A stretch of 64,000 nucleotides of DNA from a virus. Below are positions 1 through 64,000 of the stretch, in pieces. The position numbers and the translations under genes were made by a program. The stretch is taken from IMG/VR virus record IMGVR_UViG_3300042890_001842, positions 48,012 to 112,011 of that record, one strand, 5' to 3'. A model generated the notes under the pieces. The model ran no database searches. It saw nothing but the letters and a program-made list of their open reading frames with translations, and was not told the origin of the DNA. Numbering within the stretch: the first letter of the stretch is position 1; the number at the start of each line of letters is the position of its first letter.

Positions 1-371
1 TCTGATTCTTCACTACCTACTTCAATAACCTTAGATCTGTCTAGACCATAATTATCAAATACGTCTGGGCTGGTAATGTGACGTCTTTTATTCTGTGATA
101 TTAAATATATTTTACCATCTGATATATCCTTTATCAAAGTGCCATCACGAAACCCAAGCTTGCCAACAACTTTATACTTTGACAATGCTGATTCTGCAGC
201 ATCAACTGTTGTAAAAGACCATGAGCTTGCAGCCCTATTTGAAATAAGCCTGTAAAGCTTTCCATCTTTAACCCAGTAAGTATTCTTATCTGTTTTTACA
301 GCAATTCCAGAAGGAAAGCTAGTTGATTTTACTATTAAGCTCTTCTTTGTATTCTTGAATAGCTTGTTCAC
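1..371 (-). CDS. Virion-associated protein, N-terminal part (runs off the left edge)
   Basis: This reading frame is open to the window edge and gives about 123 residues. The likely start is a GTG (MNKLFKNTKK...) preceded by AAGGGA at 4 nt, which places the start inside the preceding 60-residue gene. The visible part contains YWVKDGKLYRLIS and, later, GKIYLISQNKRRHI. Short W-V-.-.-G-K-L-Y and I-Y-L-I-.-.-.-.-K-R-.-I motifs of this kind recur in exported and surface proteins of actinobacteria and their phages. Its place at the end of the tail-fibre operon suggests a tail or host-contact role. I cannot assign a family. Confidence 0.6.
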   Translation of the reverse strand, partial: MNKLFKNTKKSLIVKSTSFPSGIAVKTDKNTYWVKDGKLYRLISNRAASSWSFTTVDAAESALSKYKVVGKLGFRDGTLIKDISDGKIYLISQNKRRHITSPDVFDNYGLDRSKVIEVGSEES

Positions 372-501
372 GCTGTCCCTTTTCATTTATTAGCTCTGTA
401 ACCTCTGCACGAAGTACTGCTATCTGTGTCTCATAATTTGAAACAAGTTCACCAATTCTTTGTTGGAGTGCTGTTACAATAAGTTCAATCTTTTCTGTCA
501 C
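319..501 (-). CDS. Small coiled-coil protein (60 aa)
   Basis: Almost the whole protein is a predicted heptad-like helix (IELIVTALQQRIGELVSNYE and onward), rich in Glu, Gln and Lys with no membrane segment. It starts with GTG in a 4-nt GTGA overlap with the stop of the preceding gene, so it is probably translationally coupled to it. It lies downstream of the fibre genes. It may be a small virion trimerisation or assembly helper; the function is unknown. Confidence 0.7.
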   Translation of the reverse strand: MTEKIELIVTALQQRIGELVSNYETQIAVLRAEVTELINEKGQREQAIQEYKEELNSKIN

Positions 502-716
502 TCAGGTAGCCCTTCTATTTCATTCATCAAAGCATCTATTTGAGCTTGACGAGTTGCAACTTCAGCATTTATTTCTGAAATTTTTGTTGCATTAGGAACA
601 GCTACAGCATTTTCAACAATTAGCTGAACTTCTGACGAATACTTATTATAAGTTAGTTGACGAATCTGTCCTCTTATAATATCTATCTTTTCTGCTCTTG
701 TTAGGTCATATATCAT
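498..716 (-). CDS. Small helical protein (72 aa), paralogue of two others in the window
   Basis: The start is an ATG with a strong AAAGGAGG ribosome-binding site. The sequence opens MIYDLTRAEKIDIIRGQIRQ and ends in a second helix. The same pattern (Y-D-L-T, E-K, I-I, two helices, a C-terminal A-L-.-.-.-.-.-L) appears in the next gene upstream and more weakly in the 76-aa gene after the LamG-like protein. Both family sites lie next to fibre-like genes, which suggests an assembly or chaperone role. Function unknown. Confidence 0.7.
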   Translation of the reverse strand: MIYDLTRAEKIDIIRGQIRQLTYNKYSSEVQLIVENAVAVPNATKISEINAEVATRQAQIDALMNEIEGLPE

Positions 717-771
717 TTTATTCCTCCTTTCATATTATAGCATAAACATTAAAAATTTTGTATACCCTATT

Positions 772-987
772 TTAATCAATTTCATTTAATTTTATCGACA
801 ACGCCTCTATTCTTAGGCTACAGTCATTTATTTGATTTTGAAGATCCGTAATTATTGATTCTTTTGGATTAGAAACAGAAGATTCTTCAATCATTAAAAG
901 CTCAATATTGAATTTATGATTAGATAGACGCTTTAGGCTGCTACCTATAATTTCCTTTTTTTCATCATTTGTTAGATCATATGTCAT
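772..987 (-). CDS. Small helical protein (71 aa), paralogue
   Basis: It opens MTYDLTNDEKKEIIGSSLKR, aligned with the neighbouring 72-aa protein over its whole length, so the pair looks like a tandem duplication. The start has a GAAAGGAGT ribosome-binding site. The 55 bp to the next gene are AT-rich with no clear signal. Function unknown. Confidence 0.7.
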   Translation of the reverse strand: MTYDLTNDEKKEIIGSSLKRLSNHKFNIELLMIEESSVSNPKESIITDLQNQINDCSLRIEALSIKLNEID

Positions 988-1004
988 TTTTTACTCCTTT
1001 CATT

Positions 1005-4000
1005 TTATGTATAGGATGTCTCACTTGGAACCCATGCTGAATAAGCTGAGGATAGTCCACCAGTATTAGCTCTTACTCTTACTCTAGCATAGTTATTAGG
1101 AGATGCATATGGAGTAGTAAGCTGGTAAGAACCGTTAACAGTGGTAGACTGTGTATACGGTCCAGCCACAGTGGAAACTCCATTAGTAAAGCCAGTAGCA
1201 CTTTGTGCAGTATAGAATTCTATTGTAAATGTACTAGCTCCAGGATGAGACCATCCTACAGCTCCAATTCCACTAAATGTAACATTTGTTGGAGTAGCTG
1301 GCGCAGTTCCACCAAAGGTTGGGAAGTAAGGGAAGTAAGGTGGGAAGAATGGGAAGAACGGTGGGAAGAATGGGAAGAATGGATTAACAGCTGGACTTCC
1401 AGTATTTGCAGTAATAATTGTTGTTTGTCCAATATCATAATCTACTACACCAGTTGATGTTCTTATTGGATTTGGAGCAAGAAACATGTTTGCAGTAGCT
1501 CTTGGTGTATATCCTCCAGGAAGGCTAGTTGGGCCAGTTGTATTAAAATTGACACGGTATCTGCTATTATTAGATAGTGTAATTGGATAACTAGTTACAG
1601 CAGATCCACCACTAAGATAGGCAAAATTATTAGCTGCAGTAACAGCCATATTTATAATAAAAATATCAGCATACTGTTGTCCTGGATAAAACTTTGCTTC
1701 ATATTCCATTACATTTGTTGTAATTCCATACTGATGTCCTCTCCATCTTACAACATATGAAGATGAATCTCCAAAATAATGAAGTGAGGTTTGCTGCAGA
1801 TCTCTTGGCATTACGGCAAGGACTAATCCAGTTGTATTAGTTACTGAATCACTATCATTTCCAGTTACTTCAGTAGATGTTCCCAAACTTATATAACCAT
1901 TGGTAGATACGCTTATTCTATTACCAAGTGCAAATGTGTATGATGGGGTTGTCCATATAGCAGCAAAATTTGTATTTTGAGTAGGGGTATAAGTTTGACC
2001 AGGTTGTCTTGTAGCAACTAATTCTCCAACTGCAGGAGTTCTCCAAAAAGAAAATTGAAAACCTGCTCTGGTTCCAGGATCTGGTGCTGTATGAGCTGTT
2101 CCTGAAACAAATGGACCTGTTGTTTGAATCCCATTAGTTCCTCCAGCAGCATCCCAAGTTATACTATAAGATAAAAGTGTTGTTATTTCATTAGTAATAA
2201 CAACTTGATTTGGTAATACTCCGTTTGACCATGTAACTTCTGCACGTATTTTATAACCAATATCTGCAGCTTGAACTGTATATGTTGTGCCATTTGTTTG
2301 AACTATTGTACCACCAGCAAAAGTACCACCACTAGTGCCTCCGTCGTTTCTTCTCCAAACCCAAGTAGCTGTCGTAGCAGGGTTTCCAGTAGCATCTGTC
2401 TTTGAAAGAGTAAGATTAGATGATTGTGCACCTGTTCCAGAAATTGAGGCTGAACCTCCAGAAGGTGCTGTAGCAGTATAAGTAACAAATGTGCTAGACC
2501 AATTTGTAAATGTATTTAATGTGGCATTTCCATTTAAAGTTGTATTTCCTAAATTTTGATTTGAAGACCTAAGCCAAAAATTCCAAGATCCTGGTGAAGT
2601 GACAGGCAAAGATTCAAAAATGCTTCCAAGACTTGTTGATGCTGCATCGTAATACGTAGTATTTGCTGGAGCAAATCCTGATTGATTCCAGTATAACTGA
2701 TAATACGGACCTGTGCCAGTGGCAGAAAATGTAACATTAAAAATTTGTGTTCCTGAATTATATGTAACTCCAGATGGAGTTGGTATTGAGCCAAGAAGTG
2801 GATTTACGGTAACAGTTGTTGTTGACTGTACATTTCCAGGTTGAGCTGTTATAGTAATAGTTTTTGATCCAGTTGTAGCATAAGTATGTGCTCTACTTTG
2901 AGAAATAGTATTACCTGAAAATGAAGAATATGTTTCCGCGCTTGTGCCATCTCCCCAGTTTATTGTATATTGAGTAGGGTATCCAGATATTGAAAAATTG
3001 TAGGTTTTAGAAACGGTGGCCTGAACAAGAGGTGGAGAAACTCCATCAACACTAATAGCTCCTATTGAAACTGCAGGATCAACATTTGTATTAAGGTCTC
3101 CCCAGGTTGCAAATGCTTCTACTCCTGGGTCTGTTCCATTTTTTGCAGTTACTCTACATCTTACTTTAGTGGCATAAGTTGATGATGTAGGAATAACAAA
3201 TATATTTGAAGTGTTCCCAGACTCCGTCATGTTCCTATACCCGCTAAGAACTCCAGCGTCCTCATAATATTGCCATTGATATGAATATACAGTACTAGCA
3301 TTTACATTTGTCCAAGTTCCAGTGCTACATGTAAGCTGTACTCCTCTTGGCGCATATCCTCTACTGTTTAATGGTGTAACTGTAGGAGCAATTGTATTGA
3401 CTGGTAATACTCCTGTTGTTTGAAATGTTACGTTCCTTACTTGAAGTGTTGGGTTCGTAGATGTTTTCCAACCATCATTTGCTACCACTTCAATTCTTCC
3501 GTAATAAGTAGTATTTGTAGATAGGCCAGGACTGTCAGTTACTGTATAAACTCTAGTATTTACTGAGGGTATTGTTATTGGAGAAATTACATCAGGGCCA
3601 GTTGTGCTACCAGACCTTATTTTTAAAGTTTGACTATGTATATAAGTAGAATCAGTTATTCCTCCAACGGACCAAGTAAAAGTAACATCGTTATCCGTTA
3701 CGTTTGAAGTTGTTAATGAATCAACTGTATGTGATACTTTAGATAATCTAGCTGCGCTTACTATTGGAAAATTATAAATAGGAGAGTTTATATCTGAGGG
3801 GTCGGTATCTACTCTTATTCTTCCTCCAATATAATATCCTCCTTTTGCATCATCGTCAGTAACTGTGTAGGTAATTCCTGTAGATGCGTTTGAAGTATTG
3901 CCATAAAAAATAGTTGGTCCAGAAACTATTTCCCAATTTGCAATGCTGGTTTCAAGATTAATACTTCTAACTATCTGCATAGTATATTTTGTATTAGCAT

Positions 4001-4334
4001 CTCCAGTTGTATTTGTGTAACTTCCTCTAGTAAGAGTAACTACATTTCCGCCTTTAAATAAAGACGCTTCAATTGCAGAATCAGGTTCTGTATTTGTTGC
4101 ATTTCTTAAAGTTGGGAGAGTGCTAACTTCTGGACGAGGGATTGCACTATGTACTTTTCTCCACTCTGGAATTCCATCATTGCTGTATCCATTGGCATCA
4201 TATCGCCAAATTGATTTTACTGTTTGCCATTTAGCCGCTATAGAATTATTAAATCTGTAAAAATTTCTTACAGCTCTCCATTCTGGAGTTCCATCATTTG
4301 CATATCCGTTGCTATCGTATCTATAGATTGGCAT
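1005..4334 (-). CDS. Large multidomain tail fibre / surface-adhesion protein (1109 aa)
   Basis: The N-terminus has a duplicated motif of about 21 residues (YRYDSNGYANDGTPEWR and YDANGYSNDGIPEWR, residues 4-60). A long stretch of Ig/fibronectin-like beta domains follows. One segment resembles a PKD domain (YTINWGDGTSAETYSS), and near residues 720-800 there is an InlB B-repeat-like segment (SITWDAAGGTNG...FSFWRTP...FAAIWT). Close to the C-terminus is a short (F/Y)FP run (FFPFFPPFFPFFPPYFPYFP), the same motif that fills the 293-aa repeat protein, followed by a last fibronectin-like domain. Beta-rich modular organisation and position after the tail-tip genes indicate a fibre or adhesin. The start has no ribosome-binding site; TATAAT lies 9 nt upstream. 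Confidence 0.85.
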   Translation of the reverse strand: MPIYRYDSNGYANDGTPEWRAVRNFYRFNNSIAAKWQTVKSIWRYDANGYSNDGIPEWRKVHSAIPRPEVSTLPTLRNATNTEPDSAIEASLFKGGNVVTLTRGSYTNTTGDANTKYTMQIVRSINLETSIANWEIVSGPTIFYGNTSNASTGITYTVTDDDAKGGYYIGGRIRVDTDPSDINSPIYNFPIVSAARLSKVSHTVDSLTTSNVTDNDVTFTWSVGGITDSTYIHSQTLKIRSGSTTGPDVISPITIPSVNTRVYTVTDSPGLSTNTTYYGRIEVVANDGWKTSTNPTLQVRNVTFQTTGVLPVNTIAPTVTPLNSRGYAPRGVQLTCSTGTWTNVNASTVYSYQWQYYEDAGVLSGYRNMTESGNTSNIFVIPTSSTYATKVRCRVTAKNGTDPGVEAFATWGDLNTNVDPAVSIGAISVDGVSPPLVQATVSKTYNFSISGYPTQYTINWGDGTSAETYSSFSGNTISQSRAHTYATTGSKTITITAQPGNVQSTTTVTVNPLLGSIPTPSGVTYNSGTQIFNVTFSATGTGPYYQLYWNQSGFAPANTTYYDAASTSLGSIFESLPVTSPGSWNFWLRSSNQNLGNTTLNGNATLNTFTNWSSTFVTYTATAPSGGSASISGTGAQSSNLTLSKTDATGNPATTATWVWRRNDGGTSGGTFAGGTIVQTNGTTYTVQAADIGYKIRAEVTWSNGVLPNQVVITNEITTLLSYSITWDAAGGTNGIQTTGPFVSGTAHTAPDPGTRAGFQFSFWRTPAVGELVATRQPGQTYTPTQNTNFAAIWTTPSYTFALGNRISVSTNGYISLGTSTEVTGNDSDSVTNTTGLVLAVMPRDLQQTSLHYFGDSSSYVVRWRGHQYGITTNVMEYEAKFYPGQQYADIFIINMAVTAANNFAYLSGGSAVTSYPITLSNNSRYRVNFNTTGPTSLPGGYTPRATANMFLAPNPIRTSTGVVDYDIGQTTIITANTGSPAVNPFFPFFPPFFPFFPPYFPYFPTFGGTAPATPTNVTFSGIGAVGWSHPGASTFTIEFYTAQSATGFTNGVSTVAGPYTQSTTVNGSYQLTTPYASPNNYARVRVRANTGGLSSAYSAWVPSETSYT

Positions 4335-4344
4335 AGTTATCTAA

Positions 4345-7300
4345 TTATACTAAACTCATGTATAAATCACCAGTAGAAAAATTCCCTGGATTTGTAGATG
4401 TATATCTTGGAACACCACCAACAAAACCTTGTGTTGATCCTGGGTTAGCGGCATTAAATGCATATCTTGAAGTAATTGTTGAGTTTGGAGTAGTGCTGCC
4501 TCCGTACCAAATTGCTCTACCTGTAACTATTTTTCCATCTGGAATACCGCCAACAACTGCTGGATTAATAATTCTAGTAACTGTTGGGTCTCCAGCAGTA
4601 CCATCATCTCCTCCAGTTGTGTCTGCAAGAACAAGATTTGTTCCAGATATAGTTGTCGTACCTCCAGTTGGATTTGAAATGCTTAAATTTGTGCCATTAT
4701 ATAATAATGCTCCTTTTCCAAATTTAAAGTTTCCAGTGTCATAAATATAATCTGTTGTTGATCCAATATATAATCCATTTAGACCTGTGCCGCCTGCTGC
4801 CTGTCCGAAGGACATGGTTCCTCCGCCTGTAACTGTAATCTTTCCAACAATGTTAGCATTAGTTGCAGTTAAAGCTCCGTCTGCAGTAACTCTAAATGCT
4901 GCTGAGCTTCTTGTAGCAAATGCTTGTTGTCCAGACCACAAAACAACATCGCTTGCAGAAGTTGGAACTGTCATTCCAGTGCTGTACGCCAATGAAGATA
5001 TTGTAGTAGAAATAGCAATATAGTTAGATGATGAGTTTAAATCTATTACAGATCCGCTAGTGCTTTTATTTAGACCAGTTGATGAAATTGTCCATCCGCC
5101 AATAAATCCAGTTTTAAACATTGCAACACCATTTCTAGTTAATGCAAAGTTTGCTGTACCAAAAGCAGCTTGAGTAGCCTCTGTTCCAGTAAGTCCAGAA
5201 GTTGCTGCATCAGAATTTGGATATGCGCCAATTCCTCCAGCATTGAAAATCATTCTATCGCCAGATAATACTGTTGGAATTGCAGCATTTGATATGTACA
5301 AAGATGCTGAATCTATATTTATGTTACCAATTTTGCCACTACTTGCAGTAATCTTACCAGTTATATCAGCACTTGTAGCAGTTAATTTTCCATCTTGTGT
5401 TACCTTAAATAATCCACTGCCTGCGTTTATGAAATCTGCCGTTGTTCCAGAACCAACAAGAGATATATTGCTTGCTCTTACGGATCCATCTGGTTTTACC
5501 CAGAATGGAGCAACATCTGCTCCTCCACTTGTTGTACTGCCTGCCCAAAATGTATGGTTTCCAGTTGAAGATATTCCAGCATACAGATTGCCTGTTGCTC
5601 CAGTTCCTCTTTGTAATTTTGAAGAATCAACTGTCCATCCGCCAATGCTTGCAGATATTGTTGTAATTCTTCCAGTTGCAGCATCAATTATAGTATTGTT
5701 TCCAAATGTTAAACCTTTAGTATTTAATATATATCCAGCGGAAACGTTTAATAGAGCACCTGATTGTGCAGTTTGTTGTGCTTGAACTGGAATTGTATTA
5801 GTTGATGTTTGTGGATTTGCAACAATAGTAGATGCTGTTGTTCCAGTCTGTGTAATGAATGTTCCGTTAAATGCTGAAGAGTTAGCTCCAGTTAAACCAG
5901 ATACAGTTATTACAACTCCAGTTCCTAATCCATGTGCTGCTGATGTGGTGTATGTAGCCTGACCTGATGCACCACTATATGCGGTAACTGTAGGAGTAAT
6001 TTCTGTTCCGCTATATACAGAGCCATCAGTTACTTTAACGTTGCCTTGAAAATTACCACTTCGTGCATTTATTGCACCCGTTACAGTTAATGCATTTCCG
6101 TTCCAAGTTACAGTATTATTTGCAGCACCTACAGAAAATAATCCATTTGAAAACCAATAATTATTTGTACCTATATATATACCATCTAAAGATCCTGCTG
6201 TTGTTGGATTTACAGGAACATTAACAGGATTTACGCCTTTACCTATTAACATTGTTCCGCTATTTACTTTTACTGCTCCCTTAAAATCTCCATCAAAAGC
6301 ATTTATAGTTCCATTAACTGTCAAAGTTGATCCGTCAAAGTATAGTCTATCTCTTAAAGAAAATTTTCCATTAGTATCTAGATAAAAAGGAGTTCCTGGA
6401 TTTGTTCCAGCATCTGCATATGTACCAACTCCACTATAGAATTTAAATGGGTTGGCAGAAAGACCTGTTCCAGTAGCATCAATTTTAATAGCAGTATTTG
6501 AAGTTGATGTAGCTGATCCTGCCACTGGTGCTGTCGCTGATGTGTTGGCTGTAAGTCCAGTACCAGAAGCAAGAACTGTAAATGTATTTGAAGTTACAGA
6601 TTGTATTGACCTATCAGTTATATTAAATCCTAATGGAGTTAAGAATCTAGCAGTTACTAATGTCCCTGCAGCAAAACCATGATTTCCAGAAGTTGTATAA
6701 GTAATATTTGTTGCTGTTCCGTCAACAACTGCATTTATTACTACTGCAGATCTTGCTCCTACTGTAATAACATTATTTGAAAGAAGTCCACCAGCATTTA
6801 TCTGATCTCCTGTTATTTCTCCTCCCCTAATTACGTTTGCACGAACTGCGCCTGGGGCGATATCTCCATTATCTACTTTTAATGTTACTGCAGATCCTTC
6901 TGTTCCTAATGTAGCCGCTTCTCCGTCTGCATCTGTAGCTCTTATTCTTACGTAATATGTTGTGCCATATGTTAAAGGAGTTTGTGTTCCTGGCAATGTA
7001 TCTATAATTGCAAAAGTTCCTGTAACTCTTAAGGCTAAGTTAGCTGGAACTACAGATGTTATAGGGCTTGTTGACAGATAAACTTCATAATTTACTGGAT
7101 CTGCGTTTGAAATTGCTGTCCATTTAACTTCTAGGGCACCATACAAAGGATTTACAATTGCTGCTGGTGATGAGGCTGGAGGATTTCCGTCAGATGTGCC
7201 AACACCAGTAACAGAAACTGTCGATGAAGTTCTTGCTGTGCTAGATACACCATTAGAATCTTCAGCATAAACGTTTACATAATATGAACCAGCAGCAAGT

Positions 7301-9309
7301 CCGCCAAACGACATATTTGTACTAAATGAATATTCTGTAGAAACTAAAACATTTGGAGTTCCAGTTCTATATAATTCAACCTTGTATCTAGATATCGGTG
7401 CTCTTATTACAGATGGTGCTGTCCATGAAGCAACGGCTCCTGCTGTAGAAGCAGTTAGGGTAGCGGTTGCTGGAGGGTCTACTGCTAATGATCCAGTAGT
7501 AAAATTAACATCAGTAGAGTATGCGCTAGTATTATTTGCTGCATCTACTGATGCAACTGAAATATTGTATGTGGTTGAAGGGTTTAAGTCAAAGATTGTA
7601 TGCGTTGTACTTGTTGATACATATTTAACCAATTCTGTTGTGTATACAGATGATGCGCTTGGTTTATATCTTAAACGATATTCTTTTGTGTCACTTCCAG
7701 CTGACTGTGTTATGGTAGCCACTGCTTGATACTTTGATCCAGAAAGTGTTGGAGTTGCAACAGTCACTGTTGGTACTGGCGGTGGGGTTGTATCTAGGGT
7801 TACTGGATTTTGAGCTATCGTGGTTAATTCATTTGAATACAGTGATAAATCTCCGCAATCATTTGAAAATGCTAATCTAACATATATAGTTGTATATGTT
7901 GTATCTGCAACGTATACAGGAGTTACTCCAGATCCGCCAATCTCTGCAGCTGTTGGAGTTGTTGTTGGTTGTCCACTTGGATTTCCCCAGCTAGTTGCCC
8001 TCTTGTAAACTTTTGCATGTGTTGCTCCTGTTGGCAAAGTAAATTTAATGCTGAATCCGTCAGCCAATGCAGTTATATCAGATGCGCTTATCGTTGGTGT
8101 GACTCCAGATAGTGCACTAGTTCTTGTTGGTGTTGAAAAAGCTGTACCAGTATTGATATTGTCAGCTTTATCTGCTGATTTCCAAGTTCCAGTAAATGAT
8201 GTGTAAGCACATGAGCCAAATCTATTATATATATCAAGTGCAGATAATGTTAGTTTGCCTGCTACTAAATCACTTCTCCATACAAAGAATGTTCTTGTTG
8301 TAGTTACAGAATTTAGGACTCCAGTTAAATCAATTAAAAATCTTACGCTGTCATCACCAGTTGCAAATGTTGGAGTTAGTTCTAATGATGCACCATTCCA
8401 TGCTGAAGCAACTGAAACTACATTTGGCGGAGGAGTGACATCTATAGCATCAAAAATAGGATCAATTGGAGTAACTGAAACTGCATTACTGTAACCTGTT
8501 TGTTGACCATTTGTGCTAACAAAATAAGCTCTCACCCATCTTTTTTGAGCAGTTGCTGGAACTAATACTGGATTATCTGTAGACTTTTTAACAAAAGCCC
8601 AGCCAGTTGTCGGAGCAGTCAAACTGTTACTTACCACTTCTTCTATATATATTGCTTCGCAAAGCGTCATATCTTGAGCATTCCAAGACACTAAGTATGA
8701 AAAGTCATCTCCTACTACAGTTATAACTGGCGGATCAAGTGGGTTTGGTGCAACATCTGAAGTTATTGTAACTGGGTCGCTCTCAGTTTTATTTAAAGTA
8801 TCTATTGCAATTACTGTAACTGTAAATTGGCTCCTAAAAAATCCACCAAACTTCGCTTTATTATCTGCGCTTGTAAGTGTCCAAACTTGTGAACTTCCAG
8901 TTTTATTTATTCCAGTATGATAGAAATCTATTGGATTTGCACCATTTGTTATTGGTGTAAGTCTTATTAAATACTTATCTACGCCAGTATTGTTATTAGT
9001 TCCGTTATTTAATGTTGTATCATGATTAAATCTTACATGCAGTGTACCAGTTTTTTTACCAGTATCGTCAAGCCAAGTTCCAGTCAAATTTGTTACTGGT
9101 GAAGGCTTGGCTGCAGACTTTGACAAATACTCATATGTTGCAGACCAATTGTCTCCAACCAAATCATTTAACTTTTGATCTTCAAAAATCCATTGAAATT
9201 GAAATTTATATGGTGTTCCAACTTTTAACGGGCTAATATCAATAAAAATATATTCATTATTTTTATCTGGCTCACTTGGATTAAACTTTAAATCTTGTGG
9301 TCCTGCCAT
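4345..9309 (-). CDS. Tail-tip / central fibre protein with fibronectin type III domains (1654 aa)
   Basis: The N-terminal half is a string of fibronectin III-like modules, with motifs such as TTYYVRIRATDADGE, STTYNISVASVDAANN and GSYYVNVYAEDSNG. The C-terminal half is glycine- and threonine-rich with repeated units such as ALTATNANIVGKITVTGG and FDGDFKGAVKVNSG, like the C-terminal regions of phage J-type central tip proteins that project towards the host. The start overlaps the previous stop (TGATG). Known family behaviour: such proteins form the tail tip and carry receptor specificity. That role here is inferred from domains and order. Confidence 0.85.
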   Translation of the reverse strand: MAGPQDLKFNPSEPDKNNEYIFIDISPLKVGTPYKFQFQWIFEDQKLNDLVGDNWSATYEYLSKSAAKPSPVTNLTGTWLDDTGKKTGTLHVRFNHDTTLNNGTNNNTGVDKYLIRLTPITNGANPIDFYHTGINKTGSSQVWTLTSADNKAKFGGFFRSQFTVTVIAIDTLNKTESDPVTITSDVAPNPLDPPVITVVGDDFSYLVSWNAQDMTLCEAIYIEEVVSNSLTAPTTGWAFVKKSTDNPVLVPATAQKRWVRAYFVSTNGQQTGYSNAVSVTPIDPIFDAIDVTPPPNVVSVASAWNGASLELTPTFATGDDSVRFLIDLTGVLNSVTTTRTFFVWRSDLVAGKLTLSALDIYNRFGSCAYTSFTGTWKSADKADNINTGTAFSTPTRTSALSGVTPTISASDITALADGFSIKFTLPTGATHAKVYKRATSWGNPSGQPTTTPTAAEIGGSGVTPVYVADTTYTTIYVRLAFSNDCGDLSLYSNELTTIAQNPVTLDTTPPPVPTVTVATPTLSGSKYQAVATITQSAGSDTKEYRLRYKPSASSVYTTELVKYVSTSTTHTIFDLNPSTTYNISVASVDAANNTSAYSTDVNFTTGSLAVDPPATATLTASTAGAVASWTAPSVIRAPISRYKVELYRTGTPNVLVSTEYSFSTNMSFGGLAAGSYYVNVYAEDSNGVSSTARTSSTVSVTGVGTSDGNPPASSPAAIVNPLYGALEVKWTAISNADPVNYEVYLSTSPITSVVPANLALRVTGTFAIIDTLPGTQTPLTYGTTYYVRIRATDADGEAATLGTEGSAVTLKVDNGDIAPGAVRANVIRGGEITGDQINAGGLLSNNVITVGARSAVVINAVVDGTATNITYTTSGNHGFAAGTLVTARFLTPLGFNITDRSIQSVTSNTFTVLASGTGLTANTSATAPVAGSATSTSNTAIKIDATGTGLSANPFKFYSGVGTYADAGTNPGTPFYLDTNGKFSLRDRLYFDGSTLTVNGTINAFDGDFKGAVKVNSGTMLIGKGVNPVNVPVNPTTAGSLDGIYIGTNNYWFSNGLFSVGAANNTVTWNGNALTVTGAINARSGNFQGNVKVTDGSVYSGTEITPTVTAYSGASGQATYTTSAAHGLGTGVVITVSGLTGANSSAFNGTFITQTGTTASTIVANPQTSTNTIPVQAQQTAQSGALLNVSAGYILNTKGLTFGNNTIIDAATGRITTISASIGGWTVDSSKLQRGTGATGNLYAGISSTGNHTFWAGSTTSGGADVAPFWVKPDGSVRASNISLVGSGTTADFINAGSGLFKVTQDGKLTATSADITGKITASSGKIGNINIDSASLYISNAAIPTVLSGDRMIFNAGGIGAYPNSDAATSGLTGTEATQAAFGTANFALTRNGVAMFKTGFIGGWTISSTGLNKSTSGSVIDLNSSSNYIAISTTISSLAYSTGMTVPTSASDVVLWSGQQAFATRSSAAFRVTADGALTATNANIVGKITVTGGGTMSFGQAAGGTGLNGLYIGSTTDYIYDTGNFKFGKGALLYNGTNLSISNPTGGTTTISGTNLVLADTTGGDDGTAGDPTVTRIINPAVVGGIPDGKIVTGRAIWYGGSTTPNSTITSRYAFNAANPGSTQGFVGGVPRYTSTNPGNFSTGDLYMSLV

Positions 9310-10184
9310 CAGAAGTTAATACCCAACTTGTATTCTATATCTAATGGCCTTCCAGATAGCTTTACTATCTCAGATACAGTTGATCTTGCAATAATTCCAA
9401 ATGTTGGATCAAAACTATCTTCATCATTAATTCTAATTCCATCAAAGTAAACTGTTGTTGCTCCGCCTGCCTTTGCAGCAACAAATACAGAAACTTTTGA
9501 AATCAGTTGTCCAGGACTATTTACTGAAGTCATAGTTGATAAATTTCTAACTAAAATTTTATTTCCTGTGCCAGAATCAATATCTGCGCCGTCAAATGAA
9601 ACTTGATAGTATGAAGTATCTGAAGAATAGAATCTGACATTGATATAGTCTAGATTCAGGTCAGCTTGATTTATTGCAAGCGTTAGACTGTCATTTCCAC
9701 TGTATCCAGAAATATCTATAAAAGGAATTGACGATTTAAATTCTTTTGTTGTATTGGCTGTACATGTTACCTGTACCATAGATACTCCAATTCTTGGAGT
9801 TGGGGTTGATACTAATGCAGGATTTGCGCTTGATGAATCTGTCCATAACAAATTATCTTCAAAGTCTGCTATAAATTGGCTATCGTAATTATTTACAGAT
9901 GTTCTAGAACTTGGGTACAATCCAATCTCTCTAATCACGCCAGCGACATCTTGAGGAATTGTAGTTTTATAAACAACAGAATATGTAGTGTTCCCGCCAA
10001 CTGTTTGAATATCGATTCCGCCAAATGAAACTGGTAGGCGGTAGAATTCAAATCCTAACCTTGTATCATTTCCACTTACGTTTGGAGTTGTAGAGTCAAT
10101 GCCTATTGCAATACTCTGCTTATTAAATGAGTTCATTCCAGCAATACAGGAAGTTAAAAACCTTTTACCAAATTTAGTTATCAT
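9309..10184 (-). CDS. Minor tail protein (291 aa)
   Basis: A beta-rich protein with an N-terminal region (MITKFGKRFLTSCIAGMNSF) followed by jelly-roll-like segments, ending in RPLDIEYKLGINF. It sits between the tail-hub genes and the large fibronectin fibre, with 4-nt overlaps on both sides. Position and composition support a tail-tip structural role. I do not recognise a specific family. Confidence 0.7.
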   Translation of the reverse strand: MITKFGKRFLTSCIAGMNSFNKQSIAIGIDSTTPNVSGNDTRLGFEFYRLPVSFGGIDIQTVGGNTTYSVVYKTTIPQDVAGVIREIGLYPSSRTSVNNYDSQFIADFEDNLLWTDSSSANPALVSTPTPRIGVSMVQVTCTANTTKEFKSSIPFIDISGYSGNDSLTLAINQADLNLDYINVRFYSSDTSYYQVSFDGADIDSGTGNKILVRNLSTMTSVNSPGQLISKVSVFVAAKAGGATTVYFDGIRINDEDSFDPTFGIIARSTVSEIVKLSGRPLDIEYKLGINF

Positions 10185-10537
10185 TGTGGGATTCTACCTC
10201 TTATTCCTTTTATTACTGAATCAGTTCTATCAATAATCTTTAATTTTAACTTAATTGTAGCAGGAACTGTGGAGTAGTCAAATTCTTCTGATACTATTGA
10301 TATATCTGAAAGCTGTGGTAGATACTTAGAAATTGATGGATCTTCTTCTCCACCATCATCTCCACCGTCAGATCCTCCAGGCAATCCATTAAACGAAAAT
10401 GCCGCTCTTCCAAGGCTGTTGCTGTACCTTAATTCGGTTGGATCTATTGTTGATGTTCTTGGATCTCCATAGGTAGCAAAAAGAGGAGGGTTCTTGTCTA
10501 CCTCATTTTTAGATATTTTTTTCTTATCCGTTGCCAT
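10181..10537 (-). CDS. Small tail-region protein (118 aa), leaderless start
   Basis: A charged N-terminus (MATDKKKISKNEVDKNPP), a glycine/aspartate-rich linker (GGSDGGDDGGEEDP) and a short beta C-terminus ending RGRIPQ. It overlaps the 291-aa minor tail gene by 4 nt. The ATG has no ribosome-binding site but lies 6 nt after TGG-TATAAT, so a leaderless transcript is predicted. Function unknown; probably a tail-tip component. Confidence 0.65.
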   Translation of the reverse strand: MATDKKKISKNEVDKNPPLFATYGDPRTSTIDPTELRYSNSLGRAAFSFNGLPGGSDGGDDGGEEDPSISKYLPQLSDISIVSEEFDYSTVPATIKLKLKIIDRTDSVIKGIRGRIPQ

Positions 10538-10543
10538 TTTTTT

Positions 10544-10552
10544 ATTATACCA
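10544..10552 (-). promoter_or_regulatory. Extended -10 promoter, leaderless start
   Basis: TGG-TATAAT on the minus strand ends 6 nt before the ATG of the 118-aa gene. A standard start point 7 nt after the -10 box would be the A of the ATG. The -35 region is weak (TAGATC at 17 bp). Confidence 0.55.
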
Positions 10553-10553
10553 T

Positions 10554-11786
10554 TTAAGCCACTATAGATCTAGCGGTTATGGTAGTCTCCAATCCATCAT
10601 TCCATGAATGACTGATACTAGTAATAACAAATTTTTGATTTGGGTCTATTTCATTAAAAGAGTGGCTTACAGTTATAATATCATAAATAGAAAGTAGCGG
10701 GTTCCCAAAAACTTCTATTTCAAGAACAGTATTATTTTTGCTCCATTGAGATTTAATAAAGTTGGAAAGCTCTATGGCATCACTTTGGTCTTGTAGCCAT
10801 TCTGAAGTAAATGTTATGGGCTCTTGAGAAGCATATTTATTTATTTGATCATCTTGATATACTATGCCAGCCGTTTTAATTAAATTATTGCCGATTACAT
10901 TTATCTGTGTTCCCAGTGAAGAGTCAACAAGCGTAGACATTCCAGAATTATTAATTAGATACAACTCAGTTTCAAATGGCATTAAGTTAGCATATAATAC
11001 CTTTACGCTTGAATTTAAATTTTCGTATGTAAATTTAGGAATTGATGGTGCGGTGTCATATCGCTTTTTGACATATCTAATTTCTCTTGCGATAGACCCA
11101 AATTCTTCAATGTACTTTTCTTTAGTTGCAGCAGCCACTCTCTCAATGCCATTTGCAAAAAATTCACCATAAGCCAAACTTATAATGCTTTTTGAAAATT
11201 GAGATTCATAAATATCTGTTAAAGATGGGGAATTAAATTCTTTTGCTGTAATTTTGAGTGCGTATGCATAATCAAAATATGCAGATCCAAGATTTGCAAA
11301 CAATGACATTCTTGAGCTCTTGGCTATAACTGAACTGCTATCTATTGCTTGAATTAAAAATCCATTTACGTATGCATTTATAGTTACTACACTGCCAGTA
11401 TGTCTTGCAAATATATCGATCTTGTAAGACTTTCCCTCTTGTATTCCAATAGTATCTTTTTGTAAATTTATATTGTCATTAAAAACTTTTACTACTGCTC
11501 CATTAACAACTTTTATAATTCTAAATTCATCTCCATACAAGCCAGCAGTTTGTGATGTTTTTGCTCTAACAAAATATCCAGTATTTGATGTAGCGTTTGT
11601 AAAAATGCCCACTCCACCTGACTGTCTTGTTGTTGATGCTTTTGGCTGAAAGTACATTGTTGTTCCAAATGAAAAGTACTGGCCAGTTATATCTATACCA
11701 GTATCCTTAACAGCCCCAGAAAAACTATTTGGACTTGTTGAGTTTGATGTTGTAACTAAAAATGATTTAGAAAGATTAGATGGCAT
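10554..11786 (-). CDS. Tail hub / minor tail protein, C-terminal hub portion (410 aa)
   Basis: I chose the internal ATG (MPSNLSKSF) because it follows GGGAGGG by 5 nt, although the frame is open 10 codons further. The N-terminal half looks like a LamG/concanavalin-like beta sandwich (YKIDIFARHTGSVVTINAYV). The C-terminal half has NPLLSIYDIITVSHSF and KFVITSISHSWNDGLETTI, typical of the distal domain of siphovirus tail-hub (Tal/gp27-like) proteins. With the next gene upstream it seems to form a two-gene hub. It overlaps that gene by 11 nt. Confidence 0.7.
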   Translation of the reverse strand: MPSNLSKSFLVTTSNSTSPNSFSGAVKDTGIDITGQYFSFGTTMYFQPKASTTRQSGGVGIFTNATSNTGYFVRAKTSQTAGLYGDEFRIIKVVNGAVVKVFNDNINLQKDTIGIQEGKSYKIDIFARHTGSVVTINAYVNGFLIQAIDSSSVIAKSSRMSLFANLGSAYFDYAYALKITAKEFNSPSLTDIYESQFSKSIISLAYGEFFANGIERVAAATKEKYIEEFGSIAREIRYVKKRYDTAPSIPKFTYENLNSSVKVLYANLMPFETELYLINNSGMSTLVDSSLGTQINVIGNNLIKTAGIVYQDDQINKYASQEPITFTSEWLQDQSDAIELSNFIKSQWSKNNTVLEIEVFGNPLLSIYDIITVSHSFNEIDPNQKFVITSISHSWNDGLETTITARSIVA

Positions 11787-13809
11787 AGAGTCCCTCCCGA
11801 TAATCATTTCCTCCAAAAGATCCAGATCCTGAATTAGTAGAGACTACATTGCTTGTATTTAATATTCCATCAGTAAAAGGTATCCATCCATTTGGAACTC
11901 CAGTTTGTACATAATGTGTTGCTAGCTCTGTACCAAATTTTGCTCTAGCTTTAATTCTATATTTTTCAGTTGGGATGAACCCAACTAGTGATCCTAATAC
12001 AGCTGCTGATCCTCTATACTTAGCAAAATCTGCTGGTCCAGTGATATCTACCTGAACTCTTGATCCACCAGTTATAGGCTGATATTCATACTGAATGGCG
12101 TCATACTCTATAACTTCTTCATCAATCAGCAGGTATCCAGAAAAACTTTGCAATGCTTCAATTGTTCTATCTTCTGCAGGCTTTATAGAAATTACTGCAA
12201 GGCTAACATATCCACCTGCTCCAGTTGAGCTAAGTAATGTTTCTTTTAAAGCTGCTGATGAGAAGGAAGTTTTATCTACATCTACTATAGACTTATTACT
12301 TTGCTCATAACCAGCAACATAAGCACTATTATAAAATACTTTAATATTATTTGAAGATGCTATATTGTCTGCTCTTAAAGAAATTATATTTGGCAAGCTA
12401 CTTCCACTAGCAGTATTTCTAAATGTCCAGTCTTTAGTCAATGAGGCTTTTTTGGTAAATATAAAATCTCTACTGTAAAATTGCAATACATTGTTTTCAT
12501 CAAATAATGCTGACATCTGAGTATCTGAACATAACTCTTGTATAGCTGACCATACTGTTTTTGTACCGTCGCTCCACCACCATCTAAAAGATATTACAGA
12601 TTTGTCTGCATCTGCCAGATTAAAATTATATGTTGTAAATCCTATTGAATCCAATATTCTTCTTATTACTGCAGTAGCTGAATAGTCGTCACAAAGAATA
12701 TCTGGGCATATGGTTTCTTGTAAAAACTTAGCTGCATCTAATGCAAAAAATTCAAGCTCTCCATTCTCGCCTATCTTCCAGTTGTCTAAATAATAAGATC
12801 CTTGAAGTACTTTAAAATATGTTCCATTTGAATCAGAAAGATTACCAGCAGCATCATATATTTTATAAAAAGGTTTAACCTCTGCCTTTTTAGACATATA
12901 AATATATGCATTATTTATTGCAATGCTTTCTTGAAAATTATAATTTCTAAACAATATGTTTGCATTTCCGTATGAATTAAGCTCCATGTCTAATGAATTT
13001 GCTGTTGCTAATCCAATTGGAAGGATATCGTTTGTTTCTGAGGATGCTTCTTTTTGTATTCCAAAAGATACAATTCTGTCAGTTAAATCTTTTATCCAGT
13101 GTGGAGCAACTTCAATCAATCCGATATACTTATCTCCGCCTGGATTTGTAGCAGTTACCCTTAAGTTATTTACTGTTACTTGAGAATTATAGTTAATGCT
13201 TGACTCAGTAGTTGTCCAAGTAGTGCCGTTATAATAAATAGCAACAATACCATTCGAGTCTATTGTTTTTGTCATACCAGATGTTACATCTGTACCATTA
13301 ATAAATATAGACCAAGAGCTTGGTGTGCAATGTGATAATTCAAATTTTAAAACAATTTTATTTGCTGGCACGGCCTTGTTCTCGTATGAGATTGGCGATG
13401 TGCCATCATAATATCTAATAGATACATCAAGGTTTGTATTCTTCTGTGTAACATAATATTTATAATTTGTATTTTTTGATGGAGAGTAAGTCCTATATGT
13501 TACTGGAGTCTGTGTTGTGTATGTAGTGTTTCTTGGATTATTATAAGTACCAGTCAGTAGGTCTCCAATTATTCCATACTTAATTCCAAATTTTTCTGGT
13601 CTGAATGGCTTTACAACTGAATCCAGCGGAAACAATAATTTAAATGGCTGAGCTCCGTCTGGAGATGTATAGTAATTAGCTCCAGTAAAATCATTTTCAG
13701 AAAATGATACTAACGTGTTACAATTTATATCAAGAGTTGCGCCAAGTCCAATATTAATACTTGTGCTTTGATCAAACTTATTAGTAACTTGTGAAGGTGC
13801 CTGTATCAT
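11776..13809 (-). CDS. Tail hub / baseplate-type minor tail protein (677 aa)
   Basis: The start used is the ATG in a TAATG overlap with the preceding gene (MIQAPSQVTNKF), with AGAGG 4 nt upstream; 11 more in-frame codons precede it. The middle contains LDMELNSYGNANILFRNYNF, FFALDAAKFLQETI and YSATAVIRRILDSIGF, a pattern of tail-hub proteins in Gram-positive phages. Its place directly after the distal-tail-type gene fits a hub that connects the tail tube to fibres. The role is inferred from pattern and order. Confidence 0.75.
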   Translation of the reverse strand: MIQAPSQVTNKFDQSTSINIGLGATLDINCNTLVSFSENDFTGANYYTSPDGAQPFKLLFPLDSVVKPFRPEKFGIKYGIIGDLLTGTYNNPRNTTYTTQTPVTYRTYSPSKNTNYKYYVTQKNTNLDVSIRYYDGTSPISYENKAVPANKIVLKFELSHCTPSSWSIFINGTDVTSGMTKTIDSNGIVAIYYNGTTWTTTESSINYNSQVTVNNLRVTATNPGGDKYIGLIEVAPHWIKDLTDRIVSFGIQKEASSETNDILPIGLATANSLDMELNSYGNANILFRNYNFQESIAINNAYIYMSKKAEVKPFYKIYDAAGNLSDSNGTYFKVLQGSYYLDNWKIGENGELEFFALDAAKFLQETICPDILCDDYSATAVIRRILDSIGFTTYNFNLADADKSVISFRWWWSDGTKTVWSAIQELCSDTQMSALFDENNVLQFYSRDFIFTKKASLTKDWTFRNTASGSSLPNIISLRADNIASSNNIKVFYNSAYVAGYEQSNKSIVDVDKTSFSSAALKETLLSSTGAGGYVSLAVISIKPAEDRTIEALQSFSGYLLIDEEVIEYDAIQYEYQPITGGSRVQVDITGPADFAKYRGSAAVLGSLVGFIPTEKYRIKARAKFGTELATHYVQTGVPNGWIPFTDGILNTSNVVSTNSGSGSFGGNDYREGLYAI

Positions 13810-14255
13810 TATACCTCTTCCAAAGTTATAGATACATTCCACAATTCTTGAGGCGTATCCCCAGTGTTCATTTTAGCATTTCTTCTTATAATTTCAAAAC
13901 TACATGATGTAAAAATCATAGTCAAATTTTCAGCATTAGCTGTATTGCCATATTTTACAGTAACTGGAAATGACGCCTTTCCAGTTGCACCTTCATAAAA
14001 ATCTTTAATGTCTCTAGCTCCATAGAATCCATCTACAGTATATGTTGCTCTTGAAGGAAGTGCATCCCAAGATACACTAATTTCTTTCTTGTCTGCAATA
14101 AAAAACTTTCTCATTGTTCCGTTAGACATTCTTTGTGTCTTTTCAATTCTATTAATAGATATAGAAACTGGTGAACGGTTATGCTCTGATAGGCTAAATC
14201 CGCCAACTGTTATAAGGGCTCCTACTGGCAATGTTATTGGGTATGATGTTGGCAT
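13809..14255 (-). CDS. Distal tail-type minor tail protein (148 aa)
   Basis: A compact beta protein (PITLPVGALITVGGFSLSEH, EISVSWDALPSRATYTVDGF, YGARDIKDFYEG, ELWNVSITLEEV). A small protein right after the tape measure gene and before the hub matches the position of distal tail (Dit-like) or tail-completion proteins in siphoviruses. The start has a good AGGAGT site. The assignment rests mainly on synteny. Confidence 0.7.
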   Translation of the reverse strand: MPTSYPITLPVGALITVGGFSLSEHNRSPVSISINRIEKTQRMSNGTMRKFFIADKKEISVSWDALPSRATYTVDGFYGARDIKDFYEGATGKASFPVTVKYGNTANAENLTMIFTSCSFEIIRRNAKMNTGDTPQELWNVSITLEEV

Positions 14256-17200
14256 TATTTACTCCTATTGTATCCGATTCTCTTTAATTCTTTTACTTCA
14301 AGGTCAACAATGTATCTTCCGATTTCTTCCTTTGTAAGACTTTGAGGTATGTTATATGTATTCTGCATAACAACATTGCTTCCAAATATTGGAGCCTGTC
14401 CTCCGCTAGCCATAGATACTCTATTTGATGTTCTGCTTGGAACAGAGTACTTTGTTGCTAATCCTCCCATTGCCATTCCATTAATTTTATCAAGCAATGG
14501 TACTCCAACATTTTGAACTGATTGAGCTCTTATTACATACTCTCCACTTGAAAGCATTGCTGGTATGGAATCAGAAGTTCCGCTTCCTGGACCTCTTATA
14601 ATACCACCCATGGCTTTACCCTGCGCTCTTGTCTCCCATGAGTTTGGATCCATATTTCCTTGTGGACCGTAGATCTTATACTTAACTCCCTTGTATTCAA
14701 GAAAGTCTCCAGGTTTTAATCCTTTATCTTGAATTAATTGCTTTCCGCCCTTTGTGCTTAGGGTACCTCTTTCGTTTAATTCGTAAGATCTAAATCCAGC
14801 ACCACTATTAACTTTAAGAGGATTATTAGCTCCGTATTGAGGTGCACCTTCTTTACTCATGTCCAACTTCTTGCCATTTATATAAATGTCGCCAGTTGTA
14901 CTAATTCCTTCTTTAGACAAAGCCTCTGAAAGACCCTTGTCCAGTCCACTCAAAAGATTCATTGCAGTTGTAGCGATATCTTCTGGTCCCAATTTTCCGT
15001 TAACAACATCTGGAAGTCTGGCAGTTCCTACTGGCAATCCAGCCTTTTGAACCGCATTAATAAAATCAGCAGCAAGACCCTTAAACTCAGCAGTTGTTTT
15101 AAACTTTGCTAAATCATCTTTATTGGCAAGTAGTGCAAGCTTAAGTCTAGACATTGCACCATTTACGCCATCAATTTCTGTTTTTTGTTTTGCAATTTTT
15201 GAAGTTAGTGCGTCTAAGCTTTCTCCAGCAAGTGCTGCTTTGTCAGCTAACTTTTCATTTTTATTTTGAATAGCTTCTCTTTGTGCTTCTAAAGGCTTGA
15301 CCTGTTTATCTCTGTCAGCATCGATCTTATTCATTGCAAGAGTAGTTTGTCTACCAGATACAAGCTCACGCATTCTTAATTGTGCTTGTGCGGCAGCTTG
15401 CATATCTCCAGTTGCTATATTTTGCTGATATTCTAATTGAGCTTTTTGTAACTCAAGTTGATAATTTTCTCCTGCTGCTTGATCTTGCAACGCTTTCTTT
15501 CTTGCATCAGCCTCTTCATTAATTTTTTTAATCTTTTTATCAATTGCTCTTATTGCATCACGATCTTTAATCTGTTCAGCTACCGTCTGTCCCTTGGTAG
15601 CCTTAAGCAATTCTTTTTGTCTTGCTGTAAGTTTATCTAGGTTTTCATACTGCTTTTTTAATAGCCCCGTTTTATTTGTTTCAACTACAGCTTTTTGAAC
15701 TGCAACTGATAGCTTGTATAATTGATCTACTTGATCAGTATTTAACTGTGTTAAATCTCCAGCAAATCCAGCAGCTTGAATTCTTAACTTTTGCCAAATG
15801 CTTAATATGGTATCTGAAGATGTAGCAAACTTCTTAACTTCTGGGTTTTGCTTAATTAGGTTTTGTAAAACAGCATCTCCAATTGGTTTCTGTTCTTTAA
15901 CCTTAGCATTAATCATAGAGATCTGCTTATTCTCTGCTTCGTATAAACTTAACTTTTGAGTCTTTCCAGTCTTATCTTTTTTAGCAGCTTCTTCGCTGGT
16001 CTTCATTATATTTTCTACACCTGCGTCAATTGCAGTTAAAGCAGTATTTAATTGAGCTGCCTGATCTCTTGTATTCTGGAAATCCTTAGCCAAGTTAAAT
16101 GTTCCAACTGCACTAACTGCTGCTGTTTCTTGATTACGAATTTCTCCAAAACCCTTTGAACCAATTGCAGATACTGCTGACATTGGCTTATTTGAAAGCT
16201 TAAACAATACGTATATCTTCTTAGTAGCCTCTTCAGCAGACATGCCAGCTGCAACAAATTGCTCCTTCAACTGAATTGCAACTTGATTTATATCTTTAGA
16301 CTTTGTAGCGCTAATTAGATCTATTTGATCCTTCATTGTTGTTTTTACTTCTTTTTGAAGTTTCTTATATTCTTCAATAGTAAGCTTAAAAGGAGTTCCA
16401 GCAGACTGCAGGCTTTCGTAAATAAGTTTATTCTTATCCAATAATAACTTTACTGAATCTATTGAATCTTTTATTTTTGAAGTATAGCTTGTATATTTTA
16501 GTCCAGCCTTTTCTGCAGATTCAGCAGTTAATCCAAATGCTGCAGCTGATAATCTTTGTGTTTCGTTATAGTTTTGCCAAGCCTTATATGCTCCAGCTAC
16601 TATTGTAGTTCCAGCTGCCAAAGCAAGATTTGTTCTTGTAATTCCAAGTAAAACTTTTCCTGATATCTTTGCAAATGTGTTGGAAGATGTTGCTATTTTT
16701 TCAACACCTCCAGCATATTTTCCAAGTACTGGTGTTCCTTGTGCGAATATAGACTGTCTTCCTTTTGAGATCTGCTCAATAGGAGTATTGAATGCTAGCG
16801 GAACTCCCTCTTGCATAGGTTTTCCAAAAGCGGCTAAGTTGGGAGTTAATGTTGAAGTTCTTCCAAGTCTTTGTTGAGGGGTTATACCAGATCCTCTAGA
16901 ACCAAACATTCCAGGCAAAAGGATTGATCCAAGGATACCACCAATCATAGATCCACCACTTCCGCCAAATTTAGAACCTAATGCTTGTCCTGCTGAGCCT
17001 CCCAAAATTGATGCTAACAATTGAACAATCATTCCACCTTTATTGTATCCCTTAACCATACCTCCCATGGCATATCCTGGAATTATTCCACCAGAGTTTT
17101 TAGGAACAAATACTTCTGGTCCATCTTCTCCGACTAGATATGGTCTTCCGCCACTTACTGGTCCGCCATTTTTACGTGCACCATCAACTACTGTTTCTAC

Positions 17201-20200
17201 TTGTAGTTTGCCTTTATCAAATCCTACTACTCTAAACTTTCCGCCAAATATTGCTTCTTGTTCTGATCTATATTGACCTCCGAACTTGCTACCAGCACTC
17301 CAATCTTGTCCATATGGAGCTAAGAATTTTTTATCTGGGAACATGTCTCCAGCTGGTAAGATGTTTCTATTTTTTATAGCCGCTTCGATTACAACATTAT
17401 TTGGATCTACTCCAGAACCTGGTGCAAAGAAGTTGGCGATCTGTGGACTCTTGCTCCATGAAGATCGGCGCATAATAAATTCTTTGCCAATTAGTCCAGA
17501 TAAATCACCAGTAGATCTTGCAATACCTATAGCTTCTATTAAATCTTGAGGAAGTCCCTTAAAAGTTTTATCAAGTCTTATTCCTCTAAATAACTTACCA
17601 GTAAATTTTCTTTGAAGAGTTTTCATTGCAGCTATTGGACCCAAAGGATGATTTCCAAGTCTCTGCATCTGACTCATTATGTCTAAGTTGCCTGACATAT
17701 ACTGTGCTGTGGCATACTTGCCACGCTCTTCCATATTTCCAGTTAAAAATTGTGGAAGCATTGCTTGTCTTGCAAATCTGTCATCCTTATAAAGAACTTC
17801 TTTTAGAAAATCAGGATCATTTTGGAAATTTTTTGGAGTCATAGATCTACCAATTTGAAGTGGACCATGTAATGGATCTTGGTTTCCTAATGTATATTGA
17901 TATCCTGGCATTCTAAACTGCTGTTGAGGTTTCCATCTTGCAGTTATTTTATCAACTATTGTTTTTGATAATGGCTTTACAATTCTTCCAGCAATATTAC
18001 TTCCAAAGTATTGAACTCCTGGAACCATGCCGCCCTTGTTAAATGAAATATCTGAATTATCTTTATTATATACCGCTGGGCCTGAGCCAGAAATTTGAGA
18101 ACCACGAAGATTTCCCAATTGTCTCATTTCATCAAAATAATTGCTGCTAGATCCTTGAATTTTAAGTTTTGCTAAATGTCTTCTAAGAATTTTTTCCATA
18201 AATTCTTCAAATGTATTTGTATCTTTACCAAAAGGAATTCTTCTTGATGTCAACTGACTTTGTGCATCTTCCCATGCATCTGCAAAAACTTTATTTATTT
18301 TTTTAGAAGGATATCCAAGCATTCTTGCAGATGACATCATTGTTGAGAATGGATGCATCAATCCGCCTCTTAAAGCTTCAAGAATTAATTTTGGATTACC
18401 ACCTGTAATTAATGAAAGGTTCCCTCCCTCACCAAATCTAGTTTGTGGTCCAAACAGTGCTGGCATAATATACTGTCCAGTATCTGTTTTATGTACAGGA
18501 GTAGAGAAATGACTCCTATCTATTCCAGACCATAAATTATTAACTTCATTGTCATTTAAATTTTGTAACTGATCCTTTGTATAATAGGCTCCTGTTTTTG
18601 GATCTTTTATCTTCCATCCAGCATCATGACTTTGAATTAAATCAATTCTTCTAGAGCCAGAATGTGCACCAGTTCCTGTTGAAAAGTAATGTCTATGTAA
18701 CGGCTTTCCTCTTACATTTAAAGTTCTTCTTGGAACTGCTCTGCTCCATGGAGAATTGGAGAGCATTGAACTAATCATTGATAGTGTTGGTCTTGGTCCG
18801 TATCCTCCTCTATTTGAAGATACAATTCCTCCGCCTAATATTGATCCACCTAAATTTCTTCCCTGTAGAGGAACAACCATTGCTCTTCCTTCATTAAGAG
18901 CTCTCATTCCATCTGGATCTTGTTGTGCAATACCTCTACGAATTACAAACTCTCCTGGAGTAAGCATTGCTGGAACAACATCTGCATCTACATTCGGGCC
19001 AGGAACTTGGTCTCCATTATTGTAGAATACATTTCCTCCAGAATTTAATCCTTGTGGCCTTGTTGTTTCAATACTATAAGGACCACCCATTGTTCTTGTT
19101 CTTGTTGCTTTTCCAACAGCAGCCATGACATCTGCAAATATTCCTTGACGGAACATTCCACGAGTATTTGGTTTACCCTTAGCATCAACAACTGGTTGAT
19201 CTATAAGTGGTGCTTTTGTTAAATCTATTGTTCTTCCACGAGATGCGGCATATGCTGATACTTCGATACCCATCATTCTTTCAAGCTCAGCATTTGAGGC
19301 AATAATTGCTGCACGAGCCTGCTGAATATTTATCTTTCCAGCTTTAAGCTCTCCAACAATTTGAGCAGATTGTGCAGCAGCATTTGCTGTAAGTCTTTGT
19401 GTAATTGGCAGAATGTCATCAAATGTATCAATAAACTCTTTTGAAACTTGTCCGCCCATTCCAATAAGCTTTTTCAAATTATCTATTTCTGCTTTGCTTT
19501 GTACGCCCAATGCTCCCATTAATGCTGTATATCTTGCATGCTGTGAGGCAACTACTCCAGTAGAAACTCCATTTATAGTTGTAAGTCCTGAAACATCTGG
19601 AAGTCTTTCATTCATTAATATTTGAGGATTAGCGCCAATATTTCTGTTTACTGGGACTGGTTGTAATGTTAATCCAAATATTGAAGTTGGATTATCTGGG
19701 TCTCTTGGATTTAAATGTGCTGCTGCTCTTGAAGTTCCGCCAAGCAATGGATGATCTTTGTCTACAACTCTTTGTCCTGAAGCACCAAAATTCATTACTG
19801 GTGTGCCAGCTGCAGTTGTCATTACGCTGCCTAGGGTAGCAGTTGATGCTGTCGCCTTTCTTGCATTTGCTTCCAATAAAACTAAGTCTTCGCTTAGTTT
19901 TTTAATAGCTAGGCTTAAGGTTGCTGCTGCCTTTGAATCACTATAAAATTCATTTCCAAGTTTCTTGCTTGCATCTTGTGCAGCCATTATTTCTGGTGTT
20001 AATAATTTAAATCCTTCTGCGCCTTTAAATAAAGCTTTAAAGTGTCCAAGTCCTTTAATAATATATCCAAAGAAGTTTGCCAAAACACCAGTAAGCATAA
20101 TTACTGGTCCTAGAATTGCTGTAAATGCACCGCCAAATGTCATAAGCTTTTTAATTGGATCTGGTAACTTCTGTGCAAAATCTATAATGCCACCTAGTAC

Positions 20201-21757
20201 GTTCAAAAGCTTTGTGCCTATATCTAAGAAGTCTTCTCCAACTCCAGCAAGATCAGCCTTTAATCCTTCTATGGCTCTCTTATATCTACCTGCTGCAGAG
20301 TCAGTTACTGCTGCTAATTCTCTAGTAGCAACTGCTTCAAGATCGCTAGTACTTGCCTTCATTAAATCTAAAACCTTTAATGTCTGGCTTCCTTCACGAC
20401 CAAGGTTTTCAAATAAAGCATTTAGTCTTGAAAACTGGAACTTTCCAAAAAGCTGTTCAATTGCTTGTTGCTTTTGCAGTGGATCTAATCTATCTAGAGA
20501 AGCCTGTAACGCCATTAATGTTTCTGTTACGTTACCAGCGTTATTATTTACAATACCTAGAAGATCAATTCCAAATGATTTAAATTTGTCTACCGCTACA
20601 CCAGTTGGATTAATTAAAGAAGCAAGTGCTGACTTTAATGCATTTGCGCCTTCTGACGCATTAATTCCACCTTCACGCATAGCTGTCATATACAAAGCTA
20701 AATCTTGAACATCTCCTCCAAGACCCTTAATTACTGGACCAGCCTTTGGAATTGCTTCAACCAAGTCTTGCAGTGTTGTTGAAGTTTGGTTTTCAACTGC
20801 GTTTAAGAAGTTAATTGATTGAGCTAATTCTTCTGTATTAGACTTGAAAGCAGATTGTATTGCTAAGGTTGCCTTCATTGCTTCTTGACGATCTACTTCA
20901 CCAAGTACTGCCAATCTTGTAGTTTCTGAAACAGATGATAGAAGTTCATTTCCTGTTTTTCCAGTTGCTGCAATATCAGCAGCCAAACTAATTGTTTCTG
21001 CAAAATTTACACCCATTGCTGAAGAAAGTTCTTTTGCTGTAGCAGATACTTCTTTTCTTACCTTGGAGAGTTCTTCTGCTGATGTACCAGCAACTTCTCC
21101 ATATACCTTTGTTAATCTTGTTAATTCTTGATCTGCTACTTTAAATGCATCTGCAGCAGCTTTTCCAAATGCTGCAAGTGGTAGAGTTAAACCAACAGTT
21201 AACTGACGACCAGCCCATTGAGTATTCTTACCCCAGTTGATAAGCTGAACTCCACCATCTTGAATAACCTTATTCATTATTTGCAGCTCTTGCTTAAGTA
21301 AGGACGCCTTATTCTTTGTTAAATCTAATCCTCTTGGAATATGAACATTGTACTGCATTAACCCCTGTGAATTTCTTCCAAGTGGTTGCAGTACTGAGTT
21401 TTGTAATTGAGTCTGTTGTTTTGCTAAATCTCTTATCAGACCGCCAGTGGTTCTTGTGTGATCTTGATATACCCTAAAGTAGTCTTTAAGTTTTAGTCTT
21501 CCGCTATCTAGGTTTCTACCAAACTTTTCAACATCTGATGTAAGGCTAACAAAGTGTGTAGAGAATTGCCCAGTCTTGAGCATTGTCTCTTTAAACATTG
21601 CATTAGTTGCACCTATTTGACCAGCTAATGCTCTGTTAGATCCAGCAAATTGTTGCTGTAGTTTTGAAAGGCTGTTTGTAACTCTTTGCACATCTGCGAT
21701 GAGATTTGAGAAATCAGATTTAGCAACGATATTCGTTACTATTTGTTGATCAGCCAT
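14255..21757 (-). CDS. Tail tape measure protein with an embedded ADP-ribosyltransferase-like domain (2500 aa)
   Basis: Length, alpha-helical repeats and location identify the tape measure, which sets tail length and helps DNA entry. Residues about 220-400 carry the TP901-type core (VNFAETISLAADIAATGKTG, EGGINASEGANALKSAL). The motifs LTPGEFVIRRG (near 937), YLVGEDGPEVFVP (near 1545) and LSSGEYVIRAQSV (near 2400) are typical of actinophage tape measures. Between them, residues about 1385-1515 read as an R-S-E ADP-ribosyltransferase: KLFRGIRL (Arg near 1391), SSWSKSPQIANFF (near 1434) and RSEQEAIFGGKFRVVGF (E-Q-E near 1501). A further unassigned domain spans roughly 1030-1270. A hydrophobic glycine-rich stretch (SILGGSAGQALGSKFGG, then MIGGILGSILLPGMFG) could cross a membrane. 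Start overlap and frame are clear. Confidence 0.93.
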   Translation of the reverse strand: MADQQIVTNIVAKSDFSNLIADVQRVTNSLSKLQQQFAGSNRALAGQIGATNAMFKETMLKTGQFSTHFVSLTSDVEKFGRNLDSGRLKLKDYFRVYQDHTRTTGGLIRDLAKQQTQLQNSVLQPLGRNSQGLMQYNVHIPRGLDLTKNKASLLKQELQIMNKVIQDGGVQLINWGKNTQWAGRQLTVGLTLPLAAFGKAAADAFKVADQELTRLTKVYGEVAGTSAEELSKVRKEVSATAKELSSAMGVNFAETISLAADIAATGKTGNELLSSVSETTRLAVLGEVDRQEAMKATLAIQSAFKSNTEELAQSINFLNAVENQTSTTLQDLVEAIPKAGPVIKGLGGDVQDLALYMTAMREGGINASEGANALKSALASLINPTGVAVDKFKSFGIDLLGIVNNNAGNVTETLMALQASLDRLDPLQKQQAIEQLFGKFQFSRLNALFENLGREGSQTLKVLDLMKASTSDLEAVATRELAAVTDSAAGRYKRAIEGLKADLAGVGEDFLDIGTKLLNVLGGIIDFAQKLPDPIKKLMTFGGAFTAILGPVIMLTGVLANFFGYIIKGLGHFKALFKGAEGFKLLTPEIMAAQDASKKLGNEFYSDSKAAATLSLAIKKLSEDLVLLEANARKATASTATLGSVMTTAAGTPVMNFGASGQRVVDKDHPLLGGTSRAAAHLNPRDPDNPTSIFGLTLQPVPVNRNIGANPQILMNERLPDVSGLTTINGVSTGVVASQHARYTALMGALGVQSKAEIDNLKKLIGMGGQVSKEFIDTFDDILPITQRLTANAAAQSAQIVGELKAGKINIQQARAAIIASNAELERMMGIEVSAYAASRGRTIDLTKAPLIDQPVVDAKGKPNTRGMFRQGIFADVMAAVGKATRTRTMGGPYSIETTRPQGLNSGGNVFYNNGDQVPGPNVDADVVPAMLTPGEFVIRRGIAQQDPDGMRALNEGRAMVVPLQGRNLGGSILGGGIVSSNRGGYGPRPTLSMISSMLSNSPWSRAVPRRTLNVRGKPLHRHYFSTGTGAHSGSRRIDLIQSHDAGWKIKDPKTGAYYTKDQLQNLNDNEVNNLWSGIDRSHFSTPVHKTDTGQYIMPALFGPQTRFGEGGNLSLITGGNPKLILEALRGGLMHPFSTMMSSARMLGYPSKKINKVFADAWEDAQSQLTSRRIPFGKDTNTFEEFMEKILRRHLAKLKIQGSSSNYFDEMRQLGNLRGSQISGSGPAVYNKDNSDISFNKGGMVPGVQYFGSNIAGRIVKPLSKTIVDKITARWKPQQQFRMPGYQYTLGNQDPLHGPLQIGRSMTPKNFQNDPDFLKEVLYKDDRFARQAMLPQFLTGNMEERGKYATAQYMSGNLDIMSQMQRLGNHPLGPIAAMKTLQRKFTGKLFRGIRLDKTFKGLPQDLIEAIGIARSTGDLSGLIGKEFIMRRSSWSKSPQIANFFAPGSGVDPNNVVIEAAIKNRNILPAGDMFPDKKFLAPYGQDWSAGSKFGGQYRSEQEAIFGGKFRVVGFDKGKLQVETVVDGARKNGGPVSGGRPYLVGEDGPEVFVPKNSGGIIPGYAMGGMVKGYNKGGMIVQLLASILGGSAGQALGSKFGGSGGSMIGGILGSILLPGMFGSRGSGITPQQRLGRTSTLTPNLAAFGKPMQEGVPLAFNTPIEQISKGRQSIFAQGTPVLGKYAGGVEKIATSSNTFAKISGKVLLGITRTNLALAAGTTIVAGAYKAWQNYNETQRLSAAAFGLTAESAEKAGLKYTSYTSKIKDSIDSVKLLLDKNKLIYESLQSAGTPFKLTIEEYKKLQKEVKTTMKDQIDLISATKSKDINQVAIQLKEQFVAAGMSAEEATKKIYVLFKLSNKPMSAVSAIGSKGFGEIRNQETAAVSAVGTFNLAKDFQNTRDQAAQLNTALTAIDAGVENIMKTSEEAAKKDKTGKTQKLSLYEAENKQISMINAKVKEQKPIGDAVLQNLIKQNPEVKKFATSSDTILSIWQKLRIQAAGFAGDLTQLNTDQVDQLYKLSVAVQKAVVETNKTGLLKKQYENLDKLTARQKELLKATKGQTVAEQIKDRDAIRAIDKKIKKINEEADARKKALQDQAAGENYQLELQKAQLEYQQNIATGDMQAAAQAQLRMRELVSGRQTTLAMNKIDADRDKQVKPLEAQREAIQNKNEKLADKAALAGESLDALTSKIAKQKTEIDGVNGAMSRLKLALLANKDDLAKFKTTAEFKGLAADFINAVQKAGLPVGTARLPDVVNGKLGPEDIATTAMNLLSGLDKGLSEALSKEGISTTGDIYINGKKLDMSKEGAPQYGANNPLKVNSGAGFRSYELNERGTLSTKGGKQLIQDKGLKPGDFLEYKGVKYKIYGPQGNMDPNSWETRAQGKAMGGIIRGPGSGTSDSIPAMLSSGEYVIRAQSVQNVGVPLLDKINGMAMGGLATKYSVPSRTSNRVSMASGGQAPIFGSNVVMQNTYNIPQSLTKEEIGRYIVDLEVKELKRIGYNRSK

Positions 21758-21767
21758 ATACTATATG

Positions 21768-22423
21768 TTACTCCCTAGAATAGCCCAATCCCATTCCGAC
21801 TCCGAATCCAGCTTCTTGAGCAAATGCTCCTTGTAATGAAACTATGTCATCACCACTAGCATTTATTCCCATTGCTCTTCTTCTTACATCTTCAAAGGTA
21901 GGACCTTTGTTTTCTTCGCTTCTTTCTAAAGTTTTATCTTGTAGTGAAGCTAAGAATATTCTTTTTTCCTCTTCCACCTTTTGCATTGCTGAAAAGGTTT
22001 CAAGTAGTTCTGGTAAAGATAAATTTTCCTCTAAATCTTGGTAACTTTTCCAACTACCAATAAGAAAAACTTGTCCCTCTAAAGCAGCTAAGTCTAGTTC
22101 TGACCAGCCAGAACCGCCGCCATTAGGTTTGGGTCGTCAAGCTTGATCCCGCCGCATACTTCAAGAATCCTATTGATTGTTGGAATATCTAGCGCTTCTT
22201 CTAGCAAGTCTTTATCTTTAACTAGTTCTGGAAGTTGTGTTTCTAGAGCAATTCCGCATGCTTCAATTAGAACTCCCAATGACTCATCTTCTGTTGTAGC
22301 TTCTTGAGCTTTATTAATAACAGCCATGAACTTACGAAGCTGTTTGATTGATAGCGGCTTTAACTGAACTGTGTTGCCGTCTTGTAGTTTAATTTCTTCT
22401 ACATCGTATACCGTAGTGGCCAA
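21768..22423 (-). CDS. Tail assembly chaperone, long form by -1 frameshift (about 218 aa)
   Basis: The upstream frame (109 aa) and the downstream frame join at a CCCAAAC slippery heptamer. After slippage the protein continues PNGGGSGWSELDLAAL, then VFLIGSWKSYQDLEE, and ends VGMGLGYSRE. The extension is open from the slip site with no stop, far upstream of the first ATG of the 72-residue piece, so that ATG is not the true start. This G/GT arrangement just before the tape measure gene is the classic siphovirus tail chaperone layout; the long form loads the major tail protein on to the tape measure. Confidence 0.88.
22094..22423 (-). CDS. Tail assembly chaperone, short form (109 aa)
   Basis: A helical acidic protein (YDVEEIKLQDGNTVQLKPLS at the N-terminus, then LLEEALDIPTINRILEVCGG). 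It ends 10 codons past the slippery site with LMAAVLAGQN. Made in excess over the long form in known systems. The start has AAAGGAGG. A promoter-like TGT-TATAAT lies between this gene and the terminator of the major tail gene. Confidence 0.88.
   Translation of the reverse strand: MATTVYDVEEIKLQDGNTVQLKPLSIKQLRKFMAVINKAQEATTEDESLGVLIEACGIALETQLPELVKDKDLLEEALDIPTINRILEVCGGIKLDDPNLMAAVLAGQN
22127..22133 (-). other. Programmed -1 ribosomal frameshift site (C CCA AAC)
   Basis: Read on the minus strand, the zero frame is GAC CCA AAC CTA. Slipping back one base gives CCC AAA and then CCT AAT in the frame that encodes the rest of the chaperone. The heptamer fits the X-XXY-YYZ rule. I did not model a downstream pseudoknot. 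Confidence 0.88.
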
Positions 22424-22449
22424 TTTATCCTCCTTTAGGATTATAAATC

Positions 22450-22458
22450 ATTATAACA
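22450..22458 (-). promoter_or_regulatory. Extended -10 promoter for chaperone-tape measure operon
   Basis: TGT-TATAAT on the minus strand lies between the terminator of the major tail gene and the chaperone start. A second TATAAT sits a few bases further downstream. This would restart transcription after the terminator. Confidence 0.45.
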
Positions 22459-22484
22459 AAAGAAATATATTAATACAAGCAGAA

Positions 22485-22508
22485 AGCCCTCATTTCTGAG
22501 GGCTTCTG
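22485..22508 (-). terminator. Terminator after the major tail gene
   Basis: On the minus strand, AGCCCTCA and TGAGGGCT form an 8-bp stem closed by a GAAA tetraloop, followed by TTTCTG. It lies 22 bp after the stop of the major tail gene. Confidence 0.75.
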
Positions 22509-22529
22509 TTAATAATTAAATAAATTTAA

Positions 22530-23285
22530 TTATGCGTAAACACGGTCAATAATCTTACCGTATTCTTGACCAGCATATGTCGCATTTCCTGATGGAAGGA
22601 GACGGAATGTTACTGGGAATGTTGTTGGGGTATTACGTGCAAGTGAGAACTGTGACTGTTGTACAGATAGAACACGACGTGCGTAGTATACTCTCTCCTG
22701 CTTTGTGAAGCTTGTGACGTTGTACTCTGGTGCTGGACCGACAGCAACTAGCTGACGCTCAACTGGAGCAGAAAGCAAAGCTCCTGCTGCCAAACCAAGA
22801 ACCTGTGGTGTGCCTGAATCTCCTGGGCCTGTTGGCTCTGCTGTTGTTAGAGTATCATCTCCGTCAAAAGCTCCTGCTCCTGATCCTGCCTCAGTAATTC
22901 CTGTTGCTCCTCCTGGCTGACCAAATACAACTAGAAGATTCTCTAGAGTACCTTCTGTCATTTCTGTTGCTAGCATAACTTCCATTGACTCCTTGAAAAG
23001 CTTTGCTGTATCAAGAAGCTGATCTACAGTTACTGAACCGTATGTTGGGTTGTATGTAATCTGAAGACCGTTGTTTGTGTAACCTACGTTACGGAACTTT
23101 GCTGTTGATGGTGAAGCTGTGTAAGCTGCATTTAGTGTGTCTGTGTATGAACCAGTACCAAATGCTACCTTACCTGCACCCTTTGTTGGATCCAAATCCA
23201 CTGCGTCTCCAGCTTTTGTGCTGATGAATAGTGGTGATGCACCCACGATAATATTTTTGGCTGAGTTGTATAATTCTTTTGCCAT
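22530..23285 (-). CDS. Major tail (tube) protein (251 aa)
   Basis: The sequence MAKELYNSAKNIIVGASPLF followed by beta-rich segments (GLQITYNPTYGSVTVDQLLD, FPVTFRLLPSGNATYAGQEY) fits actinophage major tail tube proteins. A glycine/aspartate-rich insertion near residues 126-160 may be a surface loop. It is flanked by its own hairpin terminators, directly precedes the chaperones and has GGAGG 8 nt before the ATG, all consistent with high expression. Confidence 0.82.
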   Translation of the reverse strand: MAKELYNSAKNIIVGASPLFISTKAGDAVDLDPTKGAGKVAFGTGSYTDTLNAAYTASPSTAKFRNVGYTNNGLQITYNPTYGSVTVDQLLDTAKLFKESMEVMLATEMTEGTLENLLVVFGQPGGATGITEAGSGAGAFDGDDTLTTAEPTGPGDSGTPQVLGLAAGALLSAPVERQLVAVGPAPEYNVTSFTKQERVYYARRVLSVQQSQFSLARNTPTTFPVTFRLLPSGNATYAGQEYGKIIDRVYA

Positions 23286-23357
23286 TTTTTGACCTCCATG
23301 TTAAAAATAATATTTGCTGGCTAGGCTCTTTTCCTCTATGTCCAATTTTAGATTAAA

Positions 23358-23379
23358 ATAGGTTATAAAGCAACCTATA
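23358..23379 (-). terminator. Probable weak terminator before the major tail gene
   Basis: On the minus strand TATAGGTT and AACCTATT form an imperfect stem, then TTTTAATC. The stem begins inside the stop codon of the tail terminator-type gene, so it could attenuate read-through into the major tail gene. Confidence 0.5.
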
Positions 23380-23914
23380 GGAAACGGCCCTGTATATTCG
23401 AATGTCTTGAGTATTTAAGCTCTAATACTATCTCTTCTGATAGGAATCCCTGAATTTCTTGAGATGGTTGAGTAGGGGATATATCTGCAATATGGATACT
23501 GTGGAATTTAAATTCGCTTGACTTATCTGGCCATGCATTTACTTCTTTGGCTGAATCGTCCATTCTTCTAAATAGATCCATCATAAAGTTTCTCATAATT
23601 GTTATCTTGTTGTAATCTATTGCATATACTGTAAATACAACTTGCTCACAGCATATGGCCCAGTTCTCTTCATATGATATTCCTATTTTATCGTATACGA
23701 TATGAGTTTTATTATCTTCATTTGCTGTAGTTGGTCCAAGGAAGAAGGTTGTCATTTCTGGAACTTGTTGTACTGGGATGATAGGAACTATTGTATTTCC
23801 ATTCCCGTCCAAATAATCATTTGAAGATAAAACACCTTCTTGCTTTAGCTTATACCAAAGATAATTTCTTATCTCTACAACTGCATCTTTTGAGTAATTG
23901 ACCATGTTATCCAC
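23375..23914 (-). CDS. Tail terminator / tail completion-type protein (179 aa)
   Basis: Mixed alpha/beta protein with DAVVEIRNYLWYKLKQEGVL at the N-terminus and FTVYAIDYNKITIMRNFMMD in the middle. Size and position between the connector cluster and the major tail gene match tail terminator (gpU-like) proteins that cap the tail tube. It overlaps the upstream gene by 8 nt. Assigned mainly by synteny. Confidence 0.6.
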   Translation of the reverse strand: MDNMVNYSKDAVVEIRNYLWYKLKQEGVLSSNDYLDGNGNTIVPIIPVQQVPEMTTFFLGPTTANEDNKTHIVYDKIGISYEENWAICCEQVVFTVYAIDYNKITIMRNFMMDLFRRMDDSAKEVNAWPDKSSEFKFHSIHIADISPTQPSQEIQGFLSEEIVLELKYSRHSNIQGRFL

Positions 23915-24677
23915 TAAACGCTGCTGACACAGCGGCCTTTGCTTGTGATCTTATAGCGTTAGGGCTAAAGCTATATTTAACAGTTCTAATATTGTTTGGC
24001 AAATCTAAAGCTTTTGATAATGATGAATTAAATAAATTTTGAAACCCTGACCTTTTGATTGATTCATTTACTAAATTACCTTTAAAGAAATGCGAATATG
24101 CCATTTGAAACGAGTTCTTTACTCCAGGTCCTCCTGGCCTTCTAACGGTCACAGAGGCTCCTTTAGGCATGTATACAGTATAACCATTAACTTCGAATAC
24201 TAAGCGCTGAGAATGGCGTGGGGCTATTTTAAGAGGCATCCCAGCTTCCATCACAGAAGCTTTATTTGTAAATACATGTCTTCTCTTTGAAGAAGATTTT
24301 GCAAATGACTTAGATGGCAAAAAATCATATAAAACTTTAAATGATAATTGATCTGTATTTAATCTATTTAACTTAAATAATCTTGCAGATTTTTCTCCAA
24401 CCCTATTCCATTCATAAACATGATGAAGTGATCTAGGATTAGTTCTTGCTTTTGCATCAATATAGTTTCCAAAATCTTTTTCTATCTGAGTATAAATCAT
24501 AGAATTGAATTTATTCTTAAATCCTGGATCGTCCATGACATTTGCCATTACTTGTGAATTGTAATAAACAAAAGCGGAAATTTGTGAGACTACGCTATTT
24601 TTAATAATTCCAGCAGATGGCTCAACCATTAAAGGCTGTAGTTTGCTTGATGCTTGTACTAGTACGTTAGAGTCCAA
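23907..24677 (-). CDS. Head-tail joining / neck-type protein (256 aa)
   Basis: Basic protein with QLSFKVLYDFLPSKSFAKSS and a conserved-looking H-x-F stretch (RRHVFTNKASVMEAGMPLKI). It lies between head-closure and tail-terminator genes, where HK97 gp10-like proteins usually sit. No single motif is decisive. The downstream gene starts within it. Confidence 0.55.
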   Translation of the reverse strand: MDSNVLVQASSKLQPLMVEPSAGIIKNSVVSQISAFVYYNSQVMANVMDDPGFKNKFNSMIYTQIEKDFGNYIDAKARTNPRSLHHVYEWNRVGEKSARLFKLNRLNTDQLSFKVLYDFLPSKSFAKSSSKRRHVFTNKASVMEAGMPLKIAPRHSQRLVFEVNGYTVYMPKGASVTVRRPGGPGVKNSFQMAYSHFFKGNLVNESIKRSGFQNLFNSSLSKALDLPNNIRTVKYSFSPNAIRSQAKAAVSAAFSG

Positions 24678-25095
24678 TTCCCTGATTCTCCGATCTCTTT
24701 AAAGAAGAGTTATATCCTAATGTGCGTCCAAATGGATCTGTTAATGGGGTTGTTCCAACTACTTCAAATACTGTTGGAGTTTCTTCTGGGAAGTTTAATT
24801 CTGTCCAAATTTGAACACCGTCTGCATTTCTAATATTAGTAACTTTTTCTTTTGCAGTAATTTTTTCAACTGTTCTAACCTGAATCATTTGATCATTAAT
24901 ATATCTGTTATCAAAAATCTGCTTATCGCTACTTCTTGTTGTTGCTGAGTTACTAATAACTCCTTTAGCATGGCAGTCTATTGTCTTGTAGTACATCCAT
25001 TGACGCTTGATAGCACCAGTGTAGCTATCTTGATCTTCTTTTTGTCTGTAGACATCCATTTTCATGGAAAGGATAGAGTCGATAAGATCATTCAT
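24667..25095 (-). CDS. Head closure / head-tail connector (142 aa)
   Basis: The protein (MNDLIDSILSMKMDVYRQ at the start) has the size and beta content of the SPP1 gp16-like head-closure family, with VRTVEKITAKEKVTNIRN in the middle. One-base overlap with the upstream adaptor gene. Role inferred from order: portal, capsid, adaptor, closure. Confidence 0.6.
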   Translation of the reverse strand: MNDLIDSILSMKMDVYRQKEDQDSYTGAIKRQWMYYKTIDCHAKGVISNSATTRSSDKQIFDNRYINDQMIQVRTVEKITAKEKVTNIRNADGVQIWTELNFPEETPTVFEVVGTTPLTDPFGRTLGYNSSLKRSENQGIGL

Positions 25096-26081
25096 TATAC
25101 TACGACCATATTAGTAATTACATATGGAGATAGTAGTTGATCGGCATAAAGATTTCCCGTTCCGCTTGTGGCTCCATCAGAGTACTCAAACTGCCAGTCA
25201 AATGTTTGAATATTCTTTATATACTTGTTTTTCCAAATCTTATCTTTTGCAAAGTAATCCTTCATCAATTCAATGCATGCTAGCTCAACATTGTCTGGGA
25301 CTTTATCCCAACCAAATCTTCCATGAACTTTATATGTTGCGTTATTCTTAAACACTCCATGCGAGTAATCTGTTGCTGAAGGTGGAACCATTCCGTTTGC
25401 AGTATAGACTGTATTGTCTAGCATGCTAGCCTTGTTTACTCTGATTCCAAATCCGCTTTCAGATATCTGAGTATCGTAATTCCAGTTGTTAACATTGTTT
25501 AGGTTATCTATAAGTAGATAATCATTTACATATAGTTCATGTAAATCATTTATTCTATATGGGAGTGGAAGTACATCTGATCCAGAGCCATAAACAATAA
25601 ATGTATCATCATAAAGGAAAAAATCCTGTCCAGTATAATCTTCAATTATTTTTCTGGCATATTTTTCAGCAGCTTTTAAATCTTTATACGAAACATAATT
25701 AGGGTCAGTGTTATCTATGCTTAACCCTAATTCTTCTGATGACTGAGTTAGGTCTGTATAAGGTGTAACAACAAATACGTTGTGTGATTTTGTTACTGTA
25801 ACCCCGCCTACAACATACTCCCATTCCAACTTTAAAGTCTTATTTCTATTTGTTAAAGAATAGGGAATATTTATATAATACAAGCCAACGTTTGTTTCAT
25901 CTTTTACTGATGTTAGTGTTGCTAAGATTGTAGAAGGATTAACGGCTGGGACAACTAGGGGGTCCGCCGTAATATCATAAATTCTAACTGAAGGGAGTGT
26001 TGAATCTACGTCAGATGCAACTCCCTGCCAAAATATTTGATGAGTTATTGGTGAACTTGAATTAGTGTATACCTCTGCCAT
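25095..26081 (-). CDS. Head-tail adaptor (gp6/gp15-like) with N-terminal beta domain (328 aa)
   Basis: Residues 1-110 are a beta domain (NRNKTLKLEWEYVVGGVTVT). The C-terminal two-thirds has YVSYKDLKAAEKYARKIIED and PDNVELACIELMKDYFAKDK, typical of the helical adaptor that binds beneath the portal. The family is usually about 100-200 residues, so the N-terminal domain is an addition, possibly a surface or neck decoration. Confidence 0.65.
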   Translation of the reverse strand: MAEVYTNSSSPITHQIFWQGVASDVDSTLPSVRIYDITADPLVVPAVNPSTILATLTSVKDETNVGLYYINIPYSLTNRNKTLKLEWEYVVGGVTVTKSHNVFVVTPYTDLTQSSEELGLSIDNTDPNYVSYKDLKAAEKYARKIIEDYTGQDFFLYDDTFIVYGSGSDVLPLPYRINDLHELYVNDYLLIDNLNNVNNWNYDTQISESGFGIRVNKASMLDNTVYTANGMVPPSATDYSHGVFKNNATYKVHGRFGWDKVPDNVELACIELMKDYFAKDKIWKNKYIKNIQTFDWQFEYSDGATSGTGNLYADQLLSPYVITNMVVV

Positions 26082-26091
26082 TTAATAGGCT

Positions 26092-26490
26092 TTAGTTGTA
26101 AAACTCCTGAACTTCTTTAGGAGTTGCCAATCTAAAACCTTCCTCCTTATCAAAAATTGCCTGAGCGTTTTCATCGCTCATAGCCACAAACGGATGCTCT
26201 TTTGTAAACGTATGTCCCATAATATCATATCTAAAATTATCTCTAGTCATTCTAACCAGAACATTATCTTTTGCTAATTGCTTTTTTGCATCAAATCTTG
26301 GTAGGACTTCTTGCGACATATCGTCTTCTTCCTCATTCTTTTCTAAGGTCTTGCTATAAATAGACCATGTAACGCCTTCCTCTGACAAGGCGGCAATAAT
26401 ACTTGCTTTGTTTTTTAGACCATCTGTATCAACGGCAAAATCTTCCGCTATTTTCTTTAACTCAGATACCTTAAGTGTCTCAAATGACAT
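26092..26490 (-). CDS. Protein with N-terminal HeH/SAP-like helix motif (132 aa)
   Basis: Residues 5-40 (LKVSELKKIAEDFAVDTDGL and following) resemble HeH/LEM/Rho-N helix-extended-helix folds that bind nucleic acid. The remainder ends RLATPKEVQEFYN. Similar small proteins sit between capsid and connector genes in many phages, often annotated as head-tail or capsid-linked. An in-frame internal ATG (MSQEVLPRF) could give a shorter form. The start has AAGGAG and its own extended -10 promoter. Confidence 0.65.
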   Translation of the reverse strand: MSFETLKVSELKKIAEDFAVDTDGLKNKASIIAALSEEGVTWSIYSKTLEKNEEEDDMSQEVLPRFDAKKQLAKDNVLVRMTRDNFRYDIMGHTFTKEHPFVAMSDENAQAIFDKEEGFRLATPKEVQEFYN

Positions 26491-26515
26491 TTTATCTCCT
26501 TAACTAGGTAATGCA

Positions 26516-26524
26516 ATTATATCA
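26516..26524 (-). promoter_or_regulatory. Extended -10 promoter after the capsid terminator
   Basis: TGA-TATAAT on the minus strand, 26 bp before the ATG of the 132-aa gene and just after the capsid terminator. It would supply transcription to the connector and tail genes. Confidence 0.55.
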
Positions 26525-26543
26525 CTAAGAAATTTAAATGAAA

Positions 26544-26567
26544 AGCCCCTAAATTTAATTAGGGGCC
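26544..26567 (-). terminator. Terminator after the major capsid gene
   Basis: GCCCCTAA pairs with TTAGGGGC around an 8-nt AT loop. On the minus strand it is followed by TTTTCATTT. It lies 30 bp after the capsid stop and could also act in the other direction (CCTTTCTT). Confidence 0.85.
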
Positions 26568-26596
26568 TTTCTTGCAAGTCTTCTTAATAAATTAAA

Positions 26597-27649
26597 TTAT
26601 GAAGCGACCTTAACGTTCTTAACAACTACCCAAGCATCTGCTTGCTCAATCTGGACACCAACACGAGTATACATTGTGTACTCAATTGCGTCCTTCTTTG
26701 GCCAGAAGAAGCGGTAAACAGTTACATCACGCTTGATACCAATAACTACGTTATTTGGGAATGTCAAGTGGATATCTCCGTGATTACCAGTCTCTCCTGA
26801 GTAATCGCCATCCTGTGCTTCAGGAAGTAGTGGAACTTCAACGATTGGAATACCAAATGCGAATGGAGCTACATAACCTGCTGGACCACCTAGTGGCTGT
26901 ACACCTTGTCCACGGATTACGCTTGAAGCGATATCCTGTGGGATAGTGTTGTTTGTTCCAATGCTGTTAGCATATAGGAAATCTTGGATTAGGTTTGAAC
27001 CTGCCAAGAAGCGAAGATCTGAACGGCGCTGCTTGTACTTACGTGGAAGTGCCTTCAATGCAGAATTAAATACTGCACGAGAAACAGCTGCTCCACCAGC
27101 ATCAACAACGTGACCGTTTGCCTTAGCCTTCTTAACTACACCATCAAATGCCTTGTAAAGATTGTCTCCTGTTAGTGAAACGTTTCCGTTTAGAAGAACA
27201 TCTTCAATATCGTTACCTGCCTGTGTTGCCATCATGCGGGCGATATGGTCTTCAAGATCAGCACCTTCAATATTGTCTTCTAGAGACTCTGTTGAAAGCT
27301 CCCAATCTAGACGAAGCTTCTTTGTTGTTAGCGAGATCTTTGAGAAAGATACCGCTGAGTTTGAACCTGTATTGTCTGCTTCAGTTGCGAGAACCATAAG
27401 CTTCTCACCTACTGACATGCGATCAATTTCGGTTGTATCAGATCTCATTCTGACTGTACGGGCGACCTTACCAATTACGGTTGCGTCGAACATATAATCT
27501 AGAAAGCGGGCTGATTGTTCTGCATTGAGAAGTCCACCTTCTCCTTCAGAACCAACGTGAATACCAGTTGTAGCTACTGCTGCACCTGTCATGTTAGCTG
27601 TAACGTGTGTGTTAGCCGCTACTGCTTTTTCTAATGTTTCATTGCTCAT
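26597..27649 (-). CDS. Major capsid protein, HK97-fold type (350 aa)
   Basis: The N-arm is followed by LLNAEQSARFLDYMFDATVI, RTVRMRSDTTEIDRMSVGEK and LTTKKLRLDWELSTESLEDN, then DLEDHIARMMATQAGNDIED, a pattern common to actinophage HK97-fold major capsid proteins. It follows the protease/scaffold gene and carries its own terminator. The GC content is a little higher than that of neighbours, consistent with strong expression. AAAAGGTAGGTG lies upstream of the ATG. Confidence 0.9.
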   Translation of the reverse strand: MSNETLEKAVAANTHVTANMTGAAVATTGIHVGSEGEGGLLNAEQSARFLDYMFDATVIGKVARTVRMRSDTTEIDRMSVGEKLMVLATEADNTGSNSAVSFSKISLTTKKLRLDWELSTESLEDNIEGADLEDHIARMMATQAGNDIEDVLLNGNVSLTGDNLYKAFDGVVKKAKANGHVVDAGGAAVSRAVFNSALKALPRKYKQRRSDLRFLAGSNLIQDFLYANSIGTNNTIPQDIASSVIRGQGVQPLGGPAGYVAPFAFGIPIVEVPLLPEAQDGDYSGETGNHGDIHLTFPNNVVIGIKRDVTVYRFFWPKKDAIEYTMYTRVGVQIEQADAWVVVKNVKVAS

Positions 27650-27668
27650 TATATTTTCACCTACCTTT

Positions 27669-28988
27669 TTATTTTAAAAGTTCATTTACGGAACCGAGGA
27701 AAGAACCGTTCCATTTTGATTTCTTGATTGTTACTTCCTGAGACCCGCCAAGGTCTGAGGACTTCTTAATTGCAGTCTCTGATTCTACTGCGTCGACACG
27801 CTTTTCAACATTATCAATCGTGTTCTTGATATTCTCTACAGCCTTTGATAGTGCTGCATGCTGTTCTGCCAATTCTGAAATCTTAACATCTACGCTCTTG
27901 CTAAAAGTCTCAACGGTATCTTTAATACCTGTAACTTGTAAAGCATTTGCCTCAGACGCCTTATTCAGAGTCTCAGAGAAAAAGCCCTTTAGATCGCCAA
28001 GCATCTTTGCAAAATCAGGTTCATCAACCTCAACTTCGGATACGTCGGCTGCTTTTTCCAGAGTTTCGGCAGGAGCGTCTGCTACTGCGTCTGCAGGAGC
28101 TTCAGCTGGTGCTTCTTCAGCAACAACTGATGTTTCTTCTACGGCTGCTTCTGACACTACTGCATCTTCTGCAACTACGTTTTCTGTATTTTCTGACACT
28201 TCATTACCTCCTTCTGCGTTTGCCTGTTTTGCAATTGTTTGTGTATCAGGCAACGTCAATCTTGATTGCTTGTGTGAATCAAGAATTTTATTTATTTCTT
28301 TTGACTTGTTAATGTCGTTAGACTCTACCCAGCCAATTAAAGATGCTGGCTTTCCAGAAACTGGAGAGGTGTATTCTTTTTCTGTTGACATGAATACGGT
28401 GTCGCTTTCTTCACAATAAAAAATATTTTCCATTTTTGTTTCTGCTGCAATACCCTTGAACATTAGCTGTCCGTTCATCTTTTGGATAGAAAGAATGTTG
28501 CATAATTCATTTGCAGGTGAATCAACTACTGAAAGCTCCATCAAAGAATACTCCTTGATAAATCTTACTGGCTTTCCTGTTGACTTGTTAACTTCATTTT
28601 CTGAATCAATAATCTTTCCGCCGATTGAAAATCCTTGAAGAGTTCCGTCTAAAATTTTTTCCCATGTATCTTGTGCGCCTTTTGAAATGTAAGCATCTAC
28701 ATAAACGCCATTGAAGAACTCGCCAGTCTTTGCATCGAAGTAAGTTTCTGGCTTAAATGAAACCATCTTACCTACAGATATAGAACCATGCATCTCACGA
28801 ATGTTTCCACGGAAATTTTCAAATGCTTTCATGCTAGCTTCTGACGTTACTACGTCACCAGTCTGATCAAGATTGTCTAGTGTTGCAAATCCTGAGACTG
28901 TACGCTTTTCACGGTTGACCTTTGTAAATGGGACAGATAAATTAATATTATCGCCATTTGATGACCATAGTGATTTTTCAATATTCAT
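27669..28988 (-). CDS. Prohead protease with C-terminal scaffold-like region (439 aa)
   Basis: The N-terminal 170 residues match the XkdF-like/HK97-type serine prohead protease: GFATLDNLDQTGDVVT, a His in NIREMHGSISVG (His67) and a Ser in LQGFSIGGKI (Ser121), then EYSLMELSVVDSPAN. After about residue 250 there is an Ala/Glu/Val-rich acidic linker (near 250-310) and a coiled coil (KISELAEQHAALSKAVENIK), which suggests the scaffold is fused to the protease. The ATG has no strong ribosome-binding site; TATAAT lies 7 nt upstream. Confidence 0.87.
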   Translation of the reverse strand: MNIEKSLWSSNGDNINLSVPFTKVNREKRTVSGFATLDNLDQTGDVVTSEASMKAFENFRGNIREMHGSISVGKMVSFKPETYFDAKTGEFFNGVYVDAYISKGAQDTWEKILDGTLQGFSIGGKIIDSENEVNKSTGKPVRFIKEYSLMELSVVDSPANELCNILSIQKMNGQLMFKGIAAETKMENIFYCEESDTVFMSTEKEYTSPVSGKPASLIGWVESNDINKSKEINKILDSHKQSRLTLPDTQTIAKQANAEGGNEVSENTENVVAEDAVVSEAAVEETSVVAEEAPAEAPADAVADAPAETLEKAADVSEVEVDEPDFAKMLGDLKGFFSETLNKASEANALQVTGIKDTVETFSKSVDVKISELAEQHAALSKAVENIKNTIDNVEKRVDAVESETAIKKSSDLGGSQEVTIKKSKWNGSFLGSVNELLK

Positions 28989-29042
28989 ATGCTTTATTAT
29001 ATTTATTTATGTATAAAAAGGCAAATAAACAGTTGAGTAGTA

Positions 29043-30623
29043 TTAGTCAACTTGTCTGCCTTCTCCTTGAGGATTTCTAGATTCTCCAGAAGTGTCTGGT
29101 GAATTGTTGCTTCTTTCTTGACCCCTAGCCCTAGTATTACCAGCCTGTGATCTAATTTCTGCTTGGGCTTCTGGCTTCAAAACAACAACTTCATCTCCTC
29201 CATCGAGTGGCACCATGCCTCTTCTAATACGTACTTCATTAGGAGTTATTACCTGCATTCTCAAATATCTTTCATCAATCTTAGACTGAGTATCCTCATC
29301 TGTCAGGCTTAGCTCATTGAATTTTAATTGCAGGGCATCTGTCATTTCCTGAATTATTTTATTTAGCTTCTTTTCTAATATATCCTGAATTGGCTTACAT
29401 ACTTGCTCTTTAAATGTCTTATCTGCATCACGAGCATTTGCAAGAGATATTCCCTGTGGACTACCAATTTTAGAAATTGGTACACGATGAGCCATCAAGA
29501 TTTCATCTCTATTTGACTGTCTGTAAACATTAAATGATGATTCCTGAGTCCCAGCCTCAATTGGCTCCATTTTAAATTCAACCTTTGAGTCTGGTGAGTC
29601 TGCTGGAAGCGGGATATAAAGTGAGCGGTGATTTTTTCCTTTAAGACCGACTTGGAAAAATTCCAAAAGTTTACGCTCTGAATCTGGGGAAAGCTTTGCT
29701 CCTTTTACTGTAATAATATAACGTGGAACAGCCTTGTTCTCAAAGTAATCAAGATTATACTTACCAGCGAATTCATTTCCAGTCATAGCGTTTTGTGCAG
29801 CAATAATGTCTGGGATTCCGTAGTAGTTATTCTTGGGAGTGTACTTCTTAAAGTGAATAATTTCATTTGGTCTATCTAGGCCACCAGCAATTGGATTTAC
29901 CGTCTCTTGATCTCCAAGGTTGCGGAAGAATACTGCCTTGCCATAAAGCAATTGAATAAAGCCATCACGCAGACGACGAACACGCATTGTCTTAGCTGGG
30001 ATATGACCAATGTATCCAATCTTTCCAGAAGTAGTTCTACCTATTTCAAGATAACCATTTCCTGTTGCTTCAACATCTGTATAGAATTTAATAAGTGTTT
30101 CTTTGAATGTCTCTTCATCGTTACATTCTTCTAGCCACTGATGTAGGTCTTGTCTTAGTCTATCAAGCTTTCTACGAGCCCTCTGAAGTTGTGCATCATT
30201 GCTTATCTCATCTATAGCGTCTAAAGTTTTTCTTGTCTCAATAAAATCAAATCCAAGTCCCACAATATTAGAAACTTTTGCGTTAATTGCAGAATAGTTG
30301 TATGGAGAAATTTCGTAAATTGTAGATAAATATTCTAGGTTGTAAGGTGGCTCAACAAGATCAAACATCGCATATCCAGTAACAGCCTGCTGCAATAAGT
30401 TTTGTTGTGTTGCTGTGCCATCTATTCCTGTGAATCGTTTCTGCAAGTCTCTATTCATCTTACGACGAAATGTTGAGCTTAAGCCAGAGACTTTAGATAG
30501 GTCATCTCCTTCAATTTTAAATGGGTCATTACTAACAACATTTTCAGGAGCACTGAATCTCATCCAGTCGTCTAAATTTGAAACCTGAAGGCTTTCTGTA
30601 TTTGACTCTTCTTCGTGTATCAT
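29043..30623 (-). CDS. Portal protein (526 aa)
   Basis: Motifs of the phage portal family include PYNYSAINAKVSNIVGLGFD, GNGYLEIGRTTSGKIGYIGH, IIHFKKYTPKNNYYGIPDII and EILMAHRVPISKIGSPQGIS. The C-terminus is a flexible polar tail. I placed the start at the ATG (MIHEEESN) 8 nt after GAGGTGG; a GTG four codons earlier overlaps that site. Portals form the dodecameric DNA gate of the capsid. It is followed by the protease and capsid genes in the usual order. Confidence 0.9.
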   Translation of the reverse strand: MIHEEESNTESLQVSNLDDWMRFSAPENVVSNDPFKIEGDDLSKVSGLSSTFRRKMNRDLQKRFTGIDGTATQQNLLQQAVTGYAMFDLVEPPYNLEYLSTIYEISPYNYSAINAKVSNIVGLGFDFIETRKTLDAIDEISNDAQLQRARRKLDRLRQDLHQWLEECNDEETFKETLIKFYTDVEATGNGYLEIGRTTSGKIGYIGHIPAKTMRVRRLRDGFIQLLYGKAVFFRNLGDQETVNPIAGGLDRPNEIIHFKKYTPKNNYYGIPDIIAAQNAMTGNEFAGKYNLDYFENKAVPRYIITVKGAKLSPDSERKLLEFFQVGLKGKNHRSLYIPLPADSPDSKVEFKMEPIEAGTQESSFNVYRQSNRDEILMAHRVPISKIGSPQGISLANARDADKTFKEQVCKPIQDILEKKLNKIIQEMTDALQLKFNELSLTDEDTQSKIDERYLRMQVITPNEVRIRRGMVPLDGGDEVVVLKPEAQAEIRSQAGNTRARGQERSNNSPDTSGESRNPQGEGRQVD

Positions 30624-30624
30624 A

Positions 30625-30966
30625 TTATTTTCCACCTCTTAGTTTTTTCATTTCGTCTTTATGGTTTCCAATATCTAATGGATCTGGTATTAGGCCCCAC
30701 TCAAGTCTTTTTGACTGATGCTCAAATTCTTCATCATCTATCTTCCTACGACCAGCTAAAAATTTTGGCTTTCCGTCATAAATTCCATAAGAGCGAACCT
30801 CTCTAGCCAAAGCATCTACTTTAGAGCGATTTCCTTTTGTAGAGGTTACTGATAAAAAGTTGCCATCGTCGTCACCAATCCAGCGTCCGTCTGGCATTTC
30901 CCAGACATATATTCCAAGTCTGGTAACATCTTCTACAACTTGAGAGTTTATCTTATTGATATCCAT
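30625..30966 (-). CDS. Small protein upstream of portal (113 aa)
   Basis: Contains LGIYVWEMPDGRWIGDDDGN, which resembles short phage proteins often seen beside portal genes. Its last codons supply the ribosome-binding site of the portal gene. The ATG is 9 nt after TGG-TAAAAT with no ribosome-binding site. Function unknown. Confidence 0.7.
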   Translation of the reverse strand: MDINKINSQVVEDVTRLGIYVWEMPDGRWIGDDDGNFLSVTSTKGNRSKVDALAREVRSYGIYDGKPKFLAGRRKIDDEEFEHQSKRLEWGLIPDPLDIGNHKDEMKKLRGGK

Positions 30967-31007
30967 AGGTTATCCATTTTACCATTCTTTACAGCCAAAG
31001 TCCATAT

Positions 31008-31028
31008 TTTGTCAGTCAGATTGACAAA
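31008..31028. repeat. Inverted repeat TTTGTCA...TGACAAA
   Basis: A perfect 7-bp inverted repeat with a 7-nt loop lies directly after the stop of the LamG-like gene. It could be a weak terminator for that gene or an operator for the head operon, whose promoter-like sequences follow. Confidence 0.45.
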
Positions 31029-32762
31029 CTATCTTGTTGAAATAACTATCCATTCACTATTTGCATAATTTATGCCATTATCTGTCATCGTCATGACAGA
31101 ATCTGATGACGCCAGAACTGGTCTAGCTGTGTACTCAGAGTAGTGACGTTGGGCCTCTGTAATAGTTAAAGCCTTCTGATATATAGCAATATTATTAAAA
31201 CCGTTTGATGGCCCACCAGAAGTATTATAATTAAATTTGATATCCCCAGTTATTGCAGAGGTAAATCTAATAACAACATGATGAATTTGACCAGAGCTAA
31301 ATATTGATGACACTGAGGTGGATGAAGATCTGTCGACTCCATTTACATAGATCGCCGCAATATTTGTTTTAGATATTACACCTGATCCATTCCATGAGAA
31401 ATTGGCAGAAGTATTGTTAATAAGAGTGCTTGCTGTCAATGCGGAAGGATTATAGAAAAACTCTAAAGTATTTATATTTGAATCACAGTTTATTTTAAAT
31501 CCTCCTGAAGATGAAGTCTGTATGCCGTCCCTATCCATTCTAATAAGTGTTGGATAATTAAAAGATGCTATATCATATTCACTGGAAGAGGTTATGAAAT
31601 ATTTACTGTTATCGCTATATATATCTTTTGTATCATAAAATTTTACTCTAAGATTTAAAAATTTAGGAAAATATTTTGAGGCATCTAAAGTTGTAAAAGT
31701 TACCTTTAAATAGATAATTCTATTTCCAAGAGTTTCTGATTTATTATACAAAGGCAAAGATGAGTTATTTGTTAAAGTATAAGGATATGTGGTCCCATCT
31801 GTTCCCATTTGTACTACTATGTTTTTATCAGCCTGCCATTCTATTTTTGAAGAAACAACACTTAAAGTAGAAGGTAACATTATCGTATCAAAAAGTATTA
31901 AAGACTTTTCTCCAGTGGACTTATTAAATCCTATATATTTTCTATTGTTCTCATAGTATGTGTCAGTAGTCATTCCAAGCTCAATTTGTTCTGGGCTAAA
32001 TTCATGAACATAAGAAGGCTTTAAATTTTCTTCGTGTGTTGAAAAGAAAAATCCATTGTCCTGATTTACAATTTGAAATGCGTTTACATGATAAATGCCA
32101 TATGAATAATGAGACTCAACTTTTTTATCTGAAAGAGCGTATCTATAAACAGCTGGTGACTCTACTAAAAAAGAATCTGCTACATTGAGTGTTGGGCCAA
32201 TCTTAAAAGGGCCTGTAGTAGAGTTTGTAAATTTAAAATTAGAAATTGATTTTGATGAGGCTAAAAGACCATCGACAAAAATTTGCATTGAACTTGTAGA
32301 ATATGTTGCAACTACGTGAAATACTTTATTTCTACTATTCAAATTATAATAGAGCTCTTCGCTATTCAATCTAAAAAGGATATTACTATTTTCATAATAT
32401 ATTCCAATTCCATTTGTTTCATCAGCAAATATCGTTGTCCTATTAGATGTTGTTATATTTGGGCGAAACCATACTTCTAAGGAAAAATCATTATCTGAAG
32501 TTTTTATATTTCCAAATCCGCCACCTGAAACCGCCGTTCCATAAAAGTTTTTTGTTATTGGAAGAGATATTGATCCAAGATTATTTATGTTTACAGAGTA
32601 GGTTCCACCCATAACTAATGGAACAAGGTTTTGTAAAGTTACGCTAGTATATGTACCGTCGTTACCACAGCCAGATGAATCAACTGCAGTGGTTCCAGAA
32701 GATTCATCTAGTGGCCAAAATCCTATTGGATTATCCTTTAAAACTTTTACTCTATAAGACAT
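31029..32762 (-). CDS. LamG/concanavalin-like virion protein (577 aa), leaderless
   Basis: The N-terminus has the LamG signature (DNPIGFWPLDESSGTTAVDS, then DSSGCGNDGTYTSV and DFSLEVWFRPNI). A second lectin-like half contains TLEFFYNPSALTAS and IHHVVIRF. Such domains bind carbohydrate, so a role in host-surface glycan recognition is likely. It sits just upstream of the head operon, away from the other fibres. The ATG lies 6 nt after TGA-TATAAT with no ribosome-binding site. Confidence 0.8.
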   Translation of the reverse strand: MSYRVKVLKDNPIGFWPLDESSGTTAVDSSGCGNDGTYTSVTLQNLVPLVMGGTYSVNINNLGSISLPITKNFYGTAVSGGGFGNIKTSDNDFSLEVWFRPNITTSNRTTIFADETNGIGIYYENSNILFRLNSEELYYNLNSRNKVFHVVATYSTSSMQIFVDGLLASSKSISNFKFTNSTTGPFKIGPTLNVADSFLVESPAVYRYALSDKKVESHYSYGIYHVNAFQIVNQDNGFFFSTHEENLKPSYVHEFSPEQIELGMTTDTYYENNRKYIGFNKSTGEKSLILFDTIMLPSTLSVVSSKIEWQADKNIVVQMGTDGTTYPYTLTNNSSLPLYNKSETLGNRIIYLKVTFTTLDASKYFPKFLNLRVKFYDTKDIYSDNSKYFITSSSEYDIASFNYPTLIRMDRDGIQTSSSGGFKINCDSNINTLEFFYNPSALTASTLINNTSANFSWNGSGVISKTNIAAIYVNGVDRSSSTSVSSIFSSGQIHHVVIRFTSAITGDIKFNYNTSGGPSNGFNNIAIYQKALTITEAQRHYSEYTARPVLASSDSVMTMTDNGINYANSEWIVISTR

Positions 32763-32768
32763 AAATAG

Positions 32769-32777
32769 ATTATATCA
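32769..32777 (-). promoter_or_regulatory. Extended -10 promoter, leaderless start of LamG-like gene
   Basis: TGA-TATAAT on the minus strand, then CTATTT and the ATG. Confidence 0.65.
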
Positions 32778-32782
32778 GAATA

Positions 32783-33013
32783 TTAACCTTCTGATGGAAG
32801 TGAATCTAGCTCTGCCTTGTATACTGTTATGGCAGCTTCTAGAATTTGCAATGACTTCTCTGAATTTTCTGCACCTTGAAGATCTTCTAGTCCTTCAGAA
32901 GTCTTCTTGTTAAGAGAATGCTGGTACGCCTCTGCAGCAAACTGTGAGATTCTCTGCTCTAGAATAGCTTTCTTTTGTTCTACTGTAAGTAGTGCTGTAT
33001 AGTCAATTGACAT
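32783..33013 (-). CDS. Small helical protein (76 aa), third member of the coiled-coil family
   Basis: MSIDYTALLTVEQKKAILEQ followed by a second helix (SLQILEAAITVYKAELDSL) resembles the two small paralogues at 498-987 in layout. It ends 20 nt before the LamG-like gene, again beside a surface-type gene. Function unknown. Confidence 0.7.
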   Translation of the reverse strand: MSIDYTALLTVEQKKAILEQRISQFAAEAYQHSLNKKTSEGLEDLQGAENSEKSLQILEAAITVYKAELDSLPSEG

Positions 33014-33173
33014 TTTTATTCTTTCTCATAATAAACGCTATAAGTTTTTTATAACGCTGTTCTATCTTTTCTTCTAAACCTAGATGACTCTCTTTGTAAT
33101 TTTCTGTTTGAAAATACGGAGAGTACATTTGATTACAAAAATGCTTTCCTGGTTTTCTTTGATATGGAGCCAT
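33003..33173 (-). CDS. Small basic protein (56 aa), leaderless
   Basis: Short open frame MAPYQRKPGKHFCNQMYSPY with a lysine/arginine-rich C-terminus (RYKKLIAFIMRKNKNVN). Its end overlaps the start of the 76-aa gene by 11 nt. The ATG is 6 nt after TGA-TATAAT and lacks a ribosome-binding site, the same start design as several neighbours, which supports it as a real gene. Function unknown. Confidence 0.6.
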   Translation of the reverse strand: MAPYQRKPGKHFCNQMYSPYFQTENYKESHLGLEEKIEQRYKKLIAFIMRKNKNVN

Positions 33174-33179
33174 AATATA

Positions 33180-33188
33180 ATTATATCA
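33180..33188 (-). promoter_or_regulatory. Extended -10 promoter, leaderless start
   Basis: TGA-TATAAT on the minus strand, then TATATT and the ATG of the 56-aa gene. Confidence 0.6.
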
Positions 33189-33217
33189 AAGTTATATTAT
33201 AGAGCTTTTTGCAAACC

Positions 33218-33907
33218 TTATGCATCTATATTTTTAAACATCCAGTGGCTTGGAACCATATACTTAAACCCACTTTTAACTAGATGTGCTGTATGGTGAT
33301 ATGGTGGAGATGATGGGAAGATAACAATACTGCCAGCCTTTGGCTTAATTGAAACAGTAAGCGCTTCTTTATTTTCTTTAGCGGCAACATCAAAATCTTC
33401 AGAAGGCTTGCCTTCAATAATGGGAGCATCTGGAGATTTGATTGTGAATGAAAGCTCTCCACCCTCATAATCGTCATTCAAATACATTACCATAGAATAC
33501 TTTAATCTTTTATCGCCCTCTTGCTGGTCATAATGTGCTCCCATAAACGTCCCAGCTTTATACTTTTTGATTGGAAAAACTGGGTAGAAATTTGGTTCTT
33601 CTTGATCTCCTTGTGCCAAGGCGTAGTCTTTGCATGCTTCATAGAATGCATTATTTATAGCATGAAAAATATAACTTACATCATTAGAATCTGCTGGCTG
33701 AGATTTCTCATCTTCATTAGCATAAATAATTTTTTCTGTTCCGTAGTTATACATTTGACCACTACATGAGTCCCAGCTAGACCATTTTGATATAGAGCTA
33801 CCAAAGTCTTTAAACTCAGTTGACTCAATAACCTCTAATAGCTTTTTTGGATCCTCAAAAACATCTGTATAGTAATAAATCTTTTCTTCTAACACTTCTC
33901 TATTCAT
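33218..33907 (-). CDS. 2-oxoglutarate/Fe(II) dioxygenase, prolyl 4-hydroxylase type, paralogue 1 (229 aa)
   Basis: The Fe(II) site is visible as H-Y-D (His125, Asp127) and a distal His (204 or 205 in PYHHTAHLV). Lys215 is in the place of the 2-oxoglutarate-binding Arg/Lys. The family motif MYLNDDYEGGELSF is shared with the neighbours. Enzymes of this family hydroxylate proline, other residues or small molecules using 2-oxoglutarate and oxygen. I chose the ATG 6 nt after AAAGGAG; 11 more codons are open upstream. First of five in a row. Confidence 0.85.
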   Translation of the reverse strand: MNREVLEEKIYYYTDVFEDPKKLLEVIESTEFKDFGSSISKWSSWDSCSGQMYNYGTEKIIYANEDEKSQPADSNDVSYIFHAINNAFYEACKDYALAQGDQEEPNFYPVFPIKKYKAGTFMGAHYDQQEGDKRLKYSMVMYLNDDYEGGELSFTIKSPDAPIIEGKPSEDFDVAAKENKEALTVSIKPKAGSIVIFPSSPPYHHTAHLVKSGFKYMVPSHWMFKNIDA

Positions 33908-34646
33908 TATCGTCTCCTTTAAATTTATACTTTTGTCCATCTAAATCAAGCTTGTATCCTTCTTTTAATAGCTCTTGCCATTCTGATCTTTCAACTTCTT
34001 GAGCCTCTCTAATCTTCTTCATTTCTTCAGCCCAAGCATCTCTAACTTCTTGAGGATAATCTGATTCTGCTCTATCATCCCAGAAAGATCCAATCGTATA
34101 CCTTGTTCCTTTTGTAATTATAGTAACCTCATGCATATTTTCAAAACCTCCGTCAAATGCCGCAAGCATCCCTACCTTTGGTTTAATTGTTAAATTCTGA
34201 GAAGGAAAGCTTAGTAGTCCGCCTTCAAAATCATCATTAAGATATAAAAATGCTGCGTATCTACTTCTAGCAAAAGGACCTGTATTTCCCTTTTCATCAG
34301 TATTGTCTGAGTGTATTCTGGCATATGCGCCTGGCTCCCATTTTTGAGTATGAAAACCTATTTCGAAAATACTAGACACGTCCTTATTTCCAACCTCTGC
34401 AATTGACTCTATAAATTTATTCTTTAAATTAGAAAAAAAGTTAGAAGGCAGCCCAAATTCCTCTAACTCTGAGTCTTTATCTTGTGGCGTAACTGAAGAG
34501 TATGACTCGTAAAAAGAAATTGGCATCCAAGAAATCTTTCCATTAGACGCTTGCTTATCCAATACTTTTATTACAGCAGAACATTCTTCTGGCGAAAGAA
34601 AATCTTCATAAACAAAAATATTATTAGTATGTTTAATTAAATTCAT
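33900..34646 (-). CDS. 2-oxoglutarate/Fe(II) dioxygenase, paralogue 2 (248 aa)
   Basis: Catalytic pattern His112-Asp114 (ARIHSDN), His172 (NMHEV) and Arg182 (GTRYT). LYLNDDFEGGLLSF is the shared core strand. A charged helical C-terminus (EVRDAWAEEMKKIREAQEVE) is specific to this copy. The start is placed at the ATGA overlap with the preceding gene (MNLIKHTNN); the frame continues 16 codons further up. It ends in the ribosome-binding region of the next oxygenase. Confidence 0.85.
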   Translation of the reverse strand: MNLIKHTNNIFVYEDFLSPEECSAVIKVLDKQASNGKISWMPISFYESYSSVTPQDKDSELEEFGLPSNFFSNLKNKFIESIAEVGNKDVSSIFEIGFHTQKWEPGAYARIHSDNTDEKGNTGPFARSRYAAFLYLNDDFEGGLLSFPSQNLTIKPKVGMLAAFDGGFENMHEVTIITKGTRYTIGSFWDDRAESDYPQEVRDAWAEEMKKIREAQEVERSEWQELLKEGYKLDLDGQKYKFKGDDNE

Positions 34647-35314
34647 GGCTTGTTGTCTCCAGTGTGCTCTATAATTGTCCAAAAAAATGGACATGTGTAT
34701 CTAATACCACTTTTAATTTCAGTTACTCCATGGATAAAATTCTTATCTCCTGGGAAGAAGTAGGCTGCTCCACGCTTTGGCTTAAACTGAATTCCTTGTA
34801 ATGGAAAATATAACTCTCCGCCTTCGTAGTCATCATTTAAGTAAAATAAACTTGCTATGTCATAGTAAGGAAAATCATTTGGCAATCCAGCATCAGGTCC
34901 ATCATGAAGTTCTTTATCTGCATGCGGATTTTGCAACTGTCCTGGCAGCCATCTAACTATTGTTTGTCCTGTTGGAACTGCCACTACATTATAAAAATTT
35001 TCAATTACTGGCTTAAGCTTTTTAAATAATCCTTCTATTACTGGGCCTATCTCTGGGTCATTCTTATCTAACGAAGGTCTGCTAGCCACTCTATCTTTCC
35101 AATAATCTGCATCATAGATAACTGTTCCATTTTCATTCGTATGACTTTCAGTAACATCCCAAATTTTAATATTTCTAGCAGAGTTTTCTAAAAAGTTAAT
35201 CTCATCCTCAGTCATGAAGTTTTCTAGCTCGACTATCATATCTTTACTATTTCCAAAAAATCCAGACGGGGTGATTGACTTTCTTTCTTCGTGGCTCATA
35301 TTCATTATATCCAT
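34643..35314 (-). CDS. 2-oxoglutarate/Fe(II) dioxygenase, paralogue 3 (223 aa), leaderless
   Basis: Iron ligands His131-Asp133 (NPHADKE) and His195 (IHGVTEI), 2-oxoglutarate-binding Arg205 (GIRYT), core FYLNDDYEGGELYF. The ATG is 6 nt after TGG-TATAAT, so it probably starts its own leaderless transcript that also covers the two downstream paralogues. Confidence 0.85.
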   Translation of the reverse strand: MDIMNMSHEERKSITPSGFFGNSKDMIVELENFMTEDEINFLENSARNIKIWDVTESHTNENGTVIYDADYWKDRVASRPSLDKNDPEIGPVIEGLFKKLKPVIENFYNVVAVPTGQTIVRWLPGQLQNPHADKELHDGPDAGLPNDFPYYDIASLFYLNDDYEGGELYFPLQGIQFKPKRGAAYFFPGDKNFIHGVTEIKSGIRYTCPFFWTIIEHTGDNKP

Positions 35315-35316
35315 AA

Positions 35317-36042
35317 TTACATTATACCATTTCTCTTTTTGGTATTGTCTAGCACTGAAAGTCTTATTACTTTTGTTTCATGAGAACCAAGGCTTTCACC
35401 CTTTTCATTGACAGCATCTCTATACCAATCTGTCCATTTTCCCTGTTGATTTATTTCTTGAGCTGCATTTCCATAGGATCTATGTGCGTTTTCTCTTTTT
35501 CTATCAGGATCAGAATAATCAAAAACATTAATTTCTGTGTCATTCATAGAAGTTAATGATATGGGAATAATTGTTGCTAACGGAGTACCAGACTTTATAA
35601 CTATATTTTTATTTGCTGACCTGGCCTTGATTGCCAACGGTAAAGATACATCAAGCCAAGATGTACTTATCAATGAAGACATTGTTTCAAAGTCTTCATT
35701 AAAATAATTAACTGGGTTTATAGTCATAAGGCTAATATTCTTATCTGTTCTAAAAGTTAATCCAGTATTAAAACTTACAGTAGACTGCCCTCTTCCAGAA
35801 TAAGTAAATTCTATCCCTTTTGTAATCTGGACATTGTCTGAACTTGTGTCGTTAATTCCATTCCAAGTAAACTCAACATCTTTTTCTGAATATAAATACC
35901 ATCCAACCATATTTGCCTGTGTTACTGGAAAGCATCTATAAGCATGCTTTTCTGGTGTATCGTCCATCCAATCTCTTTTGATTGACATTGGTGCTATAGA
36001 TATAACAGAGTCCATAGACTTTTCAACAGATATATTAAGCAT
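35317..36042 (-). CDS. DUF6065-like protein, copy 1 (241 aa)
   Basis: NMVGWYLYSEKDVEFTWNG followed by TGLTFRTDKNISLMTINPVN and TSWLDVSLPLAIKA resembles the DUF6065 pattern (G-W-.-L, W-N-G, F-R-T-D, W). DUF6065-type genes often stand beside 2-oxoglutarate oxygenases. Function unknown; the fold appears all-beta. Start in a TAATG overlap with the preceding oxygenase, so translation is coupled. Confidence 0.6.
   Translation of the reverse strand: MLNISVEKSMDSVISIAPMSIKRDWMDDTPEKHAYRCFPVTQANMVGWYLYSEKDVEFTWNGINDTSSDNVQITKGIEFTYSGRGQSTVSFNTGLTFRTDKNISLMTINPVNYFNEDFETMSSLISTSWLDVSLPLAIKARSANKNIVIKSGTPLATIIPISLTSMNDTEINVFDYSDPDRKRENAHRSYGNAAQEINQQGKWTDWYRDAVNEKGESLGSHETKVIRLSVLDNTKKRNGIM
35321..35329 (-). 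promoter_or_regulatory. Extended -10 promoter, leaderless oxygenase gene
   Basis: TGG-TATAAT on the minus strand, then GTAATT and the ATG of oxygenase paralogue 3. Confidence 0.65.
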
Positions 36043-36698
36043 TAGTCCTCGTCTGGTCGATACATCTCAGGGGTATGAAACTTTTTATTGTAGTCAAGCA
36101 TTGTTACAATTGAATACTTTGTACCGCTATGGACTGGCATCGCTCTGTGTGGGTACATGAAATTTGATGGGAATATATATAGATCTCCAGCTTTTGGTTT
36201 AATGCTTAAATCTTGAAGTCTAAAGTAAAGTTCTCCACCTTCGTAATCATCATTAGGATAAGCAACTAAAGAAACAGTACAGTTGTAAGAAAAACCATGA
36301 TCATGGTGCTCTTGAAAGTGTTGTCCTGGACCATACTTAATAAAATTAAATGCTTCCCAGTATTTTAACTCCATAATATTATAGTCTCGTCTATAATCAT
36401 CAACTGCAGCAGATTGAGCATCATATACATCCTGCCACAAATTTTGTAGTTGTAAAGAAGTCTCACTTTTATCAAACTGTAAGTCAGTCTTTTTAAATTT
36501 AAAATCTGTGCAGTCTCTATAGTCTGGCATCAATTCTTTATACCCAACATATGCTGGCTGCCAAGCATATCTATTTGTTGTTCCAACTGGTGCTAACAAA
36601 TTATTTAAACGATTTATTACATCAAACTCTGGCTTGATGACATTTGAATAGCGAACAATACCATTTCCAAGATTTTCTTTATCTGTCCATGTTTTCAT
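36042..36698 (-). CDS. 2-oxoglutarate/Fe(II) dioxygenase, paralogue 4 (218 aa)
   Basis: Iron site His131-Asp133 (QEHHDHG), His184 (MYPHRAMPV) and Lys194 (GTKYS). The strand AYPNDDYEGGELYF carries Pro in place of the usual Leu. It pairs closely with paralogue 5 (shared EAFNFIKY / EAFNFVKY and FSYNCTVS / PAYNCTVS), so the two are a recent duplication with a DUF6065-like gene between them. Start taken at MKTWTDKEN; 18 further codons are open upstream. Confidence 0.85.
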   Translation of the reverse strand: MKTWTDKENLGNGIVRYSNVIKPEFDVINRLNNLLAPVGTTNRYAWQPAYVGYKELMPDYRDCTDFKFKKTDLQFDKSETSLQLQNLWQDVYDAQSAAVDDYRRDYNIMELKYWEAFNFIKYGPGQHFQEHHDHGFSYNCTVSLVAYPNDDYEGGELYFRLQDLSIKPKAGDLYIFPSNFMYPHRAMPVHSGTKYSIVTMLDYNKKFHTPEMYRPDED

Positions 36699-36702
36699 AA
36701 CA

Positions 36703-37485
36703 TTACCTATATTCTCTTCTAGACCAAACTTTGTCCTTATAGACTCCACCATCTGGAACCCTATATTTTTTAGCGTTATTAAAAAATTCTAATTGTATTT
36801 CTCTTTCAGACAACAACTGTTTCTCATGATACCAGTTTTCTCTTTTAAATGGAAGTACTTGCATATATGGGGTTCCTGCTGGTATTGTTCCTTCCCAATC
36901 TTTTATAACAAAAAATGGAAATGATCCAGAAAGATTAACCTTATCATTATCAACAACGCCAGTTGTATTTAAAAATGGCAAGTCAAATCTATTCATTGGA
37001 GTCATGTATAAACAACTATATCCTTCTGGAACAACTAAACCCCAGTCTGGAAACCATGAGAAGTGGTCTTCATAATATCCTGTTGGATGCTTAAATTGTG
37101 GCATTGGAGGACGTTTAGTGCAAAAAGATTTATATCTTTCGTCTTCAACTTTTACATCTATCTTTCCATAGTCATTTTTAAAAAATGTAATATCGCAAGG
37201 AGTTTTTAAAACATACCCAGTCATAAATGCATCTAGAATAGCTGGACATGCTTTCCAGGTTGGAATCATGCCATAGTCATTAGTTGTACCTTCTTTTGGA
37301 AATGGACAGACTGCTTGCGGAGCTTTATAATATTCTCCATTTGGCATCTTTGCAAATCTATCTGCCTCTTTATACCAATCTGGAATCTCTGATTGTGTTG
37401 GAGATGGTACTGATGGACTATTTTCTGTCAACGAAGGATTAGTCCCTCTAAATAAAATTAAATGGCTTGAATCTTCATTTTGCAT
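36703..37485 (-). CDS. DUF6065-like protein, copy 2 (260 aa)
   Basis: Starts in a TAATG overlap with oxygenase paralogue 5. It contains DWYKEADRFAKMPNGEYY, a middle segment around DAFMTGYVLKTPCDITFFKN and GYSCLYMTPMNRFDLPFLNT. The layout matches copy 1 loosely. The alternation oxygenase / DUF6065-like / oxygenase / DUF6065-like suggests these act together, for example on the same sugar or protein. Function unknown. Confidence 0.6.
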   Translation of the reverse strand: MQNEDSSHLILFRGTNPSLTENSPSVPSPTQSEIPDWYKEADRFAKMPNGEYYKAPQAVCPFPKEGTTNDYGMIPTWKACPAILDAFMTGYVLKTPCDITFFKNDYGKIDVKVEDERYKSFCTKRPPMPQFKHPTGYYEDHFSWFPDWGLVVPEGYSCLYMTPMNRFDLPFLNTTGVVDNDKVNLSGSFPFFVIKDWEGTIPAGTPYMQVLPFKRENWYHEKQLLSEREIQLEFFNNAKKYRVPDGGVYKDKVWSRREYR

Positions 37486-38192
37486 TAATGAGACCTACTG
37501 CTTAAATCAGTCATAACGACTACACAGTATTTAGTACCACTCTTCATTGGTAAAGAGGCATGTTCATAAATATAGTTTGAAGGAAATACTGCTATGTCGC
37601 CAGACTTTGGAGTATAAACCAAATTATCTAGTCGTGGAAACTGAAGCTCTCCTCCTTCATAGTCATCATTTATATATATAACAGCTGAAACTGTGCAGTT
37701 GTAAGCTGGACCATGGTCTGCGTGTATTCTGAAATGCTTTCCTTCTCCTTCATACTTTACAAAGTTAAAAGCTTCGTAATACGTGATATTAATTCCCCAG
37801 TATCTACAGTAGTCGTCTATACACAACTTAAGCTTTTCATAAATCTCTTGATGCAAATCAATTAGCTCTGCATTGTTATCATTCCTTGGACCAAGGTTTT
37901 CTTGCTTATATCTAAAATCAACACAGTCTCTGGCTTTTTTAATTGGAGTTGTTGAGTTTGTTACTTGAGCCTCAGACCATGTATAAAATTTTCCGTCTGT
38001 CAAATTTGACTCAAGAGTAGAAATATATCTTGTTGCATCTTCTGTTGAAAAAACATTATGATAAATATTTAGACCTAGACCAGGGTTTGTTGTTGTTATT
38101 GAACTGTTAACCTGTCTTTCAGTCATTCTGTTTGCAGCTGTTTCTGATCTATCTTTGTTGAACCAATGATCTTGTTGGTCTGGGTATTCCAT
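37485..38192 (-). CDS. 2-oxoglutarate/Fe(II) dioxygenase, paralogue 5 (235 aa)
   Basis: Iron ligands His157-Asp159 (RIHADHG) and His211 (IYEHASLPM), Lys221 (GTKYC), core IYINDDYEGGELQF. It has an N-terminal extension of about 40 polar residues compared with paralogue 4. AGGAATAATTTA precedes the ATG. First gene of the oxygenase cluster after the small Cys-rich gene. Confidence 0.85.
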   Translation of the reverse strand: MEYPDQQDHWFNKDRSETAANRMTERQVNSSITTTNPGLGLNIYHNVFSTEDATRYISTLESNLTDGKFYTWSEAQVTNSTTPIKKARDCVDFRYKQENLGPRNDNNAELIDLHQEIYEKLKLCIDDYCRYWGINITYYEAFNFVKYEGEGKHFRIHADHGPAYNCTVSAVIYINDDYEGGELQFPRLDNLVYTPKSGDIAVFPSNYIYEHASLPMKSGTKYCVVVMTDLSSRSH

Positions 38193-38242
38193 TAAATTAT
38201 TCCTGTCTCTATAAGTAAATTATACAATATTTTGTTAATTTT

Positions 38243-38485
38243 TTAAAGTGGTTCTTTTTTCCATTTTTTAATTGGACATTCAGCATCTGCAAGCATTGTT
38301 TTTGCAGGCATGAAACAACCACACAATTTACACTGTTTTGTTATTTGAATAAAATTTTCACAAGACATACACGTGTCAAGTCTACTTTTAATAATAGACT
38401 GATCTTCTATACGCTTCCCTGAATCTAATATGTGCCATGGTCTTGAGTCACCAAGAGATTTTTTCCACTCTTCCCATTTTGACAT
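38243..38485 (-). CDS. Cysteine-rich zinc-binding small protein, DUF6171-like (80 aa)
   Basis: C-x2-C (CMSCENF), then C-x2-CGCF (CKLCGCFMPAKTM) and a last Cys in AECPIKKW: five to six metal-ligand cysteines. The pattern matches small DUF6171-like proteins found beside 2-oxoglutarate oxygenases in bacterial and phage clusters. It may bind zinc or iron and help the oxygenases; this is inference. Confidence 0.65.
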   Translation of the reverse strand: MSKWEEWKKSLGDSRPWHILDSGKRIEDQSIIKSRLDTCMSCENFIQITKQCKLCGCFMPAKTMLADAECPIKKWKKEPL

Positions 38486-38487
38486 AC

Positions 38488-38925
38488 TTATTCTGGTCCT
38501 CTGAAGCTAGAACCGTTCCAAATATCTCCTTTTGATACAAACTGATCATCTTGTATCTTTAAGAAAACAATATCCTGTGCAAATGCTGCCTCAAACATAT
38601 CGTCATTTAAAGTTTCTTTTGTTTGAAAAAATGTCAAAAATATTTTATTATCACATAAAATAGAGTAAGTTCTTGTAAAATCCCAATTTAAATTCATTGG
38701 TTCAAAAGAATCTCCTCCTGAAAAAGAATTACCATCCCAAACTGCATTAGTACACGCAGCATTTTGAAATGGAGAAGTGTTCATTCCAGTAATAGGGAGA
38801 CCACTATTAATTGCATTTTCGCATCTTTCTATAAATGGTGCTGGTGGGTTTGAGTGATCTGTTTGAACCTTAAATATTTCATATTCAGTTTCATTTATTT
38901 TAGTACCAATAGCATATCTATACAT
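38488..38925 (-). CDS. Hypothetical protein (145 aa)
   Basis: Beta-rich, ending DIWNGSSFRGPE and containing AVWDGNSFSGG, a repeated W-.-G-.-S-F motif seen in small phage fibre-associated proteins. A ribosome-binding site AGAGGA precedes the ATG. It lies between the repeat protein and the oxygenase cluster. Function unknown. Confidence 0.65.
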   Translation of the reverse strand: MYRYAIGTKINETEYEIFKVQTDHSNPPAPFIERCENAINSGLPITGMNTSPFQNAACTNAVWDGNSFSGGDSFEPMNLNWDFTRTYSILCDNKIFLTFFQTKETLNDDMFEAAFAQDIVFLKIQDDQFVSKGDIWNGSSFRGPE

Positions 38926-38988
38926 ATATCCTCTTTTCTAAACTAATAATATCATATAAAAATAAACATTTCAATAGCAAATAACTAT

Positions 38989-39870
38989 TTAAACTGCACA
39001 GTCACAATTACAACCAGGTCCAAAACTTCCAGGATAACATCCACCACAGTTTGCTCCACAGCTTGCAAAGGTTGGGAAGTAAGGGAAGAACGGGAAGTAC
39101 GGGAAGTACGGTGGGAAGAACGGGAAGAACGGTGGGAAGAACGGGAAGAACGGGAAGAACGGGAAGAACGGGAAGTACGGGAAGTACGGTGGGAAGAACG
39201 GGAAGAACGGTGGGAAGAACGGGAAGAACGGGAAGAATGGGAAGTACGGGAAGTACGGGAAGTACGGTGGGAAGAACGGGAAGAACGGTGGGAAGAACGG
39301 GAAGAATGGGAAGAACGGGAAGTACGGGAAGTAAGGGAAGAATGGTGGGAAGAATGGGAAGAACGGTGGGAAGAACGGGAAGAACGGTGGGAAGAACGGG
39401 AAGAACGGGAAGAATGGGAAGTACGGGAAGTAAGGGAAGAATGGTGGGAAGAATGGGAAGAACGGTGGGAAGAACGGGAAGAACGGTGGGAAGAACGGGA
39501 AGAACGGGAAGAATGGGAAGTACGGGAAGTAAGGGAAGAATGGTGGGAAGAATGGGAAGTACGGTGGGAAGAATGGGAAGTAAGGTGGGAAGAACGGGAA
39601 GAATGGGAAGTACGGGAAGTAAGGGAAGTACGGGAAGAAAGGTGGGAAGAATGGGAAGTACGGTGGGAAGAACGGGAAGAACGGTGGGAAGAACGGGAAA
39701 AATGGGAAGTAAGGTGGGAAGAAAGGAAAATAAGGAGGAAAGAACGGAAAGAAGGGAGGAAAGAACGGAAAGTAAGGTGGGAAGAACGGTGCAGAAACAA
39801 TAGTAGCCATAGTAACTCCTGTGGCTTTTTTATTTTTTTTGTCTTTGCTATCGTTTCCTCTTGATGCCAT
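38989..39870 (-). CDS. Phe/Tyr-Pro tripeptide-repeat protein with Cys-rich tail (293 aa)
   Basis: Residues 1-28 are basic then short hydrophobic (MASRGNDSKDKKNKK, then VTMATIVSAP). From about 29 to 266 the protein consists only of FFP/YFP units and occasional extra Pro (FFPPYFPFFPPFFPFFP and so on). The last 27 residues hold six Cys (ASCGANCGGCYPG, then GCNCDCAV). The start chosen is the ATG in a TAATG overlap with the fibre gene; the frame is open 10 codons further. Other frames of the repeat are also open, but this one has a sensible start, end and composition. Its motif also occurs in the 1109-aa fibre, so a virion-surface role is likely. Abundant proline makes it a possible substrate of the adjacent hydroxylases. 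Confidence 0.75.
   Translation of the reverse strand: MASRGNDSKDKKNKKATGVTMATIVSAPFFPPYFPFFPPFFPFFPPYFPFFPPYFPFFPFFPPFFPFFPPYFPFFPPFFPYFPYFPYFPFFPFFPPYFPFFPPYFPFFPPFFPYFPYFPFFPFFPFFPPFFPFFPPFFPFFPPFFPYFPYFPFFPFFPFFPPFFPFFPPFFPFFPPFFPYFPYFPFFPFFPFFPPFFPFFPPYFPYFPYFPFFPFFPFFPPFFPFFPPYFPYFPFFPFFPFFPFFPPFFPFFPPYFPYFPFFPYFPTFASCGANCGGCYPGSFGPGCNCDCAV
39071..39785. repeat. Degenerate 9-bp / 21-bp tandem repeat, G-run rich on the plus strand
   Basis: Units are GGGAAGAAC or GGGAAGTAC, with GGT inserted at intervals. The plus strand has runs of GGG every 9 bp, fitting the G3-N1-7 quadruplex rule in places (for example near 39135-39175). The plus strand is the template of the repeat gene. Left end (39710-39785) is more diverged. 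Confidence 0.9.
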
Positions 39871-40562
39871 TATGAGATTCCATTTCCTCCGATAAGCCAC
39901 TCAGTAGTATTTATTTTTACGAGTGTACACATTCCATTTGAGGCAAGTGTTCTTCCAGATCCAGTGGTTGCAGTATTTGCTAATCTTAATGTATCAGTAG
40001 TTATATTTATAGTTGTAGAAATACCATTACCATTAATAATAACAATCGATGTACCAATTGGAAATGCTGTAGCACTATTTGCTGGAATTGTTATTGTTTG
40101 TCCAGATGTTGTGGTCATATAAATATGCTTGCCAGCATCTGAGGCAGCTAATGTTCTTCCGCCAGATGTTACTGCAACTTGTGGCATACCCATATATCCT
40201 GCACTAGCTGCAGCTGTGGAAGTAGTACCATCTGCAGGAAATGCAGTAGTTTTAATTGTAGAAGATCCAAGAGTAATACCAGTAACAGTTGATGTAAATA
40301 TACTTGCTGCAGATGCGTTATTTGATCCAATTGTAGGGGATGCGTAGTTAAGGTTTACTGCACCAGTAAAAGATGCTCCAGATAGTGCCGCATAAGTAGA
40401 AGAAGCTGTTCCAGTTGTTAAGTAGGTTGAAGAGTCTACAGATCCATTAGCTTTAAGAAATTGAGAGGCGGTGCCTCCAGTAATAGCAAGAGAGGTGCCA
40501 GTAATAGTACCACCTGCATCAATACCGTTCTTTACTCTAAAGTTTTTATCTTGTGTTGCCAC
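39870..40562 (-). CDS. Tail fibre-type protein (230 aa)
   Basis: Starts MATQDKNFRVKNGIDAGGTI (GTG start after a GGGATAGG site). The low-complexity T/S/G/A-rich body and a C-terminal beta segment (SGQTITIPANSATAFPIGTS, CTLVKINTTEWLIGG) are typical of fibre proteins. The opening D-K-.-F-R-V-K-.-G matches the next fibre gene (TIDKSFRVKSGAVV), so these share a virion attachment peptide. Confidence 0.8.
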   Translation of the reverse strand: MATQDKNFRVKNGIDAGGTITGTSLAITGGTASQFLKANGSVDSSTYLTTGTASSTYAALSGASFTGAVNLNYASPTIGSNNASAASIFTSTVTGITLGSSTIKTTAFPADGTTSTAAASAGYMGMPQVAVTSGGRTLAASDAGKHIYMTTTSGQTITIPANSATAFPIGTSIVIINGNGISTTINITTDTLRLANTATTGSGRTLASNGMCTLVKINTTEWLIGGNGIS

Positions 40563-40599
40563 AGAAGTTCACCTATCCCTTCTTAATATATAGTATGTA

Positions 40600-42798
40600 C
40601 TATGCTGCTATTAAAGTTCTCATTGCTTTTGCTACTAGCCCACCATTTCCTGTAGTTGGAGTAACTGTAATAGTTACCGTTCCAGCTGTGAGAGTTGCAG
40701 TAATTGTGAATAAATCTGTAGATGTCATAACGTTACCATATTCTGAAATATGAACATCTGCAGCATTAACGGTAACTAGTAGTTCTGTTAATTCACGCTC
40801 ATTTCCGCTTTTTCCTTGAATCAGATACTTTCCAGAAGTAAATGATGCTACTGCAAATGTATCCAAGGTATAACCAGTTCCAGCAGTCGCACATGTGACT
40901 GTTACAGAAGAGTCTTGTGAGTTTGCATATGCTACAGATGTTGCTGTAGCTGCTCCTATAGTTGGAGTTGTTAGTGTTGGGGAGTTTGCGAATACTAGAC
41001 CACCAGATGATCCTTGCTCATCAGTTATGGCTGCTGCTAGGTTTGCTGAAGATGGAGTTGTCAAGAATGTTGCAATTCCTGATCCCATTTGAGTAACGCT
41101 TAGAGTACCGTCTCCACCAGATGTAGTTACAAGACCATTTGTTGTTAATGAGCCTAGCTTCTTATTGGTTAAGCTTTCTGTTCCAGCCAAAGTAGCAAGT
41201 GTTCCAGTAGTTGGAAGAGTTACGCTTGTATTTCCAGTTGCTGTAAATGTTTGTGTAAATGAACCAGAGTGTGTAACGTTTCCTGCCAAAGTAATTGTAT
41301 TTGAACCATTATTTACTCCAGTACCACCGTATGTTGAACCAATTACTGATCCTTGCCAAGTGCCTGTTCCAATTGTTCCAAGTGTTGTAATTGATGTTTG
41401 TCCAACATATGTTGATGCAATATCAATGCTATCTGAATTTACGGTAATTCTATTTGAAGTTCCGCCTACATCATATGCATTTCCATTTTTTACAAGACCA
41501 GCTCCAGCTGTTGCTGTAGATGCTCCTGAGAACTGTGTCCATGTTACTGCGTCTGTTCCAATTGTTGTAACTTTTGCAGTTTGAACCCATAAAGTTGTTC
41601 CGTTCGTTGTACCTGATGCTACATAAACAAGATCTCCTGATCCCATTTCTGGTGTAGTGTTTTGATCTTCAGCACGTGTAAGTACCCAAGCTACTGCTCC
41701 TGTACCAAGAGTTGTAATAGTATAAATACCATTTTGCAATGCTGTTGTTTGGTTCTTAACAAGCACTCTGTCATTTAGTACTGGTGTCTGACCATCGATT
41801 GTAAATGCTGCCAGTGTTCCAGAGTTTGTAAGTGTTGCTCCAACTCCAGATGTTCCATTGCTATATGTTGCAGTTAAGTTAGCAGTTGTTGATGCTACTA
41901 CTGCTGCGTGAGCATTTAATCCTGCTGCTGCATTATCAACATATTGCTTTGTTGCTGCTTGTAGTGCAGATGAAGGATCTTGAGCTAATGTTACTGTTCC
42001 AGTAAATGTTGGATTATTCAGAGGAGCTCTAGATGTATCAGTTGGGTGAACGTGATCTTGTCTTGCTACTGTTGTTGAAGTTCCAACTGCAGCCGTTCCA
42101 TTCATTGGTGAAGTTGCGCTTGCAAGTGCTGTTATGCTATTAAAAGATGTACCAGTTGCAACGCCAATATTTGGAGTTGTAAGAGTTGGAGATGTTGCAA
42201 ATACTAATGCGCCAGATCCAGTTTCATCTGAAATAATTCCAGCCAACTGTGAAGATGTAGTTGATGAAAATGCGCTTAGGTTATTTGATGTATATGCTAC
42301 TGTTCCGCCTGCGCCAAATGCTACAGAAGAAGCATCAGTTCCTGTAAATGTTAATGTATTGCTTGCTGTAAGAGTTTTTCCGTCTGCAATTGTTAATGTT
42401 GACCCTGTAGCAGGAGCAGTAAATGCAACTTTGTTGATAGATGTTGCTGTAGCTATGCCTAGAGTTGGAGTTATAAGAGTTGGGCTTGATGCAAATACGA
42501 GAGATCCGCTACCAGTCTCATCAGAAATTATTCCAGCTAATTGTGAAGAAGTTGTTGATGAAAAGAATCCAAGATTGTTAGAGCTGAGTGCTAGCGTTCC
42601 AGCAGCATCTTGAATAGTAATTGCTCTTGATGCAGTAAGCGTAGTTGGGCTAATTGTAGCAGCATATGTTCCGCTTCCACCTGCCCTACCAGTAATGATG
42701 ACCGCATCTTGTGTATCCGCTGGTCTTACAATAATTCCAGAGGAGCCCTCTACTACCGCTCCACTTTTTACTCTAAAAGACTTATCTATTGTTGCCAT
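40600..42798 (-). CDS. Tail fibre protein (732 aa)
   Basis: N-terminal FRVKSGAVVEGSSGIIV, repeated units such as SSTTSQLAGIISDETGSGSL (three times), ARQDHVHPTDTSRAPLNNPT and the fibre domain LNDRVLVKNQTTALQNGIYT. These are standard modules of phage fibre shafts and are shared with the 502-aa fibre downstream in the map. The C-terminal about 100 residues (ELLVTVNAADVHISEYGNVM, GGLVAKAMRTLIAA) match the end of the 272-aa protein in style and may be the receptor tip. Confidence 0.85.
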   Translation of the reverse strand: MATIDKSFRVKSGAVVEGSSGIIVRPADTQDAVIITGRAGGSGTYAATISPTTLTASRAITIQDAAGTLALSSNNLGFFSSTTSSQLAGIISDETGSGSLVFASSPTLITPTLGIATATSINKVAFTAPATGSTLTIADGKTLTASNTLTFTGTDASSVAFGAGGTVAYTSNNLSAFSSTTSSQLAGIISDETGSGALVFATSPTLTTPNIGVATGTSFNSITALASATSPMNGTAAVGTSTTVARQDHVHPTDTSRAPLNNPTFTGTVTLAQDPSSALQAATKQYVDNAAAGLNAHAAVVASTTANLTATYSNGTSGVGATLTNSGTLAAFTIDGQTPVLNDRVLVKNQTTALQNGIYTITTLGTGAVAWVLTRAEDQNTTPEMGSGDLVYVASGTTNGTTLWVQTAKVTTIGTDAVTWTQFSGASTATAGAGLVKNGNAYDVGGTSNRITVNSDSIDIASTYVGQTSITTLGTIGTGTWQGSVIGSTYGGTGVNNGSNTITLAGNVTHSGSFTQTFTATGNTSVTLPTTGTLATLAGTESLTNKKLGSLTTNGLVTTSGGDGTLSVTQMGSGIATFLTTPSSANLAAAITDEQGSSGGLVFANSPTLTTPTIGAATATSVAYANSQDSSVTVTCATAGTGYTLDTFAVASFTSGKYLIQGKSGNERELTELLVTVNAADVHISEYGNVMTSTDLFTITATLTAGTVTITVTPTTGNGGLVAKAMRTLIAA

Positions 42799-42810
42799 AT
42801 TCTATCTCCC

Positions 42811-43629
42811 TTAAAACTTTATTCCAGTTCTAAAAAATCTTACCGTTATAGGGGATTTTCCAGATACTGGCGTAATCTTTAAACTAATTATACCACTTGT
42901 TTTTTCTGCTGATACCGTGGCTAGCTCAGTACTTGAGTATACATCTCCATACTGAGAAATCAATAAATTTGAGCCATCATTGGCTACAATTACCTCTGTA
43001 ACATGAACTTCATTAGAATATACAAATTGAAGCAAATACTTTAAAGTTCGCCATTCTGTGTCTGAGGTGGTATCTACCGTTGTCTGATTTTCTATACCAG
43101 ACACTATAGATTCTAAATTATTTGTCTTTATACCTACATTAGATATACTATTAGTAACATCTGAGGTTAAAGCAACTGTTCCAGTATTATCTGGCAGTGT
43201 TATTGTTCTGTCCGCCGTAGGATCTAAAAGTGTTAGTATGGTCTCAAATTCATTTGCTGTTAGCCCCTCGAAAATAATATTGTCACTGATTATAGGACTA
43301 GTTAGGGTTTTATTTGTTAAAGTTTGCGTTCCAGAATTTGTTGTTACCGTAGAATCTATATCTAAAGTTATAGTATTGGTACCATCATCGTATGTTTTGT
43401 CAAGACCAGTTCCAGCCACTAGAGCATTATTTACTGCATCTTGAGACAATTCGTCTAAATCAGAAGGTAGAATTGATGCATAAGAAAGAGATGTCCAATT
43501 TGATGAACCATTTCCTATTTTAAACTTTCCAGTATTAGTCTCAAAACCAATTTCGCCTGCTGATAAAACTGTATTACTGGAAGTCCAGTTTGATGATGTA
43601 TCTCTTCTTACTTGAATCTTCGTTGCCAT
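42811..43629 (-). CDS. Tail fibre protein with tropism-determinant-like N-terminus (272 aa)
   Basis: MATKIQVRRDTSSNWTSSNT and LSAGEIGFETNTGKFKIGNG match the N-terminal domain seen in phage fibre/hyaluronidase-like proteins (R-R-D-T-.-.-.-W, G-E-I-G-.-.-T, K-I-G-.-G). Next come TNSGTQTLTNKTLTSPIISD and a C-terminal beta domain with LISQYGDVYSSTELATVSAE, similar to the end of the 732-aa fibre. Confidence 0.83.
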   Translation of the reverse strand: MATKIQVRRDTSSNWTSSNTVLSAGEIGFETNTGKFKIGNGSSNWTSLSYASILPSDLDELSQDAVNNALVAGTGLDKTYDDGTNTITLDIDSTVTTNSGTQTLTNKTLTSPIISDNIIFEGLTANEFETILTLLDPTADRTITLPDNTGTVALTSDVTNSISNVGIKTNNLESIVSGIENQTTVDTTSDTEWRTLKYLLQFVYSNEVHVTEVIVANDGSNLLISQYGDVYSSTELATVSAEKTSGIISLKITPVSGKSPITVRFFRTGIKF

Positions 43630-43648
43630 TTTACCTCCCTATTAATTA

Positions 43649-44053
43649 TCATACATTATAATATGCATTGATAAAGGTTCCTTCTGTTGAATAGCCGCCA
43701 TCCAAAACTAAATCAAAACTCATTGTTGAAGCTCCACCGCCATCTATTGGACTTTGAGCTTCAGATCTATAAGCTATTTCGTTCCATATATTATTATAAG
43801 CAATAGCAAAACTATTTGTAACTGTGTTAAATGCTATTGTACCATTAACTGGTGACGATGCATATTCATTTACAATCTGAACAGAATTTGCTGTTGCTGC
43901 CGATGTTGTCGATGCAAGAGCAATCCATGTCGATCCGTTATAAAGCTTTAAAAGATTTAAAGAAGTATTAAAATAAATAGCACCAACTGTTCCACCCGCT
44001 GGATCTGAATCTAAAGAGGGCGGAACAATAGGCGTTAAATATTTTCTTGCCAC
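43649..44053 (-). CDS. Fibre-associated protein (134 aa)
   Basis: GTVGAIYFNTSLNLLKLYNG and STWIALAS resemble the short beta-hairpin module G-.-I-Y-F-.-T-.-.-.-.-.-.-Y-.-G-.-.-W found at the start of the 502-aa fibre. It probably forms a small fibre or spike. GTG start. Three bases separate it from the next fibre gene. Confidence 0.7.
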   Translation of the reverse strand: MARKYLTPIVPPSLDSDPAGGTVGAIYFNTSLNLLKLYNGSTWIALASTTSAATANSVQIVNEYASSPVNGTIAFNTVTNSFAIAYNNIWNEIAYRSEAQSPIDGGGASTMSFDLVLDGGYSTEGTFINAYYNV

Positions 44054-44055
44054 TT

Positions 44056-45564
44056 TTAACCAACTACTACTACTCTATATTGATTTGCAGATGGTGCTGT
44101 TGCAAATTTAATTGTAACTGTATTTACTCCTGTATGTTCAACATCTGGAAAGACCTCAGCATATGGTGAGTTATTATCATAAACAGCAACGGTAACATCT
44201 CTTGTATTAAAATTGTGAGTTACTGTGTGTGAAGTTGCTGATGAAATATCTTCTGAGTGCTTACGAACTCCATAACCTGAAGCAAATCCAAGTACTCCAG
44301 TTGAAAATTGCAATCCAGTTCCAGCATTTATTCCTAGACCATTTATGTCTACAGATAAGCCACGAGATGTATCAGTCTTTACTTCAATTGCACCACCAGT
44401 ATTTGTAAGAGATGCATTTCCGCTGCTTGGAGTTACATCTGCACTAAATACTGTGCCAGTTAAAGTTAGTCCTGATCCAGCTGTATAAGTTCCAGCTCCT
44501 GAAAATTGAGTAAAGCTAATTGCATCTGTACCTATTGTTGCTGGCTTTAAAGTTTGAACCCAGCCAGTAGAAGCATAAGTGGTACCTTCTGATACATATA
44601 TAAAGTCTCCAGATGCTACTTCTAATGCTGTATCAAAATCTGTTGCACGAACTGCTGATCCAGAAGATTGAACAACATAAATACCATTTTGTGATCCTGT
44701 AGTTTGTGCATTAACAAGTACTCTATCTCCTGCGACAAGAGTTACTCCATCAATTATATCTCCAGCTTCAAGTGCTGTAGACAAATCAATATTTGATGCT
44801 ACATAAACTCTGGCTGCAGCATGGATATGAAGTCCTTCTGAAACTGCATCCACATAGCCCTTTGTTGCTGCATCAGCTGAATTAACAGGTGTTGCAAGAT
44901 TTGTAATTGTTTGGCTATTCATTGAGAATGAAGAGCTTGGGGCTGTTAAATCTGTTACCTTATTTGTTGTTAAAATTACAGTTCCAGATAAATCAGGAAG
45001 TGAAATTGTTCTATCATCTGTTGGATCTATAACTTGCAAATTAGTTTCAAAATTATTTGCTGTCGAACCCTCAAACACTATAGTGGAATCACTTAAAGAT
45101 AGTCCGCTAACTATTGGGGAGCCAATCGTTTTGTTTGTAAGTGTTTCTGCTCCAGATAATGTTGCAAAGTCCCCATCAGTCAGTGCTGTATTAAACTCTG
45201 CTATGGTTCCAGAAACTGTATTTGAGCCAAGTGCAATAGTCTTATTTGTAAGAGTTTGCGTTCCGCTATTTGTTGTTACTGCCGAATCGATCTGTAAAGT
45301 TAAAGTTCCATTATTATCATCGTATAGTTTATTAAGACCAGTTCCATTTATAATCATTGTAGAAACTACGTCTTGAATTACTTCTGCAGCACCTGATGCT
45401 GGAATCCATGCGGTTCCGTTGTAAAAGTATAAAATATTATCAGTAGTATCAAAATAAATTTGACCAGCTACTGGACTTGATGGTGCTGTACTTAAATTTT
45501 GAACTCTAGCATTCTGAAGCTCGTTCTTATTCAGATTTATGCTGGTTACAAATAATCTTGCCAT
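44056..45564 (-). CDS. Tail fibre protein (502 aa)
   Basis: N-terminal AGQIYFDTTDNILYFYNGTA, then VTTNSGTQTLTNKTIALGS, INSADAATKGYVDAV-like hinge (PVNSADAATKGYVDAVSEGL), the domain VAGDRVLVNAQTTGSQNGIY, and a C-terminal VTHNFNTRDVTVAVYDNNSP, which is a frequent fibre-tip module. The DRVLV domain is homologous to the one in the 732-aa fibre. AAGGAGC precedes the ATG. Confidence 0.85.
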   Translation of the reverse strand: MARLFVTSINLNKNELQNARVQNLSTAPSSPVAGQIYFDTTDNILYFYNGTAWIPASGAAEVIQDVVSTMIINGTGLNKLYDDNNGTLTLQIDSAVTTNSGTQTLTNKTIALGSNTVSGTIAEFNTALTDGDFATLSGAETLTNKTIGSPIVSGLSLSDSTIVFEGSTANNFETNLQVIDPTDDRTISLPDLSGTVILTTNKVTDLTAPSSSFSMNSQTITNLATPVNSADAATKGYVDAVSEGLHIHAAARVYVASNIDLSTALEAGDIIDGVTLVAGDRVLVNAQTTGSQNGIYVVQSSGSAVRATDFDTALEVASGDFIYVSEGTTYASTGWVQTLKPATIGTDAISFTQFSGAGTYTAGSGLTLTGTVFSADVTPSSGNASLTNTGGAIEVKTDTSRGLSVDINGLGINAGTGLQFSTGVLGFASGYGVRKHSEDISSATSHTVTHNFNTRDVTVAVYDNNSPYAEVFPDVEHTGVNTVTIKFATAPSANQYRVVVVG

Positions 45565-45576
45565 TTTCTTTGCTCC

Positions 45577-46023
45577 TTAAGACAGGTACGCTGTCCCTGC
45601 GAATGGTTGAGCCATTGTCAGTGTTAATATATAGTCATTATTATAGTATATTCCCGTTTCTAATACATCTTCAGCACTATTAATTACTGTTACGTTTGGC
45701 TTGAAGCCAAGGTTATGAATAATTAACACTGAAAATATACCATTAAACGGTCCATCTACTTGAGAAACTTCCCAGGACATTTCGTATGAAATTACGCCAG
45801 CATTTAAAAGAAAGCTGTTTGCTCCAACCCATGATAAGTCCGATAGCTTTGGACCATAAAACCTTGTAGTCTGGGTATCGTAAAAAAAATCACCAGATAC
45901 TCCAAGATTTGCAGCTGGGGCTCCAACTCCATTTAATATCGTTCTTCCAGCAGGACCTTGAACTCCTGATGACGAGACGATTACATCATTGACTGTTTCA
46001 TTTATTACTATGGTTTCTGTCAT
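45577..46023 (-). CDS. Fibre/collar-type protein (148 aa)
   Basis: Contains SSGVQGPAGRTILNGVGAP, a short collagen-like G-P-A-G step followed by the frequent G-D-F-F-Y-D-T-.-.-.-.-.-Y-G-P fibre module (SGDFFYDTQTTRFYGPKL). The C-terminus FKPNVTVINSAEDVLETGIY matches the tip module of the 502-aa fibre. One-base overlap with the next gene. Confidence 0.75.
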   Translation of the reverse strand: MTETIVINETVNDVIVSSSGVQGPAGRTILNGVGAPAANLGVSGDFFYDTQTTRFYGPKLSDLSWVGANSFLLNAGVISYEMSWEVSQVDGPFNGIFSVLIIHNLGFKPNVTVINSAEDVLETGIYYNNDYILTLTMAQPFAGTAYLS

Positions 46024-46376
46024 TATATTGTCACCGATCTGCTTAAAGTAATAAATCCTTCAATTAGCTTTGTCTTAACAGTATTTGAATCTGTTATCAT
46101 TAGGTCATAAGAGGACTTTGGATAGAACAATTTATTTGTTTGAGTCGGAGTCATTCTAACAGTTAGCTTACCAAGTAGAGGATCTATTGTTATTCCACTA
46201 GCTGGTGACGTAAGGGTAAATGCCAACTTGCTTCCACCCTTTGTATCACGAACTTGCAATTTAGCTGATGCACCAGTTAAATTTATAGGTGTACCAGTTG
46301 GATCTTTATATTCGATTACAAAGGTAAAAGTAGTATTTTGATCTATTTCAAAATTCTTTTGTGTTGCCATTTTCAA
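46023..46376 (-). CDS. Fibre base / BppU-N-like protein (117 aa)
   Basis: TFTFVIEYKDPTGTPINLTG, then ASAKLQVRDTKGGSKLAFTL and GKLTVRMTPTQTNKLFYPKS match small beta proteins of the BppU N-terminal type found at the start of fibre operons. Probable connector of fibre to tail or capsid. Start MKMATQKNFE; the second ATG is also possible. Confidence 0.7.
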   Translation of the reverse strand: MKMATQKNFEIDQNTTFTFVIEYKDPTGTPINLTGASAKLQVRDTKGGSKLAFTLTSPASGITIDPLLGKLTVRMTPTQTNKLFYPKSSYDLMITDSNTVKTKLIEGFITLSRSVTI

Positions 46377-46394
46377 AATCTCCTAAATAGGAAA

Positions 46395-46422
46395 ACTCCT
46401 ATGCTTATTTTAGCATAGGAGT
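46395..46422 (-). terminator. Terminator after the holin-like gene
   Basis: ACTCCTATGC pairs with GCATAGGAGT around an 8-nt loop; on the minus strand TTTTCCTATTT follows. Perfect 10-bp stem, about 20 bp after the stop. Confidence 0.85.
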
Positions 46423-46442
46423 CGTCCTAACTACTTATTTAA

Positions 46443-46670
46443 TTATGACTTCTTTGTAAATCCAAAAGCTGGCTCATTAGTATTGAGAGCCTTTAGAATC
46501 ACTGGAAGTACCGCTGCGATTCCGCCCTTAACTAAATCTCCTGGATCAGTATTTCCTGTCATGTATAGAGCTATCGATGCACCTAAAAAGTGACGTCCAT
46601 AGCTTGCTAACGCTGCTAGAATCTTTTCCTGCATTGTTACTTTCCCGTCTTTGTTTAGATCTTTATTCAT
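46443..46670 (-). CDS. Small membrane protein, probable holin (75 aa)
   Basis: The N-terminus MNKDLNKDGKVTMQEK resembles an EF-hand loop. Two hydrophobic segments follow (HFLGASIALYMTG and LVKGGIAAVLPVILKAL). Size and topology match small actinophage holin-like proteins (S-.-.-R-.-F-L, T-D-P, A-A-V-L-P-V-I-L). The muralytic gene at 49849 is nearby on the other strand. AGGAGG precedes the ATG. Experimental function unknown. Confidence 0.6.
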   Translation of the reverse strand: MNKDLNKDGKVTMQEKILAALASYGRHFLGASIALYMTGNTDPGDLVKGGIAAVLPVILKALNTNEPAFGFTKKS

Positions 46671-46739
46671 TAGATCCTCCTATTTCTGAGCGGTGTGCCC
46701 AGGAATTTTGGGTTTTACCCCAATCCTATTATTGTACCA

Positions 46740-48686
46740 CTATGCTGAAATATCTACAATTTCACAATTGCCGTCAGAAGTACAGGCTAGAGTTTGTGTG
46801 CCAGAAGTTCCATCTTCTGTTTCATAAAAAGACAAATCCTCCCAACGAATATTTTTTGGCATTTTTGCAACAAGTGCTTCGTATTCTTCTCTTGTTACTT
46901 CTTGGTATGGAGCTTGCTTATATGAATGGTCTGAGTGAGGCAAAAATGAAATACCTGATACCTCATCAAAGTGCTTATAGACCCATGCTCCAACTTCCAT
47001 CCATTCGTCTTCTTTTACAGAAACTGTAATTGAAGGCTTATGTTCACACCATGCACGTTGGTAAACTAACCAAGTATTTAAATGTTCTATTGCTGTTAAA
47101 TCATTTCTAGTAATTGCACCTTCTGGAGCTTTTACTGGGAATGAGAATACGTGAGTATCATTTGGCTTCATCACATCGTCTTCAACTGGAATTCCAACTT
47201 CCTTTAGAAATGTTGATAGCGGATCTTTCTTGTCGCCACGAACTGTACGAATATAATAATCTGAATGCCAAGCATGCATTCCTGAAGAAACGCCAACCAG
47301 CTGAGAAACTGTTCCAGAAGGTTTTACACATGTAATAGCTGCAGACTCAGGGATACCAATCTTTCCAGCAATGTCTGAATTAACCTCTCTTGCTTTTTCT
47401 CTTAGTGTCATTAGAAATGCTTCTAGAGAAACAAGGTCTTCTTTACCTGACATAAACTTATGCCCAAATTGTCCAGTCAAAGAAACTCCTAGTAGTCTTT
47501 CTTCTTCTGTGTTGTCCTTCCAAATTTTACGAAGGTACTTAAAGTCTGTTAGCGTTGACTGCCACGTTCCAAGAATAGTTGCAAGTTCAACTTTCCTTTC
47601 AATATCTTTCTTTGTATCACTTTCACGTAATACGACTTCTGAAAGATTACAAAACTGATAAGGACGTAGAATAATTTCGGAACATGGGTTTGTTCCATAA
47701 TGTACTTCTGGATCTCTGCGTCCAAACTTTGCCGCTTGCTTTTGCGCTGCTGCAACATTATAAATTCCACGTTCGCCTGACTTTGAGTCATATAATGATT
47801 TCCATTCTGCAATAAATTGTTCCATCTCTGGTTTTCTAGAATAAGCAACAGAGTTGTTTGAAAGTGCACGTTGTGAGTTATTCTCCCACCAGTTACCTGA
47901 TTTAGCTTGAGCCATCTCGATGTCATTGATGTTTGAAAGAGAAATCATTGCAGAGCGGCGAACTCCTCCGACAACAACAACTTCACCAATCTTACACATT
48001 AAATCATGAGCTTCAATTGGCTTTAATTGACGACCTGATGCCGACTTAAACTTTGCAACTGTAAAATCAAATAAATTGATTAATGGTTGAGGGCCTGATG
48101 AACGTCCGCCCATTGTCTTAAGACGTGCACCTGCTGGACGCAACTTACTTACATCAATTGCTGGAACTTGTCCTGCCCACAACATTGCAAGTAGTTCACG
48201 ATAAGCTTTTGCCCAACCAGTTTTTGAATCTTCAACAACAATGACTGTTGTAGACTTTTCAAATGACTCTGGGACGGAAGGAAGCTTATTAACATACTTA
48301 TACTCAACAGAGAATCCAACACCAGTACCACACATTAGAATATACATAGTCTCATCAAATGATCTTGGTGAATCAACTGGCACAAATGAACAATTATATC
48401 CAGCAACATGATCTCTATCTAATGCAGCTCCTGCAGTCATTACTGATCGCATCGATGGCATTACGTTTCTGTCATATACTGCTTGCTTAAGTTCTTCTAC
48501 TAATTTTGATTCTGGCTTATATGAGTGTTCCTTGAAAAGGTGATTCAGCATAAAATTAAAATATCGATCTACTGTCTCTCCCCATGTTTCACGACGATTT
48601 TCTTCTTGTAGCCATCTTGCATATCGTGATAGTGCAATAAAGTTTTCATACGGGTTTTCAATAGTTCTTGACATTTTCAGTGACAC
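46740..48686 (-). CDS. nrdJ: Adenosylcobalamin-dependent ribonucleoside-triphosphate reductase, class II monomeric type (648 aa)
   Basis: Catalytic residues can be aligned with the Lactobacillus RTPR enzyme: Cys99 (GYNCSFV), Asn333, Cys335 and Glu337 (TNPCSEI), Cys346 (YQFCNLS), and redox Cys635/Cys641 near the C-terminus (LACTSDGNCEI). MCGTGVGFSVEYKYVNKLP is typical of the family. It makes deoxynucleotides for phage replication and needs host cobalamin and a reductant; no thioredoxin gene is seen here. It is about 90 residues shorter than the Lactobacillus enzyme. The start is GTG at 48686 or ATG four codons later. Confidence 0.93.
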   Translation of the reverse strand: MSLKMSRTIENPYENFIALSRYARWLQEENRRETWGETVDRYFNFMLNHLFKEHSYKPESKLVEELKQAVYDRNVMPSMRSVMTAGAALDRDHVAGYNCSFVPVDSPRSFDETMYILMCGTGVGFSVEYKYVNKLPSVPESFEKSTTVIVVEDSKTGWAKAYRELLAMLWAGQVPAIDVSKLRPAGARLKTMGGRSSGPQPLINLFDFTVAKFKSASGRQLKPIEAHDLMCKIGEVVVVGGVRRSAMISLSNINDIEMAQAKSGNWWENNSQRALSNNSVAYSRKPEMEQFIAEWKSLYDSKSGERGIYNVAAAQKQAAKFGRRDPEVHYGTNPCSEIILRPYQFCNLSEVVLRESDTKKDIERKVELATILGTWQSTLTDFKYLRKIWKDNTEEERLLGVSLTGQFGHKFMSGKEDLVSLEAFLMTLREKAREVNSDIAGKIGIPESAAITCVKPSGTVSQLVGVSSGMHAWHSDYYIRTVRGDKKDPLSTFLKEVGIPVEDDVMKPNDTHVFSFPVKAPEGAITRNDLTAIEHLNTWLVYQRAWCEHKPSITVSVKEDEWMEVGAWVYKHFDEVSGISFLPHSDHSYKQAPYQEVTREEYEALVAKMPKNIRWEDLSFYETEDGTSGTQTLACTSDGNCEIVDISA

Positions 48687-48731
48687 CTTTTCTTCCGCCT
48701 AACGGATTGATTAAATTTTAGATAGAGTCCT

Positions 48732-48740
48732 ATTCTAGCA
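48732..48740 (-). promoter_or_regulatory. Extended -10 promoter upstream of the ribonucleotide reductase gene
   Basis: TGC-TAGAAT on the minus strand, about 46 bp before the start; -35 is weak (TTCCCA at 17 bp). AAAAGG precedes the start codon. Confidence 0.4.
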
Positions 48741-48765
48741 AACTTTATTTATAGTGGGAAGTCTT

Positions 48766-49764
48766 TTAAGAAAACTTTTTAAAAATGTGTTCAAAAGCAT
48801 TATTAGTCAACTGTAACCAATTGTAATCCTTATGTAGTCTACTTGACTGTGCATAATAATATCCTGACATTGCTTTAAAGTTTTTTGCAACAAAAAGCAT
48901 ATGCTCTTCTAAGTTTTCTTTATCTGGTTTAAACATTTGTCCAAGATGTATGCTTTTAATTGTATTTGGTATTGCTTCATCTGTAAGTGTTGAGTTAAGC
49001 TTTAGAGGCCCAAGATAATCTTTGTAATGTGCCCAGGCTTCTGTGCAAATTGTAGGCATACCAGTTGCTAAAGCCTGAAAAGGAATAAGTCCAAAACCTT
49101 CTCCCCATCCTGGATATATCAAAACATGATGTGAGTTATATAAATCTACTAGTTGACTTAAATTTAACTCATCTGTTATAATCTTTATATTATTATATAT
49201 ATTAGGAGTAGATATCTTATTATCATTAATATGTACTCTAGTACTATTACTATAATGTCCTTTAATAGTTAAAGAATAACGTTCATCCCCAGCAAAATAT
49301 TTTACAAAAGCATCAAGAGCCATTTGCCCACCTTTTCTAGGTGCAGGTTCTCCAACATGTAAAAACTTTAATGGTCTGTCTTCAGCAACAACTCTTCTAA
49401 CTGGAGACCAAACATCTTCTATTCCATGTGGAAAAACTTTTATGTTAACCTTAACTCCGTTTTCTTGAAAAACATTTGCACACCAATCAGATGTTGTCCA
49501 CACTTCATCACATCTGTTAAATAATGCAACCCATTCTTTTTTTATTACAGTAGATTCCCATGGTGTATATCCAATTTGATATTGATTTTTATTAAAGTCA
49601 AAATAATCTGGTTGACAAAAGTTTAATTGAACTTTTGCAGTTTTATCATCTACATTAACTTCATGACCAAGTTCTTTTAATGATCTTACTATATTCCCGC
49701 CAGCATAACCATATCCAATTGCTGGATTTAATGATTGTTTAGCTGTGTGATAAGATATTTTCAT
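48766..49764 (-). CDS. Glycosyltransferase family 4-like (GT-B) (332 aa)
   Basis: LKFLHVGEPAPRKGGQMALD and GWGEGFGLIPFQALATGMPT are the GT4 nucleotide-sugar signatures. The usual second Glu of the E-x7-E motif is Gln here. The N-terminus (MKISYHTAKQSLNPAIGYGY) has the usual acceptor-side Rossmann strand. I used the ATG after GAAAG; the frame is open 13 codons more, but those codons overlap the divergent promoter. Likely acts on virion or cell-surface glycans. Confidence 0.82.
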   Translation of the reverse strand: MKISYHTAKQSLNPAIGYGYAGGNIVRSLKELGHEVNVDDKTAKVQLNFCQPDYFDFNKNQYQIGYTPWESTVIKKEWVALFNRCDEVWTTSDWCANVFQENGVKVNIKVFPHGIEDVWSPVRRVVAEDRPLKFLHVGEPAPRKGGQMALDAFVKYFAGDERYSLTIKGHYSNSTRVHINDNKISTPNIYNNIKIITDELNLSQLVDLYNSHHVLIYPGWGEGFGLIPFQALATGMPTICTEAWAHYKDYLGPLKLNSTLTDEAIPNTIKSIHLGQMFKPDKENLEEHMLFVAKNFKAMSGYYYAQSSRLHKDYNWLQLTNNAFEHIFKKFS

Positions 49765-49786
49765 TTTAACTTTCTGGTTGACTAGC

Positions 49787-49816
49787 TTGACAGTTATTAT
49801 CAAACAATGTTATTAT
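49787..49816 (+). promoter_or_regulatory. Sigma70-type promoter for the lysis-side plus operon
   Basis: TTGACA, an 18-bp spacer, then TATTAT (or TTATTA at 17). It precedes the muralytic gene by about 30 bp and lies in the divergent gap with the glycosyltransferase gene. Confidence 0.65.
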
Positions 49817-49848
49817 TATAGTTCGTTATCTCTAAAGGAGGAATGCCA

Positions 49849-50409
49849 ATGGAGAATATAAAAGAAAAACTGAGCAGCGTTGTTCATGGATGGACTGTAG
49901 TAGGAATGATAACATTATTTCTATTCGGAGTCCAGCCAAAGCCAATGCAATCAGCAGAAGCACTGGTTGTTAAACCAGAAGTTTCTATACAACAAGAAGC
50001 ACAACTGAAGAAAGAATCGCTGGAAAAGTTCAGCAATACTGTGTACAAACCTTCAGAAATGCTTACAGACAAAGAGTTGCTGCAACTTCTCAAGTCTGTA
50101 GGTTTTGAAGGACAAGCCCTTAAAATGGCTTGGGCTGTAGCTAAGAAGGAGTCCAATGGACGCCCAATGGCTTATAACGGCAACAGGAATACTGGAGACA
50201 GTTCCTACGGAATTTTTCAGATCAATATGCTAGGTACTCTTGGCGAAGATCGTAAAGAGAAATTCAATTTGAGATCGAATGTACTATTGTTCGATCCAGT
50301 AATAAACGCAGAGATAACGTACTATATGACTGATGGCGGTAAAAACTGGTCATCCTGGAAAGGCTTAACGCCAAATACAAAAAAGTGGCTAAAAGAATTT
50401 CCAAATTAG
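49849..50409 (+). CDS. Lysozyme-like / lytic transglycosylase with N-terminal membrane anchor (186 aa)
   Basis: Residues about 13-32 (VVHGWTVVGMITLFLFGVQP) form a signal anchor or signal peptide. The C-terminal domain has the catalytic Glu pattern AWAVAKKESNGRP, then NTGDSSYGIFQINM and YYMTDGGKNWSSWKGL, the lysozyme-like SLT/resuscitation-factor fold. I chose the second ATG (MENIKEK) because AGGAGG is 7 nt upstream; the first ATG is only 1 nt from it. Likely endolysin, or a peptidoglycan-degrading enzyme used at entry. Confidence 0.8.
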   Translation: MENIKEKLSSVVHGWTVVGMITLFLFGVQPKPMQSAEALVVKPEVSIQQEAQLKKESLEKFSNTVYKPSEMLTDKELLQLLKSVGFEGQALKMAWAVAKKESNGRPMAYNGNRNTGDSSYGIFQINMLGTLGEDRKEKFNLRSNVLLFDPVINAEITYYMTDGGKNWSSWKGLTPNTKKWLKEFPN

Positions 50410-50455
50410 TTAGGAGATAAGTATTAAGATACAAGTTGTTTCAAAATATTTATCA

Positions 50456-50638
50456 ATGGCAAAAGAGGGCCTTGTTCAAGAAATGGATTGCCCAATAGAT
50501 CAAGGCCTTCTTTTCCCTAACATAGATGTTGAAGATAAAATATATTTATATTGCATATCTTGCAATTATAAGAGTTATATCGGAACAGATTTATATTCCG
50601 ACATGAAAAGAGCGGTGGATGGAAAGCACATACAATAG
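50456..50638 (+). CDS. Small CxxC protein (60 aa; possible ATT start adds 11)
   Basis: A C-x-S-C pair (LYCISCNYKSYIG) suggests a half zinc ribbon. The annotated ATG has no ribosome-binding site, but an in-frame ATT at 50423 follows AGGAGA by 5 nt and would give IKIQVVSKYLS before the ATG. Overlaps the next gene by 20 nt. Function unknown. Confidence 0.65.
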   Translation: MAKEGLVQEMDCPIDQGLLFPNIDVEDKIYLYCISCNYKSYIGTDLYSDMKRAVDGKHIQ

Positions 50639-50813
50639 AGATCTATTGATGAAAATTGCCATGGTTATACCCTGTGCACATATTCCAAGAGATCTAATAG
50701 CTGATCGAACAATTAAGGGATTTGTCGAGTATTTAGATGAATCTTTATCTAAGGGCAAAAATTTAAATGATGTCCTTTTTGAAATAACTTCCGATGGAAA
50801 ATATAGTGTCTGA
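50619..50813 (+). CDS. Hypothetical protein (64 aa)
   Basis: Sequence MESTYNRDLLMKIAMVIPCA with an amphipathic C-terminal helix (GFVEYLDESLSKGKNLNDVL). It overlaps both neighbours by about 20 nt, and GGTGGATGG precedes the start. Part of a four-gene overlapping set after the muralytic gene. Function unknown. Confidence 0.65.
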   Translation: MESTYNRDLLMKIAMVIPCAHIPRDLIADRTIKGFVEYLDESLSKGKNLNDVLFEITSDGKYSV

Positions 50814-51012
50814 AGAAAGCGTTGAAAGTGCTATAGAAGATAACCTGCCAATGGTTAACTACATAATGTTGCATAGAATATATGACATATTATTCCTTAT
50901 GGCAAAGCAAACTGTATCTAGCCAAGAGTTAGAAAAAATGATAGAATATCATAAAGAGGGATTTCTACTGGGCCCCTCCCCAGCATTTAGAGCAAAGGAA
51001 GAAAATGAGTAA
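50794..51012 (+). CDS. Hypothetical acidic protein (72 aa)
   Basis: Helical (YIMLHRIYDILFLMAKQTVS) and acidic at both ends (MENIVSEESVESAIEDN; AKEENE). It shares the M-.-.-.-.-Y-D-.-L-.-.-.-.-.-Q pattern with the next gene (YMLGNVYDLLVTKQLI), so the two may be paralogues. Function unknown. Confidence 0.68.
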   Translation: MENIVSEESVESAIEDNLPMVNYIMLHRIYDILFLMAKQTVSSQELEKMIEYHKEGFLLGPSPAFRAKEENE

Positions 51013-51190
51013 AGAAGAAGTTGTAAAGATGATGCTTGAGTCATTCTTAAGTGATAATAGAATGATGGCTCAAGGTTCTGGTATGCCTGAAGATGAACTT
51101 GAAAAGATGGAAGAAAAAAGCAGACCTTCAATCGAATACATGCTTGGAAACGTATACGACCTATTAGTTACAAAGCAGCTTATTAACTAA
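51005..51190 (+). CDS. Hypothetical acidic protein (61 aa), probable paralogue of the preceding gene
   Basis: MSKEEVVKMMLESFLSDNRM with C-terminal YMLGNVYDLLVTKQLIN. AGGAAGAAA precedes the ATG and it overlaps the upstream gene by 8 nt. Last gene before the small-RNA region. Function unknown. Confidence 0.68.
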   Translation: MSKEEVVKMMLESFLSDNRMMAQGSGMPEDELEKMEEKSRPSIEYMLGNVYDLLVTKQLIN

Positions 51191-51200
51191 TCAAATAGTA

Positions 51201-51229
51201 TTGACTTTGAATTTTCTCTGTTTTATACT
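51201..51229 (+). promoter_or_regulatory. Strong sigma70-type promoter for a small RNA
   Basis: TTGACT, exactly 17 bp, TATACT. The predicted start near 51236 lies at the base of the first hairpin of the candidate RNA and no start codon with a ribosome-binding site follows. Confidence 0.65.
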
Positions 51230-51235
51230 AATTTG

Positions 51236-51334
51236 GTATGGGTTGTAGCATCCCACCATTTGTTCCCCATACTTAACGCTTCGGCGTAGCAAATCCCAAT
51301 CGGATCCGCCTCTGGTTGGGATTTGTACTTTTTA
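51236..51334 (+). ncRNA. Candidate structured small RNA (about 99 nt)
   Basis: Three stems can be seen. GTATGGG (51236-51242) pairs with CCCATAC (51266-51272). ACGC-UUCG-GCGU (51276-51287) is a stable UUCG tetraloop hairpin. CAAATCCCAA with TTGGGATTTG (51290-51325) is a 10-bp terminator stem, extendable to 12, followed by TACTTTTT. It has its own promoter and a terminator but no open frame. The terminator loop (GGATCCGCCTCT) contains a CCUCU stretch that could pair with a ribosome-binding site; that is speculation. No known RNA family recognised. Confidence 0.6.
51290..51334 (+). terminator. Intrinsic terminator of the candidate small RNA
   Basis: Perfect 10-bp stem, 16-nt loop and U-rich tail. 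Its right arm (TTGGGA) doubles as a -35 box of the next promoter. Confidence 0.75.
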
Positions 51335-51344
51335 GCGGTATAAT
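51316..51344 (+). promoter_or_regulatory. Promoter of the 94-aa gene, leaderless start
   Basis: TTGGGA, 17 bp, TATAAT; the ATG follows after 6 nt, so transcription should begin on the start codon. The -35 lies in the terminator stem upstream. Confidence 0.65.
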
Positions 51345-51350
51345 AATAGT

Positions 51351-51635
51351 ATGTTCAGAACTAAACTTGTGACCTTAAATAATACTCCTCAAGAGCTTAG
51401 CTTTTCAGATGTAGTAGATTCACACTATACAATAATTATGACAAATACTAGTTCTAATAAGCATGCGCTAGTTGGAGATATAAATGTCTCTATAACAAAT
51501 TATGGTCTGAGGGTAGAGCACGATGGCCCACCAATAATTTTAGAAAATATAAATTTTAAAGATCGATTCTACGGTATATCAGAAGACCCAAATACTACAA
51601 CATCTGTTGCAGTAACTGTTATTGAAAGAAACTAA
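51351..51635 (+). CDS. Small beta-rich protein (94 aa), leaderless
   Basis: A compact beta protein (VDSHYTIIMTNTSSNKHALV, TTTSVAVTVIERN). Similar short beta proteins in tailed phages are head or fibre decoration proteins. It has its own leaderless promoter and stands alone between the small RNA and the tRNAs. Function unknown. Confidence 0.65.
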   Translation: MFRTKLVTLNNTPQELSFSDVVDSHYTIIMTNTSSNKHALVGDINVSITNYGLRVEHDGPPIILENINFKDRFYGISEDPNTTTSVAVTVIERN

Positions 51636-51636
51636 G

Positions 51637-51709
51637 TCTCTTCGGCAGGAGTCGAACCTGCGACCAGTCGGGTAGAAACCGAATGCTCTGTCCTCTGAGC
51701 TACGAAGAG
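51637..51709 (-). tRNA. tRNA-Arg (anticodon UCU)
   Basis: Acceptor CTCTTCG/CGAAGAG, D arm GCTC/GAGC, anticodon loop TTTCTAC and T arm GCAGG-TTCGACT-CCTGC fit a tRNA. It reads AGA, a codon frequent in this AT-rich genome. CCA is not encoded. The last pair of the anticodon stem is mismatched. Confidence 0.9.
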
Positions 51710-51713
51710 TTTG

Positions 51714-51786
51714 CTGGACCACTAGGATTCGAACCTAGGACCTAGAAGTTAACAGCTTCCCGCTCTGCCTGCTGAGCTATGGTCCA
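51714..51786 (-). tRNA. tRNA-Asn (anticodon GUU)
   Basis: Acceptor TGGACCA/TGGTCCA, D arm GCTC/GAGC, anticodon loop CTGTTAA and T arm CTAGG-TTCGAAT-CCTAG are complete. Four bases separate it from the Arg tRNA, so both are probably cut from one transcript. CCA is not encoded. Confidence 0.92.
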
Positions 51787-51794
51787 ATAAATAT

Positions 51795-51823
51795 ATTATA
51801 CTAAATAAAGCAGTATTTGTGAA
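51795..51823 (-). promoter_or_regulatory. Promoter of the tRNA pair
   Basis: On the minus strand TTCACA, 17 bp, TATAAT, placed about 8 bp before the Asn tRNA. A perfect 7-bp inverted repeat (CAGTATT/AATACTG, 51811-51828) overlaps the -35 region and may be an operator. Confidence 0.55.
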
Positions 51824-51846
51824 TACTGGATTGTTAAAATTATATT

Positions 51847-51855
51847 TGATACAAT
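51847..51855 (+). promoter_or_regulatory. Extended -10 promoter, leaderless oxygenase gene
   Basis: TGA-TACAAT, then GTATAC and the ATG of the sixth oxygenase. Confidence 0.6.
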
Positions 51856-51861
51856 GTATAC

Positions 51862-52515
51862 ATGACATTCTTAAAGCAAGAGCTAATTGATGCTGGTTTC
51901 GATCCAAAAGAACCAGTTGAGGGAATTCTTATTGTAGAAAACTTTATAACAAGTTCAGAGTTGTCAGAGTTTTGGGATATCATTAACAGCACCCCTGAAG
52001 AACAATGGTTTGTTCACTACAGAGATCATCTAGCAAAATTTTGCATGGAAAAGTTTGGAAGAGATGATGTTGAAAATCTTGTAGCCGAAGGCAAGTATGA
52101 GATAACACGAGGCTGGGATGACAAGAATCTTTTAGTTATAAGCTATCCAGTTTCACAAAAAGTTACAACTAGACTTACAGATTTAATTGCTAAATCAGAT
52201 CCCAACCTTCATTTATCTTTTGGCATCTTTCAAAGAATGCAAAAAGGTGTAGAGCTTAAAGCTCACACTGATCAGCACACGGATCCAAGCATTAAATATG
52301 CAGCAGTTCTTTATCTAAATGAAGACTACACAGACGGAGAAATTTTTTGGCCTAACAAGGATTTTGAAATAAAACCTAAAACTGGATCACTTATAATGTT
52401 TCCTGGAACAGATGAGTTTAACCACGGAGTTAAGCATGTTGGAGATGGGCCAATAAGATATGTTATGCCAGGATTTATTAAGGTTGCAGATTTTTACGAA
52501 AAAAATAAATATTGA
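51862..52515 (+). CDS. 2-oxoglutarate/Fe(II) dioxygenase, paralogue 6 (217 aa), leaderless
   Basis: Iron ligands His135-Asp137 (KAHTDQH) and His188 (FNHGVKH), Arg199 (PIRYV). The core strand LYLNEDYTDGEIFW diverges from the NDDYEGGEL of the other five, so it is the most distant paralogue and lies on the other strand beside a glycosyltransferase gene. A 4-nt overlap couples it to that gene. No ribosome-binding site; the start is 6 nt after the -10 box. Confidence 0.83.
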   Translation: MTFLKQELIDAGFDPKEPVEGILIVENFITSSELSEFWDIINSTPEEQWFVHYRDHLAKFCMEKFGRDDVENLVAEGKYEITRGWDDKNLLVISYPVSQKVTTRLTDLIAKSDPNLHLSFGIFQRMQKGVELKAHTDQHTDPSIKYAAVLYLNEDYTDGEIFWPNKDFEIKPKTGSLIMFPGTDEFNHGVKHVGDGPIRYVMPGFIKVADFYEKNKY

Positions 52516-53675
52516 TGAACATCTCTTGCGAAAGCATAGAGTATATCCCATTTAGCCTAGAAGTAGAATGTCATTATAAAAAAACACACTCTGTAGAAAT
52601 TATTAAATTCAAGAACTTAAAAATTGATAACGGTGGAGGTCTCACAGTAGTTGAAGGAAAGTCTTATCCTTTTTTATTAGGCTACTACAATCAGTTTCAT
52701 ACCATACCAGATCTATGTGGACAGTTTGAAGCACTTAACACTTTTGATAGCGACATACTTCCATTCTTTATTTCTGAAGGACAAAGAGGAAGTCTTATAA
52801 TTAAAGACCACAGCATTCAAGAATTTATTCCGTATGTATATTCAAATCATTACCCTATAACACAAACCGAATGTTTTAACATTTTGTCTTCAAGTGTTAT
52901 GTTTAAAGAAGCATACGTTATTGTAGACTTGCATAAGATGATTCCAGAAGAAGTTTACATAAATGCAAAGTCAAGCCTACCAGAATGGTACAAAGATTCA
53001 GAAAAACAAAAATGGGAAGCTAACTCTGCTTGTTTAAAAATTCAACCTCTTGTAAAACAAGAAAGTTTAAAAAATGATAAAAGATACCAAACTCAGATAT
53101 TATCTGATTACAGCTATAATTATGATTACTTTATAAGATATGGAATTGAAAAGTTTAAAGAAAAAGTTTTATCTTGTTTAAATAGAAAAGAAAATAAATC
53201 TAAAGGTGTTTATATATCTAGGACAAAAACTACTAAGGCGTATTTTGAGAACCTAAAAAATGCAACTGATCCTGAAGACATTGAGGCAAGACATAAAACT
53301 TTTATTAATAGAAGTTACCATAAAGAAGAATTTTTTGAAAACCATTTTAAAGACATTGGATATGAAGTTGTTTACATGGAAGAGCTAGACTACATAAATC
53401 AACTAGAGATACTGCTAAATACTAAAAACGTAGTTGCATTACATGGTTCTGGTTTAGTGAATACCTTTGTCTGTGATAAAGATACAAATGTTTACGAGAT
53501 CATGCTTCCAGTTGCACAAGATGGATGGTGGCAAAACTTTTTCTTTTTATTTAGTCCTATTGCAGGCTGTATGGATGATAAAACTTTGCCTTTATCTTGT
53601 ATTGAAGATAGAAAATGGAAACAGATATATGAAGAAAAAAATGCAATGAATATTAATAGCTGGCTTACAGACTAA
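52512..53675 (+). CDS. GT61-like glycosyltransferase, copy 1 (387 aa)
   Basis: The C-terminal motif NVVALHGSGLVNTFVCDKDT with a following E-I-M-L-P is the signature of GT61/DUF563 enzymes. A separate segment GVYISRTKTTKAYFENLKN fits the nucleotide-sugar-binding half. Substrate cannot be deduced. Members transfer sugars to proteins or capsular glycans. It overlaps the oxygenase start-to-stop by 4 nt and ends overlapping the HNH gene on the other strand. Confidence 0.75.
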   Translation: MMNISCESIEYIPFSLEVECHYKKTHSVEIIKFKNLKIDNGGGLTVVEGKSYPFLLGYYNQFHTIPDLCGQFEALNTFDSDILPFFISEGQRGSLIIKDHSIQEFIPYVYSNHYPITQTECFNILSSSVMFKEAYVIVDLHKMIPEEVYINAKSSLPEWYKDSEKQKWEANSACLKIQPLVKQESLKNDKRYQTQILSDYSYNYDYFIRYGIEKFKEKVLSCLNRKENKSKGVYISRTKTTKAYFENLKNATDPEDIEARHKTFINRSYHKEEFFENHFKDIGYEVVYMEELDYINQLEILLNTKNVVALHGSGLVNTFVCDKDTNVYEIMLPVAQDGWWQNFFFLFSPIAGCMDDKTLPLSCIEDRKWKQIYEEKNAMNINSWLTD

Positions 53676-53953
53676 GAGGTTTTATTTATTTTTCTTAAGT
53701 GAGTCCTAATTCGGTGACAATTAGAGCAGACTACTTCACACTTTGCTATCTCTTCGTCTACTTTAGACTTAGATAAGGTTGGAACAATCTCCATAACATT
53801 TTTATGTTTTTTGCCACGAACATGATCAAAGTCCATAACATAATAAGGGTACTGTATCTTACAGTCAGCGCAAGGATGTTTTTCCTTATATTCTCTTATG
53901 TACTTATACAAAGAGGCTTTCTGTTTAGCGATTGAGACTTTTTCAGTCTTCAT
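53672..53953 (-). CDS. HNH endonuclease (93 aa)
   Basis: C-x2-C (CADCKIQ), the catalytic D-H pair in MDFDHVRGKK and the second zinc pair CSNCHRIRTH define an HNH nuclease. At 93 residues it is a minimal form, as in homing-type phage HNH genes. TATAAT lies 8 nt before the ATG with no ribosome-binding site. It is convergent with the GT61 gene, so likely an inserted single gene. Confidence 0.85.
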   Translation of the reverse strand: MKTEKVSIAKQKASLYKYIREYKEKHPCADCKIQYPYYVMDFDHVRGKKHKNVMEIVPTLSKSKVDEEIAKCEVVCSNCHRIRTHLRKINKTS

Positions 53954-53961
53954 ATAGCTAA

Positions 53962-53970
53962 ATTATATCA
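53962..53970 (-). promoter_or_regulatory. Extended -10 promoter of the HNH gene
   Basis: TGA-TATAAT on the minus strand, 8 nt before the ATG. Confidence 0.5.
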
Positions 53971-53981
53971 AATGTTTTTTA

Positions 53982-54647
53982 TCAAATGCTTTTTAAAACT
54001 TTTTTGTAAGCTTTTAAAGCTGGGTCAATTTCTTTTTTAGATTCTTTAACCAAAGCAGAAAATGTATTTCTAAAAGGATCCTTCTTCTCTGGCATAAAAC
54101 TTACTTCTACAGGACCCCTTGTTTCAGAAGATAGTTGACCAGAACCAATCATCTGTTGTTTAACTAATAGAATAAGGTCTTCATTTGAAATCTTAGATAT
54201 ATTATTTCTATATATATTAAATTTATTAATAATTCTTTCGCACACCTCAGATGGATTTTCTATCATCTCATTAAAATCTATTGCGATAAAATTTTCAGAA
54301 CCGTTCATTTTTTCAATTGCAGTTGTAAATTCTAAATACAAATTAGAATAATATGCTATATCGCTTTGTCTAAATTCTTGCATTCCAATATGCCTATATT
54401 TTGTATACAATAAAGAAGTTATTGCGTCATACGGATCTCTCAATATTGAGATCGTTTTAATTGATGGATTTTCAACTATATGTGAAATAGACGCAGTATG
54501 TAGTTGACAGTATCTATCAATATAGTCTTCATCTTCTGCAACAAATGTAAATTGACCATGGTACTTATCTAGTGCGGAGTGCAAAAAAGTAGAACCAGAT
54601 CTAGGAAAACTATTTATTAGTGCATATTGTGATTTTGAAGGTATCAT
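53982..54647 (-). CDS. Sulfotransferase-like protein (221 aa)
   Basis: The start used is the ATG of MIPSKSQYALINSFPRSG. NSFPRSGSTFLHSAL is the 5'-phosphosulfate-binding loop and SILRDPYDAITSLL the 3'-phosphate-binding motif of PAPS-dependent sulfotransferases. ENFIAIDFNEMIENPSEV fits the C-terminal conserved helix. Such enzymes sulfate sugars or tyrosines. It is flanked by GT61-like genes, which suggests sulfated glycans. A longer frame (15 more codons) exists but would overlap the divergent promoter. Confidence 0.75.
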   Translation of the reverse strand: MIPSKSQYALINSFPRSGSTFLHSALDKYHGQFTFVAEDEDYIDRYCQLHTASISHIVENPSIKTISILRDPYDAITSLLYTKYRHIGMQEFRQSDIAYYSNLYLEFTTAIEKMNGSENFIAIDFNEMIENPSEVCERIINKFNIYRNNISKISNEDLILLVKQQMIGSGQLSSETRGPVEVSFMPEKKDPFRNTFSALVKESKKEIDPALKAYKKVLKSI

Positions 54648-54656
54648 AGTACTAAC

Positions 54657-54665
54657 ATTATACCA
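54657..54665 (-). promoter_or_regulatory. Extended -10 promoter of the sulfotransferase gene
   Basis: TGG-TATAAT on the minus strand, 9 nt before the ATG. It faces away from the promoter at 54671-54679, leaving 5 bp between the two elements. Confidence 0.6.
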
Positions 54666-54670
54666 TAATA

Positions 54671-54679
54671 TGCTATAAT
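54671..54679 (+). promoter_or_regulatory. Extended -10 promoter of GT61-like copy 2, leaderless
   Basis: TGC-TATAAT, 6 nt, ATG. Divergent with the sulfotransferase promoter. Confidence 0.65.
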
Positions 54680-54685
54680 TCTTAA

Positions 54686-55993
54686 ATGTCATTTGATCAA
54701 AAGCCTTTTCATAAAGAAAAGCATTTTGTCGTAACTTTTGCAGGTAAAGTTTTATTTATTACAAAAAATTATGAAAAAATTGAACAGTACTTTGCCTCCC
54801 CTAATACTTGCCCACATCATCAAAACGATATAGTCCCAAATATACATAATGATTGTTGGGAACAGTATGAAAAAGTGCAGTATAAGCATGTAAAAATATT
54901 GTCTAATGATGTAAAGTATTTTTTGAGTCAGCCAGCTAATTTCCTAATATCACAATTTGGACATATCTGGCATCAATATTACTATAGGCTATTTAATGTG
55001 CTGTTTCATATAAAAGACAAGGGCTTAAAAAATTCAAGCATTTTTTTGCTTGGCTCTCACATAGATGGAAATTTTACTCCGCAAAATCCATACTATAAAA
55101 ATTTTACAGAAGGCCTTATGAATGATTTTGGCATCAAAGATTATTATTTTAATGACGAACCAACAATATATGAGGTTGATAATTTTTGGGCAACCAACGG
55201 AGACTATGGTTACGATATAAAAAGAATAAATGAATATTTGTTTAAAGGAACCGTAGAACCATGGAGAAAAGTTTACGCAACTAAAAGCTTGTGGTTTGGC
55301 AAATGGAAGACCCCAAGATACTTGCTTAGAAGTACAAATACCCCTATAGTCTCTTTGCATATGCCTAGAGAGGTCATGTACTCAGATAAAGGATACGACA
55401 GTATATTTGAGGCCTTGATTGAGCAAGATGTATTAACTAAAAGAATCTATAACGAAAACGAGCTAGAAGAATTCTTACAGTCATATGGTTTTGAGTGTAT
55501 AGACCCAGCATTTCAATTTCATAAAGAAGAATGTATAGAGTATACTCTTCTACATAATGATAATTTAGCACACAAGAGGGTCAAGTGCGTCGGCGGGTGC
55601 TCAATAGAAGAGAACATTAAATATTTTAGTGAAGTTAAGACATTAGTATCAATATCCAGCAGTGCCTTGCAGAATATGATATTTATGGATCCACATAAGT
55701 CCAATATAATAGAACTTGAAACCAAATTCTCACAAGTAAATGGTCTGGATGTAAACCAAAAATTTATGGATATTGGAGCAGATCTAGAGTCTGGTGCTAT
55801 AAGCCCAGATACCTTCTCAGAGGCCTGTAACCAGGTTTTAAGAAACTTTGGGGAGTATCACCCATGGCATCCAGCAATGGCTCATGAGCTGGGCATAGGA
55901 TACAGTCAGATACAAAATATTGATTTAAATAGCCGAACCCTAATTAATAAAATAAAGCGGGATCCGAAGGTACTAGACATAATCTCCCAATAG
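54686..55993 (+). CDS. GT61-like glycosyltransferase, copy 2 (435 aa), leaderless
   Basis: The C-terminal segment KTLVSISSSALQNMIFMDPH with a following I-I-E-L-E matches the GT61/DUF563 core, with S-S-S-A in place of the usual H-G-A. An N-terminal region has NFLISQFGHIWHQYYYRLFN, a typical acceptor-side motif. It stands alone on the plus strand with its own leaderless promoter. Sugar and acceptor unknown. Confidence 0.7.
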   Translation: MSFDQKPFHKEKHFVVTFAGKVLFITKNYEKIEQYFASPNTCPHHQNDIVPNIHNDCWEQYEKVQYKHVKILSNDVKYFLSQPANFLISQFGHIWHQYYYRLFNVLFHIKDKGLKNSSIFLLGSHIDGNFTPQNPYYKNFTEGLMNDFGIKDYYFNDEPTIYEVDNFWATNGDYGYDIKRINEYLFKGTVEPWRKVYATKSLWFGKWKTPRYLLRSTNTPIVSLHMPREVMYSDKGYDSIFEALIEQDVLTKRIYNENELEEFLQSYGFECIDPAFQFHKEECIEYTLLHNDNLAHKRVKCVGGCSIEENIKYFSEVKTLVSISSSALQNMIFMDPHKSNIIELETKFSQVNGLDVNQKFMDIGADLESGAISPDTFSEACNQVLRNFGEYHPWHPAMAHELGIGYSQIQNIDLNSRTLINKIKRDPKVLDIISQ

Positions 55994-55995
55994 AT

Positions 55996-57069
55996 CTATA
56001 TAAGCTTAATATGTAGAGTTTTTAACTGGTTAAATGCCCCCATAAATAGCTGATCCTTAGACTGCCCATAAATTATTTCATTATTCTTTGCATAGTGTCT
56101 AATGATATAGTCGAAAGCAAAGAAATGGAAAGTATATGGGTTAAAGTAGATGAATCTACTTTTATCCCCGCCCCACATTGAATGAATAGCATTACTACTA
56201 GGTACTGTAAGTATTTCCTCAGCATTTCTTGCATGAAGAACCTGTTGTTTAAATGTCAGTTCCCATGGATTAATTACTGTAAATCCATTTGATACAGCAT
56301 ACTCTAAAATTGTATCGTAATCTTCCTGCTTTAAGTATGTTTTAAGATGTGGTTGATCATATCCATGTTTAACCTCTGGAATATTTAAAAATATTTTTTT
56401 AGGATATATATTATCATCTTGAGTAATATTCTGGTCAACTGCTTTTTTAATGTAATCCAATATCTTTAATGTAAATCCAATAGCTGAGATACCTGTTGTA
56501 TTTCTAGCTGTATCAGGATCACGAGGAAGTTCTTCCTGCCGATTTCCTGTAATAGCGTGAGCAAGAAAATCATTCTGATCTGGATTAAAAAAGTACAAGT
56601 TATCAAAACTTAATTCATTACACTTAGATGCAGCTATAATATTACTAATGTCGACATTTAATATCTCAGCAATCTCTTTTGTAATCATAGAAGTCTCATC
56701 AGTAGATATTTCAGTCAACTGCAATATTGGTATAATGTTTAGATCTGGGATTATCTCTTTCATATAGAGAGCTTGTCCATATGCATCTGCTAGTATGTGA
56801 AATATATTGTGATGTGCTAGCCATAGTATATATGAGTTCCCAGAAAAATGTATTTTCTTATCTTCCCCGCCTGATTTTTGATTTACAAACTTGATATCCT
56901 TCAGATGAAATATATCATGCTGATAAGTTTTGTTATCTGTAGTGTAATAATCTTTTCTTGTTATCGTTGAGTTCTCTTTTAGATCTGGATAGCCTTTTAA
57001 CTTATTGTGTTCTATCCACCCGCCATTTTTTAAATAGTGTAGCTTGTAATCTAATTTGAAATCCAGCAT
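55996..57069 (-). CDS. GT61-like glycosyltransferase, copy 3 (357 aa), leaderless
   Basis: AEEILTVPSSNAIHSMWGGD followed by RFIYFNPYTFHFFA matches the C-terminal GT61 core; SYILWLAHHNIFHILADAYG resembles the acceptor-side motif of copy 2. It is convergent with copy 2, 2 bp away, with no room for a separate terminator. The ATG is 6 nt after TGC-TATACT and has no ribosome-binding site. Confidence 0.7.
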   Translation of the reverse strand: MLDFKLDYKLHYLKNGGWIEHNKLKGYPDLKENSTITRKDYYTTDNKTYQHDIFHLKDIKFVNQKSGGEDKKIHFSGNSYILWLAHHNIFHILADAYGQALYMKEIIPDLNIIPILQLTEISTDETSMITKEIAEILNVDISNIIAASKCNELSFDNLYFFNPDQNDFLAHAITGNRQEELPRDPDTARNTTGISAIGFTLKILDYIKKAVDQNITQDDNIYPKKIFLNIPEVKHGYDQPHLKTYLKQEDYDTILEYAVSNGFTVINPWELTFKQQVLHARNAEEILTVPSSNAIHSMWGGDKSRFIYFNPYTFHFFAFDYIIRHYAKNNEIIYGQSKDQLFMGAFNQLKTLHIKLI

Positions 57070-57075
57070 TTCTAA

Positions 57076-57084
57076 AGTATAGCA
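57076..57084 (-). promoter_or_regulatory. Extended -10 promoter of GT61-like copy 3, leaderless
   Basis: TGC-TATACT on the minus strand, then TTAGAA and the ATG. Confidence 0.62.
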
Positions 57085-57221
57085 TATTCAGTTTTTAGTC
57101 GACTAGTATTTAGGATTTATAAAAATGTTAATAAATTTTTATTTTGTATGATACAGGATATTTAAATGTCCGATTTATCTATTTAGTGCGCCCATATGTG
57201 TCCTATCTCACACAATTAACC

Positions 57222-57237
57222 TGTGATTTAACTCACA
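57222..57237. promoter_or_regulatory. CRP/GlxR-like palindrome
   Basis: TGTGA-TTTAAC-TCACA. Centre 58.5 bp before the first base of the -10 box of the following promoter. Confidence 0.6.
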
Positions 57238-57270
57238 ATGTCCGAATTGTACTAACTTTCGAATTGCTAT

Positions 57271-57293
57271 TTGTCAGACCCCCCCTGTATAGT
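57271..57293 (+). promoter_or_regulatory. Early promoter, copy 1
   Basis: TTGTCA, 11 bp, TATAGT. A weak TTGCTA is present at the -35 position (18 bp). Precedes the 65-aa gene with its AAAGGTAGG site. Confidence 0.6.
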
Positions 57294-57332
57294 TATTACT
57301 ATAAAGATAAACAATGAAAGGTAGGTCAATAA

Positions 57333-57530
57333 ATGACTACACTAACTACTACACAGGTATTCGATTACCTAGATGCTAAAGGCATCTGCGCTATGGATAA
57401 CATCTGCGTATTCTGCTCAATCCGTATGGATGGATGGGATAGGACATGCCGTAGATGCCGTGAGCATAAGGGCGTTATGTCCGTCACGGATGCCGTTCAA
57501 CAGTACGGAATAGACATCCTAGGCATGTGA
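57333..57530 (+). CDS. Small four-Cys zinc-finger-like protein (65 aa)
   Basis: C-x2-C (NICVFCSIRMD) and C-x2-C (RTCRRCREHKG) 12 residues apart suggest one zinc-binding knuckle. First gene of the early-type region. Could bind nucleic acid or host proteins; unknown. Confidence 0.7.
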   Translation: MTTLTTTQVFDYLDAKGICAMDNICVFCSIRMDGWDRTCRRCREHKGVMSVTDAVQQYGIDILGM

Positions 57531-57541
57531 TGTAAACCACA
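57526..57541. promoter_or_regulatory. CRP/GlxR-like palindrome (one mismatch)
   Basis: TGTGA-TGTAAA-CCACA overlapping the stop of the 65-aa gene. Centre 52.5 bp before the -10 box. Confidence 0.55.
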
Positions 57542-57568
57542 CGCTTCCGACAGCGTGTCGTCTTGATA

Positions 57569-57591
57569 ATGTCGGCGCCCCATGATAGTAT
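57569..57591 (+). promoter_or_regulatory. Early promoter, copy 2
   Basis: ATGTCG, 11 bp, TAGTAT with TGA before the -10. TTGATA is 17 bp before the -10 box, so this copy also has a good -35. A GCGTGTCG element lies just upstream. Confidence 0.65.
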
Positions 57592-57624
57592 TCCATTATT
57601 AGAAACTAACGAAAGGACATAACA

Positions 57625-57825
57625 ATGTCAGCTAATGTATACTCAATTCAATCTATCCTAATCGGCAAGGCTTATCGTAGCCGTTCAATTCAAGGTATCA
57701 TAGAGGACGCTGAGCCTCGCCCTAATGTCTACTACGCAGACGCTGAGGCGTATGCCGTCCGTGTCCGTCCTACTAATGGCGGGCGTGATGAATGGCGCAC
57801 CTTAGCGGTAGCCGATGTGAGGTAA
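57625..57825 (+). CDS. Small early protein (66 aa), paralogue of the gene at 60120
   Basis: MSANVYSIQSILIGKAYRSR is nearly the same as the opening of the 69-aa protein at 60120; both continue with a small beta fold ending in R-T-L-A-V / R-Y-L-A-V. The start has an ACGAAAGG site. Related by pattern to the 49-aa gene at 61986 (I-G-.-.-Y-.-.-.-.-.-G-.-I). Function unknown. Confidence 0.75.
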   Translation: MSANVYSIQSILIGKAYRSRSIQGIIEDAEPRPNVYYADAEAYAVRVRPTNGGRDEWRTLAVADVR

Positions 57826-57831
57826 CTCACA
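57816..57831. promoter_or_regulatory. CRP/GlxR-like palindrome
   Basis: TGTGA-GGTAAC-TCACA, perfect arms, overlapping the stop codon of the 66-aa gene. Centre 52.5 bp before the -10 box. Confidence 0.65.
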
Positions 57832-57858
57832 TACACGCTACGGCGTGTCGTCTTGATA

Positions 57859-57881
57859 ATGTCGGTCAAGTCTGATAGTCT
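57859..57881 (+). promoter_or_regulatory. Early promoter, copy 3
   Basis: ATGTCG, 11 bp, TAGTCT; TTGATA 17 bp before the -10; CGGCGTGTCG immediately upstream (57841-57850). Confidence 0.62.
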
Positions 57882-57957
57882 TACAGACATAACAATTAAA
57901 TAAGGGTATGAGCCTAGCAAATAAGACCCTGTAACTACTAACGAAAGAAGAAAACTA

Positions 57958-58074
57958 ATGAACCTAGACGAATTCAAGGCGCATGTCCTAGCGACACGCC
58001 AAGCAAGCAAAAGCGAGGCTTTGTCAGCCCTATCCGCTACAATTACAACAACAACAACGAAAGAAGGTAAATAA
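57958..58074 (+). CDS. Small hypothetical protein (38 aa)
   Basis: MNLDEFKAHVLATRQASKSE then a Thr-run (ITTTTTKEGK). ACGAAAGAAG precedes the ATG. Its stop is followed directly by the ATG of the next gene, giving a coupled series. Includes an inverted CGACACGCC element inside the frame. Confidence 0.55.
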   Translation: MNLDEFKAHVLATRQASKSEALSALSATITTTTTKEGK

Positions 58075-58260
58075 ATGACTAAATGGGATACTATTCAAGC
58101 AGACATAGCAGATGCTTACACACACTTTGATGAGGAAGATGCTTACAATCAAATGCTAGATGATGAAGAAGATACTTTTGGTTTTATCAAGGCTATCAAC
58201 ATAGACCACCTAACAGATGAACAATTAGATGAAGTATTCGACATGTTTGGAGATAAATAA
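58075..58260 (+). CDS. Small acidic protein (61 aa)
   Basis: Highly acidic and helical (DAYTHFDEEDAYNQMLDDEE, HLTDEQLDEVFDMFGDK). Acidic small early phage proteins often mimic DNA or bind host enzymes; no specific evidence here. GAAGG precedes the ATG. Confidence 0.7.
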   Translation: MTKWDTIQADIADAYTHFDEEDAYNQMLDDEEDTFGFIKAINIDHLTDEQLDEVFDMFGDK

Positions 58261-58416
58261 ATGAAGATAACATACTCACTTTGGCAAGGTACTCAATTAC
58301 TAAGCACAAATAATAAGGCAGATAAGCCAGAAGAGATTCTGGCGATAATGAAAGAATTAGAAAAACTAGGTAATGGGTTTTCATTTATCGTTAGAGAAGT
58401 AGAGATAAACAAATAA
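58261..58416 (+). CDS. Small hypothetical protein (51 aa)
   Basis: MKITYSLWQGTQLLSTNNKA ending FSFIVREVEINK, an alpha/beta fold. Follows the acidic gene without any gap; the TAATG overlap with the next gene indicates coupling. Too short for a family call. Confidence 0.6.
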   Translation: MKITYSLWQGTQLLSTNNKADKPEEILAIMKELEKLGNGFSFIVREVEINK

Positions 58417-58556
58417 TGACACTAAGAATAAATGACTATGGCTTAGAGTTTGATACCTATGTTTGCTACATAGCGTTATCGTGGCAGGTACTTATTCCCG
58501 CTACCATTGCCCTAATTGCTTACAAGATTTACAAGAGAAAGAAGATAACTAAATGA
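58416..58556 (+). CDS. Small single-pass membrane protein (46 aa)
   Basis: A hydrophobic segment (VCYIALSWQVLIPATIALIA) is followed by a basic tail (YKIYKRKKITK), predicting one transmembrane helix with the C-terminus in the cytoplasm. Overlaps both neighbours by 1-4 nt. Function unknown. Confidence 0.6.
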   Translation: MTLRINDYGLEFDTYVCYIALSWQVLIPATIALIAYKIYKRKKITK

Positions 58557-58681
58557 CTATGAATAGACTACTAACTAGCCTAGTCCAATTGGCTATCGCT
58601 ATTCCCGCCCTGTATCTAGGGCGTATGGCGTGGCACATGTTCAAGGAAGATGTGAGAGAACTCACAAAAGATTTTCGCTAA
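58553..58681 (+). CDS. Small membrane-associated protein (42 aa)
   Basis: MTMNRLLTSLVQLAIAIPAL has a hydrophobic helix, then a charged tail (FKEDVRELTKDFR). The ATGA overlap with the previous gene makes these two membrane peptides a coupled pair. The CRP-like palindrome at 58651 lies within its last codons. Confidence 0.58.
   Translation: MTMNRLLTSLVQLAIAIPALYLGRMAWHMFKEDVRELTKDFR
58651..58666. promoter_or_regulatory. CRP/GlxR-like palindrome inside a gene end
   Basis: TGTGA-GAGAAC-TCACA. It is 152 bp from the next -10 box, so it is less clearly linked to a promoter than the other copies. Confidence 0.5.
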
Positions 58682-58685
58682 TCTA

Positions 58686-58786
58686 CGGCGTGTCGGCTTG
58701 ACAAAGTCAAGCTGGCCCGCAAAGGAGTGGGGGCCCCAATGTGTTTAAGATCACATTAAAAAATCCCCTGAATTTTCGGCGTGTCG
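58686..58786. repeat. Early intergenic module, copy 1 (CGGCGTGTCG to CGGCGTGTCG)
   Basis: Starts with CGGCGTGTCGGCTTGACA, then GCCCGC-N8-GGGGGC (hairpin), a CRP-like half-perfect palindrome, CCCCTGAATTTT and a second direct CGGCGTGTCG. The same order occurs at 59887 and 61089. Confidence 0.6.
58740..58755. promoter_or_regulatory. CRP/GlxR-like palindrome (one mismatch)
   Basis: TGTGT-TTAAGA-TCACA; centre 63.5 bp before the -10 box of early promoter copy 4. Confidence 0.5.
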
Positions 58787-58793
58787 TAGAAAT

Positions 58794-58816
58794 TTGTCAG
58801 TCTGTTATGGTAGTAT
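58794..58816 (+). promoter_or_regulatory. Early promoter, copy 4
   Basis: TTGTCA, 11 bp ending TGG, TAGTAT. No good -35. The CGGCGTGTCG decamer lies 7 bp upstream. Confidence 0.6.
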
Positions 58817-58845
58817 TCCAATATCTACTAACGAAAGGTCTACTC

Positions 58846-58938
58846 ATGAACAAATGTTCTTCATGCGGTCAAGACACTACTCAGTTTATTACTGATGATG
58901 GTGAATACTACTATCCAATGTGCGGGGAGTGCTACTAA
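58846..58938 (+). CDS. Zinc-ribbon-like micro-protein (30 aa)
   Basis: CSSCGQD near the start and CGECY at the very end form a four-Cys zinc ribbon. The ATG follows ACGAAAGG by 7 nt; a longer frame upstream would run through the promoter and is not credible. TAATG overlap with the next gene. Confidence 0.6.
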   Translation: MNKCSSCGQDTTQFITDDGEYYYPMCGECY

Positions 58939-59126
58939 TGACTAAAATTTTCTGCGGTAATCGTAACTGTACCGAATTTATTCTTGATGATGCTACTTAT
59001 GACTATCAGTCTTGGGTCTGTAATGAATGCTACGATAAATCAGAAATGGAATTTTTTGGCTGGCGTGATATTGATTCCGACCATATGAATACACGCATGG
59101 CGGATGCAGAAATGGGGGATTTATAA
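58938..59126 (+). CDS. Four-Cys protein (62 aa)
   Basis: MTKIFCGNRNCTEFILDDAT with CNECYDKSE further on: two C-x2-4-C pairs as in the 30-aa upstream protein (both have F-I-.-D-D-.-.-Y and C-.-E-C-Y), so a duplication. Acidic C-terminus. One-base overlap with the GP88-type gene suggests a coupled set. Confidence 0.68.
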   Translation: MTKIFCGNRNCTEFILDDATYDYQSWVCNECYDKSEMEFFGWRDIDSDHMNTRMADAEMGDL

Positions 59127-59875
59127 TGTCAGACGTCTTAGATATAATCTACCCCATGAAACTAAAACGCTCAAATGATCGTAAAGTTGCCAACCTTGTA
59201 ACTAAGAATGGCAAGCAGGCTGCAATTGCTAATACTTTCGGCCTGCCCGCTGGTAAAGAATTCTCATGCCCTGGCGCTACTAGCATATGCGAAAGCGTAT
59301 GCTATGCAGGGAAATTGGAAAAGCTCTTCAAGGGTGTTAAAACTAATCTTCTGCACAATTGGGAATTGTTACGCAATGCGGATATGGATACCATGCTCGT
59401 ATTGCTTGACGATATGATTATTGAATTTATCAATGATTGTGAAAAGAAAGACGCACCTAAATTATTCCGTATCCACTGGGACGGAGATTTCTTTAACGAT
59501 ACTTATACATATGCGTGGAAATCTGTTATTGCTAATCATCCTGATGTTCAATTTTGGGTTTATACACGTGTTAAGTCTGCGGCTCTTATTCTAAAAGATA
59601 TTTCTAATCTATCACTGTATTACTCTACTGATGATGATAATAAAGAAATTGCTCATGACTTAAAACTAAATTCTGGTATCCGCCTTGCTTATCTGGGAAA
59701 GACTTTCGCTGTTACTGAAAACACAATGAAAGAATTAACTGGAAAGCCTGGCGCTAAATGTCCTGAGAATATGAAAAGTATTCCGCTAATTTCTTCCGCT
59801 GGATCCGCATGTGTATCATGTGGGTTATGTGTTTATGGAAAAGCAGATATTAGATTTTCTGCGAGTAAAAAATAA
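59126..59875 (+). CDS. GP88-family actinophage protein (249 aa)
   Basis: ANTFGLPAGKEFSCPGATSI and CESVCYAGKLEKLF give the C-P-.-.-T-.-.-C-.-.-.-C-Y-A-.-K cysteine motif of the GP88 (gene product 88) family found in actinophages. LFRIHWDGDFFNDTYTYAWK and VQFWVYTRVKSA form the conserved core, and CVSCGLCVYGKADIRF supplies more metal-ligand cysteines. It may bind a metal cluster. The molecular function is unknown. Confidence 0.8.
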   Translation: MSDVLDIIYPMKLKRSNDRKVANLVTKNGKQAAIANTFGLPAGKEFSCPGATSICESVCYAGKLEKLFKGVKTNLLHNWELLRNADMDTMLVLLDDMIIEFINDCEKKDAPKLFRIHWDGDFFNDTYTYAWKSVIANHPDVQFWVYTRVKSAALILKDISNLSLYYSTDDDNKEIAHDLKLNSGIRLAYLGKTFAVTENTMKELTGKPGAKCPENMKSIPLISSAGSACVSCGLCVYGKADIRFSASKK

Positions 59876-59886
59876 TCTAAAAGGTA

Positions 59887-59994
59887 CGGCGTGTCGACTT
59901 GACAAATCGGCATGCCGCCCGCATATATGTGGGGGCTGTGGATAACTTACGAGAAGCTGTGGAAAACCCTGAAAATTCTGTGGACGACACGCCC
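59887..59994. repeat. Early intergenic module, copy 2, flanked by inverted decamers
   Basis: CGGCGTGTCG at the left end and the inverted CGACACGCCC at the right. Between them: TTGACA, GCCCGC...GGGGGC hairpin, three TGTGGA boxes at 21-bp steps and CCCTGAAAATT. Compare 61089-61215. Confidence 0.65.
59937..59987. other. Phased DnaA-box-like sites, set A
   Basis: TGTGGATAA (59937-59945, exact reverse complement of TTATCCACA), TGTGGAAAA (59958-59966, one mismatch) and TGTGGACGA (59979-59987, weak) repeat every 21 bp. Possible origin or regulatory site. Confidence 0.5.
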
Positions 59995-60001
59995 GAAATC
60001 T

Positions 60002-60017
60002 TGTGAGTTTTATCACA
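60002..60017. promoter_or_regulatory. CRP/GlxR-like palindrome
   Basis: TGTGA-GTTTTA-TCACA; centre 72.5 bp before the -10 box. Confidence 0.62.
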
Positions 60018-60064
60018 TGGCTTGAGCGTCTCATATCGTGGAATTACTGGCTAGTAATATGAAA

Positions 60065-60087
60065 ATGTCAGTGGGTTTTGGTACAAT
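60065..60087 (+). promoter_or_regulatory. Early promoter, copy 5
   Basis: ATGTCA, 11 bp ending TGG, TACAAT. Precedes the 69-aa gene with AACGAAAGG. Confidence 0.62.
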
Positions 60088-60119
60088 ACTCTTATTCAAC
60101 AAACGAAAGGCGGACTTAA

Positions 60120-60329
60120 ATGTCAGCAAATGTCTATACAATCGAAAGCCTACTAGTAGGAAAAACCTATCGCTCAAAGTCTCTAACTGGAGAAATCATT
60201 GATGCAGAAAAAACAAATGATGTCTGGTATGCAGACTGCGATACATACAGGGTGCAAGTTAGACCTCATTACTCAGCACCGCTAAATCTTAAAGATACAT
60301 ACCGCTATTTAGCAGTTAAAACCTCATAA
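60120..60329 (+). CDS. Small early protein (69 aa), paralogue of 57625
   Basis: MSANVYTIESLLVGKTYRSK aligns with the 66-aa protein along its length, with an extra loop before RYLAVKTS. Both have their own copy of the early promoter and an ACGAAAGG ribosome-binding site. Function unknown. Confidence 0.75.
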   Translation: MSANVYTIESLLVGKTYRSKSLTGEIIDAEKTNDVWYADCDTYRVQVRPHYSAPLNLKDTYRYLAVKTS

Positions 60330-60401
60330 ATAAATAATCGAAACAGGGGCAGTTTAGAGGGAGTCCTCGCCCAATGTCGTAAGTAAGAACCCTCACACAA
60401 T

Positions 60402-60424
60402 TTGTCAGTGGTAACTGATACAAT
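60402..60424 (+). promoter_or_regulatory. Early promoter, copy 6
   Basis: TTGTCA, 11 bp ending TGA, TACAAT. No CRP-like palindrome upstream; a GAGG-GAGT-CCTC hairpin with outer GGGC/GCCC (60346-60373) precedes it and may end the previous transcript. Confidence 0.58.
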
Positions 60425-60457
60425 AACTAAACAAACAAACGAAAGGGAAAACCTAAA

Positions 60458-60607
60458 ATGGGAAACATACTAGATGAAATGAGCGGAACAATTTCCGTTG
60501 TAACATGCGAGGATTGCTTAGGGTTTGGAGCAATTTTTTGGGGTAATGATGAGGATTACCATGTCGAGCCTTGCGATTGCGTAAATGATGAGATTGGAGA
60601 TTACTAA
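60458..60607 (+). CDS. Small Cys-rich acidic protein (49 aa)
   Basis: C-x2-C (TCEDCLGFG) and C-x-C (EPCDCVNDE) with acidic residues; a minimal zinc-binding knuckle like those of other early genes here. CGAAAGGG precedes the ATG. Function unknown. Confidence 0.65.
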   Translation: MGNILDEMSGTISVVTCEDCLGFGAIFWGNDEDYHVEPCDCVNDEIGDY

Positions 60608-60608
60608 G

Positions 60609-60812
60609 ATGTATCAGATTACTTTATCTTATGACGGAAAGCCACTTCATTGGAATAAAAACTATGTAGATGCCTTAGAAGCATTTGAGGCATTTGCTAA
60701 GTTTACAGATGTTGGATTTGCTAACGAATACTCAACGATTAACCTATCAATGCCAACAGGCAAAATGTACACAAAAGTAATTGACCGCATGGGAAAGGTA
60801 ACAATTAAATGA
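60609..60812 (+). CDS. Hypothetical protein (67 aa)
   Basis: MYQITLSYDGKPLHWNKNYV with a helix (DALEAFEAFAKFTDVGFAN) and a beta end. The start is one base after the stop of the 49-aa gene, with GGAG 9 nt upstream; eight earlier in-frame codons overlap that gene. Function unknown. Confidence 0.7.
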   Translation: MYQITLSYDGKPLHWNKNYVDALEAFEAFAKFTDVGFANEYSTINLSMPTGKMYTKVIDRMGKVTIK

Positions 60813-61000
60813 TGACACGAAAAGACTATGTAGCAACCGCAGAAATTCTAAAGTATGCTAGCGATAAATCGCACCCCGCTTTATTTTCTAAAATCGTAAA
60901 TGATTTTGCTGAAATGTTTGCGAAAGATAATCCACGATTTGATGTAACGAGATTTCATGAAGCGAGTGGATACAATGTTCCAAAATTCACTTCGAGATAA
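60809..61000 (+). CDS. Hypothetical protein (63 aa)
   Basis: Helical (MMTRKDYVATAEILKYASDK, then FSKIVNDFAEMFAKDNPRFD, ending FHEASGY). Proteins with the R-.-D-Y-.-.-.-A-.-.-.-.-.-.-.-F-.-.-.-F-A-.-.-F-.-.-D-N-P-.-F-D-.-.-R-F layout are frequent among phage early genes, of unknown function. ATGA overlap with the previous gene. Confidence 0.75.
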   Translation: MMTRKDYVATAEILKYASDKSHPALFSKIVNDFAEMFAKDNPRFDVTRFHEASGYNVPKFTSR

Positions 61001-61112
61001 AGTAAAGCGAATTCAGGAGTTGCGGAGATCAAATGCCGCAACCCCTGTACGCAATAAGAAAAAATATTCAAGAAAAACAAAACATAAGCGGCGTGTCGAT
61101 TTGACAGATTGA
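60975..61112 (+). CDS. Small basic protein (45 aa)
   Basis: MFQNSLRDKVKRIQELRRSN followed by a strongly basic tail (NKKKYSRKTKHKRRVDLTD). It overlaps the previous gene by 26 nt and its end runs into the CGGCGTGTCG element, so it may be fortuitous. A small nucleic-acid-binding protein is conceivable. Confidence 0.4.
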   Translation: MFQNSLRDKVKRIQELRRSNAATPVRNKKKYSRKTKHKRRVDLTD

Positions 61113-61215
61113 TCAGCTGCCCGCAATAGTGTGGGGGCATAGAGGCTTTTAAGTCAAGCACCAAAACTCCCTGAAAATTGTGAGGTTTATCACAAAATAA
61201 ATCTGCGACACGCCG
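61089..61215. repeat. Early intergenic module, copy 3, flanked by inverted decamers
   Basis: CGGCGTGTCG at the left and its exact inverse CGACACGCCG at the right end. Inside: TTTGACA, GCCCGC...GGGGGC, CCCTGAAAATT and the CRP-like palindrome. Same order as copy 2 but without DnaA-like boxes. Confidence 0.65.
61179..61194. promoter_or_regulatory. CRP/GlxR-like palindrome
   Basis: TGTGA-GGTTTA-TCACA; centre 61.5 bp before the -10 box. Confidence 0.62.
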
Positions 61216-61230
61216 AAGGTGAATTAGTAA

Positions 61231-61253
61231 ATGTCAGTAGGCCATGCTAAAAT
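61231..61253 (+). promoter_or_regulatory. Early promoter, copy 7
   Basis: ATGTCA, 11 bp ending TGC, TAAAAT. Confidence 0.6.
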
Positions 61254-61282
61254 ACTCTTATTCCAACAACGAAAGGTATCAA

Positions 61283-61486
61283 ATGAAAATCGAACACAAC
61301 CTAAAGTTTGTAACAGAGTTTGCAGACAATCACCCAGTAACAGCACAAATGCTAAACATGCCTGAACCTATGCGTGTATTGCTATTAGAGTCAATGCTAA
61401 AAGAATTACTTGCACCACGCTTGCAACCTCTATTAGATGAAATCAATGCAGGTGGGTCATACGCAATTCTAAAGGTGGCTGAATAA
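61283..61486 (+). CDS. Hypothetical helical protein (67 aa)
   Basis: MKIEHNLKFVTEFADNHPVT then LLLESMLKELLAPRLQPLLD; amphipathic helices throughout. The ATG follows ACGAAAGG; earlier in-frame codons overlap the promoter. TAATG overlap with the next gene. Confidence 0.7.
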   Translation: MKIEHNLKFVTEFADNHPVTAQMLNMPEPMRVLLLESMLKELLAPRLQPLLDEINAGGSYAILKVAE

Positions 61487-61761
61487 TGGGATACACAACA
61501 GCATTAGCACTTGCAGATGACCTATCATTAGAGGCAGGGTTAGCCTATCACTTACAGGCTAATCATTACCCACCCGTTCCCGTTGCTATGGTGCAACCTT
61601 GCATAGATGCTATTGATGCATACTATGATGAGGACTATGGTCGTGAAGTATCTTTACCTGAAGGTATCTCATGGCGTGGGCAGGTAACTGCACCAGCACA
61701 TGCAATAATTGATGCACACCACTTAGATGCTTGGCTAGTAAGCGAGGACTACGATGAGTAA
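61486..61761 (+). CDS. Hypothetical protein (91 aa)
   Basis: Contains LADDLSLEAGLAYHLQANHY and PAHAIIDAHHLDAWLVSEDY, an acidic, helix-rich protein with several His residues. No family recognised. AAAGGTGG lies upstream of the ATG. Confidence 0.7.
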   Translation: MGYTTALALADDLSLEAGLAYHLQANHYPPVPVAMVQPCIDAIDAYYDEDYGREVSLPEGISWRGQVTAPAHAIIDAHHLDAWLVSEDYDE

Positions 61762-61894
61762 TCTTTATTCTATCTTATCTACTTGGTATCCTGAAGGAGA
61801 CTTCAACGAAGCTGAATTGTGGGATGCTATCGCTGAAAACGAAGGCGTTGATGTAAATGAGATCATGGATGGCGATCTAACAGACTACCTGTGA
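61754..61894 (+). CDS. Small acidic protein (46 aa)
   Basis: MSNLYSILSTWYPEGDFNEA ending DVNEIMDGDLTDYL. It overlaps the preceding gene by 8 nt, and the stop overlaps the CRP-like palindrome. Acidic, no recognised family. Confidence 0.65.
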   Translation: MSNLYSILSTWYPEGDFNEAELWDAIAENEGVDVNEIMDGDLTDYL

Positions 61895-61905
61895 TGTATC
61901 TCACA
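61890..61905. promoter_or_regulatory. CRP/GlxR-like palindrome
   Basis: TGTGA-TGTATC-TCACA; centre 52.5 bp before the -10 box. Confidence 0.62.
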
Positions 61906-61912
61906 CGACACT

Positions 61913-61930
61913 CCCCTCAGAAATGAGGGG
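61913..61930 (+). terminator. Hairpin with GAAA loop, probable terminator
   Basis: CCCCTCA-GAAA-TGAGGGG, a 7-bp stem with a GNRA tetraloop, the same loop as the terminator of the major tail gene. A U-tract is absent, so termination efficiency is uncertain. Confidence 0.5.
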
Positions 61931-61932
61931 AA

Positions 61933-61955
61933 ATGTCAGTGGGCTATTGTATAAT
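61933..61955 (+). promoter_or_regulatory. Early promoter, copy 8
   Basis: ATGTCA, 11 bp, TATAAT. Confidence 0.65.
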
Positions 61956-61985
61956 ACTACCAACAACAAAACGAAAGGAAACAAA

Positions 61986-62135
61986 ATGACAACACTAGAA
62001 ATCGGACAGACATACACCACTTCAACAAGCGGTGTAACAGGAACAATCGTGGCGGTAGATAATCACCCAAGCGGTGTAAATCGTGTCTTGCTTGATGTCA
62101 ATGGCAAAGAGCGTTGGACAAGCGTTCCAAACTAA
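61986..62135 (+). CDS. Small beta protein (49 aa)
   Basis: MTTLEIGQTYTTSTSGVTGT with LLDVNGKERWTSVPN. The I-G-.-.-Y-.-.-.-.-.-.-.-G-.-I spacing recalls the two YRS proteins, which suggests a shared small SH3-like fold. ACGAAAGG is 7 nt before the ATG; codons before it overlap the promoter. Confidence 0.68.
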   Translation: MTTLEIGQTYTTSTSGVTGTIVAVDNHPSGVNRVLLDVNGKERWTSVPN

Positions 62136-62184
62136 TTCCTGATAAGGAAAAGTCCTGAGCATGACTACTAAAACTGCTCACAAT

Positions 62185-62207
62185 TTGTCAGACCCCTATG
62201 CTATACT
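62185..62207 (+). promoter_or_regulatory. Early promoter, copy 9
   Basis: TTGTCA, 11 bp ending TGC, TATACT. TGAGCA...TGCTCA (62157-62181) forms a hairpin just upstream. Confidence 0.65.
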
Positions 62208-62242
62208 AACCAACCAACCAACCAAACGAAAGAGGAAAATAA

Positions 62243-62668
62243 ATGGCTAGAAACGGAAAATCTATTAGCGTGAAAATCGCTACACCAAAGGTAATCAAGG
62301 CACTAGAAACACGCCTTGCTGAATTAGAAAAGAACTACGCTACACAGGGCGAGAACGAAGCAAAGTATCAGAAAGCCCGTGATAAGTGGCAAAAAGAAAT
62401 TGGCAAGTGGGCTATGTCTAACTTCTCAAAGGCTGAGAACCTTCGTACAAACTATCGTAATTGGAACAAAACTCTCAATGTAGATTTTGACCTTACAGTA
62501 AATGAGAGCGACTTCCCTAAAGAACCTGAAAAGGATTTTGAGACAATTCACCAGCACACATACAATGAGCAGAAAGAGGAAATCACGAACGCAATTCGTA
62601 TCCTCAAGATGACAGATGAGGAAACAGTAAATACCTCAACCTATAACGCTATTGCTCGTTATCTGTAA
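62243..62668 (+). CDS. Hypothetical helical protein (141 aa)
   Basis: MARNGKSISVKIATPKVIKA then a long coiled-coil-prone helix (LETRLAELEKNYATQGENEA) and a Trp-rich segment (WQKEIGKWAMSNF, YRNWNKTLNVDFDL). It has its own promoter and terminator hairpin. A DNA-binding or structural role is possible; unknown. Confidence 0.75.
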   Translation: MARNGKSISVKIATPKVIKALETRLAELEKNYATQGENEAKYQKARDKWQKEIGKWAMSNFSKAENLRTNYRNWNKTLNVDFDLTVNESDFPKEPEKDFETIHQHTYNEQKEEITNAIRILKMTDEETVNTSTYNAIARYL

Positions 62669-62677
62669 ATAAATAGT

Positions 62678-62706
62678 GGGAGGGCTAGACACACTCTAGC
62701 CCTCCA
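62678..62706 (+). terminator. Terminator after the 141-aa gene
   Basis: GGAGGGCTAG pairs with CTAGCCCTCC around a 7-nt loop (perfect 10-bp stem). No U-tract follows; the next promoter -10 box comes at once. Confidence 0.6.
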
Positions 62707-62715
62707 TGCTATAAT
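62686..62715 (+). promoter_or_regulatory. Promoter of the 85-aa gene
   Basis: TAGACA, 18 bp, TATAAT with TGC before the -10. The -35 lies in the terminator stem. This promoter lacks the TGTC element of the other early promoters. Confidence 0.55.
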
Positions 62716-62742
62716 TCGTATCCCTACTAACAAAGGAACAAA

Positions 62743-63000
62743 ATGAAAAATCGTTATCGTATCGAAATCTATGATGATGTAAAAGCAAATGATTTGACTA
62801 TTTATTCTGAGTCAAATGTAGATAAAGAATACTTAACTGAAATGGTATTCTCTAACTTAAGACAATTCTCTGGAAACATTCGTGCATACGTATATGACAA
62901 TGTAAAGAAAAAGAAAACCACTGCACTGATTCTACCAATGGAATTGTTAGCTAAATATAGAAATTACAAACTTACTTCTGATGAAATACTAATGAATTAA
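62743..63000 (+). CDS. Hypothetical protein (85 aa)
   Basis: MKNRYRIEIYDDVKANDLTI with LTEMVFSNLRQFSGNIRAYV: alpha/beta fold, acidic then basic. ACAAAGGAAC precedes the ATG. Followed by a strong hairpin. Function unknown. Confidence 0.72.
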   Translation: MKNRYRIEIYDDVKANDLTIYSESNVDKEYLTEMVFSNLRQFSGNIRAYVYDNVKKKKTTALILPMELLAKYRNYKLTSDEILMN

Positions 63001-63007
63001 TAATTAT

Positions 63008-63030
63008 GAGGCGGGATCCGTGCCCGCCTC
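63008..63030 (+). terminator. Terminator after the 85-aa gene
   Basis: GAGGCGGG pairs with CCCGCCTC (8 bp), then ATATTATTTT. Confidence 0.8.
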
Positions 63031-63059
63031 ATATTATTTTGGCCCGCAAAGGTAAGGGG

Positions 63060-63089
63060 TTATCCACAGCTTTAAGAGAGTTATCCACA
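63060..63089. other. Phased DnaA boxes, set B
   Basis: Two perfect TTATCCACA boxes start 21 bp apart (63060 and 63081). The CRP-like palindrome begins another 21 bp on (63102). Confidence 0.6.
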
Positions 63090-63101
63090 ATCCCCGAAAT
63101 T

Positions 63102-63117
63102 TGTGAGATTGATCACA
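63102..63117. promoter_or_regulatory. CRP/GlxR-like palindrome
   Basis: TGTGA-GATTGA-TCACA; centre 62.5 bp before the -10 box. Confidence 0.65.
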
Positions 63118-63154
63118 CGAGACAATTCGGACAAATGACTAACAAGACTAGTAA

Positions 63155-63177
63155 ATGTCAGTCCCCTATGTTATACT
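63155..63177 (+). promoter_or_regulatory. Early promoter, copy 10
   Basis: ATGTCA, 11 bp ending TGT, TATACT. Drives the TIGR03299-type gene. Confidence 0.65.
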
Positions 63178-63209
63178 CAATCCAACAACCAATCGAAAGG
63201 AAATAAATT

Positions 63210-64000
63210 ATGGCTCACAATCTAGAAGTCGAAAACGGCGAAGTTGCTTTTGCGCTACGTGGAAAACCAGCATGGCACAATTTAGCAAATCGCATCTTTA
63301 CACAAGATGAAGAAGTAACTACACAAACAATGCTTGAAGAGGCAAAGTTAGCAAATTGGAATGTTCGTCTATCTCCAATCGCTGAGCACATTCCAGAATC
63401 ATGGAATGATGTTTCTACTGCATCTCTTGTATTGCGTGACAATCCATTCAATGGCGGAACTGATGTTCTTGCAACTGTTGGAAAGCGTTATAAGCCTGTG
63501 CAGAATGAAGAATTGTTTGCATTCGCTGATGCAATTCATGATGCAAACGCTGACTGTCGCTGGGAATCTGCTGGTTCTCTAAAGCAGGGCAAAGTTGTAT
63601 TTGGTACTGTTGATATTCCTCGCACAATGGTGCTTGACCCTAGCGGTGCTAATGATGAAACTAAGTTGTATCTAATTGTTTGGACATCTCATGACGGGTC
63701 TGTTGCTGTTCAGGCTGCTGTTACTCCTGTTCGTGTTGTATGCCAAAACACTTTGAATCTTGCAATGCGTAATGCAAAGCAATCTTTCAAGATTCGCCAC
63801 ACGCAATCTGTTGAAGGTCGCATTCAAGTTGCTCGTGAGACTCTTGGTCTTGCTCTTGGATACTTTGATGAATTTGAGAAGGAAGCGCAAGCACTCTACA
63901 CTCAATCAATTACTGATTCAGAATTCTCAAAGTTGATTCAAACAATCTACCCAAAGCCTGAGAAGGATTCAAAGGGTGCTTTGAAGAAGTGGGAAAACAA
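63210..64000 (+). CDS. TIGR03299/DUF932-type phage protein, N-terminal part (runs off right edge)
   Basis: Start MAHNLEVENGEVAFALRGKP after ATCGAAAGGAAA. Motifs include AWHNLANRIFTQDEEVTT, VGKRYKPVQNEELFAFADAI, ESAGSLKQGKVVFGTVDI, VAVQAAVTPVRVVCQNTLNL and a later I-.-.-R-H-T segment, the core of the phage/plasmid-like TIGR03299 (DUF932) family. About 263 residues are present and the frame is open to the edge. Members are common in actinophages and plasmids, with uncertain, possibly DNA-related function. Confidence 0.85.
   Translation, partial: MAHNLEVENGEVAFALRGKPAWHNLANRIFTQDEEVTTQTMLEEAKLANWNVRLSPIAEHIPESWNDVSTASLVLRDNPFNGGTDVLATVGKRYKPVQNEELFAFADAIHDANADCRWESAGSLKQGKVVFGTVDIPRTMVLDPSGANDETKLYLIVWTSHDGSVAVQAAVTPVRVVCQNTLNLAMRNAKQSFKIRHTQSVEGRIQVARETLGLALGYFDEFEKEAQALYTQSITDSEFSKLIQTIYPKPEKDSKGALKKWEN

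Follow-up and report, generated by a model that had tools for sequence, protein, structure and literature searches.

CRP-type palindromes at helix-matched distances from early promoters suggest that phage infection is switched on via a host master regulator

The early region of an environmental phage carries an array of TGTGA-N6-TCACA palindromes upstream of its predicted promoters, and the helix-matched distances of these CRP-type sites suggest that infection may be switched on via a host master regulator. The window analyzed here is the whole stretch of 64,000 nucleotides from a phage record of 112,011 bp (G000). In the reading that we favor, with a probability of about two in three, a host CRP/GlxR-family protein would activate these early promoters from class-I-like positions. 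The genes are presumed to be early because they lie in or adjoin the terminal repeat, have small ORFs and are preceded by promoters with host-type -10 boxes.

A search for TGTGA-N6-TCACA with no more than one mismatch recovered 10 copies in the window, compared to a mean of 2.78 in shuffled sequences, and 0 of 100 shuffles reached 10; the density above shuffles presupposed by the preliminary description was thus borne out. As that description also held, all copies fall inside the early region (57197–63117), and the remaining 57 kb of the window contain none. Its tally was partly right: three palindromes have one mismatch, but seven rather than six are perfect, one having been overlooked. The element is an inverted repeat with a fixed 6-bp spacer, as defines a CRP/GlxR site. 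A Markov-1 model predicts 0.135 perfect palindromes per 64 kb and 0.009 in a 7-kb early region, where seven were observed.

All distances run from the middle of the palindrome to the first base of a -10 box, with -10 boxes predicted from the sequence. At the left boundary of the region, a one-mismatch palindrome (57197..57212) lies 25 bp upstream of a perfect one (57222..57237), placing them at 83.5 bp and 58.5 bp (a half-turn class) from the -10 of a predicted early promoter, TGTCAG-N10-TATAGT (57272..57293); this and all other predicted promoters are on the plus strand. The promoters TGTCGG-N10-TAGTAT (57570..57591, with TTGATA at the -35 position) and TGTCGG-N10-TAGTCT (57860..57881) are each preceded at 52.5 bp, the former by a one-mismatch palindrome (57526..57541) and the latter by a perfect one overlapping an ORF end (57816..57831). 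The promoter TGTCAG-N10-TAGTAT (58795..58816) has a one-mismatch palindrome at 63.5 bp (58740..58755), while the perfect copy at 58651..58666 falls within the end of a gene, with the next promoter 152.5 bp away. Perfect palindromes also precede TGTCAG-N10-TACAAT (60066..60087) at 72.5 bp (60002..60017), TGTCAG-N10-TAAAAT (61232..61253) at 61.5 bp (61179..61194) and TGTCAG-N10-TATAAT (61934..61955) at 52.5 bp (61890..61905). The last one (63102..63117) stands 62.5 bp from the -10 of TGTCAG-N10-TATACT (63156..63177, extended -10 partly present), the promoter of a DUF932 gene, and is conserved in relatives. Predicted promoters lacking a palindrome are TGTCAG-N10-TACAAT at 58022..58043 and at 60403..60424, and TGTCAG-N10-TATACT at 62186..62207. 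These measurements reproduced exactly the distances reported earlier (52.5 bp three times, 58.5, 61.5, 62.5, 63.5 and 72.5 bp) together with the single copy in a gene end. The pattern also matched at 59127 and 60121, but these two hits overlap start codons and were discarded as spurious, and no Rfam match to an RNA structure was found within 56900–64000.

The record carries an exact terminal direct repeat of 3,269 bp, whose right-hand copy (60732..64000 of the window) equals positions 1–3269 of the other record end (L001), and the early region therefore runs on there. That end contributes one perfect palindrome (L001 3935), 52.5 bp from a predicted promoter, and two one-mismatch copies (L001 3757 and 5627) at 51.5 and 70.5 bp. 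A single further one-mismatch match lies beyond the early region, at position 46813 of the record.

The same element is abundant across the clade: 80 related phage loci contain 475 copies, whereas other 5-base arms at the same spacing reach at most 65, and arm spacings other than 6 yield at most 18. Chance enrichment in an AT-rich region is already refuted by these counts and by the seven perfect palindromes in 7 kb, and its probability is practically negligible. The bases inside the arms are likewise symmetric (a TGTGAT..ATCACA preference), with T or G beside the left arm in 81% of cases and the complement beside the right arm in 94%, and CRP sites have the same inner-base symmetry. For 305 of the 319 distinct palindrome copies, a promoter follows downstream at no more than 150 bp, and none is on the opposite strand.

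A search of IMG/VR for the compound pattern returned at least 120 stretches, compared to 7 for a reversed-arm control. Spread to unrelated viruses was considered and rejected, as nearly all among the matches listed belong to the same clade, and the few low-similarity ones resembled single chance matches or divergent members. The clade, recovered from many metagenomes, is a large group of environmental phages whose presumed hosts are actinobacteria, probably freshwater ones. A cyanobacterial host, hinted at by L084, was rejected because the only WhiB of that MAG sits on the phage contig.

Within the clade, palindrome centres lie approximately 42, 52, 62, 72 and 83 bp upstream of the phage -10 box. 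The period, measured on 60 independent spacer families, is 10.4 bp, a regularity that none of 20000 random placements equalled. A clean 10-bp indel was found between orthologous promoters. Adjacent promoters are, however, not fully independent, as intergenic cassettes are shared between them. The near-helical spacing proposed in the preliminary description holds clade-wide with strong statistics, except that 58.5 bp is not a whole turn: it belongs to a half-turn class at about 57–58.5 bp that recurs and breaks the helical rule. Apart from these positions (57.5 and 58.5 bp), the sites lie upstream of the core at helical steps, on a single face of the DNA, in the manner of class I CRP sites. Class I centres in E. 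coli are at positions such as -61.5 (lac) and -71.5; the phase here would be ~3 bp longer, with centres at about -64.5 and -74.5 as reckoned from predicted start sites.

The core of these promoters follows the phage motif WWWTGTCAG-N10-TATAAT, in which the -10 is mostly extended (TG at -15/-14) and a -35 element is neither clear nor consistent. A standard sigma-70 scan gave 20 matches against 19.8 in shuffles, so the phage motif rather than a -35/-10 pair defines these promoters. An extended -10 core without a clear -35 belongs to a kind of promoter that depends on contacts made further upstream (PMC2613000). Since 526 of 858 TGTCAG promoters lack a perfect palindrome, promoters of this class do not require one. 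The TGTCAG box, a linked feature absent from the preliminary description, resembles the MotA box of T4 middle promoters (PMC2988021) in that both begin with WWW-TG near -30 and replace the -35, often next to an extended -10; in contrast, the MotA box reads TGCTTtA and lies 12 ± 1 bp from the -10, whereas TGTCAG lies at 10 bp and occurs in presumed earliest, not middle, genes.

Together, these features are consistent with a weak core upstream of which the palindromes, as putative sites, would be occupied by a dimer of the actinobacterial host's own GlxR/CRP orthologue, a regulator of the CRP family. The dimer would touch RNA polymerase from one helix face, possibly at the alpha subunit, as at class I CRP promoters, so that many early genes would be activated by a protein already present in the cell.

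The palindrome is identical to the published consensus of C. glutamicum GlxR and of M. tuberculosis and E. coli CRP (PMC7999487, PMC5449483), in agreement with the match first proposed. The suggestion that a phage mimic of the CRP family might act instead was not supported because neither cNMP_binding nor HTH_Crp_2 domains were found in this phage or nine long relatives. Compared with known GlxR/CRP systems, the present one is located in a phage and features a whole array of perfect sites, half-turn exceptions and a TGTCAG box in the core.

The closest cultured phages include the Stanwilliamsviridae (Streptomyces phages Jay2Jay and Muntaha), which share homologous DUF932 proteins and the portal, and the Rhodococcus phage Trina, with a homologous DUF932 protein; all have genomes of >110 kb with DUF932 or palindromes near terminal repeats, as here. 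The cultured Streptomyces relatives yielded neither the palindrome array nor TGTCAG promoters, with one palindrome in four genomes; in that genus, the CRP of S. coelicolor fails to bind the consensus (PMC5449483). Trina carries CRP-type palindromes both within its terminal repeat and close to it, arranged more as in class II promoters, and constitutes an independent case of such palindromes; no CRP-type domain was found in it, and TGTCAG promoters are absent. This recurrence, along with a sequence identical to that bound by a family of host proteins, makes it rather unlikely that the palindrome is recognised, and the promoters activated, by a phage-encoded protein with another fold or by one that enters with the virion, even though most early proteins are without known function, the genome encodes small HTH proteins and the TGTCAG box likewise needs some reader.

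A host CRP-family protein could also bind and repress or gate the early promoters, delaying infection in certain metabolic states. The consensus serves equally as a CRP repressor site, and in phage T1 host cAMP-CRP represses the pir, dam and recE promoters, with a link to prophage induction (PMC6737242). T1 thus resembles the proposed system in that host CRP acts on phage promoters, but its effect is repression and no phased array is described there (PMC6737242). Here, the palindromes lie 40–95 bp upstream of the -10, leaving the core promoter, with no clear -35, uncovered, and their periodic placement fits activation better; we give repression a low probability, only marginally above that of a reader of another fold.

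A second element, TTATCCACA, which we take to be the E. coli-type DnaA box consensus, was not part of the preliminary description and often lies further upstream than the palindromes. It occurs 388 times, compared to a mean of 15 and a maximum of 79 for permuted 9-mers, and perfect boxes accompany 41% of palindrome promoters versus 3% of those without a palindrome. In the window, predicted boxes lie upstream of the palindrome at 60002 (59937..59945, minus strand) and on the plus strand at 63060..63068 and, 21 bp further, 63081..63089. No DnaA C-terminal domain was found in ten phage records. The link between boxes and palindromes, and the recurrence of intergenic cassettes with GCCCCC/GGGGGC and GGCGTGTCG elements, would suit replication or DNA-organisation elements to which promoters are incidental; this is improbable given that 197 of 332 palindrome promoters have no DnaA box and that the palindromes keep their helical register with the -10 box, even across dissimilar spacers. 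More tentatively than activation by CRP/GlxR itself, the promoters may be composite enhancers with phased sites for two host regulators, CRP/GlxR (carbon and energy) and DnaA (replication), over a clade-specific core in which a new element, the TGTCAG box (-28 to -23), takes the place of the -35 and is read by some factor. The start of infection would then follow the metabolic and replication state of the host.

Lytic phages are usually assumed to express their early genes from strong promoters that work without a regulator. In the open-licence literature we found no description of actinophage early promoters with CRP or DnaA sites; host control of phage promoters by CRP is known from T1, and the new part is therefore the clade-wide composite early promoter. 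Overall, a large actinophage clade appears to make early expression dependent on helix-matched sites for a global regulator of the host, and the hundreds of natural promoters that it provides are a resource for studying how CRP-type activators must be spaced to work with an actinobacterial polymerase. Culturable systems in which the idea is open to testing include the Rhodococcus phage Trina and, in vitro, GlxR of C. glutamicum. If the idea is true, infection would be coupled to the host's carbon and energy status.

Scanning the whole 64-kb window, which spans positions 48012–112011 of a 112,011-bp virus record, for the predicted CRP/GlxR-type site TGTGA-N6-TCACA returned ten palindromes with no more than one mismatch, all located between 57197 and 63117. 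This agrees with the confinement to the early region given in the preliminary description, although seven of the copies are perfect rather than six; the distances it listed from palindrome to the first base of the −10 box were identical upon recomputation. By chance, at matched first-order composition, 0.009 perfect copies would be expected over the 7 kb of the early region and 0.135 over 64 kb. Since the record carries an exact 3,269-bp terminal repeat, the early region runs on at its other end (L001), where one more perfect and two one-mismatch palindromes were found at 52.5, 51.5 and 70.5 bp. This part of the early region also contains a tRNA-Asp gene (L001 3522–3596) adjoining the DUF932 gene.

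The relatives sample comprised eighty close relatives from viral contigs, with a DUF932 protein 91–96% identical. In the relatives (1.13 Mb), perfect palindromes numbered 475; the most frequent alternative 5-base arm with this spacing reached 65, and the TGTGA/TCACA arm at spacings other than 6 gave at most 18 copies. Nine long relatives each carried 4 to 8 palindromes within a single 4–8 kb segment and none of the reversed control pattern. The nearest portal and DUF932 proteins, about 50–58% identical, belong to Stanwilliamsviridae-type phages of Streptomyces, and all ten long clade records tested possessed one WhiB gene, which the literature treats as a mark of actinophages (PMC6802176). We infer that the host is an actinobacterium of low GC content and that the habitat is freshwater. 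A 72% relative, the 110-kb phage contig L084 (CAINGU010000031.1) from the same clade, was binned in a MAG labelled as a cyanobacterium; because the only WhiB of this MAG sits on the phage contig itself, L084 was probably misbinned.

Promoters were defined without reference to the palindrome, as TGTCAG-N10-TANAAT, which occurred 740 times in the relatives at spacing 10, whereas no other spacing gave more than 9 occurrences. The consensus, WWWTGTCAG-T-S-S-N7-TATAAT (e.g., window 61934–61955), is rigid and clade-specific, with mostly GG or CC at the two S positions, the TGTCAG box at −28 to −23, TG at −15/−14 in 64% and 79% of promoters, and a mere trace of a −35 element (TTGATA in some promoters). 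The box occupies a place similar to that of the T4 MotA box (PMC2988021) but differs from it in sequence and spacing. As 526 of 858 distinct TGTCAG promoters lack a perfect palindrome within 100 bp, the class is defined by TGTCAG, and the palindrome would modulate some of its members. If one mismatch is tolerated, a palindrome lies within 130 bp of 711 of 1162 promoters (not reduced to distinct ones).

Viewed from the palindrome, a TGTCAG promoter followed at no more than 150 bp downstream in 305 of 319 distinct contexts, and in no context did one lie upstream on the opposite strand. Distances peaked at 41.5/42.5, 51.5/52.5, 61.5–63.5, 71.5–73.5, 83.5 and 94.5 bp. After spacers were clustered into 60 dissimilar families to reduce relatedness, the best period was 10.4 bp, and none of 20,000 uniform placements was as periodic. 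The near-helical spacing proposed earlier is upheld by this result, except for a half-turn class at 57.5/58.5 bp, which lies 5–6 bp off close orthologues at 51.5/52.5 and frequently has CTGCGACACGCC in its spacer. Spacing in orthologous promoters is often shifted by about 10 or 20 bp, for example 62.5 versus 42.5 within one family, and the alignment of L051 with L006, both clade relatives, contains a clean 10-bp indel. L084 retains the main phases (51.5, 72.5 and 82.5, derived from positions). Recurrent GGCGTGTCG / CGACACGCC elements, often inverted about the palindrome (window about 57550, 57845, 58688, 58780, 59888, 61090 and 61207), share intergenic cassettes with GCCCCC...GGGGGC pairs. In a divergent branch formed by L098 (IMGVR_UViG_3300010160_000003) and similar loci, early promoters occur on both strands and repeated AATGAGCCTAGCAAATAA elements flank the palindrome.

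The putative DnaA box TTATCCACA was present 388 times in the relatives (L004–L083), against a mean of 15 and a maximum of 79 for permuted 9-mers. A perfect box lay within 200 bp of 135 of 332 distinct palindrome promoters versus 17 of 526 without a palindrome (Fisher p 1e-45, relatedness ignored). The main positions of the boxes, separated by two helical turns, are 23.5–26.5 and 43.5–47.5 bp upstream of the palindrome centre; perfect boxes lie at window 59937, 63060 and 63081 and at L001 8825, 8837 and 8861. The last three form a cluster (8825–8869) that could be an origin. No DnaA C-terminal domain was detected in ten phage records. An old cassette that became duplicated may lie behind the association, as may function.

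The palindrome equals the GlxR consensus (PMC7999487). Such sites are bound by actinobacterial CRP proteins, but not by that of S. coelicolor (PMC5449483). Four Streptomyces relatives examined contained one palindrome in total, and seven other actinophage genomes (Gordonia, Rhodococcus, Microbacterium, Arthrobacter, Mycobacterium) had none. The cultured Rhodococcus phage Trina (NC_042040) carries five perfect palindromes, four of them distinct, with three distinct ones at the end bearing a 2,860-bp terminal repeat. Inspection by eye places these either immediately upstream of TTGACA-/TAGACA-like boxes or some 32 bp away from a −10-like box; this arrangement resembles class II CRP promoters more closely and is unlike that of the present clade. 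No CRP-type domain is encoded by Trina or by the present clade, so that a phage-encoded mimic of the CRP family, as suggested previously, is not supported and a putative host factor is the simplest reading of what recognizes the palindrome.

Host CRP control of phage promoters is already established for phage T1, as repression (PMC6737242); in the literature searched, we found no phased array of perfect CRP-type sites with linked DnaA boxes on early promoters of an actinophage clade. The apparent phase in the clade is about 3 bp longer than in E. coli class I promoters, as could arise if the polymerase or the register of the start site differs. Promoters with an extended −10 and a weak −35 typically depend on contacts further upstream, which CRP provides at galP1 (PMC2613000). 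Most likely, a CRP-family dimer positioned on one helical face would recruit the host polymerase to the early promoters of these phages.
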